64,000 nucleotides of DNA, from positions 102,499 through 166,498 of IMG/VR virus record IMGVR_UViG_3300036780_000209; one strand, written 5' to 3'. The notes below the pieces were generated by a model. It searched no databases. It had not been told where the DNA came from and saw nothing but the letters and a program-made list of their open reading frames with translations. Both the position numbers and the translations under genes were made by a program. Source of the DNA: a virus. Positions 1-64,000 of the stretch are shown piece by piece (within the stretch, counting starts at the first letter, position 1; the number at the start of each line of letters is the position of its first letter).

Positions 1-718
1 TCTGCCCTGAGCCCCCGAGCTGACCCCAGTTGTGGTACTGCGCCTGGAGCTGGCTCCAGAGCACGCTCGGGGCAGTCTGGGAGCCCTGTGAGTCGATCAG
101 CTTCCAGACCTCGATGACAGAGCACGGGACTCCGGTGAGGGCCTCGGCGACCGCCTGGAGGCCGGGGACAGTGCCTCCCATTGCGATGGCAGAGGCGAGC
201 GCAATGATGCGCTCCCGGAAGGTCGCGTCGATCGAGTAGATATCGTCCCAGGCGTCCGGGCTGGCGAGGTCGCTGTACGGGCTGACTGTGGTGCCAGTCG
301 CCGGATTGGCCGGCAGGGAGCCGTCAGGGCCACGGAGCGCCCCGAACAGCGCACCGTAGAAGCTGTCCAGGTCGTAGAAGTTCGTGCTCGTGACCGCGCC
401 CTGGAGCCTCGCCAGGAGCTGCCGCTTGCGGAGCTGGCCGACCCCGGAATCCCCGAGCATCGCCTGCATGAAATGGATGATCGCGGAGCCGGGCGACAGG
501 TCGAAGACCTCGGACGGGAAGTTAACAAGCCGCTGCGCCAGGACCAGGTCGGGGCTCAGCAGGTTGGTGGCCACGGCCGTGCCGCCGGGCAGCGGCTGGG
601 TGGCGCTGGCCTGGAAGTTGAGGATCGACGGCTGCGGGGTGTCCGGGTAGTCGAAGAGGCTCTGGTCCTGGTTGATGATCCCGGGGCTCAGGGAGCTGTC
701 GCTGATGATGGCGGGCAT
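1..718 (-). CDS. Putative baseplate/tail appendage protein (partial, runs off left edge)
   Basis: An open frame starts at ATG 718 and continues without a stop to the window edge (at least 239 codons). Its start overlaps the TGA of the upstream baseplate-J gene by one base (TGATG), so the two are translationally coupled. I see no catalytic motif. The frame has ordinary high-GC codon use and a mixed globular composition. Position directly downstream of a gp25-like and a baseplate-J gene suggests a baseplate wedge or tail-tip protein; this is inference from gene order. The C-terminus lies outside the window. Confidence 0.7.
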   Translation of the reverse strand, partial: MPAIISDSSLSPGIINQDQSLFDYPDTPQPSILNFQASATQPLPGGTAVATNLLSPDLVLAQRLVNFPSEVFDLSPGSAIIHFMQAMLGDSGVGQLRKRQLLARLQGAVTSTNFYDLDSFYGALFGALRGPDGSLPANPATGTTVSPYSDLASPDAWDDIYSIDATFRERIIALASAIAMGGTVPGLQAVAEALTGVPCSVIEVWKLIDSQGSQTAPSVLWSQLQAQYHNWGQLGGSGQ

Positions 719-2538
719 CAGGAGAATCCCCCGAAGGTGTTGACGGCCTTGGTCGCCAGGACGGTGCCGCCGAACGAGGGAAAGGTGTCATCCCCGAAGA
801 AGACGCTGAGCGGCTCTCCCTCTCTGTTCACGTAGGAATTGACCACCGCCCCGTTCACGACCTGCTGGATCCCGACATTGGAGCTGTTCGGGGAAGCGGG
901 ATTCCAGCCTCCGTAGTCATCTCCGGTCAGGAACCGGGCCGCAATGACCCCCGGGGTGCCCTCGACGATATTCAGCACCGTGCTCGCGTAAAGGGTGGCG
1001 TTGAATCCCAGGGTGCTCAGGTAATTGGCGAGAGCCGTGTTCACCGACTGCTGCGTTACCGAGATGGTGACCGACGTGTCGTAAATGATGGCCAGCGAGA
1101 ACTGCAGGAACTGCGTGATTCCCTGATGCGCCAGGACATCGGTCCCAGCCAGCTTCCAGTTCTCCACGTCCTGCTGGATCTGGCGGGGAACGGCATTGTA
1201 CGTGTATCCCGCTCCCACGACGATGACCGAGTTGACGACCGGCTGGAAGTTAGCTGCCCATTCCAGCCCGAAGTCAGAATAGGGGCTCCAGCCGAAGGCC
1301 CCCGTCCGGTGGACTATCTGGTAGGCGTAGCTCACTCCTGCCGAGGAAGTCCCGATGGGGTTCTGGGGCGTGGCCAGGCCGTAGGCAATGCCGCCCACGA
1401 TGAGGATGGCGGGCACCGTGAGGACCGGGCCGAAGGCCAGCGGGATGAAGATGTTGCCGGCGGCCGGGATGGTGCTGTCGGGCCGGATGAAGCTCCCGGC
1501 ATAGTAATTGCTCGACGGCGTGGAGGAAAAGGCGATCAGCGGCTGGAATGCCACGGACTGGGCGGCAGCCGTCGCGTCGGTGCCGGCGCAGTAGACATCC
1601 GTGCGGTTGTAGATCCCGAGCGCGTTGCTGTTGCGGCTCGCCTCGTCCATGTAGACGAAGGACAGGTCGATGAGCTGACCCTCAGGAAAGTACGTGTGAT
1701 CGATGACCTGGACCTGAGGCGGGTTCACCGCGTAGTTCCAGGTGTACTGGACCCCGGGCACGGCCACGTCGCCGTTGTCGATGTCGTGGCCCACGACCTG
1801 GCCCGACGGGTAGATGAACTGGGCGTCCGTCACGGTGGAGATGGCCTGGCCGCCGGAAATCTGGAGCTGCTCGGTACGCCGGGTGGAGGCCCCGATCGCG
1901 TTGGCGGCCGTGCAGTTGACATTGTTCAGCGCGAGCCCCAGGAACATGGAGCTGGTCCCCGCCATGCTCTTGAAGGCCGTGGTCTTCCACCGCGTGCGGA
2001 GCTGCGCGTCGGTCTCCTGGTTGGTGCCCCCGGAAGCCGCGCTGGCGTTGAGCACCCCGGTGACCTCCGCGACCGGGTTGAGCAGGCTGGTCAGCGACGC
2101 GGCGGCCACATTCCCCTGCGGGCCGGCCTGGACGGCCTGGGCGGGCACGGACACCGAGAGCGCACCCGAGCTGAGGATCCCGGCCGAGAGGGTCTGGAAG
2201 ACGACTGTCCCGTCCGAGGTCGCCACCTGGGTGGCGATGGGCACCGAGACGACATCGGAAGCAGTGCCCCGGGTGAAGGTGATCACGGCGGTAGCCCGGG
2301 CGGCCGGGAACCGGCTCATGCCGAAGAGCTGGACGAAAGCATCCAGGGCGGACCCGGTCTGGGCGTTGACATCGTACTGGTAGGTCAGTAGCTGGGTATC
2401 GGAGCTGACATCGGAGATGGCCGAGGCCACGGCGTCGATGATCTTCCGGGTAACGCTGCCCACGGAGGTGTCGAGATCAGGCTCGGACACGCCCAGGGCG
2501 CTGATGATCTGGGCGCTGATGTCCTGCTGGCTAGCCAC
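718..2538 (-). CDS. Baseplate J-like protein
   Basis: This 606-residue protein matches the baseplate-J pattern: a variable N-terminal part, then a glycine/valine-rich beta region with PVAEVTGVLNASAASGGTNQ around residues 155-180, followed by ETDAQLRTRWK, the family's conserved E-T-D-x-x-L-R-x-R signature. In contractile phages this protein builds the baseplate wedge that triggers sheath contraction. GTG start at 2538 overlaps the end of the gp25-like gene by 8 bases. The length is longer than the roughly 350-400 residues of classical P2 gpJ, so the C-terminal half may be a phage-specific extension. Family call is firm; detailed role is inferred. Confidence 0.85.
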   Translation of the reverse strand: MASQQDISAQIISALGVSEPDLDTSVGSVTRKIIDAVASAISDVSSDTQLLTYQYDVNAQTGSALDAFVQLFGMSRFPAARATAVITFTRGTASDVVSVPIATQVATSDGTVVFQTLSAGILSSGALSVSVPAQAVQAGPQGNVAAASLTSLLNPVAEVTGVLNASAASGGTNQETDAQLRTRWKTTAFKSMAGTSSMFLGLALNNVNCTAANAIGASTRRTEQLQISGGQAISTVTDAQFIYPSGQVVGHDIDNGDVAVPGVQYTWNYAVNPPQVQVIDHTYFPEGQLIDLSFVYMDEASRNSNALGIYNRTDVYCAGTDATAAAQSVAFQPLIAFSSTPSSNYYAGSFIRPDSTIPAAGNIFIPLAFGPVLTVPAILIVGGIAYGLATPQNPIGTSSAGVSYAYQIVHRTGAFGWSPYSDFGLEWAANFQPVVNSVIVVGAGYTYNAVPRQIQQDVENWKLAGTDVLAHQGITQFLQFSLAIIYDTSVTISVTQQSVNTALANYLSTLGFNATLYASTVLNIVEGTPGVIAARFLTGDDYGGWNPASPNSSNVGIQQVVNGAVVNSYVNREGEPLSVFFGDDTFPSFGGTVLATKAVNTFGGFS

Positions 2539-2968
2539 CGGTCACTGTCCTGGTGATGATGACCTGGGAGCCGGATGAGGTCGTGAGCGCCACCGACACC
2601 TGCATGATCTCCGGGTTGGGCGATGTCATCGCATTCACGCTGTCCACTGACGCGATGACATCGGCGGCCGAGAACTGGCTGCGAGCCCCGGTGAGGACGT
2701 AGTTCTTCATCTGCTGCTGCTGGGCGTCGATGACCTGCTGGATCACCCGCGACACCTCCGAGCTGACCAGGGCCGGGGTGCCCGGGAGCTGAGGCTGCCC
2801 CTTGTAGGAGTCGAGCACCGAGCCCCAGGTCGTGTGATACGGGTCGCTGCCGTAGGGCTCGGCCAGGGCCATGCCGATCCGCTGCCGGATGTAGTCCCCG
2901 CCATCCACCGTGGCGAAGCCGCGCCCGGCCGGGCGGAGGTCTCCTCCGACTAGCTGCAGGTCCTTCAC
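2531..2968 (-). CDS. GPW/gp25-like baseplate wedge protein
   Basis: A 145-residue protein with the gp25-like layout: short N-terminal strand, GGDYIRQRIGMALAEPYGSD (Q-R-I ... L-x-x-P-x-G), then TTWGSVL and a C-terminal beta part. Such proteins sit in the inner baseplate next to the tail tube and are related to the acid lysozyme-free gp25 of T4. GTG start at 2968 preceded by an A/G-rich stretch. It precedes and overlaps the baseplate-J gene, the usual gp25-gpJ order of contractile tails. Confidence 0.75.
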   Translation of the reverse strand: MKDLQLVGGDLRPAGRGFATVDGGDYIRQRIGMALAEPYGSDPYHTTWGSVLDSYKGQPQLPGTPALVSSEVSRVIQQVIDAQQQQMKNYVLTGARSQFSAADVIASVDSVNAMTSPNPEIMQVSVALTTSSGSQVIITRTVTGG

Positions 2969-3017
2969 GCTGCCTCCCCTCCGTACTTCCGGGGACCAGG
3001 GGAAGGTTCACCAGCCG

Positions 3018-5993
3018 TCAGGCGCTCCCGTCCACGTTGGTCCAGGTCCCCCCGATACTGTCCGCCGTAACCGGGACGGCCCCCCAGATGACGCCGGTCG
3101 TGCCGGAATCGGTGATGATGAAGTTGGTTGCGCTGCCCGGGCTTATCTCCTCGGCCCCGCCGATCGTGATCCTCTTCGAGCTGCCGGTGACGTGAATTCC
3201 GTAATGATTGTTCCCGAATACCACGGCCCCGAAAATATTGCAGGCCTTCGAGCCGGTAATGATATAGCTGTCTGCCACGGTGTTTTCTGCCCCGCAGCCC
3301 GAGAGCACGACTCCGTGGCATCCCGTCAGGACATAACCGTTAGCATTACTATCGCAAGCGCATCCGGTCAGGCTTGAGTACTGGAGGTTAGTGAGAGAGT
3401 AACCATTACTTGTATTAGCATTAGCGTAACAGTTACGGAAATCACAGCTCGTGCAGGCAGAAACATCCGAGACGGTAAACCCGTTTCCTCCGTTGAGGAA
3501 GCTGTTGACGTTATCGAACCCGGTCGAAATGGGAGTCTGGATATTAACGCCATCAGCCCCGAAATGACTTACGCGAACATCCCGGATACTCGTGAAGGGG
3601 ATGTTGCTTGCCGAGGACTTGATGAAGCTTATCCCGTGCTGCGAACCCGAGGAGGGGCCGATTAGATCGAATCCCTCCAGGAGAATGCTCGCTACGTCGG
3701 TTCCCACCATCCCGGGCACGGCGGTCCCTCTCTGGTGAATCACCGTTGAGCCTCCGCCCGCCCCGAGAACGGACATTCCCGTGGAAAGTGGGAGCCCTGC
3801 GTTAAGGTTCCAGGCCCCCGGAAGCAGGAAAAGCCGCACGTTAGCCCCGGCCACGGCGGCTATCGCAGCCGAGTCGTCCGCCCCGGACGAGTCGCCCGAG
3901 GGGGAAAGCGAAATCACGCTGGCCCCGACCTTGAATGTGCTTACGGCCTGGACATTGTCAAATTTAGCGCCCTCGGGATAAGCCGTCCCGGCGAAAGGAT
4001 CATTTCCTGACGCTCCCGCGATGGACCCGGACAGCACCGGGGTGCCGCTCAGGTAGGTGAGCCGGACCTGGCCGTCCGACCCGGCCCCGCCGGGTGAGCC
4101 CGAGGAACCGCCGCCGCCTCCGCCGCCCGGGCCGATGGACGGAGCCGATCCTGGTCCGGCGCTTCCGCCGTTGCCGCCCGGGCCTCCCCCCGACACCGCC
4201 AGGGCACCCTGCTGGCCCGTAGCCGAGCGGCCCGCAGCAGCAGCTCCGCCCGAAGCCCCGCCGCCTCCGCCGAGGCTGAGGGTATAAGTGAGCTGGACCT
4301 GGCCGGAAGCACCCGCGCCACCGCCGAAGCCGCCTCCCCCGCCGCCGCCGCCGCCGCCGCCCGGAACCTGGCCCGGGCTTCCGTGGCTGCCGAGGGCACC
4401 GCCGTCGCCGCCTGCCCCGCCACCCTGGCGGGCAGCCCCGCCCGGGCCGCCGTCGGTGGTGGAGGAGGTCCCGCCGTTGTTCCCTCCGGTGGTCGTCCCG
4501 CCAGAGCCGCCGCCGCCAGAGCCCCCGGTAGCTCCGGGGGAGCCTCCGCTGCCGCCTGAGTGAAGGACATCTCCCTTGCTCGCGCTGATCTGGCCGCCCT
4601 GGGCGATGGCCCCGGCTGAGGCCTTGCCCCCCGCTGCCACGCAGGAATTCGTCCCGAAGGTGCTGGCAGCCCCGTTCTTGGCCGCGCCGGAAGACGTTCC
4701 GGCCTGGCCTCCCAGCCCGACGGTCAGGGCATAGGAATGCCCGGGGATGACAGTCAGCGCATTGAGCCTGGCATAGGCTCCGCCGCCCCCTCCGTACCCT
4801 CCGATGTCAGCCCCGGTACCGGATCCCCGGGTGCCTCCCCCGCCTGCGCCCCAGCATTCCACCAGGACGCTGGTAATCCCGGCCGGGGCCGTCCAGTTGA
4901 AGGTGCCGGAGTCGTCAAAGAGCGTGACGACCTTGGACCCGGCCGACGGGAGGAAGCCCTGCCCTCCCTTGAACTTGGTGGTGTTCGAGCTTCCGGTGCC
5001 GCCCAGCCCCGCCGCCGTGGGGGTTCCCGCCTGGCCGCCGTGTCCCTGAACCGTGGCTGCGTCCCCGGTGAAGAGCGAGGCCGTGCCGGCTGAGCCCGCC
5101 GGGCCGCCCGGGCCGACCGTGTAGGGATACGATCCGGCCGGGGTGACGGCAATGACCTGAGCCGAGTACTCGCCTCCGCCCCCGCCCCCGGCATCTGCCC
5201 CCGCGCCGCCGCCGCCGCCTGCGCCGACGGACTCCACCTGAACCGAGGTAACCCCGGCCGGGCATACCCAGGTCCCCGACCCCCCGGCCTTGAACGTCTG
5301 CACGATACTGCCGCCGGAAGTGTAAATGAAATAGGCCCCGGTCGTCCCGCTCGTGACGAAGTCAGCCCCGCTGATCTGGCCGCCGTTGATGATCGCGCCG
5401 TTAATGACGGTGCCGTCTATTGCCCCGGCCGCCACGAGCCCGGCGACAATGGCACCTTCGACTATGGCGTTACTTCCCACCGGGGCCTGGTCCCACTGGG
5501 TGCCATCCCAGATATTGATGATGTTGCCGTTACTCGAATCACACCAGAGCAGGCCGACGCTGGGATTCTGCGGGGCAGTCGGGGAAATCACCGCTCCCCC
5601 GGCGGCAGTGGTGGGCACCCACTGGGTCCCGTTCCACACGCCCCATATCCCGGTGGCGCTGTTAATCCAGATATCACCCATCGAGGGGGCATTAGGAGGA
5701 GCCAGGGAAAGCGTGGCCCCGTTGGATATCTGACCCGTCGGGAAATCGCTCGTGCTGTTCCCGATGAAAGCCTGGAATGCCCAGGTCCCGAAGTCCTGGC
5801 TGACGAGCCAGTTCTCGCCGACAGACGGGAGCTGCCCCTTGGACCGCTGGATCAGCAGGGGCACCCGGACCTCGTTGCCCTGGCGGTCCACGCAGACAGC
5901 CGTGTCGCTGGTCACGTCCATGACCGTCACCAGGCGCGTGCTGACCCCTACCGAATGAGTCAGCGGGTTGATGCTCGGGCGCGGTGCTCCCAC
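3018..5993 (-). CDS. Tail spike/fibre-like protein with glycine-rich domains and C-terminal beta-helix
   Basis: The 991-residue protein has three visible parts. Residues 1-90 look like a small beta-barrel attachment domain. A middle part holds W-N-G-T-Q-W repeats and two copies of a glycine-rich phage domain (about residues 235-340 and 355-655), each starting with a G-T-(F/W)-x-W/V-x-(A/C)PAG(I/V)(T/S)V motif and ending in long poly-Gly loops. The last 300 residues read as a right-handed beta-helix (SGADDSAAIAAVAGANVRLF, then repeated short N/G/S turns), the fold of depolymerase-type tail spikes. I infer host-surface binding. GTG start follows GGAGG; it begins one base after the lysin gene ends. 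Confidence 0.75.
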   Translation of the reverse strand: MGAPRPSINPLTHSVGVSTRLVTVMDVTSDTAVCVDRQGNEVRVPLLIQRSKGQLPSVGENWLVSQDFGTWAFQAFIGNSTSDFPTGQISNGATLSLAPPNAPSMGDIWINSATGIWGVWNGTQWVPTTAAGGAVISPTAPQNPSVGLLWCDSSNGNIINIWDGTQWDQAPVGSNAIVEGAIVAGLVAAGAIDGTVINGAIINGGQISGADFVTSGTTGAYFIYTSGGSIVQTFKAGGSGTWVCPAGVTSVQVESVGAGGGGGAGADAGGGGGGEYSAQVIAVTPAGSYPYTVGPGGPAGSAGTASLFTGDAATVQGHGGQAGTPTAAGLGGTGSSNTTKFKGGQGFLPSAGSKVVTLFDDSGTFNWTAPAGITSVLVECWGAGGGGTRGSGTGADIGGYGGGGGAYARLNALTVIPGHSYALTVGLGGQAGTSSGAAKNGAASTFGTNSCVAAGGKASAGAIAQGGQISASKGDVLHSGGSGGSPGATGGSGGGGSGGTTTGGNNGGTSSTTDGGPGGAARQGGGAGGDGGALGSHGSPGQVPGGGGGGGGGGGFGGGAGASGQVQLTYTLSLGGGGGASGGAAAAGRSATGQQGALAVSGGGPGGNGGSAGPGSAPSIGPGGGGGGGSSGSPGGAGSDGQVRLTYLSGTPVLSGSIAGASGNDPFAGTAYPEGAKFDNVQAVSTFKVGASVISLSPSGDSSGADDSAAIAAVAGANVRLFLLPGAWNLNAGLPLSTGMSVLGAGGGSTVIHQRGTAVPGMVGTDVASILLEGFDLIGPSSGSQHGISFIKSSASNIPFTSIRDVRVSHFGADGVNIQTPISTGFDNVNSFLNGGNGFTVSDVSACTSCDFRNCYANANTSNGYSLTNLQYSSLTGCACDSNANGYVLTGCHGVVLSGCGAENTVADSYIITGSKACNIFGAVVFGNNHYGIHVTGSSKRITIGGAEEISPGSATNFIITDSGTTGVIWGAVPVTADSIGGTWTNVDGSA

Positions 5994-5994
5994 G

Positions 5995-8511
5995 TCAGCC
6001 TCCGGGAGTAGGGCCGATATTCGGGGCGCTGCCGAGGCCGCCTGCGAGGGGAAGCCCGATCAGGCGGCCGTTGGAGTCCCCGTCACTTCCGGGGAGCCGG
6101 GCGGGGGCCGCTATGTTCACCGTGGTATTGAAGAATCCCCCCTGGCCCATCTGGAAGGAATGCGTCACCGTGGTGCAGTAAGCCTGGAACCCGAAGGCCG
6201 GGACTTGGATAAGCATTCCGGGCCACAGTTCCGGCATGAACGTCATCGGCACGTCGGCGTTGTACTGATAGGCCCACTGGCGCTGGAAGAGGAACAGGGC
6301 ACTGAAAAACTCCCCCTGAGGGCCGACTACCCCGGGGAGCTGCTGGAAATCAGGCCGGGCACCGAACCGGTTGTACACGTAGCTGATGAATTTCTGCGCC
6401 TGCTGCTTCGTGGGCTCCAGGCCGAAAAGGGAGTACATGATCGCCGGGATATCGATAGTCGCGACTCCGCTGGTGGTCACCGCGTTCAGGGGTCCGACAT
6501 TATCGATGGTGGCCGTCTGCAGGTTAAGCGCCTGGTTTGAGTAGGGGGCCACCGTGTACTGGTGCGTGACGAAGTTCGTGTCATCCCAGTAGACCGTGAA
6601 ATCCTGCAGCTCGATCGGCTCGATCCGCATGATGGCCGCCGTTCCCCAGACTCCGTAATAGTCCGGGAACCAGGCGATGAAGTCACCGTTGGGAGCCGAG
6701 CTGAAACTCCTCATGGTGGAATTAAGCAGGTTCTTAAGATAGGGGAGCAGCGGCTGGTCATTCAGCAATGCCCTGACCCCGGTGAGGGCAGCGGAAGTAG
6801 CCATGTCAACGGTATCCACCTGAGGCACCCAGGGAGAGGCACCGAAGAGCTTCTCGAATGGGTCCGACGGGTTAAACCAGGGCTGTGAGTTGGAAGTAGT
6901 GAGCTGCAGGCCGCCTGCGTCCAGCGTGCCGACGCCGCCACTCGGGGTACCGCCGGCGGTACCCGAGTAATCCGTGTTGGGGGCCAGCCCGGCGAAGGTC
7001 CAGTACCCGGCGCTCGTCCCTTCGCCCGCGAACGTTCCCTGCTGGTGAGCGCCGATCGTGTTCTGCCCGTCCCCGACGCTGATCTCCGTATGGCCGACCC
7101 CGTTGATGCTGCCGTTGCCGGAGTGGTACATGAGCGCCCCGGGGGTATTCATCCCCTGCTTCGCGGTGATCATCTTGCCCCGGGCCTTGCACCAGCCGGC
7201 CTGCGCTGACGCGGTGCGCGGGCAGCCGTTCAGGTTGCCGAAGGTGTGGAAGATCACCCACTGGACGAAGGAGCTGCAGTCAAGGACGGACGGATTCGGG
7301 TCATTCGGCGGCGAGTCACTGCCGAGCTGATAGGGGATGCTCGGATCGGACGAGACCAGGTTCTCGGCCGTCTGCAGGATGGCCGTGCCACTGGCTTTTC
7401 CGGACTTCCAGTTACTGGAAAGCTGGCCGAAAGCCGGGGAATTGCCGAGGGAGGTTCCCCCTTGCCCCTTGACCAGGATATTGACGATCTGGGTCGCCAT
7501 CTCCTTGAACTGGTCGTAGTAATCCGGGCCGACACCCGGGCGCTGCACCGTGACGACGACCTGGCCCGGGTCCTGGGTAAGCCGGTTGGGCACCGTCTGC
7601 TCGACGGAGAAGAACTTGCGGGTCGCGTACTGGGCGTTAGTGACCTGGGCGACTGTTCCCCATCCCTGGGACGGGCGCTGCTGGAACAGGCCGTAGGCCT
7701 GGGCGCTGTTCGGCGTCTGGATGTTGGTGAGATGCGACTCGCCCATGGCGCACTCGATGCCGATCACCGCGTCCTGCGCCGTGAGGCCCATGCTCATGGC
7801 CGTGTTGTAGATCAGGACCGCGTTGCCGGTCTCATCCGTGGACAGGGCCTGCCCTCCGTAGGTGCCGGCCTTGAGGGCATTGCTCGCCACCGTGCCGCCG
7901 CCGAGCTTGCCGCCGACGGTGCCGTTGCCGGACAGGACCGCGTAGAACTGCTGGGCCAGGGCGTCCGCCTCTTCGAGGTCGGTGTTCACGTCCTTGGCGA
8001 TCTTGTAAGCCCACTTGAACCAGCTCTGCGGGATGCCCGCGATGTGCACCTTGGTCGGGGGCCAGCCGACGACGTTGTTCATGATGGACAGCACGGCGTT
8101 GGAGACACCGCCGTCATCGGGGTTCTTGACGGCCGTGAGAGCCGTGTTGACGAGAGAAGTCGCCGCCTCGGTGCCCGGGTCCCAGAACCAGTACTGGAGC
8201 CTCTTGAGGCTGCAGGAGGCCGTGAGCTGGACCACCTGGGGCCACGCGGTCACCAGGGGCACCGCGTTCAGGTAGCCGGTGAAAACGCGCAGCCAGGTCA
8301 GCCGCTTCATCATGACGATGATGCGGTCGTTGGGGGTAAAGACGCCGTCGTACTTGCGCCGGGCGTTCTGCAGGGAGAACGAGAACGTGGAAATACCGTC
8401 GCTGCGGCGCGACAGGTTGCCCTGGGTAAGGTCCTCGCTGATATCCAGGATACCGTTATCCTGCGTGGATATGTAGACCTTGATTCCCGGCGCGTAAAGG
8501 AATACCGACAT
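5995..8511 (-). CDS. Tail-associated hub protein with lysozyme-like and NlpC/P60 cell-wall hydrolase domains
   Basis: I place the start at ATG 8511 (838 residues), five bases before the upstream stop; the longer frame upstream is out-of-frame overlap. About residues 235-300 carry a lysozyme/transglycosylase-like segment (ECAMGESHL ... GLFQQRPSQGWGT), and residues 400-510 carry an NlpC/P60-type cysteine peptidase (LDCSSFVQWV with catalytic Cys, then VGHTEISVG with catalytic His). The N- and C-terminal parts (VFLYAPGIKV, WYWDD-like beta segments) resemble tail-hub domains. Likely acts at the tail tip, opening host peptidoglycan during DNA entry. Domain calls rest on motifs only. Confidence 0.8.
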   Translation of the reverse strand: MSVFLYAPGIKVYISTQDNGILDISEDLTQGNLSRRSDGISTFSFSLQNARRKYDGVFTPNDRIIVMMKRLTWLRVFTGYLNAVPLVTAWPQVVQLTASCSLKRLQYWFWDPGTEAATSLVNTALTAVKNPDDGGVSNAVLSIMNNVVGWPPTKVHIAGIPQSWFKWAYKIAKDVNTDLEEADALAQQFYAVLSGNGTVGGKLGGGTVASNALKAGTYGGQALSTDETGNAVLIYNTAMSMGLTAQDAVIGIECAMGESHLTNIQTPNSAQAYGLFQQRPSQGWGTVAQVTNAQYATRKFFSVEQTVPNRLTQDPGQVVVTVQRPGVGPDYYDQFKEMATQIVNILVKGQGGTSLGNSPAFGQLSSNWKSGKASGTAILQTAENLVSSDPSIPYQLGSDSPPNDPNPSVLDCSSFVQWVIFHTFGNLNGCPRTASAQAGWCKARGKMITAKQGMNTPGALMYHSGNGSINGVGHTEISVGDGQNTIGAHQQGTFAGEGTSAGYWTFAGLAPNTDYSGTAGGTPSGGVGTLDAGGLQLTTSNSQPWFNPSDPFEKLFGASPWVPQVDTVDMATSAALTGVRALLNDQPLLPYLKNLLNSTMRSFSSAPNGDFIAWFPDYYGVWGTAAIMRIEPIELQDFTVYWDDTNFVTHQYTVAPYSNQALNLQTATIDNVGPLNAVTTSGVATIDIPAIMYSLFGLEPTKQQAQKFISYVYNRFGARPDFQQLPGVVGPQGEFFSALFLFQRQWAYQYNADVPMTFMPELWPGMLIQVPAFGFQAYCTTVTHSFQMGQGGFFNTTVNIAAPARLPGSDGDSNGRLIGLPLAGGLGSAPNIGPTPGG

Positions 8512-8515
8512 TTGA

Positions 8516-9154
8516 TCAGGGTCCCGGCTGCGGGCCTTTTCCGCCAAGAGGCGGAGCAGGCGGGGAGGAGGGGTTATTGAACTCGCTCGGGTCTCCCGGG
8601 TACACGATCTTCGAGTAATCCCTGGGAACCTGATTACCAGATAGCTGAGTGCCGATCGGGTAGAAGTACTGAATGGCGGCATCAGACTGGAAAGCCGCCC
8701 ACTTGTTGATCACCGAGCTGACTGCCGGCTGGTTGTTCTGGCCCGGGGAGGTTGCCGCCTCGAAGATGACCTGCGGGGAGAACATCATCTGGCCGACGTG
8801 GGCTCCCCAGTAGTAGCCCTGCAGCGGCACCCCGAGCTTGCTGAACTGGCGCACCGGGATGCTCACCGTCATCCAGGGGAACGGGTACTGCACCAGGTCA
8901 GGGTCCAGCGCGTAAGTGGCGTAGTTGGCCAGCCATTCGGTGAAATGGCGGCGCTCATCCCAGTTCTTGAGCAGCACCTGGACGCTGAACTCCTGCTCGG
9001 CTGCCCGGTGCGGGTAATAGGCTCGCTGGGTCCGCGCCACTGACTCCGAGGAGACCATCTGGACGCCGTGGGAGATGTCCCCGGCCCGGACCCGGTAAGT
9101 GCGCACGACCCCGCCGCGCTGGTAGCTCAGCGTGCAGTTCAGGCCCATCCTCAT
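8516..9154 (-). CDS. Tail/baseplate protein of unknown function
   Basis: A 212-residue protein with a beta-rich core (GGVVRTYRVRAGDISHGVQM) and a proline/glycine-rich C-terminal tail. No family recognised. The start at 9154 overlaps the upstream stop in an ATGA arrangement. Its place between two small tail genes and the hub/lysin gene suggests a baseplate hub or tube-initiator component. An alternative start is the second Met two codons in. Confidence 0.7.
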   Translation of the reverse strand: MRMGLNCTLSYQRGGVVRTYRVRAGDISHGVQMVSSESVARTQRAYYPHRAAEQEFSVQVLLKNWDERRHFTEWLANYATYALDPDLVQYPFPWMTVSIPVRQFSKLGVPLQGYYWGAHVGQMMFSPQVIFEAATSPGQNNQPAVSSVINKWAAFQSDAAIQYFYPIGTQLSGNQVPRDYSKIVYPGDPSEFNNPSSPPAPPLGGKGPQPGP

Positions 9155-9396
9155 GGAGTCCCCCGGGGCGGCGCTGCATTGTCGATCCGGGCGTCATCGG
9201 CCACCACGGTGACGCTGCCGGTGGAGGGGGCATACACCGGCACGCCCAGCTCCTCGTACTCGTTTGCCGTGATGTCGTGCACGAGCCGGAACTGGGTCAT
9301 GGCAAACCCGAACATGGGGACCTGAACGTCCTCGCCGCTCGGGACGGGCATTGACACGGGGCAGTCCGCTCCCCATACCGGCCTCTGAGTGGTCAA
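9151..9396 (-). CDS. Small tail-module protein
   Basis: An 81-residue protein, acidic and beta-rich (MFGFAMTQFRLVHDITANEY). The only full-length start is TTG at 9396, preceded by AAAGGCGG at good spacing. It overlaps the next gene by four bases (ATGA). Small proteins at this position in contractile tails are often tail-tube-end or LysM-like hub plugs, but I see no LysM motif here, so function stays open. Confidence 0.6.
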   Translation of the reverse strand: MTTQRPVWGADCPVSMPVPSGEDVQVPMFGFAMTQFRLVHDITANEYEELGVPVYAPSTGSVTVVADDARIDNAAPPRGTP

Positions 9397-9409
9397 GATT
9401 TACCGCCTT

Positions 9410-10486
9410 TCAGAAAGACCGGTTAAGGAAAGTGGTAACGAAAGACTGGGACAGCGGTCCGGCATAAACCTGGAACCCGGTGAGCTGAGCTTCTTGCTGC
9501 GCCTGCGCCAGGGACGGAGCGCTCACTGATGAATAGGTAGGCTGGCTGGGCACCTGATGCTCAACCTGGGTGATATATGAGGTGCCCTGGGAATTAGCGG
9601 CAAACCAGAGGTTGGCCGCAGCCTCGGTCTTGAAAGAGGCCTGTATCGCGTTATTGGGAAGGGCGTCATTGCTGTAGGACTGAATGCTCAGGATTCCCTC
9701 TGAGACACCAGAGGTCACTACCGCCCAGAGCGAACCCCCGCCCCCCCCCCCGGATCCTCCGCCGCCTCCCCCGCCGCCGGAGCCACCAGAGCCACCGCCG
9801 CTGCCAGGGCCGCCTCCGTTAACCGGGCCGCCTGAGCCGGGCAGGCCGCTCGGCGGTCCCGTCTCGACGCCCACCGGCTTGAGGAGCTTGAGGTCGGAGG
9901 GGCCGGCCGCTGACCCGTTGTACTGGCTGAAATGCCAGCCCACCCCGGCGCTGATGCGGCCCATGTAGGCGGCGATGGCGTCATACGCCTTCTGGCTGAA
10001 TACCCCGTTGGTGGTGCCGGCCTGGACCAGGGCATCGGAGGCATCCTGGACGATGAACAGGCTGAGCACGTACCGCTGGTTGAACTTGCCCGCCGTCATG
10101 ATGATCGAGGCATCGCCATCGGCATCGGTCAGGGCCTTGACGTAGACGCGGAAGCGCCAGTTCTTCGGCGGGTAGGTGAAGATCGCCGGGGGGTGCATCA
10201 GGTCCTGCTGGTTGGAGTCCTTCGACTGGAACTCCATGATCGCGGTGACCATCTTGAGGAACGCCTCGGCCTGCAGCCAGGAGACGCCCTGCGGAGTCGA
10301 ATGATCCTGGCCGAAGGACCCGGACACGGTGAGGTCGTCGAGGTACGCGCCGATGACCTGGACGACCCGGCCGCCGATCGTCTCCACGACGTTGGTCAGG
10401 ACCTGCCAGTTCCACTGGATCAGCTCGGGGTCGATCCGGAACGTGATCGCAGGACCGCCCGCGAACCCCAAGGTAGCCGTGCCCAT
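9410..10486 (-). CDS. Minor tail protein with glycine-rich linker and homopolymer tract
   Basis: A 358-residue protein: an N-terminal beta/alpha domain (about residues 1-195), a linker of almost only Gly/Ser/Pro (residues 205-250), and a C-terminal domain of about 95 residues ending at LNRSF. The N-terminal domain resembles tail-hub proteins that follow the tape measure, but I cannot name the family. The linker is coded by an 11-base C run on the plus strand (9741-9751), a possible slippage site. ATG start with GGAGGTGC upstream. Confidence 0.7.
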   Translation of the reverse strand: MGTATLGFAGGPAITFRIDPELIQWNWQVLTNVVETIGGRVVQVIGAYLDDLTVSGSFGQDHSTPQGVSWLQAEAFLKMVTAIMEFQSKDSNQQDLMHPPAIFTYPPKNWRFRVYVKALTDADGDASIIMTAGKFNQRYVLSLFIVQDASDALVQAGTTNGVFSQKAYDAIAAYMGRISAGVGWHFSQYNGSAAGPSDLKLLKPVGVETGPPSGLPGSGGPVNGGGPGSGGGSGGSGGGGGGGGSGGGGGGSLWAVVTSGVSEGILSIQSYSNDALPNNAIQASFKTEAAANLWFAANSQGTSYITQVEHQVPSQPTYSSVSAPSLAQAQQEAQLTGFQVYAGPLSQSFVTTFLNRSF

Positions 10487-10525
10487 TGCACCTCCTCCCC
10501 TTGCTTCCGGGGATGAGGAGGGGGT

Positions 10526-10555
10526 TTGCCAGGTTACAGGTTTCTTTGATAAAAT
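10526..10555 (+). promoter_or_regulatory. Promoter for the plus-strand membrane/SLOG gene pair
   Basis: TTGCCA (10526-10531), an 18-base spacer and TAAAAT (10550-10555). The spacer carries TTACAGGTTTCTTTGA, a weak copy of the interrupted palindrome found in other promoters of the window. It sits 20 bases before the ATG at 10576, giving a very short leader that includes AGGAG. Confidence 0.6.
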
Positions 10556-10575
10556 CTGGACAGGAGATGATTACC

Positions 10576-10968
10576 ATGAAAAGATGGCCCGCCGTTCTCG
10601 GCGCTCCCGTGATCACCGGAGTCGCACTGGCAGTCGCCGGCATCCTCCGGAATGACCCCTGCGGCTGCAATTCCAACGGAGCCGCCGGGGCTCCTCTCAT
10701 CGCGGCCGGGGCAGTCCTGGCCGGGATCCCGCTGCTGGCCCTGATCACGGCCGCGATCATCGCGGTGATCCGGGAGGCTGCCCGTGATTACCGCCAGTAC
10801 CAGGCCTGGAAGGCCACGCTGAGTCCCGAGGCCCTGGGCCTGGTGAGGGTGGCCGAGGCCGCCGCGATCTTCGGGGGCACTGCCATTGCCCAGCATGAGC
10901 TGCGCAGGTGGGGCGACCGGGTGAACGCATCCGTGACCGAGACGCAGGTCAATGGATTCGGAGGCTGA
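10576..10968 (+). CDS. Two-helix membrane protein
   Basis: A 130-residue protein with two hydrophobic segments (about residues 6-22 and 38-70) and a soluble C-terminal tail. I chose ATG 10576 because AGGAG lies at the right distance; an in-frame ATG at 10567 is too close to it. It lies on the strand opposite to the tail operon, next to the lysin gene, so a holin-like role is possible, but the size, long tail and separate promoter make this only a guess. Confidence 0.65.
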   Translation: MKRWPAVLGAPVITGVALAVAGILRNDPCGCNSNGAAGAPLIAAGAVLAGIPLLALITAAIIAVIREAARDYRQYQAWKATLSPEALGLVRVAEAAAIFGGTAIAQHELRRWGDRVNASVTETQVNGFGG

Positions 10969-11302
10969 GGCCTTCCGGCTGCTGGTCATGGCCAGCAGGC
11001 GGTTCACCTCCGTGCCGATGATGCGCAGCGCGCTCTTCCGGCTGCAGGAGCCGGGCAGGCTCCTGACCGTGGTCCACAGCGGCAAGGAGGGCGGCGAGAC
11101 GATCGCGAGGCTCTGGGCGCTGGAGCGCCAGGCGCTCGGCGAGCTTGTCGGGGAGGAGGAATCCCCGCTTGAAACAGCAGTCGCGAGTGCCGATCATGCT
11201 CTCATCGGGCTTGTGGCCACGGCTAAGAACAAGGGCACTCGCGACTGCTTCCAGCAGGTCAGGGCCGCAGGGATTCCCTGGGCCTTGATCATCCAGCGCT
11301 AG
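10952..11302 (+). CDS. YspA/DUF2493-type SLOG-superfamily protein
   Basis: A 116-residue protein whose layout fits the small SLOG (LOG/YspA) family: LLVMASRRFTSV near the N-terminus (family V-x-G-S-R), a central VVHSGKEGGETIARLWALER (family H-G-x-x-x-G-A-D-x-x-A), and KGTRDCFQQVRAAGIPWALI at the end (family G-T-x-x-x-x-x-A-x-x-x-G-I-P). SLOG proteins bind nucleotides or nucleotide-derived signals, some in phage-defence systems. The start overlaps the membrane-protein gene by 17 bases, so both are one unit. Key glycines are partly replaced, so activity is uncertain. Confidence 0.55.
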   Translation: MDSEAEAFRLLVMASRRFTSVPMMRSALFRLQEPGRLLTVVHSGKEGGETIARLWALERQALGELVGEEESPLETAVASADHALIGLVATAKNKGTRDCFQQVRAAGIPWALIIQR

Positions 11303-12555
11303 CCGCCGGCTCCCCTGACCTTGAAGAACCGGTGGTACGCGGTAGCCCAGATGCGGACGGTGCCCACCCGGGTGCCCCGGTCATGAGCGCCGAAGGTGTA
11401 CCGGACCGTCCCGTCATGGGCATAGGCCACGAACTCCATGTGAAACTCGCTGCCGGACGGACCCCAGACCACGACATCGCCCCGGTGCGCCTGATTCTCG
11501 CGAATCTGGATCAGGTTGTGCTTGACCATGTCCGCCACGGTGCGGTACATGCTGATCCCCATGGCCTTGTAGGCCATCATGACGGCTCCCGAGCAGTCGT
11601 AGCCATCCTGGCAGGGACCGGTACCGCCCCACTCGTACCAGCAGCCGCTCTCGTGCTCCTTGGCCCAGTTGAAGGCCCCGATGCTCTTATCAGGCACGTG
11701 AGAGGGCGGGGGGTTGAAGTCCGGGTGGTGGTGGGCGTAGTCAGCCAGGAGGAATGCCCTCGTCACGCTGGCCGTGCCGCCCGCGCAGCCGTCCCCGTCC
11801 CAGGGGGAGGTTCCGGCCTCGGCGTAGAGCTTGCTGAATCCCTCGTCCTGGACGCTGACGGGAGCGTAGGAAGCTCCCTGGGGGTATCCCAGGCCCAGGC
11901 CCTGCCAGGTGGACAGGAGGAAGCCGAAGAGCCCCTCGGCCACCGAGTCGTAAGGCGGGGGCATCGAGCCGTCCGTGTGGCCGGGGTACCAGGCCGTGGG
12001 GACCCCGCCGGACTCGTGCTCGATCACGCAGGCCTCGAAGCTCCCGGCAGGAGCGCCGCTGCCGCCGCCGGAAGGCGGAGGCGGGGCTGTCACCGGGGCT
12101 GAGGGCGCTGCGGGCGCTGAGGGCGCGGGAGCAGAGATCTGCGGCGGGGCGGGGATGGTCCCGGTGAATCTCGGGACGATAAGCTGCCATCCTGCCACGA
12201 CCACGGAAGGATTCGCGATCAGCTTCTGGTTGGCCTGGTACAGGAGGGTCCAGGCGTCGGCCCGGCCGTAGAGCCTCGCCGCGATCGAGGCGAGCGAGTC
12301 GCCGGGCCGGACGGTGTAGGTCGCGGCAGCCGGGGTACCGGAAGTAGCAGGAGGAGTGAACCGGCGGGCCGGAACGCGAGAGGAGAGCCGCAGCGAGGGG
12401 GCAGCGGGGGCAGCAGGCCGAGCGCCTGCCAGGTTGGCCGCTAGCGCAGGGTGCCCGGCGCTGGCGGGTGATCCGAAGGGGGAGAAGAACACGAGTACGG
12501 CAGCCAGCATGCAAAAAGCCAGGATAAGGCTCCTGGCCCGCAGGGTGGAAGACAT
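11299..12555 (-). CDS. Secreted endolysin-like protein: LysM, lysozyme-like and NlpC/P60 domains
   Basis: I start at ATG 12555 with GGAG upstream (418 residues). Residues 5-35 are a signal peptide (RSLILAFCMLAAVLVFF, then PASAG). Residues 80-135 are a LysM domain (TYTVRPGDSLASIAARLYG). Residues 175-255 resemble a resuscitation-promoting-factor/transglycosylase domain with EHESGG. The C-terminal 130 residues are NlpC/P60-like: GYDCSGAVMMAYKAMGIS (Cys), RGDVVVWGPSG and EFHMEFVAY (His). It should be exported and cut host peptidoglycan. It converges with the SLOG gene (4-base overlap) and has its own promoter at 12690-12719, fitting late lysis. Confidence 0.8.
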   Translation of the reverse strand: MSSTLRARSLILAFCMLAAVLVFFSPFGSPASAGHPALAANLAGARPAAPAAPSLRLSSRVPARRFTPPATSGTPAAATYTVRPGDSLASIAARLYGRADAWTLLYQANQKLIANPSVVVAGWQLIVPRFTGTIPAPPQISAPAPSAPAAPSAPVTAPPPPSGGGSGAPAGSFEACVIEHESGGVPTAWYPGHTDGSMPPPYDSVAEGLFGFLLSTWQGLGLGYPQGASYAPVSVQDEGFSKLYAEAGTSPWDGDGCAGGTASVTRAFLLADYAHHHPDFNPPPSHVPDKSIGAFNWAKEHESGCWYEWGGTGPCQDGYDCSGAVMMAYKAMGISMYRTVADMVKHNLIQIRENQAHRGDVVVWGPSGSEFHMEFVAYAHDGTVRYTFGAHDRGTRVGTVRIWATAYHRFFKVRGAGG

Positions 12556-12689
12556 AGTGCTCCAGACCTGGAAGGTACGCCCGGAGCGCAGGGGAGTCTG
12601 GGGGCAGGCTCCCGGGGGTGGCGCTCTGGCGTCGGTAAAACGGAAACGTAACACGCGGGTCACGCCTTGTCCCGTATTCCGCCAGGAGC

Positions 12690-12719
12690 ACCGTACTACA
12701 AGGTTCGTTGTAATGTCTA
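12690..12719 (-). promoter_or_regulatory. Promoter upstream of the lysin gene
   Basis: On the minus strand TAGACA (12719-12714), 18-base spacer, TACGGT (12695-12690). The spacer holds TTACAACGAACCTTGTAG, one copy of the recurring interrupted palindrome. It lies between the tape-measure stop and the lysin start. Confidence 0.6.
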
Positions 12720-15098
12720 GCGGCTGGCCTGCGCCGCCCAGGCGTTGGCGGGGATCGTTCCCATCGCCGCCGAGGTGTCGTAACTGCCCGGGAGCAGCTT
12801 AAGGAGCTGCCTGGCCTCGCTGGACAGGGTCACCATGTACGAGGCCCCGCCCGCCTGGCCGTGCCCTGGCGTCGCGCTGAATCCAGGGTGCTGCTTGACC
12901 CACTTTGCCCAAGACAGGCCCTGATTCGCGCCGGCCTTCTGTCCCATCTCCGCCGAGGTGGATACCGACGGGTCCACCAGCCCGTGGGTGAGGGCGCTGG
13001 TGTTGCCGAGAACCTTGCCCTTGGAGTCGTAGAACTCGACGTTGCCCGCCATCAGCTCGTCAGGGTAGAACTTCATGGCCGCCGAGAGGGACATCACCCG
13101 GGGGCCGCTGCGGGTCAGCACGCGCACCTGGTCGCTGCTGCTGGCATTCTGCAGGAGGGCCTCCAGCACCGGGCTCCGCTGCTTGCTCTTGCGCACTTCC
13201 GACAGGTAGGCACTCGCCGCCTGGGACCCCCCGGCTGCGCCCCGGAGGGTGGCCTGCCACCCGGACCCGGTCGCCAGTCCGTACTTACCGGTCGCGGCAG
13301 TGGGAGAGCCACCCATGCCGGTGGGCTGGGCACTGCCCCCCTGGTTGCGCGCCGCCTGAGCCTCATTCTGGCCGCCGACCTGGTGGACAATCCACTGCAT
13401 GACATTCTGCGGATTGACCGGCGCTCCGGTCTGCGAGGAAATGACGGAAGCCCACACGTTCAGGTTGATGTTGTCGGGGACCTGGTAGACGTTAAGGAAC
13501 TGGTTGGCAATCTGGTCCACCAGGTCAGGCGTCAGGTTACCGCCCGCCGCGCCGATCATCTGCTTGAGGCCGGCCAGCTCCTGCGGTGTCATGATCTGCT
13601 GGATGACCGACATGTTCTGGCCTGACTGCATGGTCAGGACCGCACTCGGGTTCGTGCGCGAGAGGTACTGGTACTGAGCCGGGGTGATGCCGTACTGGCC
13701 AGAGGTAATGATCTGCTGCTGGTAAGAGAATTCCCCGCCGAAGTTAGCCCCGGCGAACTGCTTCCCGTAAGAGGCCTGCATCTGGGCAAGCCCTCCCGCA
13801 AGGCCGACGGCCCCCGGGCCAGCGCCCTGCTGCAATGCGGACTGGAAATAGCTCTGGAAAGCCTGGCGCGCATTATTCGCATTATCCCCGGCCCGGCCGG
13901 CCACGTCGCTCAGGGAGGTGATGGACCCGGAAAGCTGGTCAAGCGAAATGGTCGAGTTCTGGACAGCAGTCTGCAGGATGGAGGTGGACTGGTTAACGTC
14001 CATCCCGTTAGCGGTGAAGTTGTGGTAGACGAAGTCCAGCGCCGACTGGCGGTTCTGCATCTGGCCCGACTGGCTGGTGTCCCGGCGGCCGAAGCCGAGG
14101 GCAGTGACATCGCCGAACGACTCACCTGCCGCCTGGGGCGTCATGGCGCTCCACATCATGGAGGTCTCGTAGAGCTTCTCGTGCAGCCGCTCCGCCTGGG
14201 CTTCGAGGTTGGAGCCGCCCTCGATCTGCTGGTACGGCCGGGCCGCCTCGCGCTGATTGCGGAGCCAGCCGGGGACGCCGCCGCCGCCGACTCCCGCGAT
14301 GTCCGCGAGGAGCCCCACGCCCGGGATGCTCTTGAGAGCGCCGAGGACGCCACCGCCCGGGCTGCTGCCCATGGCCACCCGTGCGCCGAACTGCTGGACC
14401 GCCGCCAGGACTCCCGGGTTCAGGTTCGGGTAGCGCTGCGTCAGGACCCCGGCGAGGCCGGTGTAACCTCCGGTCGGCGGGGGGATAGGACCGCCGGGAG
14501 GCGCGGAGGGAGTTGTCCCGCCGCCGCCGCCTCCCGGAGGCGTGGCCGGCGCTCCGCCCAGGGCGGTATAGGCAGCGTTGTAGCTCATGCCGCCGCCGCC
14601 GGTACCGCCTCCGGCCCCGCCGCCGCCTGCGCCGGAAGCCTGCTGGATGAGCAGTGCGAGCTGGGACATGAGCTGGCTCGTCCCGGTGGTGCTCGTTGGG
14701 GTCCCGGCCGGCGTCCCGCCGCTGCCCGGCGAGGGAGCCGCAGGCTGGTAGAGCGGGACTCCGGCGACCCACTGGCCGATCCGCTGGGCGGCATAGGTCT
14801 GCAGGTTGCTCATCGAGGTGAGCGCTCCTGTAGGGCTCATCTGGGTGAGGCTGGCGTACCCGGGCATGCCGCCCTGGGAGGCCACCTGCTGGATGACGTT
14901 CTGCCGCATCTGGGGCTGGCCGCCCATGTTGTAGCGGAGCGAGGCGTTGATCGTCTGCTCCAGCATCTGGGTCTGGCGGCCGATCGTCCGCTCCAGGGAG
15001 CTGAGGCGGTCGATCATGACGCTGAATCCCTCGGCGAGCTGGAACCCCGCGTCCGGGTTGACATCCATGTCCGGGCGCGGAGGCGTCGGCATGGTCAT
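12717..15098 (-). CDS. Tape-measure-like tail protein
   Basis: A 793-residue protein rich in Ala, Gly, Gln and Ser. Residues 20-60 form a coiled-coil-like segment (FSVMIDRLSSLERTIGRQTQ), followed by Gly/Pro-rich linkers and long helical stretches. It lies directly downstream of the two-frame tail-assembly-chaperone genes, the position that holds the tape-measure gene in nearly all long-tailed phages. At 793 residues it would set a tail of roughly 120 nm by the usual 1.5 angstrom per residue rule; that is an estimate. No peptidase motif is seen. Confidence 0.65.
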   Translation of the reverse strand: MTMPTPPRPDMDVNPDAGFQLAEGFSVMIDRLSSLERTIGRQTQMLEQTINASLRYNMGGQPQMRQNVIQQVASQGGMPGYASLTQMSPTGALTSMSNLQTYAAQRIGQWVAGVPLYQPAAPSPGSGGTPAGTPTSTTGTSQLMSQLALLIQQASGAGGGGAGGGTGGGGMSYNAAYTALGGAPATPPGGGGGGTTPSAPPGGPIPPPTGGYTGLAGVLTQRYPNLNPGVLAAVQQFGARVAMGSSPGGGVLGALKSIPGVGLLADIAGVGGGGVPGWLRNQREAARPYQQIEGGSNLEAQAERLHEKLYETSMMWSAMTPQAAGESFGDVTALGFGRRDTSQSGQMQNRQSALDFVYHNFTANGMDVNQSTSILQTAVQNSTISLDQLSGSITSLSDVAGRAGDNANNARQAFQSYFQSALQQGAGPGAVGLAGGLAQMQASYGKQFAGANFGGEFSYQQQIITSGQYGITPAQYQYLSRTNPSAVLTMQSGQNMSVIQQIMTPQELAGLKQMIGAAGGNLTPDLVDQIANQFLNVYQVPDNINLNVWASVISSQTGAPVNPQNVMQWIVHQVGGQNEAQAARNQGGSAQPTGMGGSPTAATGKYGLATGSGWQATLRGAAGGSQAASAYLSEVRKSKQRSPVLEALLQNASSSDQVRVLTRSGPRVMSLSAAMKFYPDELMAGNVEFYDSKGKVLGNTSALTHGLVDPSVSTSAEMGQKAGANQGLSWAKWVKQHPGFSATPGHGQAGGASYMVTLSSEARQLLKLLPGSYDTSAAMGTIPANAWAAQASR

Positions 15099-15123
15099 GT
15101 CGTTCCTCCTACCCTTCCAGGCT

Positions 15124-16004
15124 CTACATCCATTCCAGGTCGCCCGCCGGGGTCACCCCGGGACCAGGGGGCACCGGCTCCTCCGGCAGCGTGATGTACT
15201 CGTTGGCGCTCATCAGGGCGGCCAGGTCCTCCTGGACTGAGCCCGGGGTAGCCTCTTCCCACTCGAAGTCCGTCATGTCCGCGCCGGCAACCGGGAACGC
15301 CTCTTCCTCAGGCTTGCGGAAGTAATCGGGCCAGGCGTCAGCCAGCTCGATCTTGCCCGAGAGCACGGCTGCGAGCCGGGCCGGCTCCTGCGCCTGGCGG
15401 GCCGCCTTCATGCCGTCCAGGAAGTACAGGATCTCCAGGGCGGCTTCCTGGGCTACGGAGAGGGAACGCCCCCGGAGGAGCCCTCTGCGGTCAGCGAGCC
15501 GAAGCTGGCGCTCGATCCAGGGGTCGCATCCTTCGGGGCTGAGTCTTTTCCCAGCTCGGCCACCACCTGCCGGGCGCGCAGCTCCAGCTCCAGGTAGCGG
15601 TTGTAGATGATGTCGATGGTGGTCGGGTACCAGCGGCGGGCATAGCGGAACCGCTCGATCGCCTGCTGCATCGCCCCGCCGGTATCGCCCAGCGGCATCG
15701 GCATCGGCTGGTCGTCGATGCTGACCACCGCCAGGGCAGCCAGGGCCGTGGCATAGGCCCGGGCCGCGCCGATGGTGGGGTCCCACTCCTTGACGAGGGA
15801 GGCCACGATCAGCTCCTCGTCGGTAGTGAGGGTCCTCAGCGTGATGCGATGGCCGACCCACTCGAATGTCCCGCTGAGGTAGCCGATCATCAGCAGGCCG
15901 CTGAGGTCAGCCCGCCAGTCGGCGGGCTGCTCCCCGAAGGTCATCGGCTCCCCCATGGCCAGGGGAGTCGTGGCTCCGGGGAACTCGGCCTCAGCCGTCG
16001 TCAC
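15124..16004 (-). CDS. Tail assembly chaperone, -1 frameshift extended product (GT-like)
   Basis: The downstream frame (to 15124) has no good start of its own, but joins the upstream chaperone frame at a perfect -1 slippery heptamer. On the minus strand the codons CTG-GGA-AAA-GAC contain G-GGA-AAA (15552-15546). After a -1 shift translation reads R-L-S-P-E-G-C-D-P-W-I-E-R and continues as a helical, acidic domain of about 140 residues ending DLEWM. This mirrors lambda G/GT. The product keeps the first about 153 residues of the upstream protein. Proteins of this kind coat the tape measure during tail assembly and leave the virion. Confidence 0.8.
15453..16004 (-). CDS. Tail assembly chaperone, zero-frame product (G-like)
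   Basis: The unshifted product is 183 residues, starting at GTG 16004 and overlapping the preceding small gene by 14 bases. It is helical in the middle (IGAARAYATALAALAVVSID) and ends in a Ser/Gly/Pro tail after the slippery site. Gene order (sheath, tube, chaperones, tape measure) supports the call. The frame-zero tail beyond the heptamer is low in information, as expected if most function lies before it. Confidence 0.75.
   Translation of the reverse strand: MTTAEAEFPGATTPLAMGEPMTFGEQPADWRADLSGLLMIGYLSGTFEWVGHRITLRTLTTDEELIVASLVKEWDPTIGAARAYATALAALAVVSIDDQPMPMPLGDTGGAMQQAIERFRYARRWYPTTIDIIYNRYLELELRARQVVAELGKDSAPKDATPGSSASFGSLTAEGSSGGVPSP
15546..15552 (-). promoter_or_regulatory. Programmed -1 ribosomal frameshift site GGGAAAA
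   Basis: The heptamer is in the X-XXY-YYZ register of the upstream frame (codons GGA and AAA). It is the only place where the two overlapping frames join with sensible protein on both sides. Confidence 0.8.
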
Positions 16005-16155
16005 GGGCAGCCTTGCTCTCGTCCTCGGGCACCTTGATGTCCAGGCCGGCCGACGGGCTGAACGACAGCCTTACCTCCTGGCCGCCATGGCGGACTACGC
16101 AGACGACGGCGTCGCCCTCGGTGAAGACATCCACCTTGACGTTGACATGGCTCAC
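15991..16155 (-). CDS. Small acidic tail-module protein
   Basis: A 54-residue frame starting at GTG 16155, coupled to the previous stop as GTGA and running into the chaperone start. Composition is acidic and beta-like (VNVKVDVFTEGDAVVCVVRH). Its coupling on both sides, and codon use like its neighbours, support a real gene. Function unknown. Confidence 0.6.
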   Translation of the reverse strand: MSHVNVKVDVFTEGDAVVCVVRHGGQEVRLSFSPSAGLDIKVPEDESKAARDDG

Positions 16156-16307
16156 AGCGGGGTCCTCCACCTGACCATTGACTCCTGGATGCGGAACGGG
16201 TCGGGCTCAGGCGCAAGCTCCGGCGGGTCCGTGACGCTGACCGCTACCGACGCCGAGGCGGTATTGCCGTCGGCGTCGGTAGCGGTAGCGTCGATGACGA
16301 GGATCAT
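16152..16307 (-). CDS. Small protein, Ig-like fragment
   Basis: A 51-residue frame from ATG 16307, overlapping the upstream gene as ATGA. Its first half repeats the TATDADGNTASASVAVSVTD pattern of Ig-like virion domains, similar to the gene before it. It may be a detached beta-sandwich decoration, or a fragment left by a frameshift from one longer Ig-like protein. Confidence 0.5.
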   Translation of the reverse strand: MILVIDATATDADGNTASASVAVSVTDPPELAPEPDPFRIQESMVRWRTPL

Positions 16308-16624
16308 GCCGCCGGGGGCGTGCCGATCATGGCCGTGAAGACGGCGGTGCCGATGGGGCTGCCATCCTGCTCGGCATAGGTATCGCCGAAGCTGTCGGTG
16401 ACGGTGACGGCCATGACCTCCTGGGTCGTCTGGTTCACGCTGACCGTGGTGTCAGCGCTCACCGCCTGGCCCGAGGCGTCGGTTGCGGTTGCGGTGACCG
16501 TCAGCGAGACGACACTGGTCGAGCCGTCGCTGTAGGTCGCGGTCACGACGATGGTGTCGCCTACGTCGTAAGTGGTCTTGTCCGTGGCCAGCGAGAGCGT
16601 CGGCCCTGGGGTTGGCGTAGTCAA
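16304..16624 (-). CDS. Ig-like beta-sandwich virion protein
   Basis: A 106-residue protein. I use TTG 16624 because GGAGGG lies at good spacing; upstream codons in the longer frame are not protein-like. The sequence shows a bacterial Ig-like pattern (TYDVGDTIVVTATYSDGSTS ... VSVNQTTQEVMAVTVTDSFG), common on phage tails and capsids where it aids weak surface binding. It lies between Lsr2 and the chaperones. Confidence 0.65.
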   Translation of the reverse strand: MTTPTPGPTLSLATDKTTYDVGDTIVVTATYSDGSTSVVSLTVTATATDASGQAVSADTTVSVNQTTQEVMAVTVTDSFGDTYAEQDGSPIGTAVFTAMIGTPPAA

Positions 16625-16656
16625 GGGGTGAATCCCTCCGTGCGGAAGCTGCCTTC

Positions 16657-17004
16657 CTAACTTCCGGGGGCAGGAGCGGCTCCCGACTGGCGAGCAGCCC
16701 AGGCCCGCAGTGCGGCACCGGAGATCCGGCCGCGCTCTCCGCACGGTATCCCCTGATCCCGGGCAAAGGCCCGGATGGCAGCCGACTCGGCCGCCGGGGT
16801 CCGCTTCCTCCTGGCCTTCTGCTTGCGCTTGCGCCCGGCGGTCACGTAGGCATAGAACCGGTCCCGCATCTCCCGGTAATGCAGCTCGGTGAGGTCAATC
16901 TCGTAATCCTCACCGTCAAAGCTGAACAATACGGTACAGTCCGCCACCAGCTCCGGATTAAGGTCATCCTTACGAGTAACGGCAACTTCCTGGACCACCG
17001 GCAT
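16657..17004 (-). CDS. lsr2-like: Lsr2-like nucleoid-associated protein
   Basis: A 115-residue protein with both Lsr2 domains. The N-terminal dimerisation part shows VLFSFDGEDYEIDLTE at residues 25-40, as in Lsr2 (FGLDGVxYEIDL). A basic linker (RKRKQKARRKR) precedes the C-terminal DNA-binding helices SAAIRAFARDQGIPCGERGR ... AALRAWAAR, matching the Lsr2 pattern R-x-W-A-x-x-x-G with an R-G-R-like loop. Lsr2 bridges AT-rich DNA in actinobacteria and silences foreign genes. A phage copy may compete with host Lsr2 or regulate phage genes. ATG start with GGAGGAGG; its own promoter lies upstream. It is unusual inside a tail operon. Confidence 0.85.
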   Translation of the reverse strand: MPVVQEVAVTRKDDLNPELVADCTVLFSFDGEDYEIDLTELHYREMRDRFYAYVTAGRKRKQKARRKRTPAAESAAIRAFARDQGIPCGERGRISGAALRAWAARQSGAAPAPGS

Positions 17005-17020
17005 TTACCTCCTCCGTGAC

Positions 17021-17069
17021 ATTACCCAGGTAATCCACGGATCATATCACAGGAAATGAAAGTCAGTTA
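17021..17069 (-). promoter_or_regulatory. Promoter and palindromic operator upstream of the Lsr2-like gene
   Basis: On the minus strand a -10 TATGAT (17046-17041) with TGTGA just before it and a weak -35 TAACTG 17 bases upstream. Between promoter and start is a 14-base inverted repeat ATTACC-CA-GGTAAT (17021-17034), a possible autoregulatory site. Confidence 0.45.
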
Positions 17070-17590
17070 TTACCGGAGAACTTGTTGTTGTTCAGCGGAA
17101 GCCAGTGCGTATACGCGACGGTGATTCCCTTGGTGACGGCAAGCGCCCCGACGGTGATCGTGTCACCGTCATTGATATCGACGACCTGAACGTTCTGGTA
17201 GAGCTTTCCCCTCCACCGGCTCGGGGTGTTCGCGGTGCCCGGTGGCTTGATGATGAGCGAGGCCGTGACGTAGTTCGGGTTGGCGGCGAGGGCCGTGAAC
17301 ACATCCACGATGTTCCAGGTACCCGCCAGGCCCGCGAGCTGCCACCAGACCGGCTGGTTCCACAGCTCGCGGATGGTGAGCATCAGCGTGCCGCCGGCCA
17401 AGACGCGGGACGTGGCAATCTCCACGGGGTGCTCCGCGCCGATCGGCTGGATGAACTGATAGGGCTGCCCGATATCGGAGAATGCGCGCTGCCCCGAGTC
17501 CTCCCAGCCCTCGCAGAATGCGATGGGCTGGTGATTGTAGGAGAGAACCGTGTAGCCGCTGCCGACTACGCGGACCTGGGTAGTAGCCAT
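17063..17590 (-). CDS. Tail tube protein
   Basis: A 175-residue beta-rich protein directly downstream of the sheath gene, the standard sheath-tube order in contractile phages. Segments such as FCEGWEDSGQRAFSDIGQPY and the strongly alternating hydrophobic pattern fit the tube fold. Length is in the usual 140-200 range. ATG start at 17590 with GAGGGAATGAG-type Shine-Dalgarno. Family named from position and size, not a unique motif. Confidence 0.75.
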   Translation of the reverse strand: MATTQVRVVGSGYTVLSYNHQPIAFCEGWEDSGQRAFSDIGQPYQFIQPIGAEHPVEIATSRVLAGGTLMLTIRELWNQPVWWQLAGLAGTWNIVDVFTALAANPNYVTASLIIKPPGTANTPSRWRGKLYQNVQVVDINDGDTITVGALAVTKGITVAYTHWLPLNNNKFSGNN

Positions 17591-17603
17591 TTCTCATTCC
17601 CTC

Positions 17604-19133
17604 TCAGGGAGACAGGGCATTCTGCGCAGACTGCGTCGTCACGGTGCCGGTGTTGAGGTTGAGCGAGTACTGCACCTGGATGTAGTTCATCGGGATGAAC
17701 GGCATGTATTCGAAGGTGCAGGACAAGATGGTCGGATCGCCGGACGGCGGGGCCTGCTGCACGACTGTCACGTTCGTGTAGTCCGAGATGACCCCCTGGG
17801 TGATGGCCTGCTCCAGGATCGAGGTGAGGGCCGCCTGAACGGTGGCTACCGAGGTCGTCGCGATCGGGGACCCGATCAGGCCCGAGGAGGTGAAGCCCTG
17901 GGTCACCAGGAGGGCGAGGATGTCGCCCTGGCGGACCATGGAGATCTCCCGGTCGTTCAGGGTGTCCATGTCCGTGGTCAGGCCCTGGCGGACCACCAGG
18001 ACACCGTCCCAGCGCCGGAAGACGATGCATGCGCCCGAGCTGGCCAGGGAGTTCATGAAGCTCTGGGTCATGTTGGTGATCTCAAGCTGGGTGAGGCCGC
18101 CGAAACCGGACAAGGTCTGCTGGGTCAGGCCCGTGCTGATCGGGAGGGTGGACAGGATCGCGCCCAGGGCGACCGCGAGATAGCAGCCACTGGCATTGAA
18201 GATCGCATTGGTGATCGAGTTGAAGCCGATCACGATCTCCGGGTAGGCCAGGACCAGCCGCCGGCTGGAGAGCAGGGCGCACAGGTTCGGGATGGGCTCG
18301 TCGTTCTCGGAGTAGTTGCGCGGCAGGCCGAAGAACCCGATGCGGGGATAGCCCGCGTTGCTCGCGTTGGTGCAGGCCAGGGCCAGGTCATTGGCCAGGT
18401 TGCCGGCGAAGGCCGCGACGGTGCCGCTCGGGGGGGTCAGGTCGTCACTGAAAACGGGCACCACGATGGTCGCGCTGACCAGGTTGGCGAGCTTGGCGTA
18501 AGCCGAGATGAACTGGGCTTCGAGGTTCCCGTCAGCCGGGTTGAGCGCCACGGTGTAGATCGTGTTGGCCTGGTTCGCGAAGGCGACCTGGGCGGCGTAG
18601 CTGAGCGGGTTGGCGACCTGGGTAGCGTTCGGCGTCGTCGGGATGGAGGAGACGAACGGGCTGCCATAGGCGTTCAGCACGGACTGGTAGTCGGTGAAAA
18701 CCTGCGGCTGGTAGTAGGTGATGTCCGCGTAGTTGTACCGGACGGTGACCTGCTGCCCCTCGGTGACGTTCGGGCTGGTGTTGACCCGGAGCACCGAGGT
18801 GATCGCCAGGGCGCTGTTGCCGGACGGGTCCGGGGTCACGGTCAGGGAGTAATCCACCCCCGAGGTCAGGATCGTTCCGGCCACGTTGGTCACCACGGGA
18901 GCGCCGATGGCCGGAGGGCCGGTCACCGCCGTGGTGAACACCCCGCCGAAGGTGAGCTGGGTGGGCACGGTGGAGGAGATCAGGAAGGACTGGACGGCCG
19001 ACCGGAATCCCAGGGCCGGCCCGCAGATGGCAAGCACCTGCTGCGGCACGCCCGTGCTCGTGATCACGGGCACCGTGGTGTTCGTGACGTAGACGCCCGG
19101 AGCCTGGTACGTCGTGAAGGTCGTGACGGTCAT
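17604..19133 (-). CDS. Contractile tail sheath protein
   Basis: A 509-residue protein opening with FTTYQAPGVYVTNTTVPVIT, the hallmark APGVY(V/I) start of phage sheath proteins. The middle contains the insertion domain and IGFFGLPRNY; the C-terminal 130 residues (SGLIGSPIATTSVATVQAAL ... FIPMNYIQVQYSLN) match the conserved C-terminal sheath domain that interlocks subunits. It polymerises around the tube and contracts on infection. This gene identifies the phage as a myovirus. Confidence 0.9.
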   Translation of the reverse strand: MTVTTFTTYQAPGVYVTNTTVPVITSTGVPQQVLAICGPALGFRSAVQSFLISSTVPTQLTFGGVFTTAVTGPPAIGAPVVTNVAGTILTSGVDYSLTVTPDPSGNSALAITSVLRVNTSPNVTEGQQVTVRYNYADITYYQPQVFTDYQSVLNAYGSPFVSSIPTTPNATQVANPLSYAAQVAFANQANTIYTVALNPADGNLEAQFISAYAKLANLVSATIVVPVFSDDLTPPSGTVAAFAGNLANDLALACTNASNAGYPRIGFFGLPRNYSENDEPIPNLCALLSSRRLVLAYPEIVIGFNSITNAIFNASGCYLAVALGAILSTLPISTGLTQQTLSGFGGLTQLEITNMTQSFMNSLASSGACIVFRRWDGVLVVRQGLTTDMDTLNDREISMVRQGDILALLVTQGFTSSGLIGSPIATTSVATVQAALTSILEQAITQGVISDYTNVTVVQQAPPSGDPTILSCTFEYMPFIPMNYIQVQYSLNLNTGTVTTQSAQNALSP

Positions 19134-19169
19134 GCAGACGCCTCCCTGGTGGTCACTCCTTCCAGGGAG

Positions 19170-19829
19170 CTACAGGCCGGAGGGCAGGCCAGGGGGGAAC
19201 TGCGGCGGCGTGGTTATCAGCGAGTTCGCGGCCGGGAATCCCTCGATGGTGGCGACCACCTGGATCTCGCGCAGATTGACCATCTCCACGGCGGCCGGGT
19301 CGGTCACGAACTCACCCAGAACCTGGATGGCCAGGCCGCGCTCGTAGATCACGTCGTCAGATCCCCAGGGGGTCCCCGGAGCGGCCTGCTCGCCCCGGGG
19401 CTCGATCGTGTCGTAGGACCAGTTCGTCGCGATCATGTCGTTGGCCTCGACGTACTGCCGGAACGGACTGGGGGCAACGGACTGGGCGGCGAAGGCGAGC
19501 ATGGCGATGACCTGGTCATAGATCAGGTCGCACTCGTTGCTGACGTTGAGGGCAGCGATGGTGAAGGACACGTGGCCGGTGAACCGCCAGCGGGTCAGCA
19601 GGTTGCCGGACAGGTCGAACTCGGTGTAGGCGATGCCCGCGATTTTCAGCTCGGCAGCCTCGTAGTTGACCCACACGGCAGGGTAGGCGGTCGGCACCTG
19701 GGGGTAATCCACGGAGCAGAAAACGGGCTGGGAGCCGCCCGCCGGGTCGGTCTCCGGGTAGGTGATCATGAACGCCGACTTGATGGCCTCGACGGCCGTC
19801 GTCTTGATCTCCCTCAGGTACCCGCTCAC
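19170..19829 (-). CDS. Tail terminator/neck-like protein
   Basis: A 219-residue protein with mixed alpha/beta pattern (VEAIKSAFMITYPETD, AVWVNYEAAELKIAGIAYTE). It precedes the sheath and follows an HK97-gp10-like candidate, the place of the tail-terminator or neck protein. No unique motif. ATG start. Confidence 0.6.
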   Translation of the reverse strand: MSGYLREIKTTAVEAIKSAFMITYPETDPAGGSQPVFCSVDYPQVPTAYPAVWVNYEAAELKIAGIAYTEFDLSGNLLTRWRFTGHVSFTIAALNVSNECDLIYDQVIAMLAFAAQSVAPSPFRQYVEANDMIATNWSYDTIEPRGEQAAPGTPWGSDDVIYERGLAIQVLGEFVTDPAAVEMVNLREIQVVATIEGFPAANSLITTPPQFPPGLPSGL

Positions 19830-19841
19830 ATATCTTCCGGG

Positions 19842-20561
19842 CTAGAAGCGAGCCCTCCAGAACTTGTCGGCCGCGTAGATGCGGACCGGGAGGATGCCGC
19901 CCTGCTGGGCGGCCCGGGTCATGGCGTGGTTCAGGAACTTCCGGGGGGCCAGGCCGGGGTGCCGCCAGCGGACGCCGATATTGCCCTGGGTAATGGCCCC
20001 CGGGGTCCGGCCCGGGGTGGTCCACGGCCGTGCTGCCTCCCGGCGGCCGAGCGGGCTGCCGATGTGCCCGGGTGCCCCGGGGTAGCTCATCGGCACGGTG
20101 TACTCTCTCACCTCGCCGGAGACCCTGGATACCTTGCGCACGGTCCGGCGCTGGCCGGACTTCGCGACCCGGCGGAAGATCAGGATCTGCGGCTTGCCGC
20201 TCAGGGTGACCCGGGTCTGTGCTTTCGGGTTCTTCTGCTGCAGCTCGCCCGCCGGGTCGTCCACCCACATGGGGATGGTCTTGCCCGCCAGGCTGAACAT
20301 GGTGAACGGCTGAATCCCGTTCTCCTGGAACCACACGTAGGAATCCTGGAAGCCGATCCCGAAATAGTCCTTGCCGTACAACGGGTAAAGGCGGCTGGCC
20401 GCCTGCCCGGTGAGCTTGGGCATGAGGTGCCTGGCTTCCCTGACGGCATTATTTGCCAGGCGGTGCGCACGCCCTCCTGAAATCCCGGAGACTATCATGA
20501 TGAGACGGTCGGGATTGGCCGAGATCTTCATCTCGGCGGTCTCACCCGCAAGAACGGTCAC
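19842..20561 (-). CDS. HK97 gp10-like neck/tail-completion protein
   Basis: A 239-residue protein with a basic helix (ANNAVREARHLMPKLTGQAA), then GYGxxYFG-like strands (YGKDYFGIGFQDSYVWFQEN) and a C-terminal FLNHAMTRAAQQ helix, the usual build of gp10-type proteins that help join head and tail. The start overlaps the upstream gene by four bases. Confidence 0.55.
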   Translation of the reverse strand: MTVLAGETAEMKISANPDRLIMIVSGISGGRAHRLANNAVREARHLMPKLTGQAASRLYPLYGKDYFGIGFQDSYVWFQENGIQPFTMFSLAGKTIPMWVDDPAGELQQKNPKAQTRVTLSGKPQILIFRRVAKSGQRRTVRKVSRVSGEVREYTVPMSYPGAPGHIGSPLGRREAARPWTTPGRTPGAITQGNIGVRWRHPGLAPRKFLNHAMTRAAQQGGILPVRIYAADKFWRARF

Positions 20562-21103
20562 CAGTCATCCTCATCATCCTCGTTACGGCAATCCGGGCAA
20601 TTAGCCGGGGAGTCTTCCGGACGGCTCGTGTCGAATACCTTCCCCTCCATGAAGCTCTGCCCGAGCAGACGGCTCCTGGCAAACCGGTGATGACCATCGA
20701 GAAGAAATGTATCTCCCTGGTGCCGGACAAATTTGGAAGGCCCTGATTCCATGTCATCCGGTTCATCATGCAGCGTCTGCCTCATCCGGTATTTAACTTC
20801 TTCCGGATACACATGGCCCTGGTGAGTATAAATAGGCTGACGAAGGGAAACGGCCTCAGTGGGAAGATGATGCCAGTGACGATCTCTCTCGGATTCATCC
20901 CTAGGCCATCCGTGAGTATCCATGATGTGATGAACGCTGTAATTGCTGACCTGGGGTCCCCAGCGGGCCGGAATACCGGTAGAGGTACCTCCGCTGTACT
21001 CCGAATGATCGAGCCAGTGCTCAGCCCGCTGACGACGGCGCTCTCTCGCCTCTTCCCCTGCCTCCTCGAAAGAGGACGTGACCTGGGTCCACAGCAGGCT
21101 CAT
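20558..21103 (-). CDS. ParB/sulfiredoxin-like DGHHR-motif protein
   Basis: ATG 21103 overlaps the upstream stop (ATGA); 181 residues. The C-terminal half has FLLDGHHRFARSRLLGQSFM, the D-G-x-H-R loop of ParB/Srx-type nucleotide-binding folds seen in several phage proteins, preceded by a PSKFVRHQGD strand. N-terminal 80 residues are charged, helical. G+C is visibly lower than in neighbours, hinting at recent acquisition. It may hydrolyse a nucleotide or act on DNA; no more can be said. Confidence 0.55.
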   Translation of the reverse strand: MSLLWTQVTSSFEEAGEEARERRRQRAEHWLDHSEYSGGTSTGIPARWGPQVSNYSVHHIMDTHGWPRDESERDRHWHHLPTEAVSLRQPIYTHQGHVYPEEVKYRMRQTLHDEPDDMESGPSKFVRHQGDTFLLDGHHRFARSRLLGQSFMEGKVFDTSRPEDSPANCPDCRNEDDEDDW

Positions 21104-22224
21104 GACGCTCCGCTCAGGGGATAAGTGACGGATGCCTGCAGGTTCCCCGAGCTGGCAGCGGTCGGGGTGTCCTCGGTGATGAGCGGGGCGCGGATGATCT
21201 CGAACCACGAGAAGTCCACCGGCAGCCTCGTGTAGCTGCCCAGGGCCTCGGCGACGGCGGCCGGGGAGGGCGGGATGCTGTAGGCGACCGAGGTCGGGTC
21301 CTCCAGGTCGGCCTGCATCAGGTTGTAGTCGATGGCGGCCGACTGCTGGTAAGGCAGCGCGAAGCCGGTGCGCAGGGTGGTCCGGCGGGGGACCCGGAGG
21401 CGGAACCGCATGCCGTCCTGGCGGAAGCAGTAGTCCCCGGCCCGGACCCGGAAGTCCGGGGTGCTCTCGATGTTCGCCGCAGCGGTGTTGACGACGCCCC
21501 GGGAGGTCTTCTGCTGGTTCTTGTCCAGGTCGGTGAAGACGGCCGGGCGCACGATCAGGGCGCGGAACCCGCCCTCGAACTGCGTGCCGAAGCAGTCCGG
21601 GCAGCGGTACTGGTTGCCGCCGCCGTAGGCTGACGCTATCCGGGCCTCAGATGCCCGCAGCGTCGCCGACCCGCCGACATCAGCCACGGAGAACGGCACC
21701 GTATCCGGCGTGCTGGCGGCGTTCTGGAAGCACCTCAGGCACCTCTGGACCAGGCCGGCCTTCTCCTCCAGAGTGGTCCACATCAAGATGAACACGGCCA
21801 GCTCCCCGTACTGCCACAGGGCCTGGGCGTGCCGCTGCCGCTCCTGGTGAACGGCCCAGTGCTGAACATCGCGCTGCCAGGCCTGCAGGACGGGCTGAGG
21901 GGGCACCGGTACCGGGATGCTGATCACGGCCGGGGCATACGCCCCTCCTGAGGCGGCCGGGGCCAGGACGACGACGGGCTCCAGGTTGACCGAGCCGATC
22001 GTGAACTGCGAGCCCGAGCTTCCCGCCAGGATGAAGACGCGCAGCGGCGGCCGGGCAGCGGACTCGAAGACGGTGCCGGGAGCAGTCCCGGCTGCCCCGC
22101 TCCCGGCCGGGGGCGGGGTGGCCTGGGTGACCGGCACCGGACCGGGCAGGGGCGTGAAGACGAGCCCACGGCGCGTCCGGGACCCGGCCCGCAGGCGGGC
22201 TCTCATGAAGTCGGAGGGGTTCAC
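21100..22224 (-). CDS. Structural/neck protein with two CxxC pairs
   Basis: A 374-residue protein with CLRC and, 65 residues later, CPDC, a likely zinc-binding pair, in the middle. The N-terminal third is Pro/Ala/Gly rich. The start overlaps the upstream stop (ATGA) and its end overlaps the DGHHR gene. Position among neck genes suggests a connector or adaptor; I do not recognise a family. Confidence 0.55.
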   Translation of the reverse strand: MNPSDFMRARLRAGSRTRRGLVFTPLPGPVPVTQATPPPAGSGAAGTAPGTVFESAARPPLRVFILAGSSGSQFTIGSVNLEPVVVLAPAASGGAYAPAVISIPVPVPPQPVLQAWQRDVQHWAVHQERQRHAQALWQYGELAVFILMWTTLEEKAGLVQRCLRCFQNAASTPDTVPFSVADVGGSATLRASEARIASAYGGGNQYRCPDCFGTQFEGGFRALIVRPAVFTDLDKNQQKTSRGVVNTAAANIESTPDFRVRAGDYCFRQDGMRFRLRVPRRTTLRTGFALPYQQSAAIDYNLMQADLEDPTSVAYSIPPSPAAVAEALGSYTRLPVDFSWFEIIRAPLITEDTPTAASSGNLQASVTYPLSGAS

Positions 22225-24794
22225 ATCACAGCCTTCCCGGGCGGGACAAGCCCGGCCCCGGCGGCCGGGGATGCCGTGACGACCAGGGGCGGGATGGCCA
22301 GCCCCCCGTTGGAGAGGAGCTGAACCAGGTCCAGGGCAGCCAGGAACTGGGGCTTGCCCGCCGGGACGTACCCTCCCGCCAGGTAGGCGGCCTGCTCAGC
22401 CGGGCTGAATCCCTGGGCGATGGGAACCCACATGACCCGGTTGACCACCGAGGGGCGCCCCACTGCGAAGACCGACCCCCCGTAGCTCGCCCTGAGCGCC
22501 GAGACCCCGAAGTCGGCCGGAGTGCTCAGCGGGGTGTACGCCTGGGAGGTGAAGCTGATCCGGTCGGCGTAATGAGTTTCCCCGGCCGAGGTAGTCGCCG
22601 GGGCAAGCACTACGCAGGCGTAGGCGGCATTCTGCGGGGCCAGGTACCCGCACCAGCTCTCCGTCCAGGAGGAGGTCGAATCGGTGATGGTAAGAGTGCT
22701 GGGGACCGTGGAGACGGGGTTCTGGCCCGAGTCGAACCAGGCGATCTGAACCTGGCAGGACTGCGGGGTGGCCGCCGCCAGGAAGGAGGCCTTCGCCAGG
22801 TACTCACGGCCCGGGATCACCGCGACAAGCGGGCTGGAGGCCGCCAGGACCTCGCTGTTGAACGGGGCCGTGATGGCCAGGGAGAAGGACCCGTCGAGAG
22901 CGGCGGACGAGGTGATGGCCACCGTGGTGAGGAACCCGGTCCAGCCGGCCACCTGGGCACTGAGGGAGAAGAACCCGTTGCTGGCGATGTAGTGGGCCTC
23001 GTTTGACCCGGGGCTGTCCGCCTGGGCGAAGATGACCGCCACGGCCGCGTTGGCAGGAGAGGTGGCAACGGCCTTGGCCTGAGTCCACGAGCCCGAGGTA
23101 TCCGTCACGGTGGCATGGGCGGTGTTCGAGATGACGGTGCCCGTGGCCGTCTGCCACTGGACCCAGGCCTCGCACGTCCGGCTCGCCGAGCCTGCCAGGA
23201 ACCACACGTCCATCTCGTAGCTCGTGTTCGGGCTGACCGCGTAGTTCCCGGTGTTCACGGCCTCGGTGCTGAAAGCCGGGAGCATTTTCAGCGCGAAGAT
23301 GCCGGCGGGCGGGGCAACCGGCGGGATCACCCGGCTCACCAGGGCCAGGAACGCGACCCAGGTGCCCAGGGAGGACGCGAAGATCTGGTCGTCCTTGGAC
23401 AGCAGGTTCGGGGTCTCCAGGCCGGAGATGACAGAGGTCAGCAGGTTGGGCTGGGCGTTCTGGTAGGTGCTGTCGGGAACGGCGGCGCTGAATTTGCCGC
23501 TGGTTCCCGCTGCCAGGACAGCGCCGGTCTTGCGGTCCTCGGCCAGGGGGCCGTCGAGGAAGCCGAGTCCCTGCTGCACCGGGAAGCCGAGGCTGTAGTC
23601 GGGCTTGCACGGCGTCGGCCACGCCCCGTTAGTGGCCCAGGAGGGGTTACCGGAGGCCGGGAACCCGGACACCAGGTTGCGCCCCGTGCCCGGGTGATTG
23701 ATGAATACCTGCAGGTTCCCCGCGCTGAATCCGCTGCTCGTCGCGATGTAAAGCGTTCCGTCATGAGCGAAGAAAGAGTAATCGGGGTGCAGGTGCCCGC
23801 TAGCGGTGGTATCCGCCGGGCAGACGGGCACGGACATCGGGGTAATGACCTGGGTGCCGTCGTCATAGGAAAATTCCTGGAAGCATATCTGGACGCCGGT
23901 CCCGAAGGCATCATAGATGACGACGAAGCGCTCGTCGTTGATGACGCTGGAAGGATCGGCCTGGACATCACGGACGGCCGCCAGGGTGATGGTCCCCGAG
24001 GCGGGGGTGATATTCGGCACCTGGTAGGCGGTCAGCAGGTTGCCGGAGGAATCCGAGACGGAGATGACCCCGCTCTTGAAGGACCCCGTGCCGAAGTAAT
24101 GCCCCGTGACGACCCGGCCCGACTGGGGGAGGACCGCCATCTGGCCGGCCTGCCGGGTCGGCCAGTACTGGCCCTTCATCCCGGTCACCTGGCCGGAAGG
24201 CGCGATCACCGAGTAAGCCGCAGGATTAGTCGCCTGCCACTGGTTGGAATTCAGCGACGCGCCGAGATCATAATGCCATTTGCCGTCTTCCAGCTTCTGG
24301 AAGAAAGCAAGCACGGGGTAAAGGCCATGACGGCTGATGTCCCAGTTGAAGTAATACCCTTCCAGGGTCGCCAGGAGCTTCTTGACGCCTCCCTGGTTTA
24401 CCACCACCATGTCCCCGGACCCGGTGTCCGTCGATCCGTAGCGCTTGCCGGGCGTGACGACGTTCAGGGCTCCCGCGCTGGTGTGAACCCGGATGCGGTA
24501 GAAGTGCCGGGCGTTCGGGTGGAAGACGGCAAGCTCGGCCGTCGAGGACGTGGACTGCAGCTCGTTGTTCGTGAAGGGCAGCGTGGAGATCGCGATCTGG
24601 CCGTCTGGCAGGCCCCGGGTATAGAACACCTGGAGTCCCGGCGCGAACCCCCACCCCGGGATCCCCGTGGCCGTGAAGCTGTGCCCGCTGGCACTCTGGG
24701 CGGCTGTCCCGAGGGTGCCGAAAGAACCCGGCGTCCCGTACAGCGTGACCGCCGTGCCGAGCGCCAGGGAAGCGGGTGAGGGAGCTATCGCCAT
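22221..24794 (-). CDS. Large receptor-binding/tail protein with beta-propeller-like and carbohydrate-module-like domains
   Basis: An 857-residue protein. The first about 460 residues contain repeating FxxHDGTLYIATSSG-type strands, as in beta-propellers. Residues 515-620 and 650-770 are two related modules with the pattern YEMDVWFLAG ... V-Q-W ... DTSGSWTQAKAVATSPANAA ... A-x-V, like CBM4/9-type carbohydrate-binding modules common on phage fibres. It probably binds cell-surface glycans. It shares a TGATG junction with the gene before it. Confidence 0.65.
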   Translation of the reverse strand: MAIAPSPASLALGTAVTLYGTPGSFGTLGTAAQSASGHSFTATGIPGWGFAPGLQVFYTRGLPDGQIAISTLPFTNNELQSTSSTAELAVFHPNARHFYRIRVHTSAGALNVVTPGKRYGSTDTGSGDMVVVNQGGVKKLLATLEGYYFNWDISRHGLYPVLAFFQKLEDGKWHYDLGASLNSNQWQATNPAAYSVIAPSGQVTGMKGQYWPTRQAGQMAVLPQSGRVVTGHYFGTGSFKSGVISVSDSSGNLLTAYQVPNITPASGTITLAAVRDVQADPSSVINDERFVVIYDAFGTGVQICFQEFSYDDGTQVITPMSVPVCPADTTASGHLHPDYSFFAHDGTLYIATSSGFSAGNLQVFINHPGTGRNLVSGFPASGNPSWATNGAWPTPCKPDYSLGFPVQQGLGFLDGPLAEDRKTGAVLAAGTSGKFSAAVPDSTYQNAQPNLLTSVISGLETPNLLSKDDQIFASSLGTWVAFLALVSRVIPPVAPPAGIFALKMLPAFSTEAVNTGNYAVSPNTSYEMDVWFLAGSASRTCEAWVQWQTATGTVISNTAHATVTDTSGSWTQAKAVATSPANAAVAVIFAQADSPGSNEAHYIASNGFFSLSAQVAGWTGFLTTVAITSSAALDGSFSLAITAPFNSEVLAASSPLVAVIPGREYLAKASFLAAATPQSCQVQIAWFDSGQNPVSTVPSTLTITDSTSSWTESWCGYLAPQNAAYACVVLAPATTSAGETHYADRISFTSQAYTPLSTPADFGVSALRASYGGSVFAVGRPSVVNRVMWVPIAQGFSPAEQAAYLAGGYVPAGKPQFLAALDLVQLLSNGGLAIPPLVVTASPAAGAGLVPPGKAVM

Positions 24795-25417
24795 CAGGCC
24801 GACCAGATCACCACGATGCCGGAAGGATCGAAGCTGACGCTGAAATTGCCTCCCGTGCCCGTCGAGCTGACACCGAGATCGGCCAGGGCGATCAGCGGCT
24901 GGGCCGAGGCGATCCCCTGCGTCCGGTCAGATACCACCAGGTAGCGAAGCGTGCCGCTATAGCTCTGCCACTGGGCGTTCAGCGCGCTGAGCTGCACGGC
25001 CCCGGCGGCGATGGCCTGCCACGTCGCGGTCCCGTCGGTCACGGTCAGGCCCAGGGAGGGCCAGGAGGGCTGGAAGGCAGCCGACGAGCCGCCTGCCACG
25101 CACCGGAAGACCAGCCCGTTGCCTACTGGCGGGCGCACGACCTGGCCGACGGCATAGGGAGTATTCGGCTGCCACTGCTGGCCCCAGGCGTTGGCGGGGG
25201 TGTAGAGGGCAGTCTTCCCGCTGAGGATGATGCCCCCCTGGGTGTATCCCGCCCCCGTGGCGACCTCGCTGGTCAGGTTGCTGACGAAGGCATCAGTGTC
25301 CAGGTTCGGCGCGTAGGAGGCCGTGTGCTGGGTCATCACGATCGTGTCGGACTGCCAGTTGAGCTGCCCGTTCCAGGCCCTGAGCTGAGCCTGGCGGTAG
25401 AGGCTGAACGTGGTCAT
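24794..25417 (-). CDS. Small fibre-like protein with GTxxDGTxxW module
   Basis: A 207-residue protein. Residues 80-140 show WQPNTPYAVGQVVRPPVGNG ... FQPSWPSLGLTVTDGTATWQ, the carbohydrate-binding-like module (NTxYxxGxxVxP, TxxDGTxxW) found on many phage structural proteins. The rest is beta-rich. It precedes the large receptor-binding-type gene with a one-base overlap and probably sits in the same appendage. Confidence 0.65.
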   Translation of the reverse strand: MTTFSLYRQAQLRAWNGQLNWQSDTIVMTQHTASYAPNLDTDAFVSNLTSEVATGAGYTQGGIILSGKTALYTPANAWGQQWQPNTPYAVGQVVRPPVGNGLVFRCVAGGSSAAFQPSWPSLGLTVTDGTATWQAIAAGAVQLSALNAQWQSYSGTLRYLVVSDRTQGIASAQPLIALADLGVSSTGTGGNFSVSFDPSGIVVIWSA

Positions 25418-25728
25418 CAGGTGGCTCCGTTCTCCGGGTCAAGCGGGTGGGCAATCCCGGTCAGTTGCTTATGGGTGTCCGCCGCGATGCGGAGATGACG
25501 CTGCTGGATTGCCATCTGGAGGTTGTGGTGCCGCTGGGCGACGCTCTCCAGGCGGATCAGCGCGATCGGAGCCCAGTAGGCCGAGGCGATGAGGTTGCCC
25601 CAGAGCAACGCCATCCACCCGTTGAAGAAAATGCGCCGGAAGACCACCGACAGGACCGCCAGCACGATGACGTAGGCGATCACCAGGCGGCGCTTGATCC
25701 GGGGGTCGGGCATGGCGGGAGTGCTCAC
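25417..25728 (-). CDS. Two-helix membrane protein
   Basis: A 103-residue protein with transmembrane segments at about residues 15-30 (VIAYVIVLAVLSVVF) and 38-58, then a charged helical tail (RHHNLQMAIQQRHLRIAADT). It is coupled to the fibre-like gene. Holin, spanin or superinfection-exclusion roles are all possible; nothing decides between them. Confidence 0.6.
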   Translation of the reverse strand: MSTPAMPDPRIKRRLVIAYVIVLAVLSVVFRRIFFNGWMALLWGNLIASAYWAPIALIRLESVAQRHHNLQMAIQQRHLRIAADTHKQLTGIAHPLDPENGAT

Positions 25729-25758
25729 ATCTCTTCCCGGGCTGTCCCGGACAGCAGG

Positions 25759-25790
25759 AAGCCCCCGCCCTCAAGAGAGAGCGGGGGCTT
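25759..25790 (-). terminator. Hairpin terminator
   Basis: A perfect 10-base stem AAGCCCCCGC / GCGGGGGCTT with a 12-base loop lies between the 25812-26042 gene and the next minus-strand start. It is nearly symmetric, so it could work on either strand. Confidence 0.55.
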
Positions 25791-25811
25791 CTGCCAGCCT
25801 GCCGGGAGGAG

Positions 25812-26042
25812 CTATGCCGGCTCGGGGCCGAGCAGCACCTCGCCAGGCGGATCCTCCTGAGCAGGAGGCTGGTCCTCGGTCGCGGTGATCCTCCAGACCC
25901 GGCCGTCGGGGCCGTGCAGCAGGGCAGTGTGAGCAAACTCCTTGCTCTGCGCGGCCGTCCACCCGATGTCCAGGTAGACGCTGCCATCGGGCTGGAAGCG
26001 GATCGCCGAGACATTCGGCTTCATGGGAGGGAGCTTAGCCAT
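25812..26042 (-). CDS. Small protein of unknown function
   Basis: I start at ATG 26042 (76 residues), which overlaps the upstream stop as TGATG. Beta-rich (AIRFQPDGSVYLDIGW, GPDGRVWRITATED) with an acidic Pro-rich end. It ends just before a terminator hairpin. Confidence 0.6.
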   Translation of the reverse strand: MAKLPPMKPNVSAIRFQPDGSVYLDIGWTAAQSKEFAHTALLHGPDGRVWRITATEDQPPAQEDPPGEVLLGPEPA

Positions 26043-26923
26043 CAGAACAGCGCTCCCGGGATTCCGTGCTTGGCGAACCACAGGCGGATGAACGCTCCGT
26101 AGAGAGCCAGGATCACGAAGATCACCGTGACCGCCAGGATGGCGATGTTGCCTCCGGTGCTCCGGTCACGGACCTTGGCGTTAGCGGCGGTCAGCCAGGC
26201 GAACCGCTCGCGGACGACCGGCGGGGCGATCGGGTAGCGTACCCACAGGGGGACGCGGCCGGTGTCCCGGGTCCGGTCGATGGCCCGCTCGATGAAAAAG
26301 AGCTGGACAGTGTCGCCGACCGGGGCGTACAGGCGGTGCACCACCTGGCCGGCGAGGACGCCGATCAGCAGCGGCTGCCAGTTGAAGGTCTGCAGGAACG
26401 TCGCCAGCCATTCGGGCTGCCAGCTCGTGGCCTGCGGGGGCACGGTGACCCGGTGCGGCAGCACTCCGTGATGAGCGAAGTAATGCCATGCGGCCGGGCC
26501 GCCGACGTTGAGCAGCCATGCCCCGCCCACCACAATGGGCAGCGCCGCCAGGAAGATCACCAGCGGGGAGGTAGCGACCCGGAGCGGGCCGGCGTGCTTG
26601 CGGGACTTCTTCGACCAGTTGGCCATCAGGGACTTGACCAGCAAGGTCGCCAGCGCGCCCTCGTAGACATCCCGGATGTCGTGCCGGGCCGGGTCCCACC
26701 ACGGCTGGGTGAGCAGGCCGTCCCAGCCGGGCTTGAGCCAGATCGGGCCGTACTTCGCCTGGAGGACCAGGTAGTACACCGCCGAGATGATGTACGCGCC
26801 GATGTCGGCCGCGATGATGCCCCAGATGAGCTGCTGGACCAGGCGCAGGTGAATCCGGTGGCCTTCCACCTCGATGTGCTTCGGCGGCACCAGGTCAGTG
26901 GTGGCCTCAGCGGCGGCGGTCAC
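26042..26923 (-). CDS. Multi-pass membrane protein
   Basis: Start is GTG 26923, in a GTGA overlap with the lipoprotein gene (293 residues). Four to five hydrophobic segments are visible (LIWGIIAADIGAYIISAVYY; LVIFLAALPIVVGGAWLLNV; FLQTFNWQPLLIGVLAGQVV; IAILAVTVIFVILALYGAF). The gene is coupled to a lipoprotein, suggesting a membrane complex formed during infection. No family recognised. Confidence 0.65.
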   Translation of the reverse strand: MTAAAEATTDLVPPKHIEVEGHRIHLRLVQQLIWGIIAADIGAYIISAVYYLVLQAKYGPIWLKPGWDGLLTQPWWDPARHDIRDVYEGALATLLVKSLMANWSKKSRKHAGPLRVATSPLVIFLAALPIVVGGAWLLNVGGPAAWHYFAHHGVLPHRVTVPPQATSWQPEWLATFLQTFNWQPLLIGVLAGQVVHRLYAPVGDTVQLFFIERAIDRTRDTGRVPLWVRYPIAPPVVRERFAWLTAANAKVRDRSTGGNIAILAVTVIFVILALYGAFIRLWFAKHGIPGALF

Positions 26924-27321
26924 TTGGATGCCTTCGGGGACGGGGCCGGCGAGCCCTCCGCCTTCACGATGCACATGGCGATGGTGCTCTCCGCCGTGCT
27001 GATGCCGCTGCCCGCCACGAAGGCATCGCCGATGCACTTCTTGGCGGCCGGGCGCTGAGGAGCGGGAACTGCGCAGTCAATGACGCGCTCTCCGGCCGCC
27101 ACCGGGTGGTGGAGGGCCTGCCGGGCCAGGGTCAAGACCCCAATCTGCCTGACGCAGTCCTTGACCTTGGCCTCGGCGGCAGCCTCGGCCTTCGCGACAG
27201 CCGGGTTGGCGCTGGCGCTGGCTGCTGCCTTCCTGAGCGCCGACGATGCTGAGTGGCTGCAGGCCGTCAGGGGAAGAATCCCCACCAGCGCGATGGCGGC
27301 AAGCGCCAGGATCCTCTTCAT
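26920..27321 (-). CDS. Phage lipoprotein
   Basis: A 133-residue protein with a classical lipoprotein signal: ILALAAIALVGILPLTAC, lipobox L-T-A-C. The mature part is Ala/Lys-rich helix followed by a cysteine-containing domain (three to four Cys). It is expected on the outer face of the host membrane; phage lipoproteins often block superinfection, which is inference. Tightly coupled on both sides. Confidence 0.75.
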   Translation of the reverse strand: MKRILALAAIALVGILPLTACSHSASSALRKAAASASANPAVAKAEAAAEAKVKDCVRQIGVLTLARQALHHPVAAGERVIDCAVPAPQRPAAKKCIGDAFVAGSGISTAESTIAMCIVKAEGSPAPSPKASK

Positions 27322-27758
27322 GCACTTTCTCCTTCGGTGAGGGTTTCCGCTGCGAGGAGGCGCTCCTGCAAGCGGCCGATCAACTGCATCATGTAGTACT
27401 TCGAAAGATCTCCGGGGCGAACGTCGCCCAGGGGAGCGAGCAGCCGCCGGTCCGGCGGGACATCAGCGAGCTTGCATGCCGTGTACTGCAGCACGCCCAT
27501 GCCTGCGGCGATGGCCCCGTCGATCTGCTCATCCATCATGAGCTGACTGCGCGTGATCTCGTCCAGGGCCTGGCGGCGCTCGCGCTCGGCTCGCAGCACC
27601 TGGATGACGTACGACTCCGGAGATACCCCGGCCTGGGCGGCATAGCCCTCGGCGGAAAGCAGCTCCATCGGCATTCCGACATTGAGATCAGTGTCAGCCT
27701 TGAAAAGGGACGGAAGGCCCTTCCCGACTTTGTCGGTGAATCTTTTGCTGCGGCTCAC
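27318..27758 (-). CDS. Conserved-type helical protein
   Basis: A 146-residue, mostly helical protein (YVIQVLRAERERRQALDEIT). Start at 27758 overlaps the preceding stop by four bases, and its stop overlaps the lipoprotein start. No motif recognised. Confidence 0.6.
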   Translation of the reverse strand: MSRSKRFTDKVGKGLPSLFKADTDLNVGMPMELLSAEGYAAQAGVSPESYVIQVLRAERERRQALDEITRSQLMMDEQIDGAIAAGMGVLQYTACKLADVPPDRRLLAPLGDVRPGDLSKYYMMQLIGRLQERLLAAETLTEGESA

Positions 27759-27997
27759 TGGCCCTCCAGGGTGCGCTGGGCGCGGACGCCGTCAGCCTCC
27801 TGGATGGCGGGGAACTCCAGCTTGAGGATCTCGGTGATCAGCTCGTCCTTGGAGAACTGCCCGGCCAGGAGCACCCGGCCTGCCCCGGCCATCAGGCCGT
27901 TGAGGATGACCCGGAGATTCTGGCGGTTGAGCCGCACTAGCTTCTTGGCCCTGCGTCCGTACCGGATCGCGTAATCCTGGGCCTCTTCGAACGTCAT
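27755..27997 (-). CDS. Small basic helical protein, probably leaderless transcript
   Basis: An 80-residue protein (YAIRYGRRAKKLVRLNRQNL, basic; then an acidic end). The promoter at 28004-28032 places the transcript start at or within a base or two of ATG 27997, so the mRNA would have no leader, a common arrangement in actinobacteria. It opens the four-gene unit 27997-26042. Confidence 0.65.
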   Translation of the reverse strand: MTFEEAQDYAIRYGRRAKKLVRLNRQNLRVILNGLMAGAGRVLLAGQFSKDELITEILKLEFPAIQEADGVRAQRTLEGQ

Positions 27998-28003
27998 GAG
28001 GCA

Positions 28004-28032
28004 ACAGTACTACAGGGTTTCTTGTATTTCAA
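28004..28032 (-). promoter_or_regulatory. Promoter of the 27997-25812 unit
   Basis: On the minus strand TTGAAA (28032-28027), 17-base spacer TACAAGAAACCCTGTAG, TACTGT (28009-28004). The spacer again holds an interrupted palindrome. Confidence 0.6.
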
Positions 28033-28045
28033 GCGATTACGAGGG

Positions 28046-28080
28046 AGAAAAAAGAAGCCGCCTGCTGGCACAGGCGGCTT
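28046..28080 (-). terminator. Rho-independent terminator
   Basis: Stem AAGCCGCCTG / CAGGCGGCTT (28055-28080) with a 6-base loop, followed on the minus strand by CTTTTTTCTC. It ends the 30119-28148 gene set. Confidence 0.75.
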
Positions 28081-28147
28081 CCCTTGCGGAACCCTCAGGA
28101 ACCGATGCCCCTCCTCGCCCCCACCAGGAGGTTGCCGGGCCTCATCC

Positions 28148-28474
28148 CTAGCCCGGCAGGCGGCCCTGCCCTTGACCTCGCCGCTTCTCTGACGCCCCGG
28201 AGCTATCCGCACTCTCACTATCGCGCCGGGGAGAACCTGTTGCCCTTGCGGGTTGCGGAGGCTCCTCGACTGGAACATACCACCTGAGGAATGCCTCCGG
28301 CCCGTTCTCCTCGTATTCCGTCTCGGCGATTACCTCAGCCGACAGCGGAATGCCGAGCTGTGCCATCCTGGCGATCATCTCGGCCACGGTGCCGCTGAAC
28401 CCGATCTTGATCTCGCGCACCCAGCGGGTGCCATCCCAGTAGCGCGGCGTGAGGTGACTGGGGAGGTCAGTCAT
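28148..28474 (-). CDS. Small acidic protein of unknown function
   Basis: A 108-residue protein: an N-terminal domain (YWDGTRWVREIKIGFSGTVA), then a Pro/Ser/Arg-rich disordered tail. It overlaps the upstream gene by eight bases and precedes the terminator. No family recognised. Confidence 0.55.
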   Translation of the reverse strand: MTDLPSHLTPRYWDGTRWVREIKIGFSGTVAEMIARMAQLGIPLSAEVIAETEYEENGPEAFLRWYVPVEEPPQPARATGSPRRDSESADSSGASEKRRGQGQGRLPG

Positions 28475-29009
28475 GCGTGTACTCGTCCACGTGGATCTTC
28501 GTGCGCGTCACCTTGATGTCGGCATGATCCCCGAAGGCGTCCAGGAGAACCTCGTCGAACGTGCCGCCGTCGATGGCGTCGCCCAGCGTCCGCAGCCTGA
28601 GGTACGCAGTCTCGCTGGGGCCGGCATAATCGCCGGTCATCTCCCAGCGATTCGCGTAAGCACCCCAGGTGCTGCCGTCCGCAACCTCATAGTCGTCGCG
28701 GTTCTCGTCCCACTCGTCCTCGTCCTCCCCGGCAAGGGGACCGGTCATCTCGACGGTCCCGACTCCCTCGATGCGCCCCACGCGGCGGCTGGGCCTGGCC
28801 CATAGCCCGTGAGCGCTGAATACGCAGGGGTCGCCGTCATTGAAGTAGGGGGTGTACTGACGCCACCCGAAGCATTCCACCAGCGGGTCGTTCAGCACCT
28901 TCTGGATGAGGGGAGTCAGCTCGGCCTGCGGGCGCTGGGCCTTGCGGCGCTCGGGACGGATAATATCCCCGTCCACGGGAATGCCCAGGAAAGAAGTCAT
29001 CATGTTCAT
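28467..29009 (-). CDS. Conserved phage protein (CFGWRQYTPYFNDGDPC type)
   Basis: A 180-residue protein with CFGWRQYTPYFNDGDPCVFS at residues 45-65, a signature I recall from proteins of large T4-like and actinobacterial phages, function unknown. The second half is acidic. ATGA overlap with the gene before it. Confidence 0.6.
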   Translation of the reverse strand: MNMMTSFLGIPVDGDIIRPERRKAQRPQAELTPLIQKVLNDPLVECFGWRQYTPYFNDGDPCVFSAHGLWARPSRRVGRIEGVGTVEMTGPLAGEDEDEWDENRDDYEVADGSTWGAYANRWEMTGDYAGPSETAYLRLRTLGDAIDGGTFDEVLLDAFGDHADIKVTRTKIHVDEYTHD

Positions 29010-29404
29010 GCGGTCTGCTCCTGCGGGGTCACCAGGCCGAGTGTCGCGAGATCGGCGGTCCTTGCCCTCTTGCCGCTCATCCAGGGGCTGATGGGCATGC
29101 CCTGGATGTAGTCAGCCGGGCTGGGGATCCAGCCGAGGTCTTCCTCGATGTGCCGCTCGGCCACCAGTCGTACCGGTACCTCACGGACACTACCGTGGGC
29201 GGTGCCGACATGCAGGACCGGGCCGAAGATTTCCTCGCACAGCCACACGCCGAGCGTGTGATGGTAAAGCGAGCGGTGGCGCACGTCGCCAATGACCTTC
29301 TTGGAGGAGTCGATAAATTCCTCGACCAGGAGGTATTCCTCCGCAATGCCGCCCCATTTCCTGGCGGCCGAGACCGCATGAAACCAGGAGTTCATGGCGG
29401 TCAA
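29006..29404 (-). CDS. DUF6915-like protein
   Basis: A 132-residue protein fitting the DUF6915 pattern: NSWFHAVSAARKWGG at the start, FIDSSKKVIGDVRHRSLYHH in the middle and ERHIEEDLGWIPSPADYIQG at the end. The conserved His and Asp residues suggest metal binding, perhaps an enzyme, but no activity is known to me. Common in phage genomes. Confidence 0.65.
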   Translation of the reverse strand: MTAMNSWFHAVSAARKWGGIAEEYLLVEEFIDSSKKVIGDVRHRSLYHHTLGVWLCEEIFGPVLHVGTAHGSVREVPVRLVAERHIEEDLGWIPSPADYIQGMPISPWMSGKRARTADLATLGLVTPQEQTA

Positions 29405-29453
29405 CCTACCAGCAGCCCGTGGGCCGGCACACGAAGTGCCGGGAGGGGGTTAG

Positions 29454-30119
29454 TTACTTCTCGTAGCCCGACTTGACGGGCCAGACCGTGGCGTAGGTGA
29501 CATCGATCCGGCGGAACGGGTCTTCGATGCCCTCGGCCTCGGGGAAGGCCTGGCGCAGGGCGACATCCACCTGATCGACCAGGTCGATCAGAGTCGCCTC
29601 GATGAGGGGCTTGACCTCGTCCTTGTCCTGGTGGCCCGGCATGCTGAATGCGAAGTACTTGGTCCGGCGGTTCCCGTAGCCGTCGTACTCCCGCAGGGCG
29701 AGCGTGCCGCTGACCGTCGTGACCTCGCAGGGCCTGGCGTCCAGGGCCAGGTCGTCGAGAAGCGCATTCGCCTGCTCCAGCTCCAGGGAGCCATTCTGCT
29801 GGCGGATCCTGATGAAGTTCCAGACGTTGTGCTTGCTCTTGCGGAGCGCCTCGGCGTCGAACTCGGCGAGCTTCTCCGCGCTGTAGTCAGCGCGGGTGTA
29901 GCCGGCCGGCAGCCCCTCGTTCTCGTCGTTCTCGATCTTGACGTGCAGGCGGCTGGCAGTCTCCGAAGAGCTGTAAGCGGCCTGGATGCCGACGACGGAG
30001 AGTGCATTCGGGAGAGTGGAGGTACGGGCCTCGTCCTCATCCCGGTAGACGGCGGCGAGAGCCTTCGCCACCAGGTGCTTCCAGGTACTAAGTGCCGTGT
30101 TTCCCTTGGTAGTGCTCAC
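29454..30119 (-). CDS. Conserved-type phage protein, unknown
   Basis: A 221-residue acidic protein with alternating helix and strand (LEQANALLDDLALDARPCEV, YFAFSMPGHQDKDEVKPLIE). First gene after a site resembling the shared promoter/operator motif at about 30215-30236. I do not recognise a family. Confidence 0.55.
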   Translation of the reverse strand: MSTTKGNTALSTWKHLVAKALAAVYRDEDEARTSTLPNALSVVGIQAAYSSSETASRLHVKIENDENEGLPAGYTRADYSAEKLAEFDAEALRKSKHNVWNFIRIRQQNGSLELEQANALLDDLALDARPCEVTTVSGTLALREYDGYGNRRTKYFAFSMPGHQDKDEVKPLIEATLIDLVDQVDVALRQAFPEAEGIEDPFRRIDVTYATVWPVKSGYEK

Positions 30120-30214
30120 AGGCGAACCTCATTTTCCTTCGAGAGATGGATTTGGGAGGCATCGCGTGCGCCGGCTCATGGACTGCTGGGGGTTAACCGC
30201 TATTCAGTTTTCTA

Positions 30215-30236
30215 AGTTACAAGGAACCTTATCAAG
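30215..30236. promoter_or_regulatory. Copy of the recurring operator-like motif
   Basis: GTTACAAGGAACCTTATCAA reads as an interrupted palindrome CAAGG-AA-CCTT. It lies in the gap between rtcB (ends 30257) and the gene starting at 30119. The flanking -35/-10 match is weak. Confidence 0.4.
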
Positions 30237-30256
30237 ATTCCGGAGGGAGCGCAACC

Positions 30257-32398
30257 CTACCCCTTGTAATTGAGCACCTGGCTGAGTACATGCTGCACCC
30301 GGCAGAGGTCGGACTGAGCCTCCATCACCAGGTCAATGTCCTTGTAGGCCTGCGGGTGCTCGTCCACCAGGTCCTTCGCCCGGTCCTCGTTCCAGGTGCG
30401 GCCCGTCATCGCCTTCTTGAGGGAGCTGCCGGTCAGCTCCCGGCGGGCCTGGCCCCGGCTGAGGCGGCGGCCCGCACCGTGGCTGCACGACAGGTAGGAA
30501 GCAGTGTTAGCCAGGCCGCTGACAACATAGGAGCGCGTTCCCATCGAGCCCGGGATGATCCCCTCATCGCCTGCGCCGGCCTTGATCGCGCCCTTGCGGG
30601 TGATCCACAGCTCGCGGCCCAGGTGCTCCTCGCGCTGGGTGAAATTGTGGTGGCAGTTGATGGTGCGCACCACCTTGCCCTTGCCGACGACCTGGAACAG
30701 GGACTTCGTGAGCGCGCCGACCATCTGCTCGCGGGACGCCATGGCGTAGCGCTGAGCCCAGAGCATGTCATGGATGTAGGCGCTGAACTCGTCGGTGCCC
30801 TCGGCCAGGTAGGCCAGGTCCGGGTCCTCCAGGTGCACGAGCGTCTTCTTCATCACGCCCTTGGCGGCGTTGATGTGCATGGTGGCGAGCTGGTTGCCGA
30901 TGCCCCGGGATCCTGAGTGCAGCACGGTCCAGACGACATCGCGCTCGTCCAGGCAGACCTCGACGAAATGGTTGCCCGACCCGAGGGTTCCGAACTGGAC
31001 CTCTGCCGTGGCCCGCTGCTTGGGCGACAGCGAGGTAAACGGCAGGCCGATCGCATCATAGGCGGCGAAATGCGGGGCCACGGCGATGGTCCAGTGGTCC
31101 GGGTCGTGGCCCTTGCCCACTCCGGCCGGGATGCGCTGCTCGATCAGGGACATCAGCGTGCGCGTCTCCTTGCCGACCTTCACGCGCTGGGTGCCCAGGT
31201 CCGGCAGGTCGGCGGCGGTCAGGCTGGTCTCGCTGGCCACCATCCCGCAGTTGCCGGTCATGACGATATTGCCGCCACGGCGCATGACCCAGAAGCCTGA
31301 CGGGACCTTGAAGCAGTACGCCTTCCCATCCTCAGCCGGCACCATGGTAATCGGGGTCTTCGGGACGCCCGCCATGGAGACCATGGTCTTATCGTGCCGG
31401 AATACCCGGTAGTCCAGCTTCCCGTCTTCGTCTACGTCAGCACGGAGAACGGCCCGGCGACCGCAGGCGGTGAAGGCATAATGAATGAAGTCAGCAGATT
31501 CCTTGTCTCGCGTGTAGAAGCAACCCTCTACCACGTTCCCGTCCCAGTTCAGGCACTCATCAGTGACATGCATAAGCTGGTTCAGGTGAGCTGGCCAGAA
31601 GGACTCGTAGGATTTCGAGTACAGCGGTGGCCGGAAGCGGAAGGCAGTGACCTCATCCGCGCTCACGTTCTCGGTCCAGGAGATGCCAGCATTAGCCAGC
31701 AGCTTGCGGGCACGCTCGATCTTGCGCTCCTTCTTGAGGCGGACTACTGCTTTCCTGCCGCCGTCATCGAGATGCCCGTCAGCATTGACCATGACCTGAA
31801 CCCGGATCTCCTCAGCGGTGAGATCAATCTCGGTAGCAAGATCAGGAATAAAGGTGGTAGCGAAGCGAGCCTTGAAACCCTGCTTGAGACGGGCATGCTC
31901 GGCAGCGAAATGATCGGCGGTCATGGTGGTCATGACCGTGCGGCGATCCCGGCCGGTGACCTTCCAGCAGAGCACCCGGTGGTCTGCTGTGAGCACCTGG
32001 TCAATCCCGTACTTCGTCCGGAGACGATAGAACGACTCACATGGCTGCACGACGAACGCCTCGGGCTGGACGAAGCGACCCACCCCATACCCCGGCACGT
32101 ACTGCATCACCAGGCCGCCGTCATACTCGCTGATCTTGCGCCAGCCCGCAGGCGACAGGTACTCACTGTCCTTGTCTACACACCCGATGTCCACTCCGAC
32201 GGCAGCGGGAATGACCGCGCCCTCCGTGGGAATGACAGAGCCGACGGTCGCGCCGATGCCGACGTGGGCGTCGGGCATCAGGGCCACGTGCCCTGGCACG
32301 AACGGCATCCGGGAGGCCTTGGCCGCCTGGTCGATCGTTCCCTGCTCCATCAGCGGCCGGCCCCAGGCCAGCACCTTGTCTGCTGCCCGCTCAGGCAT
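30257..32398 (-). CDS. rtcB: RtcB 3'-phosphate/5'-OH RNA ligase with in-frame intein
   Basis: I start at ATG 32398 with GAGGTGG upstream (713 residues; 402 without the intein, the normal RtcB size). Extein motifs: MPDAHVGIGATVGSVIPTEG, VGVDIG+CGMVA (metal-binding Cys), GTLGSGNHFVEVC, LHSGSRGIGNQ, NCHHNF and SCSHGAGRRLSR with the His that forms the RNA ligase-GMP intermediate. RtcB joins RNA ends carrying 2',3'-cyclic phosphate or 3'-phosphate to 5'-OH, using Mn2+ and GTP, in tRNA splicing or repair. Here it may repair tRNAs cut by host anticodon nucleases, or join permuted tRNA halves (see findings). Its start faces a plus-strand gene across a shared operator-like motif. Confidence 0.92.
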   Translation of the reverse strand: MPERAADKVLAWGRPLMEQGTIDQAAKASRMPFVPGHVALMPDAHVGIGATVGSVIPTEGAVIPAAVGVDIGCVDKDSEYLSPAGWRKISEYDGGLVMQYVPGYGVGRFVQPEAFVVQPCESFYRLRTKYGIDQVLTADHRVLCWKVTGRDRRTVMTTMTADHFAAEHARLKQGFKARFATTFIPDLATEIDLTAEEIRVQVMVNADGHLDDGGRKAVVRLKKERKIERARKLLANAGISWTENVSADEVTAFRFRPPLYSKSYESFWPAHLNQLMHVTDECLNWDGNVVEGCFYTRDKESADFIHYAFTACGRRAVLRADVDEDGKLDYRVFRHDKTMVSMAGVPKTPITMVPAEDGKAYCFKVPSGFWVMRRGGNIVMTGNCGMVASETSLTAADLPDLGTQRVKVGKETRTLMSLIEQRIPAGVGKGHDPDHWTIAVAPHFAAYDAIGLPFTSLSPKQRATAEVQFGTLGSGNHFVEVCLDERDVVWTVLHSGSRGIGNQLATMHINAAKGVMKKTLVHLEDPDLAYLAEGTDEFSAYIHDMLWAQRYAMASREQMVGALTKSLFQVVGKGKVVRTINCHHNFTQREEHLGRELWITRKGAIKAGAGDEGIIPGSMGTRSYVVSGLANTASYLSCSHGAGRRLSRGQARRELTGSSLKKAMTGRTWNEDRAKDLVDEHPQAYKDIDLVMEAQSDLCRVQHVLSQVLNYKG
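31250..32182 (-). other. Intein in RtcB with degenerate LAGLIDADG endonuclease domain
   Basis: A 311-residue insertion starts at the Cys after AVGVDIG and ends in IVMTGN before CGMVA. Block A is CVDKDSEYLSPAGW, block B is VLTADHRVLCW (T-x-x-H), and the C-terminal block is GFWVMRRGGNIVMTGN. The middle holds VQVMVNADGHL and ECLNWDGN, which resemble the two LAGLIDADG motifs of a homing endonuclease but are eroded. The penultimate residue is Gly, not the usual His. Removal restores an intact RtcB metal-site Cys. Confidence 0.85.
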
Positions 32399-32409
32399 CA
32401 GTACCACCT

Positions 32410-32436
32410 CGTCTCTGATTACAAGGTATCTTATCA
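32410..32436. promoter_or_regulatory. Divergent operator-like motif between rtcB and a plus-strand gene
   Basis: GATTACAAGGTATCTTATCA is the interrupted palindrome seen elsewhere. It sits 12-35 bases before rtcB and 33-55 before the GTG at 32469, so it may control both directions. No strong -35/-10 pair is visible. Confidence 0.45.
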
Positions 32437-32468
32437 AGCAACTCGTTATCTTCGAAGAAAGGATCACC

Positions 32469-32705
32469 GTGAAGAAGATCATCAAGGGCATCGGCTCACT
32501 CGGGCTCACCGCCGCGTCGGCCCTGCTCGCGGGTGCCTGCTACGAGCACGGACGGAAGATCGGCAAGGGGGAGGCCAAGTTCTCTCCCGAGGCACTCGGC
32601 TCCACCGCCCACGGCTTCATGACCAAGGTGGTCATGAAGGTCGTGGAGCAGCGGGCCAGGCTCGCAGCCGAGCAGGCCGCAGCCAAGGCCAAGTCCAGGG
32701 GCTGA
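32469..32705 (+). CDS. Small membrane-anchored protein
   Basis: A 78-residue protein from GTG 32469 with GAAAGGA upstream. The N-terminus is a signal/anchor (KKIIKGIGSLGLTAASALLA followed by GAC, a weak lipobox), then a basic amphipathic tail ending AKAKSRG. It faces away from rtcB and ends at a terminator. Confidence 0.6.
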   Translation: MKKIIKGIGSLGLTAASALLAGACYEHGRKIGKGEAKFSPEALGSTAHGFMTKVVMKVVEQRARLAAEQAAAKAKSRG

Positions 32706-32715
32706 CGCAAGCGGA

Positions 32716-32751
32716 AGAGCCCGGCCCGCCGCGAGGGGAGCCGGGCTCTTT
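32716..32751 (+). terminator. Rho-independent terminator
   Basis: Stem AAGAGCCCGGC / GCCGGGCTCTT followed by TTC. It ends the plus-strand gene and could also act on the minus strand after 32751. Confidence 0.65.
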
Positions 32752-32867
32752 CACGTCCGGCGGCAGCCGCAGTTCGTGCAGGCCACGCAGCTACCCGGAT
32801 TGGTGGTGTAGCAGACCGTGCACGTCCAGCGGGGCTCGTCGTCAGTGCTGGTGCTGGTTGCGGCCAC
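32751..32867 (-). CDS. RanBP2-type zinc-finger miniprotein
   Basis: A 38-residue frame from GTG 32867, overlapping the end of the 47-residue membrane gene. It contains W-T-C-T-V-C-Y-T-T-N-P-G-S-C-V-A-C-T-N-C, an exact W-x-C-x2-C-x3-N-x6-C-x2-C pattern of RanBP2-type zinc fingers, which bind RNA or ubiquitin in other systems. No Shine-Dalgarno is obvious; translation by coupling is likely. The alternative is that the longer frame from 33059 is used. Confidence 0.5.
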   Translation of the reverse strand: MAATSTSTDDEPRWTCTVCYTTNPGSCVACTNCGCRRT

Positions 32868-32985
32868 GGTGACGGCCGACGAAGAAGCCGGCGGCCCCGC
32901 CCACGCCGAGCGTGATGACGGCCGGGACGATAAAGATCGCCTCGATGACGTGGCGGACAACGTGGTGCACGGCGATAACGCCCAT
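32842..32985 (-). CDS. Small single-helix membrane protein
   Basis: A 47-residue protein from ATG 32985 with GAGGGAAGGA upstream and a good promoter (33030-33059). A hydrophobic stretch IEAIFIVPAVITLGVGGAAG is followed by a His/Arg-rich tail (GRHRGRNQHQH). Too short for most ORF finders. Function unknown. Confidence 0.65.
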   Translation of the reverse strand: MGVIAVHHVVRHVIEAIFIVPAVITLGVGGAAGFFVGRHRGRNQHQH

Positions 32986-33029
32986 GGATTGGTTCCTTCC
33001 CTCGGGAGATGATTAGCGCTCAGGAAGGA

Positions 33030-33059
33030 ATCATAGCAGGGATATAAGGATCCTTGCAA
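33030..33059 (-). promoter_or_regulatory. Promoter of the 32985 gene
   Basis: TTGCAA (33059-33054), 18-base spacer, TATGAT (33035-33030) on the minus strand. GCAAGGATCCTTATA at the -35 edge is a variant of the recurring palindrome. Confidence 0.65.
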
Positions 33060-33069
33060 TCCCCCTGGG

Positions 33070-33144
33070 TCACACGCGCCTGGAGATGAAGACGATCAGG
33101 AGGGTGACCACGATGAGGACAACGGTTCCGATGCCGATGTACAT
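33070..33144 (-). CDS. 24-residue membrane miniprotein
   Basis: ATG 33144, preceded by GTGAGG, gives M-Y-I-G-I-G-T-V-V-L-I-V-V-T-L-L-I-V-F-I then S-R-R-V: one transmembrane helix with a basic end. It lies ten bases after the stop of the 34053-33154 gene, so it is the last gene of that unit. Similar tiny membrane proteins occur in many actinophages. Confidence 0.55.
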   Translation of the reverse strand: MYIGIGTVVLIVVTLLIVFISRRV

Positions 33145-33153
33145 GGCCTCACC

Positions 33154-34053
33154 CTAGTACCAACGCGCCCACATCCTCGGCCGGGCGGCGACCGAGCCCG
33201 CGATCCGGGTCGGGGCGTACCGGCCGTAGGTGCCACCCGAGACCAGCACTCTCGGGTTGCCCAGTCCCATGTGGCGGATCTTGAAGGTGTCGAGCATGGA
33301 TTTCAGCTCGGCCTGCTCATCCCGGAGCACGTCCCGCCAGCGATCCGCGTAATCCCGGCGGTCCAGCCGGGTGATGCCCGCGCCCACCAGGTTCGGCTGC
33401 TCGGCATAGCCCCGGATGAGGTGCTTGACCGCCTCGCAGTAGGTATAGCTGGCCAGCAGCCCGCCCCACAGCGTGACCGGGAACTCCGGCCCCGATGATC
33501 CGTCCGTGGTGTAGTTGGACCATGGCTGGGCGACGGAGTTGATCTTGCTGATGGAGATCTGCAGGAGCTGGGCCATCCGGCCCCGGGACCAGTGCGCCTG
33601 GAAGTAGGTCTGCAGGTTCGGGCCGCCGTCGGGGGAATCGAACAGGTCGGCGAACCGGACCCACACCTGGGACTCCATGAAGTCCCGGATGTCCAGCGGC
33701 AGCGCGTCGTAATTAGGGTTGGCCTGGCCGATCGTCAGGTACGTGGCGTACTGCTGCGGCTGGGACATGACGGCGTAGGACCACACCAGCTCGGCCTGGG
33801 ACGGCACCGCCGTGTCCGCCGAGCTGGGCGTCACCTGGTAGACGCCGGCCGACTCCCGGACTGCCGAGTAGGAGTTGACGGCCTGGACCGTGCCGTCGGC
33901 GTTCTGCAGGAGGAGCTGCGCGCTGACCGAGGACCCGTCCGGGTCAGCGGGCACCCCGCCGATGTAGACCGCCAGGGACAGGGGCGTCAGCGAGAACTGG
34001 CTGACGTACTCCCTGTCCCGCCAGTCGATGAGGTCCCCGCTAGCGACTGCCAT
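33154..34053 (-). CDS. Virion-associated protein, unknown
   Basis: A 299-residue protein: N-terminal Ig-like part (YIGGVPADPDGSSVSAQLLL ... GVYQVTPSS), then a helical domain (VWVRFADLFDSPDGGPNLQT ... KHLIRGYAEQPNL). The first part is typical of phage structural proteins. Coupled closely to the fibre-like gene before it. Could be a neck or appendage-assembly protein. Confidence 0.55.
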   Translation of the reverse strand: MAVASGDLIDWRDREYVSQFSLTPLSLAVYIGGVPADPDGSSVSAQLLLQNADGTVQAVNSYSAVRESAGVYQVTPSSADTAVPSQAELVWSYAVMSQPQQYATYLTIGQANPNYDALPLDIRDFMESQVWVRFADLFDSPDGGPNLQTYFQAHWSRGRMAQLLQISISKINSVAQPWSNYTTDGSSGPEFPVTLWGGLLASYTYCEAVKHLIRGYAEQPNLVGAGITRLDRRDYADRWRDVLRDEQAELKSMLDTFKIRHMGLGNPRVLVSGGTYGRYAPTRIAGSVAARPRMWARWY

Positions 34054-34060
34054 CTCGTCC

Positions 34061-34717
34061 TCACAGCGAGTTGGTACCCGAGTACAGCGCGATGAAGGCC
34101 AGGATCTTGACGCCGTACAGGGTCACCGGGGTCGGGTAGCTGTTGCTCATGTCCACCTTGATGCCCACGGTATGCGTCCCGGCCGCCAGGGTGGGGACGA
34201 TGGCGAGCGAGGTGACCTCCTGGCCCGCCGTGTTGCCCGAGTCGTTCAGGTTGCCGGTGAACCTGATCTGCTCCCGGTGGCCCATGATGAACGAAGTGCC
34301 GTCCACCAGGACCGACTGGTACAGGTCCTGGCTCTGCTCGTTGTTGCAGAGGTAGTTGGCGCTCATGATGACCGCCAGGGAACTGGCCCTCGGCGTGGTC
34401 AGGTTCAGGATCGTGAATGTCGGCGAGGTGTTCTTCGCCATGGCCGTGTTCAGCAGGCTGCTCGCCGAGAAGACCGGGGAGCTGTCGCGCAGGTCCTGCC
34501 AGCTCGTCCCGTTCCAGTAGCTGAGCTGCTTGAGGTCGCTCATGAAGATCAGCATGCCGGCCTGGCCGGTGCTGAGGCTGGGCCGGGTGGAGGAGGTGCA
34601 GATGTTGATCCCGGGCGAGGCGTCGATCAGGCTCCAGTTCGCGACGAAGTCGCTGAGCAGGAACGGGTCGGTCTGGGAATTGAGCTTGAGTCCCAGGTAA
34701 TTGCTGAATGTCGCCAA
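34061..34717 (-). CDS. Tail-fibre-type protein
   Basis: A 218-residue protein beginning SNYLGLKLNSQTDPFLLSDF, the L-x-L-x-x-x-x-x-D-P-F-x-x-x-D-F-x-x-N-W head module of many phage fibres; then YWNGTSWQDL and a C-terminal beta domain. Likely a short fibre or receptor-binding tip. Confidence 0.65.
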   Translation of the reverse strand: MATFSNYLGLKLNSQTDPFLLSDFVANWSLIDASPGINICTSSTRPSLSTGQAGMLIFMSDLKQLSYWNGTSWQDLRDSSPVFSASSLLNTAMAKNTSPTFTILNLTTPRASSLAVIMSANYLCNNEQSQDLYQSVLVDGTSFIMGHREQIRFTGNLNDSGNTAGQEVTSLAIVPTLAAGTHTVGIKVDMSNSYPTPVTLYGVKILAFIALYSGTNSL

Positions 34718-34730
34718 GGCTCAGTTTCCT

Positions 34731-37313
34731 TTACCCGCCGAGCCCGGTGCCAGCCCGGACGGTGCCGTCCGGACGGTAGACCGGGTTGATGGTGTTCGCC
34801 GGGTCCAGGCCGGTGAGCGTGGTAGTGGTGCCCTGGCTCCCGGGCTGCGGCGCGTTGAAGTTCAGCGGCACCGCGTAGTCCGAGAACGCGGAGGGAGCCG
34901 ACAGGCCCGCCCGGTTCCCTGCCGAGACCGAGAACCGGTAGCCGGTAAAGCCGGAGGTGGTGCCGTTCGGCTTGTAGATCACCGGGTAGTTCTCGTACAT
35001 GCCCTGGGTGAAGACGCTGCCCAGGACGGTGCCGTACTGGTAGTACACCGTCAGCGAGTCACTCGCGCCCGTGCCTGCCGAGCCCGGGTTCACCCGGGTG
35101 ATGACGTAAGTCGCGACCGGCCCGGTGCCCGTCTGGCTGACGGTGTAATCGGTGCCGTAGGCCAGCGAGCGGCTGACGGTCGAGTCCCACACGATCAGGC
35201 TGGCCGCCGGGGTGAGGACCCCGGTGTGGCTCAGCGTCGCCGAGCCCGAGGACCAGGTGACGGAGTCAGCGGCGTTCGTCAGGCTGGAAGCTCCCCAGGT
35301 GCTGTAGGAGTAGCTCACCACGATGGTGTCGCCGTTGGCCGAGTTGACCGAGTTGGCCACCCGCTGCACCTGGTAGGTGGCGTACGGTCCCTGGCCGGAC
35401 TGGGTGACGGTGTAGTCCACCCCGTAGATCAGGACCTGGGAGTCAGCCTGCAGCGGGTCTCCCATGGTGCCCGGGCTGATGTATCCCGAGGACGGGATGG
35501 TGTACGCCGACGAGGTGAGGTCCCTGACGATGACCGCCTGCGTCGGGGTGATGACCCCGGCCCTGGTCAGGGTCACCGGCACCGAGGAGCTGAACCCGCC
35601 CGTGAAGGTGTCGCTCTGGTACAGCGGCTGCCCGGCCTGCTGGCCGGCTCCGGACGGCCCGGTAGCCGCCTGGCCGGTGAACATGAGCTGGCCGGTCTGC
35701 GGCACCCACTGGGTTCCCAGGGTGTTCGACTGGATCCAGTAGTAGTCCACGTTCGCGCTGCTGGCGGGCGGGGCGGTCCACGGGACGAAGATGCCCCGGT
35801 TGACCGCGACGACCGGGCCCGACGTGAAGTAGGCCGCGTTGCCGAAGCTGTAGGTCACCGTGGCCGAGTCGCCGTCGGTGCTGCTCGCGCTGGAGTTGAT
35901 CCGGGTGACCGTGTAAGTAAGGCTGGACCCCGAGCCGCTGGTGGTCAGGAAGTAGTCCGTGTTCATCACCAGGGTCTTCGCGCTGGTGGTGTCCTGGACG
36001 ATGACCTGCGCGGGCGGCGTGGTGATGCCGGTCTTCGAGAGTGCCTGGGCCGCGCTGTGGTTCAGCGTGATCACGTCAACCTGGAGGGTGCTGCTGCCCA
36101 CCGTGGGAGCCGTCGGCGGGGTGGCCGGGACGTTGGAGTCCCAGTAGGCCGCGTCCCCGTAGCTGTAGGCCGCCGAGAGGTTGTCGCCCGTGGTGTAGTG
36201 GGTGCCGGCCACCGGCTGGATGTAGGCCGCCGCCAGCTCGCCGATCCCCTGCGAGGTCACGGTGTAGTCGGTGGTCAGCGTCAGCACGGTGCTGGTGGTC
36301 GTGTCGGTCACGATGATGGTGGCCGGGAGGATCCCGAGCTGGCTCATGTAGTACTTCGTGCCGGTGCTGGTGGAGGCGAAGGCGTCGGCCTGCGCCAGCA
36401 GGGAGGTCGGGGCGGCCGGGGCTCCGAAGTAGCTGGTGTCCACGTTCGAGGTGACGTTGCCCGCGCTGCCCAGGATGGGGTTCGAGCTGATCTGGTTGCC
36501 CAGGATGTCGGTGAGCGTGGTGTCCTTGGACCCTGCCGCGATGCCCGCGATCGGGGACCGGTACCCGGGCGGGGTGCCGTCCGCGTGGACCGCGCCGCCG
36601 CCGATCGTGGTGTCCAGGCCGCCCGGGTCAGCGGCCGAGCCGATCAGGCCTTGCGGGGTCTGGGTTCCGAGGACGGGAGCATAGGCGGACGGCAGGCCGC
36701 CGCCGTACACGGGGTTGGTGTCAGGCGATCCTGAGGGCCACCCGTACTGAGTCGGCTCGACCTGGGTCACCTTGTACTCGGATCCCGGAGAGCCGGTCTC
36801 AGAGCTGCTCTGGGAGCCCGCTGCGGGGTCCGTGACCGAGCCGCCCGGCAGGGCCGCGCCGATGCCGGCGACGGAGGTGCCGGTCGTGTCGGCCTGGGCT
36901 GCCTGGAAGGCGATCCCGGTCGGCGCGGTACCCGCGATGCCCGTGGCTGACAGCGGGTTCTCGGGGTAGGCCGGGCCGGGGACCGTGCCGTAGCTGTAGG
37001 CGACCGTGCAGGTGTCGCCGTTCGAGCTGGCGCTGCTGGTCGAGATCCGCGTGACCGAGTAGGTCAGGGTCGCCCCGGCCCCGGACGCGGTCAGGGTGTA
37101 GTCGGTGTTGAGCACCAGGGGATTGCCGCTGGTGGTGTCCTTCACCACGATGACGTTCGTCGTCGGGGTCGCCCCGGCCTGCTGGAAGGCCGGGTAGGAG
37201 ATGATGGCGGCCTTGCTCAGCGGGGCCGGGGTGACGCTGCTGAGCGTGATCGTGTCTACCTGGTAGACGTAACCCTCGGCGACCGGGCTGGTGCCGATGT
37301 TCTCGATGCTCAC
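34731..37313 (-). CDS. Large virion protein with five tandem repeats and a C-terminal FN3-like domain
   Basis: An 860-residue protein built of five related modules of about 80-110 residues. Each has a strand pair V-V-(K/R/W)-D-(T/S)-T, then DYT(V/L)(T/S)xxGxGxxxTYxVTR and a GDxxxVxYSYG end (about residues 18-112, 310-390, 405-495, 570-680, 685-770). The C-terminal part (YRFSVSAGNRAGLSAPSAFS) resembles a fibronectin-type fold. It probably forms a long fibre or surface decoration. Repeats may allow length change by recombination. Confidence 0.65.
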   Translation of the reverse strand: MSIENIGTSPVAEGYVYQVDTITLSSVTPAPLSKAAIISYPAFQQAGATPTTNVIVVKDTTSGNPLVLNTDYTLTASGAGATLTYSVTRISTSSASSNGDTCTVAYSYGTVPGPAYPENPLSATGIAGTAPTGIAFQAAQADTTGTSVAGIGAALPGGSVTDPAAGSQSSSETGSPGSEYKVTQVEPTQYGWPSGSPDTNPVYGGGLPSAYAPVLGTQTPQGLIGSAADPGGLDTTIGGGAVHADGTPPGYRSPIAGIAAGSKDTTLTDILGNQISSNPILGSAGNVTSNVDTSYFGAPAAPTSLLAQADAFASTSTGTKYYMSQLGILPATIIVTDTTTSTVLTLTTDYTVTSQGIGELAAAYIQPVAGTHYTTGDNLSAAYSYGDAAYWDSNVPATPPTAPTVGSSTLQVDVITLNHSAAQALSKTGITTPPAQVIVQDTTSAKTLVMNTDYFLTTSGSGSSLTYTVTRINSSASSTDGDSATVTYSFGNAAYFTSGPVVAVNRGIFVPWTAPPASSANVDYYWIQSNTLGTQWVPQTGQLMFTGQAATGPSGAGQQAGQPLYQSDTFTGGFSSSVPVTLTRAGVITPTQAVIVRDLTSSAYTIPSSGYISPGTMGDPLQADSQVLIYGVDYTVTQSGQGPYATYQVQRVANSVNSANGDTIVVSYSYSTWGASSLTNAADSVTWSSGSATLSHTGVLTPAASLIVWDSTVSRSLAYGTDYTVSQTGTGPVATYVITRVNPGSAGTGASDSLTVYYQYGTVLGSVFTQGMYENYPVIYKPNGTTSGFTGYRFSVSAGNRAGLSAPSAFSDYAVPLNFNAPQPGSQGTTTTLTGLDPANTINPVYRPDGTVRAGTGLGG

Positions 37314-37735
37314 CCTGCGCTCCTGTCGTGCTGATGCTCTTCGACCTCAAGAACCGGGCCGAGGCTCGCGCCGTGGTTCATCCAGCCCTGGACGGCGTCG
37401 CGGCGGCTGACCGCCCCGGTCACCATGTTCACCTCGAACCCCTCGGCCCTCAGGTCGCTGTGGGCTCGCTCGGCGGCAGCGGTGATCCGCTGCCGGTCGC
37501 CCTCCGGGTCGCCCCGGTTGACGGTCAGGCCCGGACTCGTCTGGACCAGGTTCGGCGGGACGGCATCGTCGGCCGCGTCCATGGCCCGCAGCGCCCAGGC
37601 CAGGTCCGTCGCCTTCGCCACGTTGAACGCAGCCGCGACGCCCTCGATATGGGCATGCGGCGCGTCGAAGCCCGCCGTGTCGGTGGTGTCGTAGTACCCC
37701 GTCAGGGCGGCGGCGTCCGGGCCTGGCCTGGTCAT
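37310..37735 (-). CDS. Unknown protein of the fibre unit
   Basis: I start at ATG 37735 (141 residues). It is helical with NVAKATDLAWALRAMDAADD and ends in a His-rich tail (EVEEHQHDRSAG). The stop overlaps the 860-residue gene by four bases. No family recognised. Confidence 0.6.
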   Translation of the reverse strand: MTRPGPDAAALTGYYDTTDTAGFDAPHAHIEGVAAAFNVAKATDLAWALRAMDAADDAVPPNLVQTSPGLTVNRGDPEGDRQRITAAAERAHSDLRAEGFEVNMVTGAVSRRDAVQGWMNHGASLGPVLEVEEHQHDRSAG

Positions 37736-37737
37736 CG

Positions 37738-38238
37738 TCAGTCCTCTTCCAGCATCCACGGGCCGGTACCGCGCCTGACGCACTGCGCGGCCAGGCCGGC
37801 ATGGCGGGCGCAGAGCGGCGGGTTGAGGACCGCCTCCCGCTGGCGGACGGGGACTTCCTCCCCGCAGATCGCGCCGGGCCGGGAGCCAGGGCCGATGCAG
37901 TTGATGACGATCATGTCGTTGTCGGCCGGCGCTTCCAGGGTGGCCATGGCCGAGTCCTTGTCCTGCTTCGCCCGACGCCAGAACGCGTCATTCTGGCGGG
38001 TGAGCGCTTCCCGGACCGCCTCGTTCTCCTCACCCTCGATCACCTCGAAGATCCCCTGGGAGATGGCCTTCGCGAATGCCGGGGTCCTGACGATCTCCTC
38101 CGGGATGAGCTGGATGTCCCCGCCGTCGGGGTCGTCGGCTCCCTCGAAGCGCACTTCATAGGTGCTCTTCGGGTCGCTGGCGATGACGGTAGGACCGCCC
38201 ATGCGGTTACGGCAGCGCACTGGCGCGGCGACGGTCAC
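37738..38238 (-). CDS. Unknown protein with Cys/His cluster
   Basis: GTG 38238 has AGGAGG at perfect spacing (166 residues); the longer frame upstream is a shadow. The C-terminal half has NCIGPGSRPGAICGEE ... LCARHAG, C-x(11)-C ... C-x-x-H, a possible zinc site. The first half contains GGDIQLIPEEIVRTPAFAKA. Confidence 0.6.
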   Translation of the reverse strand: MTVAAPVRCRNRMGGPTVIASDPKSTYEVRFEGADDPDGGDIQLIPEEIVRTPAFAKAISQGIFEVIEGEENEAVREALTRQNDAFWRRAKQDKDSAMATLEAPADNDMIVINCIGPGSRPGAICGEEVPVRQREAVLNPPLCARHAGLAAQCVRRGTGPWMLEED

Positions 38239-38294
38239 GATGGCCTCCTTGCTGCTCCTTCCCGGGGTCTCGCGGACGCCGGGCAGGGGACGGG

Positions 38295-38624
38295 TCAGTT
38301 CAGGATGAGGTAGCCGATCACCGAGGTCTCGGTGGCCGAGGTCGAGCTGAACGTGATGGAGGTCCCGGGGATGACGGTCACGGTGACGGTGCCCGTGGTG
38401 CCGCCCGCCGTGATGCGGGAGTGCAGCGGGACCGAGTTCGCCGTCAGGCTGGTGTCGTTGACCGTGACGGTGCCCGCCACCAGGGTGGCGGTACCCCAGG
38501 TGAGACCCGGGATGCCGTCGAGCTGGGTCACGATCTGAGTGAGCATGTCGGCGATGTTGTTGTGATCGCCGAGGTGCCCGGTCTCCCCGGCAGCACGGGT
38601 GTCGGGGGGGATGACAGCAGCCAC
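38295..38624 (-). CDS. Small virion/fibre-head protein
   Basis: GTG 38624 has GGAGG upstream (109 residues). The N-terminal GHLGDHNNIADMLTQIVTQL is a G-D-H-N motif seen at the start of phage fibre or head-decoration proteins, followed by a beta-rich part. First gene after the tRNA array terminator. Confidence 0.55.
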   Translation of the reverse strand: MAAVIPPDTRAAGETGHLGDHNNIADMLTQIVTQLDGIPGLTWGTATLVAGTVTVNDTSLTANSVPLHSRITAGGTTGTVTVTVIPGTSITFSSTSATETSVIGYLILN

Positions 38625-38681
38625 GGATTGCCTCCTTCCCACCTTCCGGGGGACCGGAGGGGGAGGAGCAGTAAAAGCTGA

Positions 38682-38735
38682 TGGCCCTCGTGCCGGCCGC
38701 TGCGCCTCCGGGGCGCTTGGCGAGCACGAGGGCCA
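38682..38735 (-). terminator. Terminator/hairpin at the 3' end of the tRNA array
   Basis: A 12-base stem TGGCCCTCGTGC / GCACGAGGGCCA with an inner GC-rich hairpin, followed on the minus strand by CAGCTTTTAC. It lies just beyond the inverted-repeat copy at 38745-38766. Confidence 0.6.
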
Positions 38736-38744
38736 GAGCAGTTC

Positions 38745-38766
38745 ACTCCGCAGCGGAAACGAGAAG
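38745..38766 (-). repeat. 3' copy of the inverted repeat that brackets the tRNA array
   Basis: ACTCCGCAGCGGAAACGAGA + AG on the plus strand; complementary in 21 of 22 positions to the copy at 47401-47422. In the minus-strand transcript the two copies can pair, six bases after the last tRNA. Confidence 0.85.
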
Positions 38767-38771
38767 CCGGG

Positions 38772-38843
38772 AGACCCCTAGCGGATTCGAACCGCTGTGA
38801 CTGACTTTGCAGGCCAGCACCTAAACCACTCGGCCAAGGGGCC
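38772..38843 (-). tRNA. tRNA-Cys (GCA)
   Basis: Cloverleaf with 7-bp acceptor (one G-U), T-loop TTCGAAT and anticodon loop CTGCAAA. Last tRNA of the array transcript. No CCA encoded. Confidence 0.85.
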
Positions 38844-38966
38844 GCAAAGGAGACCAGGCAGTGTAAGAGCCCCGTCTGAGGGGGATGGCTTACCTGATCT
38901 CCAGCGAGACGCCGGATGCACCTTATCCTCCGGAGCGACCAGGGTGTGAGGCTACTCATCTCGCCG

Positions 38967-39039
38967 TGAGCCTGGAGGGAATCGAACCCCCGGCAATCTC
39001 TTTAGGAAAGAGGCACTCTATCCCCTGAGTTACAGGCCC
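38967..39039 (-). tRNA. tRNA-Arg (CCT)
   Basis: Complete cloverleaf; anticodon loop TTCCTAA reads AGG, T-loop TTCGATT. Confidence 0.85.
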
Positions 39040-39164
39040 GTGAGCCGGTTGGGTAGGGACCGGCAGCCCCCTGGCCTCGCCGTGTTTAGATCACGCCACT
39101 GACCGGCAAGCCGGGGATGGCGATCGGAGAGAGTCCCTCAGGCCAGTGGAACCCTATCTCCCCG

Positions 39165-39237
39165 CGCTCTCAGAGGGACTCGAACCCCCGACCCGCAGCT
39201 TCGGAAGCTGCCGCTCTATCCGCTGAGCTATAAGAGC
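39165..39237 (-). tRNA. tRNA-Arg (CCG)
   Basis: Complete cloverleaf; anticodon stem GCAGC/GCTGC, loop TTCCGAA reads CGG. CAT directly precedes the 5' end. Confidence 0.9.
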
Positions 39238-39383
39238 ATGCTGTGCCGGCCTCACCCTCTAGCCGGCCCGGGGACCCTGCCCATGACCGCGTCCCTACTT
39301 TGCTCGGAGGGGCCGTTCCGGACCATAGCTACCCTCAGTGAACGAAGCACCGACTCTCATCGGTGCCCGGCCGGTTCACGCAG

Positions 39384-39457
39384 TGCTCTTAGCCGGATTC
39401 GAACCAGCCGCCTGCACCTTCGCAAGGTGCTGCTCTATCCTGCTGAGCTATAAGAGC
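39384..39457 (-). tRNA. tRNA-Arg (GCG)
   Basis: Cloverleaf with acceptor GCTCTTA/TAAGAGC (perfect); loop TTGCGAA reads CGC. Confidence 0.9.
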
Positions 39458-39526
39458 AAAGACCCGGGATTCGGAGAACCTTGAGGAGGCGTTTCTTCCT
39501 CCTGCGCGCCGCCGGGACAGCGCTGG

Positions 39527-39606
39527 TGCCAGGCGAGGGACTCGAACCCCCGTACCCGTAGGACGTGATTTACAGTCACGCGCGATTGCCGCTCTGCCAG
39601 CCTGGC
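39527..39606 (-). tRNA. tRNA-Tyr (GTA)
   Basis: Long-variable-arm tRNA; acceptor GCCAGGC/GCCTGGC perfect; loop CTGTAAA (GTA). One of few units with CCA encoded after the discriminator A. CAT precedes the 5' end. Confidence 0.85.
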
Positions 39607-39610
39607 ATGG

Positions 39611-39683
39611 GGTCCCCGGCGGGATTCGAACCCGCGAATACCAGGCTCACAACCTGGTCCCGAATGCCACCTGGTTCGGGGAC
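39611..39683 (-). tRNA. tRNA-His (GTG)
   Basis: Perfect acceptor GTCCCCG/CGGGGAC; anticodon loop TTGTGAG reads CAC; T-loop TTCGAAT. Confidence 0.9.
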
Positions 39684-39685
39684 AG

Positions 39686-39759
39686 TAGGCGATGCAGGGA
39701 TCGAACCTGCGGCCTCCGCTGTGTGAAAGCGGCGCTCTTCCGACTGAGACTAATCGCCC
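39686..39759 (-). tRNA. tRNA-Val (CAC)
   Basis: Cloverleaf with stem CCGCT/AGCGG; loop TTCACAC reads GTG. CAT precedes the 5' end. Confidence 0.85.
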
Positions 39760-39855
39760 ATGTGACACGAGCAGGAATTGTCTGCACATTCCACCTGCAT
39801 CAGCCTTAAGTCCGTGCAGGGACTTTCAGGTTGCGGATGCCGTGTCTCATCCTGG

Positions 39856-39927
39856 TACTCCCAGAGGGATTCGAACCCCCATTAACAGGTCCGTAACCTG
39901 TCGTGATATCCGTTTCACTATAGGAGC
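39856..39927 (-). tRNA. tRNA-Arg (ACG)
   Basis: Cloverleaf with stem ACAGG/CCTGT; loop TTACGGA reads CGT (and CGC/CGA if A34 is inosine). Acceptor has wobble pairs. CAT precedes the 5' end. Confidence 0.85.
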
Positions 39928-39985
39928 ATGCGCACCTGATGGCCGGGCGGTGCCCTCCCGATGCGGGGTCGGTCAAACCCTGCCG

Positions 39986-40059
39986 TGGACCTACCTGGGC
40001 TCGAACCAGGGACCTCTGCCGCGTCGAGGCAGCGCTCTTCCAATCTGAGCTACAAGTCC
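39986..40059 (-). tRNA. tRNA, probably Val (GAC), with C at position 33
   Basis: Well-formed arms, T-stem CCTGG/CCAGG. The 7-base loop is TCGACGC: anticodon GAC follows C33, not the near-universal U33. Isotype is therefore less sure. Confidence 0.65.
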
Positions 40060-40303
40060 AGTGGCCGGAGTCTTGGCGAATTCCCGCGCTCCTCGCGGAG
40101 GCGCTCTCCGGGTCAGTCCCGGAGGACTGCAGGGGCTACCCTGGGGAAATGGTCCAGCCTGTCCTGATGCCAGGGCACGTGCAGGGCGTCCCCCGCTGTA
40201 GAGGATCCAGGGGCACGGGTACTGTCCCCTGAAACCTCGTTAGGCAGTTTCACCTGCCACGGGAGGGTCAGCGGTGACTAGTACGCTGCTGCCTCCGGCC
40301 GAG

Positions 40304-40374
40304 CGGTCCCTACGAGACTTGAACTCGCGACCTCTGCCTTGACCAGAGGTCAGGCGGCTGCGCCTGGAGAGACC
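40304..40374 (-). tRNA. tRNA-like, anticodon CAA (Leu), short D-arm and short variable arm
   Basis: Acceptor GGTCTCT/AGGGACC pairs with wobble; T-loop TTCAAGT; loop GTCAAGG. The D-arm is only AGGC-loop-GCCT and the variable region is four bases, not the long arm expected of tRNA-Leu. Its 5' 25 bases overlap the end of the 40760-40350 gene. Confidence 0.55.
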
Positions 40375-40760
40375 TCGTACTGCTGAGCCCAGCGAACATG
40401 CTGAGCCTGATTGTTGTTGGTCGGCTCAACCCTAAGCCGGCCCTCTCGCTCACCTACATCCCCCACCGGCACCAAGTACACCTTGTCCAGGGCCGGACAG
40501 TAAACCCCAAACAGGTCAGCATCTCCTCGGTACCCCATGGAACTCTGATCGCGCCGTAGGCTATGCGGCCGGAACAGGACGCAGCCCTGCTGGTAGACCG
40601 CCGTTTTGCATTGCACCCGGACCAGGGTGCCGTCGCCGCCGTCATAGGCCAGGTCGTATCTGTGGCCACCGCCGAACGGGATCAGGACTCGCTTGCCGAG
40701 CCGCAACAAGGCCGCGAGCACGATCCCTTCAGTTTGACTACCTTTGTCCGTTGTGTTCAC
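40350..40760 (-). CDS. PD-(D/E)XK homing-endonuclease-like protein (I-Ssp6803I type)
   Basis: A 136-residue protein from GTG 40760. Pattern: helix GIVLAALLRLGKRVLIPFG, then YDLAYDGGDGTLVRVQCKTA (D-x(9-11)-V-Q-C-K, the PD-(D/E)XK core with Q-x-K), RGDADLFGVYCPALDKVYLV. This is the build of group-I-intron PD-(D/E)XK endonucleases such as I-Ssp6803I, which cuts a tRNA gene. Its C-terminus (SPGAAA, stop) is read from the first 25 bases of the downstream tRNA. It starts GTGAACACAA, like the ORF at 42178. Probably a free-standing homing enzyme that targets the tRNA array. Confidence 0.7.
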   Translation of the reverse strand: MNTTDKGSQTEGIVLAALLRLGKRVLIPFGGGHRYDLAYDGGDGTLVRVQCKTAVYQQGCVLFRPHSLRRDQSSMGYRGDADLFGVYCPALDKVYLVPVGDVGEREGRLRVEPTNNNQAQHVRWAQQYEVSPGAAA

Positions 40761-40784
40761 GAGACCTATGTTACATGCTGACAG

Positions 40785-40858
40785 CGGTCCTGACGGGATT
40801 TGAACCCGCGACCTCCACCTTGACAGGGTGGCGAGCACTCCAACTGCTCTACAAGACC
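40785..40858 (-). tRNA. tRNA-Asp (GTC)
   Basis: Cloverleaf with stem CCACC/GGTGG; loop CTGTCAA reads GAC; T-loop TTCAAAT. CAT precedes the 5' end. Confidence 0.9.
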
Positions 40859-40862
40859 ATGT

Positions 40863-40936
40863 GGTCCGACTAGGCAGGATTCTGGACTGCAGTTTCCTAA
40901 AACCTGCCGGGCACCCTCCGGTTAGGGCATCGGACC
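40863..40936 (-). pseudogene. tRNA-like remnant, possible Leu (TAG)
   Basis: GGTCCGA/TCGGACC forms a perfect 7-bp end stem, with a D-like arm CCCT..AGGG and a loop TTTAGGA (TAG). The T-arm is damaged (no TTCGA) and four extra bases precede the acceptor strand. Confidence 0.35.
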
Positions 40937-40982
40937 TGCCCAGGCCAAGCTAGCCGGTTTATCGCTTAGCGCTTGACCATCG

Positions 40983-41055
40983 CTCCCCTGTCAGGATTCG
41001 AACCTGAAACCCTCCGGTTAACAGCCGGACGCTCCGCCAGTTGAGCTACAAGGGA
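40983..41055 (-). tRNA. tRNA-Asn (GTT)
   Basis: Cloverleaf with stem TCCGG/CCGGA; loop CTGTTAA reads AAC; T-stem TCAGG/CCTGA. Confidence 0.9.
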
Positions 41056-41092
41056 TTAATCAGCCTCCCGGCTTATTAGCAGGGAGGCTTCG

Positions 41093-41166
41093 TAGCGGGA
41101 GTCGGATTCGAACCGACGTTCTGTGGGTTATGAGCCCACCGAGATACCGAGCTTCTCCATCCCGCG
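41093..41166 (-). tRNA. Initiator tRNA-fMet (CAT)
   Basis: Shows initiator hallmarks: C1 facing U72 (no 1:72 pair), three G-C pairs GGG/CCC at the base of the anticodon stem, loop CTCATAA, and an actinobacterial-type 5' half CGCGGGATGGAG. Rare in phage arrays. Confidence 0.85.
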
Positions 41167-41207
41167 TCGCCAACGCTAGCATCCCTGACGGGGAAATGCA
41201 AGCAAAG

Positions 41208-41279
41208 TAGTCCCAGAGGGAGTTGAGCCCTCTTTTCCGGGGTGAAAACCCGGCGTCCTAACCCGTAGACGATGGGACC
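41208..41279 (-). tRNA. tRNA-Glu (TTC)
   Basis: Cloverleaf with stem CCGGG/CCCGG; loop TTTTCAC reads GAA; T-loop CTCAACT is slightly atypical. Confidence 0.85.
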
Positions 41280-41338
41280 AGGGTGCCGGCTCAGCAGCGC
41301 GATCGTCTGCCCGGCTTCCCGGCAGCCTGAGCCGGTCG

Positions 41339-41412
41339 CAGTGCGTACGGGGCTCGAACCCGTCATCTCCGCCTTGAGAGGGCGGCGTCTTGTCCGTCTC
41401 GACCAACGCACC
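41339..41412 (-). tRNA. tRNA-Glu (CTC)
   Basis: Cloverleaf with stem CCGCC/GGCGG; loop CTCTCAA reads GAG; T-stem ACGGG/CCCGT. CAT precedes the 5' end. Confidence 0.85.
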
Positions 41413-41518
41413 ATGAGGTACGGCGAGCCGGCTTGCGGCCTGCCCGCTTTAGGATCCGGGCAGCTAAACCCGGCGGCTATTCAGAGCCATTCCTCTTAGG
41501 CCGCGTACCCGGCCCGTG

Positions 41519-41591
41519 CGCACCATGAAGGATTCGAACCTTCGCCCGTCTGCTTAGAAGGCAGCCGCGCTATCCGCTGCGCCAATGGTGC
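41519..41591 (-). tRNA. tRNA-Arg (TCT)
   Basis: Perfect acceptor GCACCAT/ATGGTGC; loop CTTCTAA reads AGA; one mismatch at the top of the anticodon stem. Confidence 0.85.
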
Positions 41592-41595
41592 TCAG

Positions 41596-41666
41596 TGCCC
41601 CGCCGAGGTATCGAACCCCGTTCCGCCGGGTAAAAGCCGGTTACATCACCTTAATGCTTGCAGGGC
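41596..41666 (-). tRNA. tRNA-Lys (TTT)
   Basis: Cloverleaf; loop CTTTTAC reads AAA; top pair of the anticodon stem is A-C. CAT precedes the 5' end. Confidence 0.8.
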
Positions 41667-41671
41667 ATGCG

Positions 41672-41745
41672 TAGACCCCCTGAGGATCGAACTCAGCTCA
41701 TACCGGGTATAAGCCGGCTCCCCGCAACCAGCGTGGCTAGGGTCC
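41672..41745 (-). tRNA. tRNA-Ile (TAT)
   Basis: Cloverleaf; loop CTTATAC gives anticodon TAT, reading AUA directly without a lysidine-modified CAU. AUA is very rare in GC-rich genomes. CAT precedes the 5' end. Confidence 0.8.
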
Positions 41746-41874
41746 ATGAAGAATGTCCTGGTGTGCTGCTACGCCAAAGGCCCTGGAGGCAACCACGAGC
41801 CGCACGCCTTCCGGGCATGCGGGACGGCCGTCCCAGCCCGCGTACTTCGGCCTTCCAGGTTAACCAGGTGGCCA

Positions 41875-41922
41875 CCTGGCCCACTCCTTAGAGGATGGCT
41901 GCTTCTAAGCCAACCTTCCAGG
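41875..41922 (-). ncRNA. Mimic of the 23S rRNA GTPase-associated centre (helices 42-44)
   Basis: The minus strand reads TTGGCTTAGAAGCAGCCATC (41913-41894), which equals, as I recall it, the conserved helix-43 hairpin of bacterial 23S rRNA (E. coli about 1058-1080, binding site of L11 and of thiostrepton). It is enclosed by CCTGG/CCAGG, standing for helix 42. A short hairpin CTC-TAAG-GAG replaces helix 44, with partial match (10 of 14) to ATTTAAAGAGTGCG. It lies between tRNA-Ile(TAT) and tRNA-Met in the array transcript. It may be a captured rRNA fragment or a decoy for L11, a translation factor, RelA or a thiopeptide. Confidence 0.7.
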
Positions 41923-41930
41923 ACATTCAG

Positions 41931-42002
41931 TAGCGAGAGGGAATTGCGACATCCCGACCTCCGCCTTATGAAAGCGGCGTTCTTCCTCTGAACTATCTCG
42001 CC
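41931..42002 (-). tRNA. tRNA-Met/Ile2 (CAT)
   Basis: Acceptor GGCGAGA/TCTCGCT; loop TTCATAA. The T-loop is GTCGCAA in place of TTCGANN. Elongator Met or lysidine-type Ile cannot be told apart here. CAT precedes the 5' end. Confidence 0.75.
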
Positions 42003-42178
42003 ATGTGGGCCGGCCGGCTGCGGAACATCCGGACGGGCGTGGGATGCCTGTCCAGCCAGCACATGAAGCACTGAGGCCATGCGCGGCCGGAGCGGAACAT
42101 CACTTCCTTGCTGATCTTGTCTTCCCGGGCGCGGTCGGTGCAGTCCCTGCACGCCTGCCAGGTACCCATTGTGTTCAC
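41993..42178 (-). CDS. Small two-CxxC zinc-type protein between tRNAs
   Basis: A 61-residue frame from GTG 42178 (or ATG 42169). It has ACRDC and, 26 residues later, CFMCW, a likely zinc site, and a basic C-terminus. It begins two bases after tRNA-Ile(GAT) and its last codons ATG-GCG-AGA-TAG are the first bases of tRNA-Met, with the stop formed by U8-A9. The start GTGAACACAA is shared with the homing-endonuclease gene. Confidence 0.5.
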   Translation of the reverse strand: MNTMGTWQACRDCTDRAREDKISKEVMFRSGRAWPQCFMCWLDRHPTPVRMFRSRPAHMAR

Positions 42179-42179
42179 G

Positions 42180-42253
42180 TAGACCGCCGAGGAGTTGAAC
42201 CTCGCCGCTAACTGCGTATCAGGCAGTCCCCTTCACCGGTTGGGTAGCGGTCC
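42180..42253 (-). tRNA. tRNA-Ile (GAT)
   Basis: Cloverleaf with stem ACTGC/GCAGT; loop CTGATAC reads AUC; T-loop TTCAACT. Its 5' half doubles as the end of the 42404-42219 ORF. Confidence 0.85.
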
Positions 42254-42404
42254 TTGAGTCTCGCCGCTTCTTCATCCGAGCGGCGTGACCAGCCCTGCAG
42301 ATATCACATTTACAACCATGCTTACGATACATAGCAACACTGCCATGCTTAAACCCATTAATCCAGCTAGGATTATCTCCCGATTCCCTGGTGCTGGTGC
42401 CCAT
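42219..42404 (-). CDS. Small HNH-associated-type CxC..C protein
   Basis: A 61-residue frame from ATG 42404 with GFKHGSVAMYRKHGCKCDIC and a basic helix RAGHAARMKKRRD. The H-G-x(5)-Y-x-x-x-G-C-x-C-x-x-C-x-x-A pattern recurs in small actinophage proteins near HNH enzymes. G+C is low here. The end (RTATQPVKGTA) is coded by the 5' half of tRNA-Ile(GAT). Confidence 0.5.
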   Translation of the reverse strand: MGTSTRESGDNPSWINGFKHGSVAMYRKHGCKCDICRAGHAARMKKRRDSRTATQPVKGTA

Positions 42405-42409
42405 GACTG

Positions 42410-42607
42410 ATGCTCGCGCATCAGGGTACGTACTATGCCATGTTCGCAATCATCGCAGTGGTCCTGTTCGCCATCGCCACGCTCATCGCGTTCACGTCAC
42501 TCAGCGGGATCTCGGTCCTCGGGCTGATCGCGGCGGGGCTGCTGTGCATTGCCCTGCACCTGGCCATCGGCGGGACCGTCACGATCCCGTGGCATCGCCA
42601 GCCGTAA
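42410..42607 (+). CDS. Small two-helix membrane protein on the opposite strand
   Basis: A 65-residue frame (ATG 42410 or 42440) with two hydrophobic segments (MFAIIAVVLFAIATLIAF; VLGLIAAGLLCIALHLAIGG). It is the only plus-strand gene candidate inside the tRNA array and diverges from the 42404 gene. No strong Shine-Dalgarno is seen. Confidence 0.45.
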   Translation: MLAHQGTYYAMFAIIAVVLFAIATLIAFTSLSGISVLGLIAAGLLCIALHLAIGGTVTIPWHRQP

Positions 42608-42608
42608 G

Positions 42609-42694
42609 CGGATCGCGGAGGTCCCGACCCCCAGCCCCGTGAAGGACCCTTCCGCTTTCAAGGCGGAGGCCGCCGCCTGACGGCTTCACGATCC
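42609..42694 (-). tRNA. tRNA-Ser (TGA)
   Basis: Long-variable-arm tRNA; stem TCCGC/GCGGA; loop CTTGAAA reads TCA. T-loop is GTCGGGA, not TTCGANN. Confidence 0.75.
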
Positions 42695-42780
42695 AGGTGG
42701 CGCATGCCAGGACTCCCGCCGGTCCTGGCTCGGCGGTGCCTGGCTCCAGGACTTGTGGTTCCCGGTGCGCCGCCGGGAAG

Positions 42781-42867
42781 CGGATGACGGAGTACTCGAA
42801 ACCCACCCCCTTGCAGGAGCCAGCCGCTTTCGAGGCGGAGCCGGTGCGCCTGCCCGGTTCGTCATCC
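42781..42867 (-). tRNA. tRNA-Ser (CGA)
   Basis: Long variable arm; perfect acceptor GGATGAC/GTCATCC; loop CTCGAAA reads TCG; T-loop TTCGAGT. Confidence 0.8.
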
Positions 42868-42947
42868 AGGGTGATCCCGTTAGGCAGGTCTGCGCCCTGC
42901 AGCCCGTGCGCACGGACAGCCCGGGTACAGGATCAAGCCGGGCTTTG

Positions 42948-43033
42948 CGGATGACGGAGAGCCCGAGTCCCAGCCCCTTCACGGGACCCGCTCCGTTTCC
43001 AGCGGAGGCCGGCGCCTTGCCGGTTCATCATCC
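42948..43033 (-). tRNA. tRNA-Ser (GGA)
   Basis: Long variable arm; stem CTCCG/CGGAG; loop CTGGAAA reads TCC; T-loop CTCGGGC is atypical. CAT precedes the 5' end. Confidence 0.75.
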
Positions 43034-43205
43034 ATGTTCCCGGAGTATGGCATTACCCGATTCTGCCAGGGACTTGCGCTGGTCTAGTGACCTCGCCATG
43101 CGATGCGGTCGGGACACGTGTCGCACACGCAAGGTGCCAGCCAGGCCGCCAGGAGCGGCCTGCACGGCCTGGGCTCTCCTGAGTCCGCCGTAGCCATGGC
43201 AGCGG

Positions 43206-43250
43206 GGAGAGCGACGGAATCGAACCGTCCCGGGCATGCCCGGCCTAGCG
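43206..43250 (-). pseudogene. tRNA 3'-half remnant
   Basis: A perfect T-arm GACGG-TTCGATT-CCGTC followed by acceptor strand GCTCTCC, without a normal 5' half upstream. A matching GGAGAGC lies 26 bases downstream (43179-43173), but the D-like region after it is not convincing. Confidence 0.45.
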
Positions 43251-43335
43251 GAGAGCGGACTACTCGAAAGCCACCCCCTTGCGGGAGCGATCCGGCTAGC
43301 AACCGGTCCCAGCGCGCCTGTCTGGTTCACCCTCC
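43249..43335 (-). tRNA. tRNA-Ser (GCT)
   Basis: Long variable arm; loop TTGCTAG reads AGC; T-loop TTCGAGT. Acceptor contains wobble pairs. CAT precedes the 5' end. Confidence 0.75.
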
Positions 43336-43450
43336 ATGCTGACCCGTTCGCCCTCCGCGACGGCTGGGCAGCCGTCCGAGGTACTGGGCAGGGCTTGGTC
43401 GCGACACCGTTCGCCCTGGAGGCGGCCACGGCTCCTCAGCCGCCTCTTCG

Positions 43451-43524
43451 TACTCTCGGAGGGATTCGAACCCTCAACATCCACGCCCTGAACGTGGCGA
43501 CTCTACCAATTGGCCTACGAGAGC
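43451..43524 (-). tRNA. tRNA, anticodon CAG (Leu), class I body
   Basis: Perfect acceptor GCTCTCG/CGAGAGT-type pairing; stem CCACG/CGTGG; loop TTCAGGG, as in normal tRNA-Leu(CAG). The variable region is only five bases (class I), which is abnormal for bacterial leucine tRNA. CAT precedes the 5' end. Confidence 0.75.
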
Positions 43525-43638
43525 ATGGTCCCGGCACTTCTGCCCGTCCAGGCGCTACCTGGACTTCGCCGCTGCCGGGCGCTGGCGGGCTTTGGCGTGA
43601 TCACGGGTCCCTGGCCAGGGCGCACCGCGCTCACCCAG

Positions 43639-43711
43639 AGCGGCTGACGGGAATCGAACCCGCGACCTCCACCTTGGCAAGGTGGCGCTCTGCCTGCTGA
43701 GCTACAACCAC
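43639..43711 (-). tRNA. tRNA-Gly (GCC)
   Basis: Cloverleaf with stem CCACC/GGTGG; loop TTGCCAA reads GGC. CAT precedes the 5' end. Confidence 0.85.
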
Positions 43712-43770
43712 ATGCAGGGCTTGCGCCCCGTTAAAGCCGGCCCTGCGTCCGGCACTGAGCAAATACTGCG

Positions 43771-43843
43771 AGGGGACGACGGGGGTCGAACCCGCGACAT
43801 CGTGCTTGGGAAGCACGCACTCTGCCATCTGAGTTACGTCCGC
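43771..43843 (-). tRNA. tRNA-Gly (CCC)
   Basis: Cloverleaf with stem CGTGC/GCACG; loop TTCCCAA reads GGG; one acceptor mismatch at 2:71. CAT precedes the 5' end. Confidence 0.8.
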
Positions 43844-43853
43844 ATGTTCAGGA

Positions 43854-43976
43854 TCAGCGGGTGCAGTTAACGCAGCACCCGCTGCCGTGCTGGCTGCAAT
43901 GCAGGAGATCCATTCCGATGCAGTATCCGCAACGACATCCGCAGGTTCCGGCCTGACCGCAGTTACTGGCTTCCAT
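43854..43976 (-). CDS. Cysteine-rich 40-residue protein inside the tRNA array
   Basis: ATG 43976 has a near-perfect AAAGGAG Shine-Dalgarno seven bases upstream. The product has nine cysteines in 40 residues, with C-G-C-R-C-G-Y-C in the middle and C-C-V-N-C near the end, so a metal-binding (zinc or metallothionein-like) miniprotein is likely. It fills the gap between tRNA-Thr(GGT) and tRNA-Gly(CCC) exactly. It is too short for usual gene finders. Confidence 0.65.
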   Translation of the reverse strand: MEASNCGQAGTCGCRCGYCIGMDLLHCSQHGSGCCVNCTR

Positions 43977-43999
43977 GCTGATCTCCTTTACTCATAGCG

Positions 44000-44072
44000 A
44001 GCCTGCTGCGGGATTTGAACCCGCGCCCTCTTCCTTACCAAGGAAGCGCTCTGCCGCTGGAGCTAAGCAGGC
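44000..44072 (-). tRNA. tRNA-Thr (GGT)
   Basis: Perfect acceptor GCCTGCT/AGCAGGC; stem CTTCC/GGAAG; loop TTGGTAA reads ACC. CAT precedes the 5' end. Confidence 0.9.
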
Positions 44073-44191
44073 ATGATGCTGGGCCTTGGCAGGTCCCTTT
44101 CTTCCCCTCAGGGGCCGCCTGCGGAAATAGCGCTCCTCGCCCGGCTTCAGAGCGCTTCCGGTGACGGCAGGGAATCCTGCCAGAATTTATG

Positions 44192-44262
44192 CTGACCCGC
44201 CTGGACTCGAACCAGGACTACCGGGGCCAAAACCCGGCGGACTGCCATTGCCCTACGAGTCA
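44192..44262 (-). tRNA. tRNA-Gln (TTG)
   Basis: Cloverleaf with stem CCGGG/CCCGG; loop TTTTGGC reads CAA; T-stem CCTGG/CCAGG. CAT precedes the 5' end with A-T-G on the plus strand. Confidence 0.85.
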
Positions 44263-44271
44263 ATGTATTAC

Positions 44272-44380
44272 CATCGGGTGCCGGAATCGAACCGGCTTCT
44301 CTGCTTTCCGGCAGTATCTCCACCAGGAATACGAACCCTCCGGTCATAGGGAAGCGTGCTTACCGGCTCACTTACACAAC
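44272..44380 (-). pseudogene. Degenerate tRNA region
   Basis: A clean T-arm (GCCGG-TTCGATT-CCGGC) and acceptor strand ACCCGAT are present, with a hairpin CTGC-CGGAAA-GCAG (6-base loop, GAA or GGA) and two possible D-arms (GTAT..ATAC; GTGA..GCAC). No arrangement gives a full cloverleaf. Confidence 0.4.
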
Positions 44381-44443
44381 GGGACCTTGATCCCGGACAG
44401 GTTGCCGACGGTGCCCCGTTTAAGCCTGCCACCTCTTCCCACG

Positions 44444-44516
44444 AGCCCGCTACAGGGATCGAACCTGCGGCCTGCGCTTTACAAGAGCGCCGCTCTTCCA
44501 ACTGAGCTAAGCGGGC
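44444..44516 (-). tRNA. tRNA-Thr (TGT)
   Basis: Perfect acceptor GCCCGCT/AGCGGGC; stem GCGCT/AGCGC; loop CTTGTAA reads ACA. CAT precedes the 5' end. Confidence 0.9.
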
Positions 44517-44580
44517 ATGGTTGCCGGGGGCGGCAGCCATTAACGGAAAACGTGAGCCAGCGCCATCTCCGGCAAGCTCC

Positions 44581-44648
44581 GGGCGGCGGGAAGCCTCGAA
44601 CCTTCCCCGGGAGTCCGACCACGGGTGCCGTGGCTGCGCGAACCGCCC
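44581..44648 (-). pseudogene. tRNA-like element without D-arm
   Basis: Acceptor strands GGGCGGT/GCCGCCC pair and a T-like arm with TTCGAGG is present, but there is no D-arm and the central hairpin has a short loop. Probably a decayed tRNA. Confidence 0.4.
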
Positions 44649-44653
44649 TTCCG

Positions 44654-44727
44654 TATCCTCGGCGGGACTCGAACCCGCACTGCCGACGCCCTCAACGTCG
44701 TGCCTCCTGCCATTGGGCTACGAGGAC
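44654..44727 (-). tRNA. tRNA, anticodon GAG (Leu), class I body
   Basis: Perfect acceptor; stem CGACG/CGTCG; loop TTGAGGG as in tRNA-Leu(GAG). Variable region of five bases only, which is abnormal for Leu. CAT precedes the 5' end. Confidence 0.75.
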
Positions 44728-44791
44728 ATGATGCGCGAGGTCGCAGGTCTGCGACCCTAAGACGTTCAAGGTCGCACGGATGCCACCTTAG

Positions 44792-44864
44792 AGCCCGAGC
44801 GCGGTCTCGAACCGCGTGCCTGCGCATTACGAGTGCGCCGCTCTCCCAGGTGAGCTACACGGGC
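44792..44864 (-). tRNA. tRNA-Thr (CGT)
   Basis: Cloverleaf with stem GCGCA/TGCGC; loop CTCGTAA reads ACG; one acceptor mismatch. CAT precedes the 5' end. Confidence 0.85.
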
Positions 44865-45243
44865 ATGATCCTGCTCAAGCGTGCGGACGGGCTTTCGCCT
44901 CCGCTGATATATCCCTACCATCACGGGCCGCTAGCAGCCCCGGGAACGGCTCCGGGCCAGGAAGCCGGTACCTGAGCAGGACGACTGATCCTGATGCCTC
45001 ATCCGAACGCCGCGCCGTTCCGGAGTTCCGCCGGTCCCTGGCCAGGTGAAGCGGCTGTTCCTGCGGTCATGGGGCTTATCGGCCTGCCTCTTAGAGTGAG
45101 ATATCCGGAGGTCCTGGCCTCGGCCAGGTTTAAATGCCTGACTGTACCTCAGCTCAACCGGGTAATCCCGCAAGGCCTCAGCTTATCGTCCCTCAGGACT
45201 CCCGCTTTCCGGCACGGCGAACGGAAGAAGCATCAGGCATGAG
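44865..45243. other. Spacer of 379 bases without an assigned gene
   Basis: I find no protein frame with a Shine-Dalgarno and no TTCGA T-arm. The minus strand has several hairpins and one region (about 45080-45180) with a D-like arm TACC..GGTA and an AT-rich loop, possibly an old tRNA. Confidence 0.4.
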
Positions 45244-45319
45244 CTGCCCACCCTGGGATCGAACCAGGAAAGTCTCCCGGGTCAGAGCCGGGCGGGTCTG
45301 CCAATTCCCCCAGTGGGCA
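45244..45319 (-). tRNA. tRNA-Gln (CTG)
   Basis: Perfect acceptor TGCCCAC/GTGGGCA; stem CCCGG/CCGGG; loop CTCTGAC reads CAG. Confidence 0.85.
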
Positions 45320-45333
45320 TTGTTATTACTGCG

Positions 45334-45408
45334 TGCGCGAAGAGGGAGTCGAACCCTCACACGCCTCATTTTGAGTGAGGCAGCTCTGCCAGTTGGACTT
45401 ACTCGCGC
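45334..45408 (-). tRNA. tRNA, anticodon CAA (Leu), class I body
   Basis: Acceptor GCGCGAG/TTCGCGC with one wobble; stem CCTCA/TGAGG; loop CTCAAAA. Variable region only five bases. Second CAA unit of the window and the better formed one. Confidence 0.75.
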
Positions 45409-45465
45409 AAGGCTGGCTCCCGCTGCCACGGAAGCCAGTTACTACGGAACCGCCAGGTAAACGCG

Positions 45466-45538
45466 TGCGCCGTGAGGGACTCGAACCCCCGGCCCGCTGA
45501 TTAAGAGTCAGCAACTCTACCCACTGAGTTAACGGCGC
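45466..45538 (-). tRNA. tRNA-Lys (CTT)
   Basis: Perfect acceptor GCGCCGT/ACGGCGC; stem GCTGA/TCAGC; loop CTCTTAA reads AAG. Confidence 0.9.
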
Positions 45539-45620
45539 AAGATCAGGAATCTCCCTGGCGATGAGGAGCCTACTAACATGGCCGCCAGGCACCTGTTTCG
45601 ACCCCGGAAACTCCTGATAG

Positions 45621-45691
45621 AGCGGGTAGGGGGAATCGGACCCCCGTCACGTGCTTGGAAGGCACGGTCTCTGCCACTGAGTTATACCCGC
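45621..45691 (-). tRNA. tRNA-Gly (TCC)
   Basis: Perfect acceptor GCGGGTA/TACCCGC; stem CGTGC/GCACG; loop CTTCCAA reads GGA; T-loop TCCGATT. Confidence 0.85.
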
Positions 45692-45702
45692 ATTGACTAC
45701 TC

Positions 45703-45772
45703 GCGACACAACGGGACTCGAACCCGTACCTGGGGATTGTGTCCCCCGTGCTGCCGATTACACCATGCGTCT
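45703..45772 (-). pseudogene. tRNA-like unit with shortened anticodon arm
   Basis: Good D-arm (GTGT..GCAC), T-arm (ACGGG-TTCGAGT-CCCGT) and 6 of 7 acceptor pairs, but the anticodon arm GGGGA-CACAA-TCCCC has a 5-base loop and no U33. Anticodon cannot be assigned. Confidence 0.5.
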
Positions 45773-45825
45773 CAGCCGGGGAGCGACCCTGACCGCAGCT
45801 AAGGGAAGGATCCTTTCCCTTCGCG

Positions 45826-45896
45826 TGTCCCCTGACGGATTCGAACCGCCGTATCCTGGGCTTCAACCAGGCGCTCTTCCCCTGAGCTAAAGAGAC
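45826..45896 (-). tRNA. tRNA-Phe (GAA)
   Basis: Cloverleaf with stem CCTGG/CCAGG; loop TTGAAGC reads TTC; T-loop TTCGAAT; acceptor with wobble pairs. Confidence 0.85.
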
Positions 45897-46030
45897 GTGG
45901 ATTCGGGCCGGCCCCAGGTTCCACCCCTCTTTCTGAGAGACGGATCCCGGGCTTCGCGAAATGCAGCGGCGGCAGCCTGGCTAGGGCCGTCGCTTCTGAC
46001 CGCTCGGGGGAGCCATCCCACCAGCCCACG

Positions 46031-46102
46031 TCGGGAGGCGGGGACTCGGACCCCGTCTACCTGCTCCCAAAGCAGGCGCGCTCACCCTTACGCGACATCC
46101 CG
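46031..46102 (-). tRNA. tRNA-Pro (TGG)
   Basis: Stem CCTGC/GCAGG; loop TTTGGGA reads CCA; T-stem CGGGG/CCCCG; one acceptor mismatch. Confidence 0.85.
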
Positions 46103-46182
46103 GTGAAAATGAAGACAGCGGCCTGGCAGCCAGGTATCCCCGGTCCAGCAGGCAGTGAGGACTCCCATCTCAGCGCCGTCCG

Positions 46183-46256
46183 TCGGGCTGGAGGGATTCG
46201 AACCCCCGGCCTCCTGACCCCCAGTCAGGCGCTCTGCCAAGCTGAGCCACAACCCG
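46183..46256 (-). tRNA. tRNA-Pro (GGG)
   Basis: Acceptor CGGGTTG/CAGCCCG; stem CCTGA/TCAGG; loop CTGGGGG reads CCC. Closely related to the next tRNA-Pro. Confidence 0.9.
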
Positions 46257-46326
46257 ATTAAGAGGCCAGCACGGACTTTCACCGCCGCATACAGCGGGGC
46301 TTGTCTCATCCCCTTTGTGACCTCAG

Positions 46327-46401
46327 TCGGGCTGGAGGGATTCGAACCCCCGGCCTCCGCGTCCCGAACGCGGCGCGCTAACCAAGCTGCGCTACAACCC
46401 G
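46327..46401 (-). tRNA. tRNA-Pro (CGG)
   Basis: Same acceptor and T-arm as the GGG unit, so probably a duplicate; stem CCGCG/CGCGG; loop TTCGGGA reads CCG. Confidence 0.9.
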
Positions 46402-46448
46402 ATTGCGGGGCTTCGCTCGCCACTGGCGTATCCGTAGGGCTTTCACCC

Positions 46449-46485
46449 GGGGAGCAGGATTCGAACCTGCGTACCAGCCCCTCGT
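46449..46485 (-). pseudogene. tRNA 3'-half remnant
   Basis: A perfect T-arm GCAGG-TTCGAAT-CCTGC and acceptor strand TCCCCGG directly follow tRNA-Ala(TGC), with no partner 5' half found nearby. Confidence 0.5.
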
Positions 46486-46557
46486 GGACCACGGGGGATT
46501 CGAACCCCCCACCTCCCGGGTGCAGACCGGGTGCTCTGCCAACTGAGCTAGCAGCCC
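46485..46557 (-). tRNA. tRNA-Ala (TGC)
   Basis: Stem CCCGG/CCGGG; loop TCTGCAC reads GCA; T-stem GGGGG/CCCCC; acceptor with wobble pairs. CAT precedes the 5' end. Confidence 0.85.
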
Positions 46558-46727
46558 ATGCGGCAACCGCGATCTTTGTCTTGATCCGCTGCCTTGTGTG
46601 CTTAGGACGGCGACTCCTCATACAAAGAGAGACACACGAACGACCGTCACAACGCTGGTGACGCTGCTCTGCTGGCTACCATGCCAGTCAGGACCAGGAG
46701 CATTTTCAGTTTCGGCCGAAACTCCCG

Positions 46728-46800
46728 TGGACCTACCCGGAATCGAACCGGGGACCTCTCCCGTGCGAGGGGAGCGCGCTACCTGCTGCGCCATAAGCCC
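46728..46800 (-). tRNA. tRNA-Ala (CGC)
   Basis: Stem CTCCC/GGGAG; loop CTCGCAC reads GCG; T-stem CCCGG/CCGGG. Confidence 0.85.
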
Positions 46801-46923
46801 GTGGAGCCCCGAGTGATTCCGGCCAGGGCGCTTGGAGTCGCGCCTGGTCATGCCGGTTACCATTGTCAGCCGACTGCTAGCAGGACGGCTTCCGGATGCC
46901 GTGCCACGGCTCGGGACATTACG

Positions 46924-47011
46924 AGGGGCGCTCTGCCGCTGAGCTACCAGCCACCTAGGGCCGGAGCCCATCACCAGTGGCCGGGCAGGATTCGAACCCG
47001 CGACCTCCCCC
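46924..47011 (-). tRNA. Circularly permuted tRNA-like unit C
   Basis: On the minus strand the 3' half comes first: GGGGG (47011-47007), variable AGGTC, T-arm GCGGG-TTCGAAT-CCTGC, acceptor strand CCGGCCA. After about 24 bases follows a 5' half: TGGCTGG, TA, D-arm GCTCAGCGGCAGAGC, G, CCCCT (46928-46924). Acceptor strands pair 7 of 7 (one wobble), and CCCCT pairs with GGGGG (one wobble). In normal order the upstream 5' half GCCGGGA does not pair with CCGGCCA. Anticodon cannot be read safely. Confidence 0.6.
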
Positions 47012-47020
47012 CTGCTTGCG

Positions 47021-47093
47021 GAGGGGGCTCTGCGACTTGAGCTATCCCGGCATGGATGGGGCCGGGACCAGGCCTTGCACCTGGATCTCCCTC
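47021..47093 (-). tRNA. Circularly permuted tRNA-like unit D
   Basis: Directly after tRNA-Ala(GGC) the minus strand reads GAGGG, AGAT, T-arm CCAGG-TGCAAGG-CCTGG, acceptor TCCCGGC, then C and CCA. After the bases TCCAT follows GCCGGGA, TA, D-arm GCTCAAGTCGCAGAGC, C, CCCTC. Acceptor (7 of 7) and anticodon stem (5 of 5) pair perfectly. The T-loop deviates from TTCRANY. It interlocks with unit C: 5' half of D is followed at once by the 3' half of C. Confidence 0.6.
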
Positions 47094-47097
47094 CTCG

Positions 47098-47170
47098 TGG
47101 AGCGACGGGGACTCGAACCCCGGACCTCTTGCGTGCCACGCAAGCGCTCTACCTGCTGAGCTATAGCCCC
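47098..47170 (-). tRNA. tRNA-Ala (GGC)
   Basis: Stem CTTGC/GCAAG; loop GTGGCAC reads GCC; T-stem CGGGG/CCCCG; one acceptor mismatch. CAT precedes the 5' end. Confidence 0.85.
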
Positions 47171-47176
47171 ATGGAT

Positions 47177-47255
47177 CTTCCTGCCAGGGCCGCCCTTATC
47201 CCTGGCAAAACCCCGGCCGGAGCCGAGCAGAGCCCGGGCAGGACCCTGGCAGGAA
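47177..47255 (-). other. Long hairpin in the array leader
   Basis: CTTCCTGCCAGGG (47177-47189) and CCCTGGCAGGAAG (47243-47255) are perfect 13-base complements enclosing a GC-rich hairpin. It could be an RNase III-type processing stem. Confidence 0.6.
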
Positions 47256-47400
47256 GTAATTCCCGAACGGTTTGTTTCATGATCAGGCGAGGCTCACACC
47301 AAGACGACGGCCGGAGATCTCCTCCGGCACCATGCCCGCCCGGGAAGTTACTGCCGGCGACCGCGTGAGCCCAGGTTGGCAGCCTGGCGCGCTCGCCGTA

Positions 47401-47422
47401 CTTCTCGTTTCCGCTGTGGAGT
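47401..47422 (-). repeat. 5' copy of the inverted repeat that brackets the tRNA array
   Basis: CTTCTCGTTTCCGCTGTGGA + GT on the plus strand, pairing with 38745-38766 (21 of 22). In the array transcript it precedes all tRNAs except Trp. Confidence 0.85.
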
Positions 47423-47442
47423 TCTCAAGAAACGATCACATT
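47415..47442 (-). promoter_or_regulatory. rRNA-operon-like leader motif
   Basis: The minus strand reads GATCGTTTCTTGAGAACTCC followed by ACAGCGGA. From memory, actinobacterial rrn leader and spacer regions carry GTTTCTTGAGAACTNCACAG or TTGTTTGAGAACTCAA, an antitermination/processing region. The match overlaps the 22-base inverted repeat, the place of the pre-rRNA processing stem. Confidence 0.55.
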
Positions 47443-47469
47443 ACCCGGACTAGGTCCGGTGGTGATCCG

Positions 47470-47540
47470 CAGGCCCGGAGGGACTCGAACCCCCATTACT
47501 GGTTTTGGAGACCAGCGCTCTGCCGTTGAGCTACGTGCCT
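47470..47540 (-). tRNA. tRNA-Trp (CCA)
   Basis: Stem CTGGT/ACCAG; loop CTCCAAA reads TGG; T-stem GAGGG/CCCCC. First intact tRNA of the array transcript; lies upstream of the rrn-like leader. Confidence 0.85.
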
Positions 47541-47604
47541 AAGATGATTCAGTTGTACCCCTGTAAAACTGAAAGCCGCTGCCCATTTCTTCTGGGAGCG
47601 GCCC

Positions 47605-47700
47605 TCGGGCTTAACAGGGAGCCTTTACCCCAGGACCTCTGCCTTCCAGGCAGAGCCCGGCTGGCGGAAGGGGCGCACGATGGTACCGTGCGCGGTGCTT
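47605..47700 (-). pseudogene. tRNA-like remnant at the start of the array
   Basis: A normal-looking anticodon arm TCTGC-CTGGAAG-GCAGA (GGA) is present, but no T-arm with TTCGA and no matching acceptor strands. Confidence 0.4.
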
Positions 47701-47741
47701 CCGCACCCTGGCTGCCTGCTGGCTTCGAACCTCATGAGGAA

Positions 47742-47770
47742 AAGGTAGCACGGCGTCAAGCGGGTGTCAA
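47742..47770 (-). promoter_or_regulatory. Strong promoter of the tRNA array
   Basis: Consensus TTGACA (47770-47765), 17-base spacer, TACCTT (47747-47742) on the minus strand, the best promoter in the window. A half-site of the recurring motif (ATACAAGGAAACTAGG) lies just upstream. Confidence 0.75.
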
Positions 47771-47805
47771 ACCTAGTTTCCTTGTATTTTATTTGGGCAG
47801 GTCAG

Positions 47806-47836
47806 CGGCCCCGTCCCGGGCCGGGAACGGGGCCGC
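47806..47836 (-). terminator. Hairpin terminator after the 48851-47850 gene
   Basis: GCGGCCCCGT / ACGGGGCCGC-type stem with inner CCGG pairs, located between the lipoprotein stop and the array promoter. No long T run. Confidence 0.5.
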
Positions 47837-47849
47837 CGGCTGGTGCGGG

Positions 47850-48851
47850 CTACTTCCCTGAGGAAGGGTTCTGGGGAGCGTTGCCCGCGTAGATGTTGCA
47901 GGTGACCTTGACCTGAGCGCACTCATCGACCAGGTCCTTCATGCCGATGAACCACCCGGCATCCTGCGATCCGTAGAGAGTAATGGCCACGGCCTTGCGC
48001 TCCTGGGCTGCCTGCTTCTGGTAGGCCGCCTGCTGCGCGAGCTGGTAGGCGTTCACCACGCCCGAGTCCTGCGGGGTGACCTTGCTGACCTGGATCGCGA
48101 ACGGGGCGCACTTCACCGGGGTGGAGCCCGCCCCGCAGAAGTAGTCCGGCATGCCCTCTGCCCTGCTGCCGTCCAGGAGCTGCAGCTCATTGGGGAGGTC
48201 GGCGGCGATGGCATTGCCCAGGGCCGTCCACTGGCTGTGATCCGTCCAGATGCTCGGGCCGTACTTCGCCAGGGCGAAGCCGGTGGCGTTGTCCAGGGCC
48301 GTCGGGATCAGCTCGTCCTCCATGGCCAGCCAGCCGGGGTCAGAGTTCCTGAGCTTATGGGAGTTGGCCGTGTCATTCTGCGGCGAGTTCGTCGCGCAGG
48401 GATACTTCAGGCAGTACTGCAGGAAATGATTCGCGAACGTCCACGGCAGGGTGGGCTCACCCGGGACCTTGATCTTCTTGTTCAGGCTGATGGCCGGGTT
48501 GATGGTCCAGACCATGAAGCTCTGGATCTCGACGTAGATCGCCGAGTTCTTCACTCCCTTGTCCGGGGCGGTAATCTCGGGCGTCGAGCTGGCACGGTCC
48601 CCGTTCGGACCCGTCTTGTAGTTGCGCGTGCCGCAGGGGAAGTACCAGGTCGTGGTGCCGGATCCCAGCTTGGTGTTGCCGCCGGGAAGGGTGACGTGGA
48701 GCACCGTCTGGTTGGAGAAGTACCCGTGGCCGGTGGTGATGGCGCATTCCGCCAGGCTCGGGTGAATGTGCGAGCCGGCGCAGGCCGTGCTCGTCGCGGC
48801 GACCAGGATGAGCCCGGCCCCGGCGGCAAGCAGCCGCCTCCTTCTACTCAT
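47850..48851 (-). CDS. Phage lipoprotein, SPFH/band-7-like
   Basis: ATG 48851 (333 residues). Signal LLAAGAGLILVAATSTAC gives a lipobox S-T-A-C. The mature part follows an SPFH (prohibitin/stomatin) pattern: YFPCGTRNYKTGPNGDRASS, TAPDKGVKNSAIYVEIQSFM, a long helical middle, then QVSKVTPQDSGVVNAYQLAQ and an AAYQKQAAQERKA helix. SPFH proteins form membrane scaffolds; phage copies are known to me only as annotations. It should sit on the outer face of the membrane. Confidence 0.6.
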   Translation of the reverse strand: MSRRRRLLAAGAGLILVAATSTACAGSHIHPSLAECAITTGHGYFSNQTVLHVTLPGGNTKLGSGTTTWYFPCGTRNYKTGPNGDRASSTPEITAPDKGVKNSAIYVEIQSFMVWTINPAISLNKKIKVPGEPTLPWTFANHFLQYCLKYPCATNSPQNDTANSHKLRNSDPGWLAMEDELIPTALDNATGFALAKYGPSIWTDHSQWTALGNAIAADLPNELQLLDGSRAEGMPDYFCGAGSTPVKCAPFAIQVSKVTPQDSGVVNAYQLAQQAAYQKQAAQERKAVAITLYGSQDAGWFIGMKDLVDECAQVKVTCNIYAGNAPQNPSSGK

Positions 48852-49140
48852 GGGCAATTCCTTTCGTGATCTCGCCCGCCAGCCCGTGGGCTGCGAGCAT
48901 CTGCTCCCTGATGTCCTCAGGGAAGCCCGGGGCATCACCTGCCGAGAGGGCGGTGATGGCCGAGTCGTTGGCGGCCTCCAGCGCCCGCCAGGCACGGACC
49001 CAGGCCGAGCTGCGAGTGTAGGCCAGCCTCTCATTCTTGTACCTGAGGCGCAGGACCTTCATGAGCCGGATCTCGGCGGGAATGCCGATGGCCACGGCAA
49101 TGAGCGCGTAAAACGCGAGCAGCTCTCCGAACCAGTGCAT
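48844..49140 (-). CDS. Small membrane protein coupled to the lipoprotein
   Basis: A 98-residue protein with an N-terminal transmembrane helix (LLAFYALIAVAIGIPAEI) and a helical cytoplasmic tail. It overlaps the lipoprotein start by eight bases, so the two are made together. AAGGAG lies before the ATG. Confidence 0.65.
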   Translation of the reverse strand: MHWFGELLAFYALIAVAIGIPAEIRLMKVLRLRYKNERLAYTRSSAWVRAWRALEAANDSAITALSAGDAPGFPEDIREQMLAAHGLAGEITKGIAHE

Positions 49141-49174
49141 CCGGGTCTCCTTACCTCTGTTGCTTGCAGCAGGA

Positions 49175-49204
49175 ACCTTATCAAGGAACCTTGTAATCAG
49201 TCAA
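49175..49204 (-). promoter_or_regulatory. Promoter of the 49140-47850 gene pair
   Basis: TTGACT (49204-49199), 18-base spacer GATTACAAGGTTCCTTGA, TAAGGT (49180-49175) on the minus strand. The spacer is the clearest copy of the palindrome CAAGG-TT-CCTTG. Confidence 0.7.
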
Positions 49205-49219
49205 ACCGTCACCCGGAGT

Positions 49220-49536
49220 AACCGGCTTCAAGATCATCGGGGGCGCTGGGGCGCTGGGGCGCTGGGTTTCCTTATGAGCTGAGCAAAAGTCATCTGCAAC
49301 CGGTCAACCGCAGAGAGTAGTAATTAGACGGAGAGTGACCGGGCAGGCACAGTTTCTTCGGCTCGCAACAACTTTCCGAATCCCTCCGCCCCAGCGCCCC
49401 AGCGCCCCCGACGGCATCTGACCTGGGTAAAAGCGGGGGCGCTAGGGGAAACACACTGCGCCCCACTACGCCCCACGGAAGGTTATCCACAGGATGTGAG
49501 CGGAAGGTGTGGATAACACAGCGCCCCCGCGTATCG
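49220..49536. other. Candidate replication origin with iterons and DnaA boxes
   Basis: A non-coding stretch with three tandem GGGGCGCT units (49240-49263), their inverse AGCGCCCC units (49391-49408), single copies near 49435 and 49520, and two perfect DnaA boxes in opposite orientation: TTATCCACA (49483-49491) and TGTGGATAA (49508-49516). An AT-rich patch (49685-49750) lies next to it. This is the usual make-up of an iteron-type origin. Confidence 0.5.
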
Positions 49537-49950
49537 TCACTCTGGGTCACTGCGGAAGCGCCATGTCCTGACCCCGGAACCTTTGCGGGAAGGACGGAGG
49601 GCGACCTCCCAGCCGGCTGGCTCCAGCCGGCCGCGTAGCTGCCGGATGGCTTTCCCTGCGAGGTAGTAGTCGTCACCCGGAAGAACTTCTATAAGACTAT
49701 TAACAGAGAATACTTTTTTAGTTTTCTTAAAAGAATATATAAAAGCTACTACCTTCTCTATATCCCATATGTAAATAAGGCCGAGGTAAGCTCTACGCGC
49801 CTGATCCTCGGAGTGCCCGGACAGCGTCCTCCAGATCTCTACGAAGTCCTCTTCGTCACGCGCATTGGCATGGACGGCAGCCATCGCATGCGCCAGCTCC
49901 CTTCTCTCGGCTTCCCTGCCCCTGGCCAGGGCCAGCTCAGTCTCGTTCAT
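49537..49950 (-). CDS. Protein of unknown function with AT-rich centre
   Basis: A 137-residue protein: charged N-terminal helix, middle YIWDIEKVVAFIYSFKKTKK, and a C-terminal winged-helix-like part (AGKAIRQLRGRLEPAGWEVA ... GVRTWRF). The middle third is strikingly AT-rich (about 49685-49750) against GC-rich flanks. Neighbour of the origin candidate, so a replication-initiation or DNA-binding role can be considered, without direct proof. Confidence 0.6.
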   Translation of the reverse strand: MNETELALARGREAERRELAHAMAAVHANARDEEDFVEIWRTLSGHSEDQARRAYLGLIYIWDIEKVVAFIYSFKKTKKVFSVNSLIEVLPGDDYYLAGKAIRQLRGRLEPAGWEVALRPSRKGSGVRTWRFRSDPE

Positions 49951-50073
49951 CGTCTTTCTTTGCCTGTCTGGTTGTGGTTACGCGGGGAATGACCTAGCAT
50001 CGGACCCCACTGTGCCCGCACCTGTTCAGGGCTCGCGGGCGGTAGTCCCCAGTCTCACAGAAGGAGAAAAACC

Positions 50074-50862
50074 ATGCCGACTATCGGCCAGCTCCTGGCC
50101 GTCCGTGACGGTCACAGGCGCGACTTCGAGAAGATCATCAACTACCTCGACCAGAAGGGGCTGTGCAAGCACCACGAGTGGGCCAGCGGCTTCCACACCA
50201 CGCACCAGCCCTTCGCGGAGGATGCCGAGGGCATCCAGCATGACAAGCAGCCCGACCAGGGCAAGACGGTCCAGACGACCGTGGAGCAGGAGCTGGGCCT
50301 GGTACGCCCTGCCTTCGAGCGGTACCTGGACACCGAGCTGACCATCGACGCGGCCAACCAGGGGGCGAGGGGGGACGTTGTCGTGAACGGCGTCGCCCTG
50401 GCCGAGGACATCCCGGTCGTCACGCTCCTGTGGTGGGAAGGCCGGATCGCCGAGCTGATCGGCGTCTTCGGGAAGCTCCCGGTCCTGGAGCCCGACCAGC
50501 ACTGGACCTTTGACTCGGCCCGGGACATGCACGTGTCGGACCCGGTGCTGACCAAAACCACCCGGCGCACGAACGTGATCAAGGTCGCCATCGCGCCGAC
50601 CGAGCACCAGCCCGGCCAGTTCGCGCAGTGGCAGGATGACGTGCCGAACGGGATGAAGACCACCGTCCAGCTCTCCGGCAAGATGACCGCCGAGGATCAC
50701 CGGGCGCTGATCGCCCGGCTGCGCGTCCTCCAGGACGCGGTCAAGCTGGGCCGCGAGGAGGGCAACCGGGTTGACGCGAGCCGCCGCCGGGCAGGCCGTG
50801 CCCTGGCGGCCTTCGTCTTCGACGGCGAGCTTCCTACCGGGAAGAGCGCCAAGGTAAGCTAA
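50074..50862 (+). CDS. Conserved-type phage protein of unknown function
   Basis: A 262-residue protein with a good GAAGGAG Shine-Dalgarno. Alpha/beta pattern with KHHEWASGFHTTHQPFAEDA near the N-terminus and a beta-rich centre (DIPVVTLLWWEGRIAELIGV). Similar proteins occur in large actinophages as far as I recall, none with a known role. It is the longest plus-strand gene of the window and is transcribed toward the permuted tRNA units. Confidence 0.7.
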   Translation: MPTIGQLLAVRDGHRRDFEKIINYLDQKGLCKHHEWASGFHTTHQPFAEDAEGIQHDKQPDQGKTVQTTVEQELGLVRPAFERYLDTELTIDAANQGARGDVVVNGVALAEDIPVVTLLWWEGRIAELIGVFGKLPVLEPDQHWTFDSARDMHVSDPVLTKTTRRTNVIKVAIAPTEHQPGQFAQWQDDVPNGMKTTVQLSGKMTAEDHRALIARLRVLQDAVKLGREEGNRVDASRRRAGRALAAFVFDGELPTGKSAKVS

Positions 50863-50889
50863 AGGCGCTCTGCACGGAACCACTGAGCT

Positions 50890-50922
50890 GAGGCCCCGAT
50901 CCGGTTGACCGGACGGGGCCTC
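50890..50922 (+). terminator. Hairpin after the 50074-50862 gene
   Basis: A 9-base stem GAGGCCCCG / CGGGGCCTC with a 15-base loop. It overlaps the -35 and spacer of the next promoter, so the ending of one transcript and the start of the next are interleaved. Confidence 0.5.
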
Positions 50923-50934
50923 ATCCATTACAGT
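50905..50934 (+). promoter_or_regulatory. Promoter reading into the permuted tRNA units
   Basis: TTGACC (50905-50910), 18-base spacer, TACAGT (50929-50934), the same architecture as the other promoters but without the palindrome. Start would be near 50941, ahead of the first 3' half. Confidence 0.6.
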
Positions 50935-50983
50935 CTTCCTTGGCAACAAGCTCAAGTTCAAGCTCAAGCTGATCGCCAGCGAA

Positions 50984-51056
50984 GCCAGCAGTCGCAGGTT
51001 CGAATCCTGCCCCCTGCACCCGTGCAGGGGTACCTCAGCCCGGATAGAGGACTGGT
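50984..51056 (+). tRNA. Circularly permuted tRNA-like unit A
   Basis: Order on the plus strand: GCCAG (anticodon stem 3' strand), variable CAGTC, T-arm GCAGG-TTCGAAT-CCTGC, acceptor CCCCTGC, A, then five bases CCCGT, then acceptor GCAGGGG, TA, D-arm CCTCAGCCCGGATAGAGG, A, CTGGT (anticodon stem 5' strand). Acceptor pairs 7 of 7; anticodon stem pairs 5 of 5 with one wobble. TCAAGCTCAAGCT occurs on both sides of the unit. The anticodon would form only after joining the outer ends, so it cannot be read. Confidence 0.65.
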
Positions 51057-51128
51057 CGCAGCGTCAAGCTCAAGCTCGTGCCGAAGCTCAGACCAGCCAC
51101 CGGTACCCGATCGAGACCGACGGGAAAC

Positions 51129-51202
51129 GGGCAAACTGTGGGGGTTCGATTCCTCCCGGGGCGGCCACGACGCCCCGTAGCTCAACGGCAGAGCATGTGC
51201 CC
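51129..51202 (+). tRNA. Circularly permuted tRNA-like unit B with encoded CCA
   Basis: Order: GGGCA, AACTGT, T-arm GGGGG-TTCGATT-CCTCC, acceptor CGGGGCG, G, CCA, then CGA, then acceptor CGCCCCG, TA, D-arm GCTCAACGGCAGAGC, ATG, TGCCC. Acceptor pairs 7 of 7 and TGCCC/GGGCA 5 of 5. The CCA after the discriminator base fits a true 3' end. The 5' half continues CTCAGAG, so U33 and a following CAG are possible anticodon bases. Confidence 0.65.
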
Positions 51203-51286
51203 CTCAGAGATGAACCGCACGGTTAAAAGCTGCAGGTGCCGTTATGTGGAATTGTCAGCAGACAGTAAATCTGCCATACATAAACA

Positions 51287-51316
51287 GGAGGGGCCGGCAG
51301 GCTAGCCGGCCCCTCC
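51287..51316 (-). terminator. Strong hairpin between convergent units
   Basis: A perfect 12-base stem GGAGGGGCCGGC / GCCGGCCCCTCC with a 6-base loop. On the minus strand it is followed by TGTTTATGT. It can end the 51581-51375 gene and the plus-strand RNA. Confidence 0.65.
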
Positions 51317-51343
51317 GCCACGTTCCGTATACGGAACGTGGCG
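51316..51343. repeat. 28-base perfect palindrome (copy 1)
   Basis: A perfect palindrome whose centre is GTTCCGTATACGGAAC (51322-51337). The same 18-base core recurs 11 bases later. Likely a binding site for a dimeric protein. Confidence 0.7.
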
Positions 51344-51347
51344 AGAT

Positions 51348-51369
51348 TGCGTTCCGTATACGGAACGCA
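51348..51369. repeat. 22-base perfect palindrome (copy 2)
   Basis: Shares the core CGTTCCGTATACGGAACG with copy 1 but has different flanks (TG..CA), so selection acts on the core. It lies six bases downstream of the 51375 stop. Confidence 0.7.
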
Positions 51370-51374
51370 GCCGG

Positions 51375-51581
51375 CTACTGGGTGGCCAGCGCCCCGCTGA
51401 TCAGGCGGTGCGCCTCGTGCAGGCCCTTGCGGTCGAAGGTGACCCGGGACTCGCTCTTGTAAATGTCCCGGCCCTGCTCATCGGTAAGCACGAACGTGTT
51501 CGTGAGGGTCCAGAACCGGCCGCTGAACTCCAGCTCGATGTCATTCCGTGAAGTGTCAGGCATCTTCATTCCCTGCGCCAT
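51375..51581 (-). CDS. Small protein of unknown function
   Basis: A 68-residue protein, beta-rich (DIELEFSGRFWTLTNTFVLT) with a helical end. Last gene of the long small-gene operon 54926-51375. Confidence 0.55.
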   Translation of the reverse strand: MAQGMKMPDTSRNDIELEFSGRFWTLTNTFVLTDEQGRDIYKSESRVTFDRKGLHEAHRLISGALATQ

Positions 51582-51596
51582 GCTCCGAGCTTACGC

Positions 51597-51854
51597 TCAG
51601 CGGTGGGTGATCTCATTCCAGTATGCCCGGGTTGCGGGAGTCTCGTTATCGCGCAGGACCGCCTGTATTCTTTGCGCGTGGCCTCGGTAGGCCTGTGAGG
51701 ATATCTTCACGGAGGCCGCTGTGCGGATATCCTCACGCGGCTCCGGGAGGTCCCTTACGAGGCGGTCAAGCTCCCGGGTCCAGATGGCTGCCCCGGCCGC
51801 GTCCAGGCGCTCACGGAAGTCCTCGAAGCCGAGCTGGCCGCCCTCCAGGGCCAT
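51597..51854 (-). CDS. Small helical protein
   Basis: An 85-residue helical, charged protein (FEDFRERLDAAGAAIWTREL). Follows the previous gene by 10 bases. No family recognised. Confidence 0.55.
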   Translation of the reverse strand: MALEGGQLGFEDFRERLDAAGAAIWTRELDRLVRDLPEPREDIRTAASVKISSQAYRGHAQRIQAVLRDNETPATRAYWNEITHR

Positions 51855-51864
51855 GTCCAGGCGC

Positions 51865-52203
51865 TCAAACGCCTGGTCCCTGTCGGTAGTCCCCGGCCCG
51901 CCGCGACCTGATGGTCAGCTCCCGCTCGTCCTCTTCCCACCAGGCGAGCAGCAGGGCCTCGGTCTCGGCCTGACGGGCACCGGGCAGCCTGCCCGCCCGC
52001 TCGCGGATCTTCACCAGGACGGCCCGGCAATTCGGCCGGGCCACCTGGCAGAAGTAGCAGAACTGGCCCGGGTAGGCGTAGAGGGTGCCGCAGGCATGAG
52101 GATCGTGCGTGCAGCAGCATTCCCGGCTGGCCTTCCAGGCCTTGTTGTCCTCGAAGCCCAGCCTCAGCGCCTGCTCACCGGTCAGGTGCTGAGGCTCGCT
52201 CAC
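51865..52203 (-). CDS. Zinc-binding-type small protein
   Basis: GTG 52203 is in a GTGA overlap with the upstream stop (112 residues); longer frames are shadows. It has ECCCTHDPHACGTLYAYPGQ FCYFC-like clusters: C-C-C-x-H-x-x-H-x-C ... C-x-x-C, a probable zinc site, followed by a helical tail. Function unknown. Confidence 0.6.
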   Translation of the reverse strand: MSEPQHLTGEQALRLGFEDNKAWKASRECCCTHDPHACGTLYAYPGQFCYFCQVARPNCRAVLVKIRERAGRLPGARQAETEALLLAWWEEDERELTIRSRRAGDYRQGPGV

Positions 52204-52439
52204 TTCTGGCTGTCCCAGGCGTCCAGGATCCGGCGCAGTTCCCTGTCGTCCGGATCTCCCAGGGCATCGCGCAGCTCGGCTGCCGTGGGCTGCGGCTTGA
52301 CGCCGGCTGTCACATGCGTCATCAGGGAGATGATGTGCTGCTTGCGCTCGCGCTTCCACCGCACGTCATCTCCGGTGACGCGCTCGCAGGCCAGGCCCAG
52401 GGCCTGATTCAGGGTCTTGCGATCATCATCGGTAATCAT
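52200..52439 (-). CDS. Small charged helical protein
   Basis: A 79-residue protein with two helices and KPQPTAAELRDALGDPDDRE. Coupled to the zinc-type gene. Unknown. Confidence 0.55.
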   Translation of the reverse strand: MITDDDRKTLNQALGLACERVTGDDVRWKRERKQHIISLMTHVTAGVKPQPTAAELRDALGDPDDRELRRILDAWDSQK

Positions 52440-52448
52440 GACCCGAGC

Positions 52449-52688
52449 TTAGCCGTCGTTACTGGCGAACCCCGTGGCATAGCCGTAGAAGTAGCCGCAC
52501 CAGAAGTGGGCGAAGCACTTGTCCTCAGCGCTCAGCTCGCTGTCGTGGATGACTTTCTGGGCCCTGGCGGTCGCGTCCATGTCGGACGGGTCGAAGGCGA
52601 CGATCTCGCGCTCGCTGCCGTCCTCGAACAGGCGCACCCTGTCGCCGTGGACCTGGATCAGGTAAAGCTCGCTCGGGAGCCTGGCCAT
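52449..52688 (-). CDS. Small protein of unknown function
   Basis: ATG 52688, preceded by GGAAGGTG (79 residues). Contains ELYLIQVHGDRVRLFEDGSE and KCFAHFWCGYFYGYATGF, an aromatic C-terminal segment. A copy of the operator-like motif (TGATTACAAGGAAGATTACA) lies at 52706-52725, just upstream. Confidence 0.6.
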   Translation of the reverse strand: MARLPSELYLIQVHGDRVRLFEDGSEREIVAFDPSDMDATARAQKVIHDSELSAEDKCFAHFWCGYFYGYATGFASNDG

Positions 52689-52703
52689 GGGGGGCACCTT
52701 CCT

Positions 52704-52727
52704 ATTGATTACAAGGAAGATTACAGT
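52704..52727. promoter_or_regulatory. Copy of the recurring operator-like motif
   Basis: GATTACAAGGAAGATTACAG upstream of the 52688 gene. The right arm is imperfect and no clear -35/-10 is visible. Confidence 0.35.
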
Positions 52728-52728
52728 A

Positions 52729-52944
52729 TCAGAGTTCCTGCTCGATCTTCGTCGAGGTGGTGACCAGGAGCCCGAGCCGGGAGTACTCCCGGTTGAAGCT
52801 GATCCGGGATATCTCCCGGGCCAGGTCACCCCTGACCTTGCGCTGGAGCTGCTCGTTCTCCTCGTCGGTCAGCGGGGGCTCGTTCAGCCCGAAATCGCCG
52901 CCGGCCCGGGTGGCGATCACATAGTGAATCGCGATGTTCTTCAC
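52729..52944 (-). CDS. Small protein of unknown function
   Basis: GTG 52944 is coupled as GTGA to the upstream gene (71 residues). Contains HYVIATRAGGDFGLNEPPLT and a helix ENEQLQRKVRGDLAREIS. Confidence 0.55.
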   Translation of the reverse strand: MKNIAIHYVIATRAGGDFGLNEPPLTDEENEQLQRKVRGDLAREISRISFNREYSRLGLLVTTSTKIEQEL

Positions 52945-53153
52945 GGTCCTATCTCCCAGGCCGTATCGCGGGCCTCGGCCAGCATGGCCAGGAACGAGGC
53001 GGAGGTGACCTCCTCGGAGCCGTGCCGGTTCATCAGCTCGAAGGCCAGCCGCAGCGCCCTCTCGTCCGTCATGCTCTCGCCGCAGGACAGGAACTGCTGG
53101 GCGATCATGACCTCGACCACGGCCAGGGCCGTGCGGTCGCCGTGGATGCTCAT
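52941..53153 (-). CDS. Small helical protein
   Basis: ATG 53153 in an ATGA overlap (70 residues). Helical: MIAQQFLSCGESMTDERALR. Unknown. Confidence 0.55.
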   Translation of the reverse strand: MSIHGDRTALAVVEVMIAQQFLSCGESMTDERALRLAFELMNRHGSEEVTSASFLAMLAEARDTAWEIGP

Positions 53154-53365
53154 GCGGCTTCCTCCAGGTACCTGACGCAGCGCCGGGCGACCTCCACGTA
53201 CTCCGGAGCCGGGGTCTTCGTGACCTCCTGGCCGGGCACGTACACCGACCACAGCTCGTCCTGCATCGCCTCGGGCAGGGCGAACCAGTGGCTGCGGCAC
53301 ATGAACATGCGCGGCGGCACCGGGACCTTGCAGCCGGTCGCATGGCAATGGTGAGCGGGCATCAT
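53150..53365 (-). CDS. Small Cys/His protein
   Basis: ATG 53365 (71 residues) overlaps the upstream stop. The start HHCHATGCKVPVPPRMFMCR SHW-type pattern C/H-x-x-H/C ... C-x-x-H looks like a treble-clef or zinc-ribbon knuckle common in actinophage small proteins. The rest is helical. Confidence 0.6.
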   Translation of the reverse strand: MMPAHHCHATGCKVPVPPRMFMCRSHWFALPEAMQDELWSVYVPGQEVTKTPAPEYVEVARRCVRYLEEAA

Positions 53366-53511
53366 GCCTCCAGGCTCACGAGCGGGCCGAGACTGCCGCA
53401 CTTGCGGCAGTCCAGGTGGCAGGTCTCAAGCTCCTCGTCGTACACCAGGTACCAGAGCAGTCCCCCGCAGACCTCGCAGGCGACTGACCCCTTCGGGCGG
53501 GCCGGAATCAC
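53362..53511 (-). CDS. Zinc-ribbon miniprotein
   Basis: GTG 53511 is in a GTGA overlap (49 residues). ACEVCGGLLWYLVYDEELET then CHLDCRKCGS gives C-x-x-C ... C-x3-C-x-x-C, a zinc ribbon. Too short for common gene finders but coupled on both sides. Confidence 0.65.
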   Translation of the reverse strand: MIPARPKGSVACEVCGGLLWYLVYDEELETCHLDCRKCGSLGPLVSLEA

Positions 53512-53771
53512 ACCAGGCCTCCGTGGGACTCGTTCGCGTGCTTCTCGATCGCGTCCCTGATGTCACCCAGGTCCGTATCCCTCCCGGGGAGGAACACGCT
53601 GCCGGTGGACACCAGGACCTGGTCGCAGGGGTTAGCCGGCGGCGGGTCCTCCTCGGACAGCCCCCACGGCGGCAGGGACTCGCCTGCCGGGGCACGGCAG
53701 GTAATGCCGTGCAGGGTTATCCTCACCGGCCAGTGCAGGGTGCCCTCATAGACGCTCTCGTGGTTGCTCAT
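53508..53771 (-). CDS. Small protein of unknown function
   Basis: An 87-residue protein (TLHWPVRITLHGITCRAPAG ... DQVLVSTGSVFLPGRDTDLG). Coupled to the zinc-ribbon gene. Unknown. Confidence 0.55.
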   Translation of the reverse strand: MSNHESVYEGTLHWPVRITLHGITCRAPAGESLPPWGLSEEDPPPANPCDQVLVSTGSVFLPGRDTDLGDIRDAIEKHANESHGGLV

Positions 53772-53781
53772 GACGGCAGCC

Positions 53782-53853
53782 TTAGCAAATGAGCCGGGGG
53801 CACTGGTGATTCGGCTCCTGGAGCTGGTGGCATTCCGGGCACTGGATCATCAT
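53782..53853 (-). CDS. 23-residue zinc-knuckle miniprotein
   Basis: ATG 53853, in an ATGA overlap with the upstream stop, gives M-M-I-Q-C-P-E-C-H then N-H-Q-C-P-R-L-I-C: C-x-x-C-H ... H-x-C-x4-C. Very short, but the coupling and the Cys pattern argue that it is translated. Confidence 0.45.
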   Translation of the reverse strand: MMIQCPECHQLQEPNHQCPRLIC

Positions 53854-54038
53854 GCCTGGTCCCTCCTGATCTGCCCGGTCTCCCGCCGGATCTCTGCCGT
53901 CCCGGCCCTGATCCGGGCGGTCTCCCGCCTGACCCGGTCCGTCTTGCGGTCGATGCAAGCAGCCCTGGCGAGGAGGATGACCGCCGCCGGCACGCAGAGG
54001 ACGACGATGCCGAGGCAGATGAGCGCGAAGATGATCAC
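53850..54038 (-). CDS. Single-helix membrane protein with charged tail
   Basis: A 62-residue protein: transmembrane helix MIIFALICLGIVVLCVPAAV, then a repetitive basic helix with R-R-E-T-x-R-I-R-A-G-T-A-E-I-R-R-E-T, probably a short coiled coil. Coupled on both sides. Confidence 0.6.
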   Translation of the reverse strand: MIIFALICLGIVVLCVPAAVILLARAACIDRKTDRVRRETARIRAGTAEIRRETGQIRRDQA

Positions 54039-54493
54039 GGGTCGCCGCTGCCGTCGTCACCGGTTCCGGCGCGGAGGTAGTCCTTCCAGTCCACCGGGCC
54101 GTTCTCTGTCCAGAAGCGCCAGCTCGGGTGCCGCCGGCCGGCAATCACGAGGGTCCACAGGACGCCATCGATGCCGGTGATCTTGTGCGCGAGGTGCAGC
54201 GGCATGGCATGCAGGGACCAGCGGCGGTGCTCGCGGATCCGGGCGTCACGAGAGCCCGGTTCACTGTAAATGACTTCCGTGTAGCCACCGGACAGGATAA
54301 AGGACGCGAATGCCCACGGGTGGTCGTGCGGGTCCCGGTCAAGGTCGGGGGCATGGATCCGGTGCAGCAGGACGGAGAACCACGGCGTCTGGACCACGCG
54401 CAGCCGCGACAGGTACGGCCTGCCGTCCTTGATGATGTCGAAGCCCTCCATGAGGGCCCACCGGGGCGATCTCGCGCCTGCGCTCGTACTCAT
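54035..54493 (-). CDS. Cupin-like protein
   Basis: ATG 54493, ATGA overlap (152 residues). HAPDLDRDPHDHPWAFASFI followed by LSGGYTEVIY and a later LHAMPLHLAHKI reads as the two cupin motifs (H-x-H ... E and later H), a metal-binding double-stranded beta-helix. Phage cupins of this HDHPW type are of unknown function. Confidence 0.7.
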   Translation of the reverse strand: MSTSAGARSPRWALMEGFDIIKDGRPYLSRLRVVQTPWFSVLLHRIHAPDLDRDPHDHPWAFASFILSGGYTEVIYSEPGSRDARIREHRRWSLHAMPLHLAHKITGIDGVLWTLVIAGRRHPSWRFWTENGPVDWKDYLRAGTGDDGSGDP

Positions 54494-54705
54494 GCGGGGA
54501 AGGCTAGCAGCCGGTGGTGCTCGTGCACCGCGTGTCCCGAGGCCCCGCAGGTGTCTCCCCCGGCGGTGGTGTGATTGGCCAGCTTCCCGCTGACGACGCT
54601 GACCCACTGGCCGCACTGGTCACAGTTCACTTCCGGCTTCCCTTCCCAGGATGACGTGCAGCAGGTATGGGGTGGTGCGGCTGCCAACTCCATGAGGGCT
54701 CTCAA
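54490..54705 (-). CDS. Small zinc-type protein
   Basis: A 71-residue protein with NCDQCGQWVSVVSGKLANHT ... CGASGHAVHEHH: C-x-x-C, later H and C-x4-H, a probable zinc finger. Coupled to the cupin gene. Confidence 0.6.
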   Translation of the reverse strand: MRALMELAAAPPHTCCTSSWEGKPEVNCDQCGQWVSVVSGKLANHTTAGGDTCGASGHAVHEHHRLLAFPA

Positions 54706-54926
54706 AGGCCAAGTTCTCCAGCAGCTTGCTCAGCAGCCACTACATCCTCGGCGAGAGTCATCCCCGCTATGCACCACTCCAGGAAGGTCCGAGCATTGGG
54801 ATTACGACGCAAACGGTTCCAGGCCGCTTCCTGGTTCTGCGCATCACCGACGAGCTTCTCCAGAGCGTGGAGTTCCACGCACCCGAGAACAACGACGATG
54901 CCAATCACCTGCAAGATGTCCTTCAT
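54702..54926 (-). CDS. Small membrane-anchored protein
   Basis: A 74-residue protein with N-terminal hydrophobic helix (LQVIGIVVVLGCVELHAL) and helical tail. First gene of the operon running to 51375. Confidence 0.55.
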   Translation of the reverse strand: MKDILQVIGIVVVLGCVELHALEKLVGDAQNQEAAWNRLRRNPNARTFLEWCIAGMTLAEDVVAAEQAAGELGL

Positions 54927-54960
54927 GAAAACTCAAGGTAGAGCATATAGAGCCTCACTG

Positions 54961-55734
54961 TCAAACTAGAGTGCAGAGCACCTCGGAGAGCGGACTCAGC
55001 GGGAAGTCAGCCAATACCTTACTCAGGCCCCAGAGGCCGAGCACAAGCAGCGGGCGGCCGGTCTCGCGCCAGGCAGCGTAGCGAGCGCGGTCGTCGTCGT
55101 CCTCATAGCCCTTGGTCTCGATGAAGAGCCCCAGGGTCGGCAGCCAGAAGTCCGGGCAGTACCAGCCGTCCTCGCCGAACTGCACTGCCTGGCTGCGGTC
55201 GGCGCGCTCGACCGGGAGCTTGGCGAACATGCACAGGCTCCAGAACAGGCACTCGTAGCTGGACTCGAAGACGATGTCGAAGTCGCCAACGGCGTAGAAC
55301 CGGCGTGTCTTCGTGTGCGTGGCGGCGCATTTATTCGAGCAATACTTGTTGTGGCCCTTGCCGTAATTCTTGTAGCGAGTTACTTCTTTCCCGCAGTTCA
55401 GGCAATTGAAGGTCACATGATTCGCAGGGTCAGGCTGACGCTTACCGCCATAAAGCTTCCGGCAGGTTTCCGAGCAGTACTTTTTCTGTTCCTTGTAGAT
55501 GTACTGCTGACCCGGCGGCGGCGGAACTTCGTTACCGCAAGGGCAGAGGGGCGGCTGGTACCGTTTTGCAGCCCGTACCGACTCGGCGCGCTGGGCAGCG
55601 GTCGCCCGGTTCGAGCACGCCTTGGTGCAGTAGATCTTGTTCCGGTAAGGCAGCTTGTCCGGGACCTCGAACTCCTGACCGCACTCGGCATGAGCACAGG
55701 TCTTGTGCAGGATCCCGGCCTTAGGCCGTGGCAT
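54961..55734 (-). CDS. Free-standing zinc-finger/PD-(D/E)XK homing nuclease candidate
   Basis: A 257-residue protein with several zinc knuckles (CAHAECGQEF, YCTKACSNR, CPCGNEVPPP, YCSETCRKLYG, CLNCGKEV, YCSNKC), the series seen in phage homing nucleases, then a Vsr/PD-(D/E)XK core: FDIVFESSYECLFWSLCMFA, DGWYCPDFWLPTLGLFIETKG (P-D-F ... I-E-T-K-G). It lies between the capsid operon and the small-gene operon and has lower G+C. The adjacent end of the capsid gene is also lower in G+C (see findings). Confidence 0.7.
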   Translation of the reverse strand: MPRPKAGILHKTCAHAECGQEFEVPDKLPYRNKIYCTKACSNRATAAQRAESVRAAKRYQPPLCPCGNEVPPPPGQQYIYKEQKKYCSETCRKLYGGKRQPDPANHVTFNCLNCGKEVTRYKNYGKGHNKYCSNKCAATHTKTRRFYAVGDFDIVFESSYECLFWSLCMFAKLPVERADRSQAVQFGEDGWYCPDFWLPTLGLFIETKGYEDDDDRARYAAWRETGRPLLVLGLWGLSKVLADFPLSPLSEVLCTLV

Positions 55735-55738
55735 GGCA

Positions 55739-55787
55739 GAACCCCCTGTCAGAGCCGTATCTTTGTACTGACTCTATCAGGGGGTTC
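55739..55787 (-). terminator. Hairpin between capsid and nuclease genes
   Basis: A perfect 10-base stem GAACCCCCTG / CAGGGGGTTC with a 29-base loop, between the capsid stop and the nuclease start. The loop is long and a T run is missing, so it may be a leader structure instead. Confidence 0.4.
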
Positions 55788-55815
55788 CGTGTCTTGCAGT
55801 CAGATCATCACTGAA

Positions 55816-56832
55816 TCATGACTTGGTAATTGTGGCGATGCCCCTCGGATTCAGGATACTCATCGCAACCATCTCATCGAAGACCCAACCCTTCCAGAAC
55901 GCCTCAACGTTGTGGTTCTCTTCCACGTCCAAACTGTACAAAACGGGGAAAACGCCCAGGAAGTTAGGCTCAGGAGTCAGGAAAATCTTCGCCTGAGGGA
56001 CGATAATGGACCTCTGGATCTGGAACTCCCCAAAGGACGTAATCGTCTCACCGGCGACAACCCGGTCCTTAAACGCCCAACCCGTCTGATTGATATCCCA
56101 TCGGTACATATCCCGGAAGTCGAACGGGTTGATCATGATCCGGGCCGACGGCAGCTCGTGCAGGTCGGTCATGGCCACGGCCGAGTAGAGCGAGCCCGGG
56201 GTCAGGTAGCCCGACGCCTCGGTGATGTTGTGGTTCGGGGTGACCACGTGATCGGGCCGGGTGGCGTAGTCGGTGACGGCGGCCTGCAGGATGACCAGGA
56301 GCCGGGCGTCCTCCTGCTTGAGGATGGCCTGCTTGGTCTCGTCCTGGGCCTGCTCCACCGCGTTGATCCGCAGGTAGAAGAGGTCTTCCTTGCGGATGGC
56401 CGGGCGGGAGGCGATCCGGAAGAACCGCACCGGGATGCGCTTGCCCTCGAACGGGGTCACGCGGACCTCGCCCTCGGTGCCCGACAGGATGTAGGCCTGG
56501 CCCAGGTCGTCCCACACGTCGTACTCGACGGGGGTGCCCGGGGTGACCGGGTCCTCGACCAGCACGTTGCGGGTGATGCCCTGGTACCGCAGCTTGAGCT
56601 GGATGGGGCCGACCATGCCCACGCCCAGCCTGCGGAAGCCGTGCATCTCGTCGCTCAGGATGAGCGCCATCTTGCGGACCTTGGCCTCCCGCGTCAGCGG
56701 GGACTTGCCGCTGCGCCGGGCCTCGATCTGGGCGACGTAGTCGTCTGACTTCCGTGCGGCGACACGAGGACGCAAGCCGCCACGAGGTGCCAGCGCCAGT
56801 TGCCCGTCTGCCACTGTGGCCAGCTCGTTCAT
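55816..56832 (-). CDS. Major capsid protein (HK97-type)
   Basis: A 338-residue protein with a basic N-terminal arm, a helical stretch, FFRIASRPAIRKEDLFYLRI in the middle and a C-terminal part (SFGEFQIQRSIIVPQAKIFL ... EENHNVEAFWKGWVFDEMVA) fitting the A-domain/P-domain pattern of myovirus capsid proteins. It follows the protease and decoration genes. The last about 290 bases (55820-56110) have clearly lower G+C and other codon preference than the rest. ATG start with AAGGAAAT. Confidence 0.75.
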   Translation of the reverse strand: MNELATVADGQLALAPRGGLRPRVAARKSDDYVAQIEARRSGKSPLTREAKVRKMALILSDEMHGFRRLGVGMVGPIQLKLRYQGITRNVLVEDPVTPGTPVEYDVWDDLGQAYILSGTEGEVRVTPFEGKRIPVRFFRIASRPAIRKEDLFYLRINAVEQAQDETKQAILKQEDARLLVILQAAVTDYATRPDHVVTPNHNITEASGYLTPGSLYSAVAMTDLHELPSARIMINPFDFRDMYRWDINQTGWAFKDRVVAGETITSFGEFQIQRSIIVPQAKIFLTPEPNFLGVFPVLYSLDVEENHNVEAFWKGWVFDEMVAMSILNPRGIATITKS

Positions 56833-56872
56833 CTGGTATTTCCTTCCTTGCGTTGCCGCGTGAGAGAGCCGG

Positions 56873-57454
56873 TCAGCCCTTGACCGAGTTGGCAGCCAGG
56901 CCGGCCTCGAACATCAGGCCGCCGATGGTGAGCTTGGTGGAGCTGTTGACCTTGAGCAGCCGGGCAATCGGGTAGGTGCTCTGGTTGGCAGCGCCCTGGG
57001 GAACGAGCATCCCCTGGTTGGACCCGGCGGTGGAGAAGTAGACCAGCGCCGATCCGGACCCGTCGGTGGGGTCAGTCCAGGACTGGGTGGCGTCGAAGGC
57101 GGGAGCCAGGATCTCGAACTCGCTGTCGGGTCCCAGGACCCACACCGCGAAGGCGTTGATGCCCGCGAAGAGCAGCTCGTCGATCCCGTCGCCGCCGACG
57201 TACAGGCCGCCGAGGCCGTAGCCGATCTGGCTGCCGGCCGACGCCATGGTCTTGCCGCCCATCTGGCCGGTGGTCGCGCCGCCGAGCGCCACGAGGTCAC
57301 CGCCCGTGCGGACATAGACCATGCCCGGCCAGGCGGGAACGGCCCGGGTCCACCCTGGGTCCAGGAAGCAGGGCTTGGGGGTGGCCTGCGTCCAGGAATA
57401 GAGAGGCCGGATCGTCCTCTTGATGTAATCATTTGAGAGGTAAGTCCGAATCAT
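56873..57454 (-). CDS. Capsid decoration/minor head protein
   Basis: A 193-residue, Gly/Ala-rich beta protein (GQMGGKTMASAGSQIGYGLG). It sits between the capsid gene and a two-repeat protein, a place often held by a decoration or head-stabilising protein. No catalytic motif. Confidence 0.6.
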   Translation of the reverse strand: MIRTYLSNDYIKRTIRPLYSWTQATPKPCFLDPGWTRAVPAWPGMVYVRTGGDLVALGGATTGQMGGKTMASAGSQIGYGLGGLYVGGDGIDELLFAGINAFAVWVLGPDSEFEILAPAFDATQSWTDPTDGSGSALVYFSTAGSNQGMLVPQGAANQSTYPIARLLKVNSSTKLTIGGLMFEAGLAANSVKG

Positions 57455-57526
57455 CGGTCTCTCGCTCCTCTTTCCGGTGAGCCTTCCTGCTATTCCTTTC
57501 GGGGGAGCGCAGGAGAAGGGACAGCG

Positions 57527-57856
57527 TCAGGTCAGGGTGGTCGTGTCAGCGGAGAACAGCGCCGACTTCGCGGCGGCGCTGATCGTCGAGTACTGCTCGT
57601 CCGAGAGGGTCACCACGTCGCCGCCCTTGTACCGGCCGAAATTCGGCAGGGTGACGTTGGTGAGGCCTGCCGTGATGGTCACCTGGTGCGACACGGTCCC
57701 TCCCAGGTAGGAATGACTGAACAGCGACGATGACGTGGTGCTCAGCAGCCCGTACTCGCGGTCGGAGACCGTGAACACGGCACCGCCCTGGTAGCGGTTC
57801 CCGCTGGGGGCCACCAGGTCCTTCACGCCGGCGTTCACCGTGAGCTGGTAGGTCAT
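57527..57856 (-). CDS. Two-repeat head decoration-like protein
   Basis: ATG 57856 overlaps the protease-ORF stop by one base (109 residues); the longer frame is a shadow. Two 41-residue repeats share (V/I)xAGxxxxxxPxxxRYxGG(A/D)VxTxSD(R/E)(E/Q)Y and end in LFS. Likely a small surface protein of the head. Confidence 0.65.
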   Translation of the reverse strand: MTYQLTVNAGVKDLVAPSGNRYQGGAVFTVSDREYGLLSTTSSSLFSHSYLGGTVSHQVTITAGLTNVTLPNFGRYKGGDVVTLSDEQYSTISAAAKSALFSADTTTLT

Positions 57857-60800
57857 CAGTCCAGGAAGATGTCGAAGGCGTCGGCTTCGTCCATGGACGC
57901 GGCGGTGGCATAGGTCAGGGGTGCCGGGGCCGATGCCATGGACGGGGCGGCCCGGGACGTGCGGGCCATCTGGCGCTGCTGCCCCGGAGCGGGACGGCGG
58001 CGGGCCATCTGGCCCAGTACCTCGATCTCGCGCTCGATGTCGTGGACGCTCAGCGACGCGTCCCGCTCGATCCCCGCGCCGATGTCGAGGTCGTCTCCCT
58101 GGACGAGGCCCGCCTGGACGCGCAGGCGTCCCAGGCGCATTGACGCCATGGTCCGGATCGCCGCGTCCCCGGAGGCCATCGAGGCCTCCTTCTCGCGGGC
58201 CGCGAGCATCCACGGGAAGGCCGTGCCGTCATTGCCCTGGCCGCCGATCCCCGGGCCGCTGGCCTTGAGGGGGTCGGGGGCGATCCGCACGTCAGTCTCG
58301 ATCCGGCGCTGCTGGATCGGGACCCCGCCGTCCTGGGACGGGTTGGTGCCGGTGACCGGCGCGGTCACGTCGGTCAGGTTGGTGGCCGGGGCAGCCGGCA
58401 TCTCGATGCCCGGGGTGAGGGGCGTCGAGGTCTGCGCGGCCGGGACGTTGGCCGTCGAGCCGGGGGTAGTGCCGGGCCGCGACGGGTCGTCCTCCGTGTG
58501 CCCGGTGCCGCGAGGCCACGGGCCGCTGTGCTCGGTGCCGCCGCTGGCCAGGGCGTCCTCGGTGGACTGGGTGGCCGGCTGCTGGGGCGGGTCGGGGACC
58601 GGGGACGCCGGGTTCATCAGGTCGGCCTGGCTCCGGATCTGGTCCAGCTCGTCGCTCACGCCGGCCAGCTCGGCCATGAAGCGAAGCTGAGCGCGCAGGA
58701 CCGCGTTCTCCTTGCGCAGGCCAGCGAGCTGCTCACGCTGGGCGGCAGTCTTGGTGCTCATTACGTCTTCGTCTCCCTCATCCGGAGATGGCTCCTGATC
58801 CTTCTCGGGGTTGCCCGGGTCATCTACAGGCTCCAGCGGGGCCTGGCCGCAGGCCGGGCAGCGAGCGCCCGGCTGGGCTCCCTGGTCCCCGGCCGCGAAC
58901 ACCGATCCGCAGGCCGGGCAGCCGAGCACGGCTGACTCCAGGTCCTCCTCGCCCTGCTCCGCCTCTTCCTCGCCGGCCTGCTCGGCCTGCTCCCCCTCGG
59001 CGATTTCCTCCTGGCCGGCCTGCTCCTCGGCCTCCTCGGGGTTCTCCGGGTCCGGGCCGTTCTGCATGTCCCCGGAAGGCTGGCCGCCGACCGGCGCGGG
59101 CACGCCGTTGGGGGTGAGCTGGTCCGGGTGGAAGAGCTGGTGATCGGCGTCGGGGAAGGACCCCTGCTGGCCGGCCTCGTCGGCCGGTCCCTGGGGCAGG
59201 CCGTTCATGCCCACCTCGCCCGCCTGCTCCAGCTCGTCGCGGACCTGGGCGGCCTTGTCCACGTCCGGGTCGCGGAACAGGTCCGGCGGTGACACGAACC
59301 CGCACACCGGGCACCGGTCGCCGGTCCAGACGTTCGCCTCGCCGCAGACCGGGCACTCTTCCTGGCGCAGCGTGTTGATCTTCGGCGGCACCGTCGTCTC
59401 GCCGTAGGCCAGGTACCGCATGCCTGCCGCCTTCTTCTTGGGAGGGCGGGCGACCTGGGTGGGCTCGTGCATCTCCTCGGTGGTCTTCCCCGGCTGCACC
59501 AGGTGGAAGTGGTCGTGCTGGACCTCGGGGTGCTGGTCGTGAGCGTGCTGGTGCCAGCGCTTCCAGGAGTTAAGCTCCAGGGCGATGCGGCCCTTGCCCG
59601 TGGCCCCGTTCAGCTCCTCGTCCTGCTTGTGGTTGCGCTGCTGCTGCACCAGCCAGGTGACGGCCTGGACCTCGTGCGGGTGGATCACGTGCCCGTGCTG
59701 CTTGCTGAGCTGATCGGCGGCCTGGCGGTAGGTATCGGCCACGTAGTTGTACTGCGCCGTGTCCCGGGGCTCGCTGATGGGGGCCTTGGCCAGGTCATCG
59801 TCGCTGACCCGGCGGCCGATCGCCACGGACAGGGCGTGCCGGTCGATCACCACCCGGCTCTTCCCGGCGGCCTTGTCCTCCTCGCTGTCGCCCCCGTGCT
59901 CGATGAGATGCGCGAAGGAGTTGGTCTTCGGCCGGGTGAGCACGTCGTTGTAGTGCTCGCCGCGCAGTATCCGCTGGGCGGACTTCTGGTGGTTCCCCAT
60001 GGCCCCGCTGCCCGGGCCGGGCGCGTTGTCGGGGTCCCGGAGTGCCCGGGAGGCGTTCATCATGTTGACGGGCCACAGGGTCCGGGGAGAGTAAGCGGAC
60101 AGCACGCCGGCCGTGGTGGCCAGGGAGTGCCCGTAGTTGTGCGCCATCGCCTTCGCGATGTGATGCGCCTCGGGGTACCAGTGGCGGCCGATCGCCCGGG
60201 CGTCCTCGTCCGACTCGTTGTAGGCGTTGACGATGTGCTGGGGGTGGACCGGGCTGTGCTCGAAGAACGGGTGCTGGCCGGGGACGGATTCCTTGCGCGG
60301 GGCGGCCTCGGCCCGCAGGCCGCCACGGTGCTCCCAGGGCGGGCACGAATCATGCTCGCAGGCCGTCGGCCCGACAGCGCGGTTCCAGCGCCTGCGCTCA
60401 TCTCGCTGGCGGCTGAGCCTGCGGTCGGCGGGCAGCGGCTTCTCCCGCAGGGGACTGTCAATCATGTTCCAGCGGGCGCGCAGGTGCTTCACGACGCTCT
60501 CGGGAGTGCTGCCCGGCTGCAGGGGAGTAAAGGACGAGTGGTTCTGGTCCGGGCGGTTTACCCGCCATCCGTGCTCGCGCTCGGTAGCGGAGGGATCACC
60601 GCCCCGGTCGAACGCCTCCATGAGCCCCTTGGCGGCATCGGGAGGACCGCCGAGCGGATCGACGTTCATCCCGCGCAGCGTCTCGCGGTCGCGCCAGGCA
60701 TCGGTATTAACGTCAAGGCGCTGGCGGCGCTCGTCGTCATAGCCGCGCCTGACGGGAAATTCCCTCGTGTGATGACGCGGCACGTTATCGTCCCTGCCGA

Positions 60801-62154
60801 CCCCCGAGATCAGGTCGTCAAGCCATCTCTGGTGATCAGGGCCCTCGTACGTCTGGCCACGGGGGATGTTAACCCGGGGCAGCCTGCTGGACGGGATGAC
60901 CGGGTTCTCCCCGCCCTCCTGGTTGGCTGCCTGGAAGTGGGCGAGCAGGGCGGGCTGAGCGCTAAAGTAAACGCCATGGTCAGCAGGTCTGGATCTTCCG
61001 GTCAGTTTGTCCGGACCACCACGGAGATCGAGCGGTACCTCTCGCATATCGACCTTGCCCCCGGCCCGGGATTGTGTAACTCGTGGACGGGCGGGACCTT
61101 CGACAGCGGATACCCGCGATTCTGCCTGTCCGATGCCAGGCGCAGTTCGGTGCGAGCCCATCGCTACGGCTGGAAGCTGCTCCGGGGACCTATTCCGCCG
61201 GAAAAGATCATCCTGCATTCCTGCGACTTCCTGCTGTGCATGAACCCGGCGCACTGGTCGCTGGGCACCAATGCGGAGAACTCGGCCGACATGGTCACCA
61301 GAGGGCGCAGCCTGCCCGGCAGCCGGAACCCTCAGGCCAGGCTCACCGAAGCTGACATACCTCGGATCAAGGAGCTGATCGCTGAGGGAAGCCTGCCGTT
61401 GACCGAGATCGCCCGCATGTTCGGCGTCACGCCGCCGCTGATCGGGCATATCAAGCGAGGCACTGCGTGGAAGCATGTCCTTTGACATACCTCTTGTATC
61501 GATATCACCCAAAAACACAGCCGTCGGATCGGCGGGCTCCTCTACCAGGAGGGAGTTCTCGAAGAAGCTCAGGCCGGCGCAGATCTCGCGGATGATCTCC
61601 TCGCGGATCTTGCCCTCGCGGCGCAGCCGGATCTTCTTGCCCTTCAAGCTGGGCAGGTGGCGGCAGTACTCAGCGGGGGAGGTGGCCTGGTTGCCGCAGG
61701 CGGAGCAGGTGGAGCGCTCCACGTCCACGCCCATGGACGTGCGGTTGATCCGCTTCTTGATAAGCGCCTTCGCCAGGCGCGGGAAGCGGAGGGCATCGAT
61801 CTCCATCAGGCCCTCGACCCAGGTGTCCGGCGTCCCGTCGGGATTGCGGTCGCGGTGCAGGGCAACGGCGACGATGACGCCCCGGGCACGGCGGTGGTTT
61901 GCGTTGTGGTGGTTGACGAAGACCGGCTTGCCCAGGAAGCTCTTGTAGCCGGCCTCGATCTCGCCGGCCGGGAACTCGTCGTGGTTGTCGTTGCACCGGG
62001 ACGAGATCATCCGGGAGCGGACATAGAGGTAGCCGTTGCGCGGCGCATAGTCGAAGGCCACCCGGTGAGCGGCCTTGACCAGGGCGCGCTTCGACGTGCC
62101 CGCCGGGACGCGCCAGGCGTCCAGCACTTCGAGCGTGGCATACTTGCGCAGCAA
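57856..62154 (-). CDS. Prohead protease with inserted middle and scaffold-like C-terminus (1,432-codon frame)
   Basis: TTG 62154 with GGGAGG. Residues 1-222 resemble capsid-maturation proteases: SFLGKPVFVNHHNANHRRAR (candidate catalytic His), NRTSMGVDVERSTCSACGN (candidate Ser), with C-x-x-C ... YCRHL. Residues 224-393 are only the antisense of an HNH gene. Residues about 640-840 resemble a family known from phages and mobile elements (ATTAGVLSAYSPRTLW, KTNSFAHLI, VVIDRHALSVAIGR, EVQAVTWLVQQ; DUF7178-like as I recall). Residues 931-955 form a zinc pair (CPVCG ... CPVCG); the rest is acidic, with a coiled coil near 1140-1190, like a scaffold. Whether all is translated as one chain is uncertain. 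Confidence 0.6.
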   Translation of the reverse strand: MLRKYATLEVLDAWRVPAGTSKRALVKAAHRVAFDYAPRNGYLYVRSRMISSRCNDNHDEFPAGEIEAGYKSFLGKPVFVNHHNANHRRARGVIVAVALHRDRNPDGTPDTWVEGLMEIDALRFPRLAKALIKKRINRTSMGVDVERSTCSACGNQATSPAEYCRHLPSLKGKKIRLRREGKIREEIIREICAGLSFFENSLLVEEPADPTAVFLGDIDTRGMSKDMLPRSASLDMPDQRRRDAEHAGDLGQRQASLSDQLLDPRYVSFGEPGLRVPAAGQAAPSGDHVGRVLRIGAQRPVRRVHAQQEVAGMQDDLFRRNRSPEQLPAVAMGSHRTAPGIGQAESRVSAVEGPARPRVTQSRAGGKVDMREVPLDLRGGPDKLTGRSRPADHGVYFSAQPALLAHFQAANQEGGENPVIPSSRLPRVNIPRGQTYEGPDHQRWLDDLISGVGRDDNVPRHHTREFPVRRGYDDERRQRLDVNTDAWRDRETLRGMNVDPLGGPPDAAKGLMEAFDRGGDPSATEREHGWRVNRPDQNHSSFTPLQPGSTPESVVKHLRARWNMIDSPLREKPLPADRRLSRQRDERRRWNRAVGPTACEHDSCPPWEHRGGLRAEAAPRKESVPGQHPFFEHSPVHPQHIVNAYNESDEDARAIGRHWYPEAHHIAKAMAHNYGHSLATTAGVLSAYSPRTLWPVNMMNASRALRDPDNAPGPGSGAMGNHQKSAQRILRGEHYNDVLTRPKTNSFAHLIEHGGDSEEDKAAGKSRVVIDRHALSVAIGRRVSDDDLAKAPISEPRDTAQYNYVADTYRQAADQLSKQHGHVIHPHEVQAVTWLVQQQRNHKQDEELNGATGKGRIALELNSWKRWHQHAHDQHPEVQHDHFHLVQPGKTTEEMHEPTQVARPPKKKAAGMRYLAYGETTVPPKINTLRQEECPVCGEANVWTGDRCPVCGFVSPPDLFRDPDVDKAAQVRDELEQAGEVGMNGLPQGPADEAGQQGSFPDADHQLFHPDQLTPNGVPAPVGGQPSGDMQNGPDPENPEEAEEQAGQEEIAEGEQAEQAGEEEAEQGEEDLESAVLGCPACGSVFAAGDQGAQPGARCPACGQAPLEPVDDPGNPEKDQEPSPDEGDEDVMSTKTAAQREQLAGLRKENAVLRAQLRFMAELAGVSDELDQIRSQADLMNPASPVPDPPQQPATQSTEDALASGGTEHSGPWPRGTGHTEDDPSRPGTTPGSTANVPAAQTSTPLTPGIEMPAAPATNLTDVTAPVTGTNPSQDGGVPIQQRRIETDVRIAPDPLKASGPGIGGQGNDGTAFPWMLAAREKEASMASGDAAIRTMASMRLGRLRVQAGLVQGDDLDIGAGIERDASLSVHDIEREIEVLGQMARRRPAPGQQRQMARTSRAAPSMASAPAPLTYATAASMDEADAFDIFLD
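60976..61485 (+). CDS. HNH homing endonuclease, antisense inside the protease frame
   Basis: A 169-residue protein on the opposite strand. It has IILHSCDFLLCMNPAHWSLG then TNAENSADM, the H-x-C ... N-P-x-H-x-x-x-G-T-x-x-E-N signature of phage HNH enzymes, and a C-terminal helix-turn-helix (LTEIARMFGVTPPLIGHIKR). Start ATG 60976. It lies directly after the protease domain, as an insertion. The opposite frame stays open over its whole length. Confidence 0.8.
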   Translation: MVSRSGSSGQFVRTTTEIERYLSHIDLAPGPGLCNSWTGGTFDSGYPRFCLSDARRSSVRAHRYGWKLLRGPIPPEKIILHSCDFLLCMNPAHWSLGTNAENSADMVTRGRSLPGSRNPQARLTEADIPRIKELIAEGSLPLTEIARMFGVTPPLIGHIKRGTAWKHVL

Positions 62155-62199
62155 CGGTGCCTCCCGGTTCTCCCTCCTTCTGGGGGCCGGGCAGGCATG

Positions 62200-62234
62200 A
62201 CAGAGCCCCGGCGCCTGCTGGCTGCCGGGGCTCT
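62200..62234 (-). terminator. Hairpin after the 62586-62251 gene
   Basis: A perfect 12-base stem CAGAGCCCCGGC / GCCGGGGCTCTG with an 11-base loop in the gap before the protease frame. No T run. Confidence 0.5.
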
Positions 62235-62250
62235 GCGGGACTAAGGGGCG

Positions 62251-62586
62251 TTACCAGCCTGGCTTCCAGGGCCGGTAGAGAGCGGCGTACTTGTCGGGGG
62301 CGGGCTCGGGCCGGCGCTCAGGCTCGGGCTGGCCGATCGCGGCCAGCCCGCTGCGGTACTCCGCCTGGCTGAGGACCCGGTGACGGCCGGTGTACTGCCT
62401 GCGATCGGCCCGGGCCGCGACTGCATGCCGCTGCAGGGTGCGGATCTGCTCGGCGTCAGCGAGGCTCAGCGGCTTCTCGCCGCGCTCGGGCCTCCAGCCG
62501 GGCAGGAAGATCATCTCGGGCTCGCGCCAGGCGGCTGCCGCGATCGTGATGATCGTCAGCAGGGCCAGGATCTGGTCGGGGCTCAT
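62251..62586 (-). CDS. Small membrane-anchored protein
   Basis: ATG 62586 with GGAGGA upstream (111 residues); longer frame rejected because it crosses a hairpin. N-terminal transmembrane helix (DQILALLTIITIAAAAW) followed by a charged, helical tail and a Pro-rich end. Confidence 0.6.
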   Translation of the reverse strand: MSPDQILALLTIITIAAAAWREPEMIFLPGWRPERGEKPLSLADAEQIRTLQRHAVAARADRRQYTGRHRVLSQAEYRSGLAAIGQPEPERRPEPAPDKYAALYRPWKPGW

Positions 62587-62610
62587 GCTTTCCTCCTCGG
62601 AATCTGAATT

Positions 62611-62646
62611 CCCCACTGCAGGTTCTCCCGGGAACCTGCAGTGGGG
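62611..62646 (-). terminator. Hairpin terminator after the 63194-62655 gene
   Basis: A perfect 15-base stem CCCCACTGCAGGTTC / GAACCTGCAGTGGGG with a 6-base loop, eight bases after the stop region. Confidence 0.65.
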
Positions 62647-62654
62647 GTTTAAGT

Positions 62655-63194
62655 TCAGCGGCCCTTGTTGCGGCAGACCGGACCCTTGCCGATCCGGCGT
62701 GATTCCTCGTCGGTCAGGTGACGGCCGCAGTCCCCGCAGATGCCGAGCTGCTGGCCGAACAGGTAGGAGGCCTCGTCGATCCCGTAATCCGCTATCGCCT
62801 GGGCGGCAGCCCGCTGGTGCATGTTGCCGAGCCGGGCGTTCTCCTGGCCGCCGATGATGCGCTCGATGAAGGTGCGGCCGGCCCACTTGCCCTTGTCCGG
62901 GCGGTCCACCTGCCAGAAGTCGAAGTCGTTGTTGCCGGTGAGCGAGGGGGTGGCATACCGCCCCGGCGGGATGTGCTGGAACGCGCTCATGGGCGGGGGC
63001 ACGGCGGCCCCCGGGGGAGCCGGGGCGGTACCGGGCTCCAGGTCATCGCACCGGTTCAGGTAGTCGCGCATCCTGAGCGCCGCCGCCTCGCTCAGCGTGC
63101 CGCTGAGCTGGGAAGAGTCCAGGTTGTGCCGGACGGTGGCGGCCTTGCGGCGCAGCCAGTCCATCTTCTCGGGGGTAGTAAGCGTCTCGTTCAT
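62655..63194 (-). CDS. DUF6011-like protein
   Basis: A 179-residue protein. The C-terminal ICGDCGRHLTDEESRRIGKG then PVC fits the DUF6011 pattern C-x-x-C-G-R-x-L-T-D-x-x-S-x-x-x-G-x-G-P-x-C, a small zinc-binding module of phages. The centre has NNDFDFWQVDRPDKGKWAGRTF. Promoter and operator lie directly upstream. Confidence 0.65.
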   Translation of the reverse strand: MNETLTTPEKMDWLRRKAATVRHNLDSSQLSGTLSEAAALRMRDYLNRCDDLEPGTAPAPPGAAVPPPMSAFQHIPPGRYATPSLTGNNDFDFWQVDRPDKGKWAGRTFIERIIGGQENARLGNMHQRAAAQAIADYGIDEASYLFGQQLGICGDCGRHLTDEESRRIGKGPVCRNKGR

Positions 63195-63230
63195 CTCGCC
63201 TCTGCTTCTGCTCGCCTCTGCTGTGTACTT

Positions 63231-63260
63231 ATTTTATCAAGGAACCTTGTATCCGGTCAA
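63231..63260 (-). promoter_or_regulatory. Promoter of the 63194 gene
   Basis: TTGACC (63260-63255), 18-base spacer GGATACAAGGTTCCTTGA, TAAAAT (63236-63231) on the minus strand. Nearly identical to the 49175-49204 promoter. Confidence 0.7.
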
Positions 63261-63315
63261 CCCCCCCGTCTGGCCACGGAAGAACTGCAGGACGGGACGC
63301 CAGGGAAAGGATGCA

Positions 63316-63573
63316 ATGAGCGTCTTCACTGGCACCGGAACGCTGACCGCATTCGCGAAGGCAGGCCCTGACCTGGATGCCCTGTGGGATTCCTACCAGG
63401 CTACGGCCGCCCATGCCGCCTTGTCCCTGGCCGCCTGGAACGAGACGGCCATCGCCGGGGGCACCTCCAATCAGACGGGGATGGGCTACACCCGGGCCTA
63501 CGAGGACCAGCTCGCCGCCGGGACCGCCTACCAGGCCTGGCTCGACGCCTTTGACGCCGGGAGGGCTCAGTGA
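63316..63573 (+). CDS. Small virion-module protein
   Basis: ATG 63316 with AAAGGA upstream (85 residues). Ala-rich helical protein (ALWDSYQATAAHAALSLAAW). Coupled to the next gene as GTGA. Function unknown. Confidence 0.6.
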   Translation: MSVFTGTGTLTAFAKAGPDLDALWDSYQATAAHAALSLAAWNETAIAGGTSNQTGMGYTRAYEDQLAAGTAYQAWLDAFDAGRAQ

Positions 63574-64000
63574 GCTGGGCCGTCCTGCAGTCGGGATCCA
63601 ACACCGTCACCTCGGGGGGTAACGGGACCTTCACCTTCAGCACCGCGAACCTCACCAGCGGATCCAAGATCATCTGCTGGGTCGTGGTCAGCCTGTCCGG
63701 CATCACGGAACCGGTGACGGCAGTCAAGGACGGGTCGAATAATGCCCTGACGCAGCTCGCCAGCGTCCCCCCGGGAGTCGGCACTAACACCTGGGTCGAG
63801 TTGTGGGCCATGGACACCCCAGCGGGGGATGCGGGGAGCAAGCCCACCCTGACCGCCACGGCCCTCCCCAATTTCGGCATCACGATGCTCGTGGAAGAAG
63901 TCACCGGCCTGCTGGCAGGAAATACCTCCGCGATGCTGGACGGCACCCCGGCGACGAACACCGGCACGAATTCCCCGGCGACTAACGGCGCTTACAGCTC
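63570..64000 (+). CDS. Beta-sandwich structural protein (partial, runs off right edge)
   Basis: GTG 63570 overlaps the previous stop; the frame stays open to the edge (143 codons). It is beta-rich (GNGTFTFSTANLTSGSKIIC, ITEPVTAVKDGSNNALTQLA, TPATNTGTNSPATNGAY), a pattern seen in phage fibre or minor tail proteins. It is transcribed away from the head genes. Confidence 0.65.
   Translation, partial: MSWAVLQSGSNTVTSGGNGTFTFSTANLTSGSKIICWVVVSLSGITEPVTAVKDGSNNALTQLASVPPGVGTNTWVELWAMDTPAGDAGSKPTLTATALPNFGITMLVEEVTGLLAGNTSAMLDGTPATNTGTNSPATNGAYS

Follow-up and report, generated by a model that had tools for sequence, protein, structure and literature searches.

The two tRNA-like units that lie directly behind tRNA-Ala(GGC) in the tRNA array of a soil phage, unit D (47021-47093, minus strand) and unit C (46924-47011, minus strand), are best explained as a tandem pair of YrlA-type tRNA-mimic modules rather than as decoding tRNAs that are rejoined from their halves, a reading to which we assign a probability of about 0.75. 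The window analysed here, 64,000 nucleotides in length, forms the end of a 166,498-base IMG/VR record (G000) and holds 41 tRNAs detected by ARAGORN, all of them in a minus-strand array at 38770-47540 whose direction units D and C share. A preliminary description of this DNA had proposed that the halves of the two units are interlocked in the minus-strand order 3' half D, 5' half D, 3' half C, 5' half C, and the letters confirm both this order and the helices that had been claimed for each unit.

In unit D, the anticodon-side stem is formed by AC3 GAGGG (47093-47089) and AC5 CCCTC (47025-47021), paired at 5/5 positions, and the acceptor by TCCCGGC (47067-47061) and GCCGGGA (47051-47045), paired at 7/7; the T arm spans 47084-47068, the D arm 47042-47027, and the linker between the acceptor strands (47060-47052) starts with N73-CCA, while the T loop, TGCAAGG, is unlike the usual TTCRANN. 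The anticodon-side stem of unit C, GGGGG (47011-47007) with CCCCT (46928-46924), contains four Watson-Crick pairs and one G-U pair, its acceptor, CCGGCCA (46984-46978) with TGGCTGG (46953-46947), pairs 7/7 with one G-U, and its T arm (47001-46985) and D arm (46944-46930) flank the acceptor strands and a 24-nt linker (46977-46954) containing a GGGC-TCCG-GCCC hairpin. The anticodon-side stems of the two units are separated by the 9-nt spacer CGCAAGCAG (47012-47020, minus strand), and the 3' end of tRNA-Ala(GGC) (47097-47170, minus strand) lies just 2-3 nt upstream of unit D, too close to leave space for a basal stem on that side, and no such stem is visible for the pair. Inspection by eye found no T at position 33 in the letters flanking D or C, where 9 nt are available in the window.

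ARAGORN reads the same region as a tRNA-???(gcaa) with a 4-nt anticodon (46977-47052, minus strand), which is a misreading of the 5' half of D with the 3' half of C. As had been proposed, the acceptor strands of that ordinary arrangement do not pair (1/7 in register), and the other crossed combination pairs at 2/7. A site-blind scanner for a T arm, acceptor, D arm and anticodon-side stem in permuted order returned the D/C pair plus one more unit, at 51131-51200 on the plus strand. Other features of the array were recorded alongside: a PD-(D/E)XK endonuclease gene (PF11645; 40350-40838, minus strand) within it, for which tblastn found a counterpart in the array of the relative L136; a tRNA with a CAT anticodon (41931-42002, minus strand) missed by ARAGORN and found by Rfam; and, by eye, Ser-like tRNAs with long variable arms (~42600-43330, minus strand) that ARAGORN also missed.

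The presence of exactly two units at each of two permuted loci had been taken to argue against chance, and the second locus does contain two units (50984-51056 and 51131-51200, plus strand). In a null set drawn from the tRNAs of eight arrays, in which the 3' acceptor strand of one tRNA was set against the 5' strand of another, 98 of 8176 combinations (1.2%) paired 7/7, as did 9 of the 247 (3.6%) that involved adjacent tRNAs; from these rates, two 7/7 acceptors together would be expected at ~1e-4 to 1e-3, with the other helices not counted. The joint event is rare yet possible from the letters alone, and it is conservation that decides. Chance pairing was rejected on this null together with conservation, and the non-chance claim is borne out in that relatives keep the modules, their acceptor, T and D helices covary, and the permuted acceptors are favoured over the crossed ones.

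Folding of the region with and without permutation, which had been suggested as a check, bore out one part of the proposed structure and not the other. In the ensemble, both permuted acceptor helices formed with pair probabilities of 0.86-1.0 and the ordinary acceptor with a probability of ~0, but the anticodon-side stems were not formed as drawn, and the structure with all permuted helices forced (-84.5 kcal/mol) lay ~6 kcal/mol above the optimum of -90.7 kcal/mol; the ordinary 5'D-3'C fold reached -85.2 kcal/mol. Partners can be swapped among the GC-rich stems and between the two identical GCTC/GAGC D-stems. For the window pair considered by itself this swapping is a real weakness, and a greater one for unit D, the T loop of which is unusual too.

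Related genomes were gathered through the major head protein (80 related loci), from which 30 records together with G000 made up a set of 31. Eight records have colinear tRNA arrays, and modules free of ARAGORN overlap were found in seven of nine arrays (the window, L132, L133, L134, L136, L141 and, weakly, L139); among the matches checked, none was present in the L135 array or the partial L137 array. The site is not the same throughout: three arrays (the window, L141 and L139) have it behind Ala(GGC), three others (L132, L133 and L134) behind Pro, and L136 behind Gln, with a second site after Leu in L133, and the clusters begin 0-3 nt past the upstream tRNA at all eight array sites (1-3 nt behind tRNA-Ala(GGC) in L141 and L139). 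The helices of paired modules, which are 9 nt apart in the window, are separated by 2, 3 and 2 nt in L132, L133 and L134, respectively, so that no anticodon loop is possible in these three. In L133 the stems are GGCC/GGCC and GGGG/CCCC, which makes a swap of partners impossible, and the minimum-energy fold consists of exactly two permuted modules; the best fold of L132 is not permuted, and its acceptors pair 5/7 in register. The acceptors of other modules are capped by tetraloops, UUCG in L142, L144 and L146 and GAAA in L141. A third permuted module with an acceptor loop of ~66 nt precedes the interlocked pair in L134 (8378-8513; record G009).

A pattern scan of the viral collection for similarly tight pairs gave at least 80 loci, and most of the matches listed were tRNAs whose anticodon arms are short or unusual; among them, convincing tandem modules were seen in L182 and L165 alone, with mixed cases in L174, L177 and L218. 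The L182 (5131-5281) and L165 (611-749) modules are abutting permuted tandems in two other virus contigs.

Comparison of homologues, also suggested earlier as a check, showed the acceptor, T and D helices covarying in the permuted order. In alignment set A4, 97.5% of cells were paired, with double changes at 15 of 16 pairs, against 40-51% in slid controls, and in the earlier set A2 98.2% were paired against 32-47%, percentages that are upper bounds because the tools that picked the rows reward pairing and because A4 includes rows overlapping tRNAs. Set A4 consists of the 23 rows of the covariance model R2, built from modules found in cultured phages and in three contigs, two of them from other viruses and one bacterial, its training excluding the window and the array modules of the relatives; a tandem ordinary tRNA pair (L287 3401-3532) and two rows overlapping an annotated tRNA-Arg (L287 1311-1381 and L288 1217-1286) were kept. 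The three top-scoring R2 matches in the 64-kb window were 51130-51200 (58.7 bits), unit C (58.4 bits) and 50984-51056 (57.7 bits), while unit D ranked sixth at 41.7 bits, within the range of tandem ordinary tRNA pairs. The other model, R1, gave unit D 60.4 bits with unit D's own row in its training set. Tandem ordinary tRNAs reach up to 57 bits (L136 2361-2486), and an ARAGORN-overlap filter was therefore needed, as covariance-model scores alone cannot separate them from permuted modules.

The Rfam family YrlA (RF02553) was the top non-tRNA family for unit C (32.7 bits, E 1.6e-5) and likewise for the two modules of the second locus, and matched unit D at 16.6 bits. The searches were run permissively; the YrlA gathering score of 69 bits was reached nowhere in the Rfam search of the 31 records including G000, and at E<=1 the family also matched 12 of 14 ordinary control genomes, so that weak YrlA matches alone prove little. 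The basal pairs of unit C are mismatched in the YrlA alignment.

The second pair lies on the plus strand and comprises a YrlA-like module at 50984-51056, with its acceptor capped by CCCG (Rfam YrlA 33.1 bits over 50966-51074), and another at 51131-51200, with N73-CCA in its loop (30.5 bits over 51120-51221). Immediately downstream are two adjoining perfect palindromes (GTTCCGTATACGGAAC; 51310-51372, plus strand). Beside the pair is a gene for a DUF7873 protein (PF25283; 50074-50862, plus strand; Pfam 1.2e-51), and in L137, L138, L140, L149 and L150 tandem modules likewise have a DUF7873 gene ~145-155 nt away. Among cultured phages, 73 records encode DUF7873, and modules were found just downstream in 10 of the 11 loci examined (L272-L282, from Gordonia, Rhodococcus, Vibrio, Arthrobacter, cyanobacterial, Klebsiella and Rhizobium phages), in mostly unannotated stretches; the Microcoleus phage locus (L278) has DUF7873 without a permuted module by either the scanner or the model. 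Modules also occur beside DUF7873 in the viral loci L289, L291 (which resembles L140) and L297, and in a bacterial contig from Kineosporia (L298), the neighbourhood being shared by unrelated phages. In Klebsiella phage FBKp24 (L280) a feature annotated as tRNA-Sup-TTA (2518-2597) overlaps the 3' half of a permuted module at 2560-2654.

Among the DUF7873-linked modules, 13 of 28 have N73-CCA behind the acceptor; the Ro-linked and array modules have it in 1 of 16 and 1 of 13 cases, respectively, in row sets picked by the authors from which rows without a detected T arm were dropped (4 DUF7873-linked, 1 Ro-linked and 0 array), and CCA is encoded in 2 of 29 ordinary tRNAs of the actinophage DUF7873 loci. 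DUF7873, of which no mention was found in the literature searched, is a candidate protein partner of the permuted modules, as suggested by gene neighbourhood; its predicted structure (mean pLDDT 58.9) was too poor for use.

Genes for Ro60/TROVE proteins occur in 6 of the 31 records, G000 not among the six, and neither Pfam TROVE nor a four-sequence profile detected Ro60 in G000. Permuted modules, usually two in tandem, adjoin the Ro60 gene in five of these six (G013, G015, G016, G017 and G023), and in G028 the sole match near the gene scored 23.9 bits. An annotation as Ro-like RNA binding protein or RNA-binding protein was matched in 72 records of cultured phages, and modules lay near the gene in all six loci examined. 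Several acceptors in the Ro60-bearing relatives have a UUCG cap, and at the Ro-linked loci L144 and L146 flanking helices of 8 bp were seen by eye, as expected for Y RNA.

An RtcB RNA ligase is encoded in the window (30257-32509, minus strand), far from the modules, with an intein-like insert of ~300 aa placed after the first ~50 residues; among NCBIfam models, one for RtcB with an intein matches it best. Self-cleaving ribozymes combined with RtcB are a natural design for making circles, and permissive Rfam searches of L025, L055 and the window regions 50850-51400 and 46850-47180 matched no self-cleaving ribozyme family. RtcB as the key enzyme was also considered, and the case was weakened by its presence in 2 of the 31 records (G000 and G009) while modules are found in many more.

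Circularly permuted tRNA genes are known from red algae and Thermofilum; their transcript is cut in the region of the anticodon loop and rejoined while the linker is opened at the acceptor. If D and C were genes of this kind, as the preliminary description implied, RtcB would join the halves and RNase P and 3' processing would open the linker to give a decoding tRNA, and the acceptors paired 7/7 in permuted order, the RtcB gene of the phage and the N73-CCA at the start of the linkers of unit D and the 51131 module are what such genes would lead one to expect. We nevertheless consider this very improbable, and it is the rejoined junction, not the topology, that lacks support: the gaps in L132-L134 are too short for a 7-nt anticodon loop, acceptors in relatives are capped by tetraloops, YrlA matches accompany the units and sister modules adjoin Ro60 genes. 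Furthermore, position 33 T was not seen by eye beside D or C, RtcB is confined to two records, and the 41 ARAGORN tRNAs are present already. The permuted topology itself is supported for both units, being conserved, covarying, and paired 7/7 within units against 1/7 and 2/7 across them. A Y RNA-type mimic, the preferred reading, needs no rejoining.

The ARAGORN call could also be taken at face value, as one degraded ordinary tRNA (5' half D with 3' half C) between two orphan half-tRNA remnants; it scores 25.8 bits against the Rfam tRNA model, below the cut-off of 29, its GGGGG and CCCTC strands pair too, and its fold energy is near that of the fully permuted structure. This would leave unexplained that the outer halves pair 7/7 with their own neighbours, and the acceptor of the ordinary form, with a pair probability of ~0, reaches 6 bp solely by borrowing a T-stem base; L132, L133 and L134 keep the permuted pairs, and the L133 stems are unswappable, so that we regard a degraded tRNA as highly unlikely. 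Two-piece tmRNA, with its opened acceptor loop and free CCA end, provides the model for a further alternative, in which RNase P and 3' processing would open the acceptor loop of a permuted RNA to leave a chargeable CCA end with the anticodon side unjoined. The N73-CCA in unit D and its frequency in the DUF7873-linked modules relative to ordinary tRNAs favour such an RNA, but the two-piece reading misfits the array class in general because CCA is found in a single array module and the acceptors of several relatives are tetraloop-capped, and for D and C it appears unlikely.

Taken together, unit C and the second pair are very probably tRNA mimics rather than tRNAs, and unit D is probably one as well. 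Each module consists of a T arm, a hairpin-closed acceptor, a D arm and a short stem in place of the anticodon stem, and would fold into a tRNA-like L, as its fold and conservation suggest. On this reading units D and C lack an anticodon, and no basal stem for Ro binding is visible in them; as the pair consists of the tRNA-like part twice over, we infer a bare tRNA mimic. Such a pair may be co-transcribed with the tRNA array and released by the end processing of its tRNA neighbours, after which tRNA-recognising proteins could bind it as they bind YrlA, for which TruB, Dus enzymes and PNPase are the known cases. In infected cells the modules might, by analogy, act on such proteins as decoys or tethers, a role that is possible for D/C but at odds rather worse than even. 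The pair at 50984-51200 would then represent a protein-linked version beside DUF7873. Tentatively, and at not quite even odds, three phage layouts can be proposed: modules with Ro60; modules with DUF7873, often with CCA in the loop, which hints at two-piece chargeable RNAs; and bare array tandems placed behind tRNA genes, to which units D and C would belong, acting as a free dimeric decoy made together with the phage tRNAs.

If correct, this reading would account for permuted tRNA-like elements in phage tRNA arrays that escape tRNA-finding programs or are mislabelled by them, would make Y RNA-type tRNA mimics widespread in large phages with or without Ro60, and would offer DUF7873 as a concrete second partner. 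It also raises the testable idea that phages bringing dozens of tRNAs bring mimics as well in which the anticodon, the place where host anticodon nucleases would cut, is absent. The same cassettes occur in cultured Gordonia, Arthrobacter and Streptomyces phages, for example Gordonia phage Phendrix and Arthrobacter phage Mimi with the DUF7873 layout and Streptomyces phage Satis with the Ro layout, and make these proposals accessible to experiment.

The closest known counterpart is YrlA (RF02553; Salmonella structure 6CU1), with which the modules share a permuted tRNA-like domain, a hairpin-closed acceptor and a T arm followed by a D arm; the array pair differs from it in having no visible basal Ro-binding stem, in consisting of two abutting modules among tRNA genes, in scoring below the gathering score and in lying in a genome with no detectable Ro60. 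According to the portions of the sources available, the Y RNA structure superposes on tRNA through circular permutation (PMC11472068), and in YrlA Rsr/Ro60 is held by the basal stem, the tRNA-like domain being the part that binds PNPase and that DusA and TruB modify (PMC8394870); YrlA has also been suggested as a possible competitive inhibitor of anticodon nuclease (PMC7790460). The Ro60 and YrlA cassettes of sister phages, and RtcB in G000 and G009, recall the Rsr/Ro60-Y RNA-PNPase particle (RYPER) and the rsr-yrlBA-rtcBA RNA repair operon, whose mechanism is treated in the same two partial sources (PMC8394870, PMC7790460), whereas in G000 RtcB is far from the modules, no Ro60 was found and DUF7873 stands beside tandem modules instead. 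Circularly permuted tRNA genes of Cyanidioschyzon, prasinophytes and Thermofilum (PMC3978253, available in part) likewise place the 3' half before the 5' half, but the present modules form tight pairs without an anticodon loop, have capped acceptors and revealed no bulge-helix-bulge on reading.

Y RNAs in phages are already known. The partial texts at hand state that they were found bioinformatically in mycobacteriophages (PMC12282133, citing Chen 2014) and proposed near an Rsr-like gene of Listeria phage CKA15 (PMC12282133), that several phages have YrlA (PMC7765460), and that jumbo phages encode TROVE proteins, whose partner in cells is tRNA-like (PMC7824862). The available parts of PMC12282133 and PMC7765460 contain neither bare tandem array modules nor a DUF7873 link, and the literature on permuted tRNA, YrlA or Ro60 and phage, seen in part and with subscription papers mostly outside its scope, yielded no description of either. 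Against this background, what looks new is the occurrence in tRNA arrays of bare module pairs that lack a Ro-binding stem, together with the tandem modules beside DUF7873.
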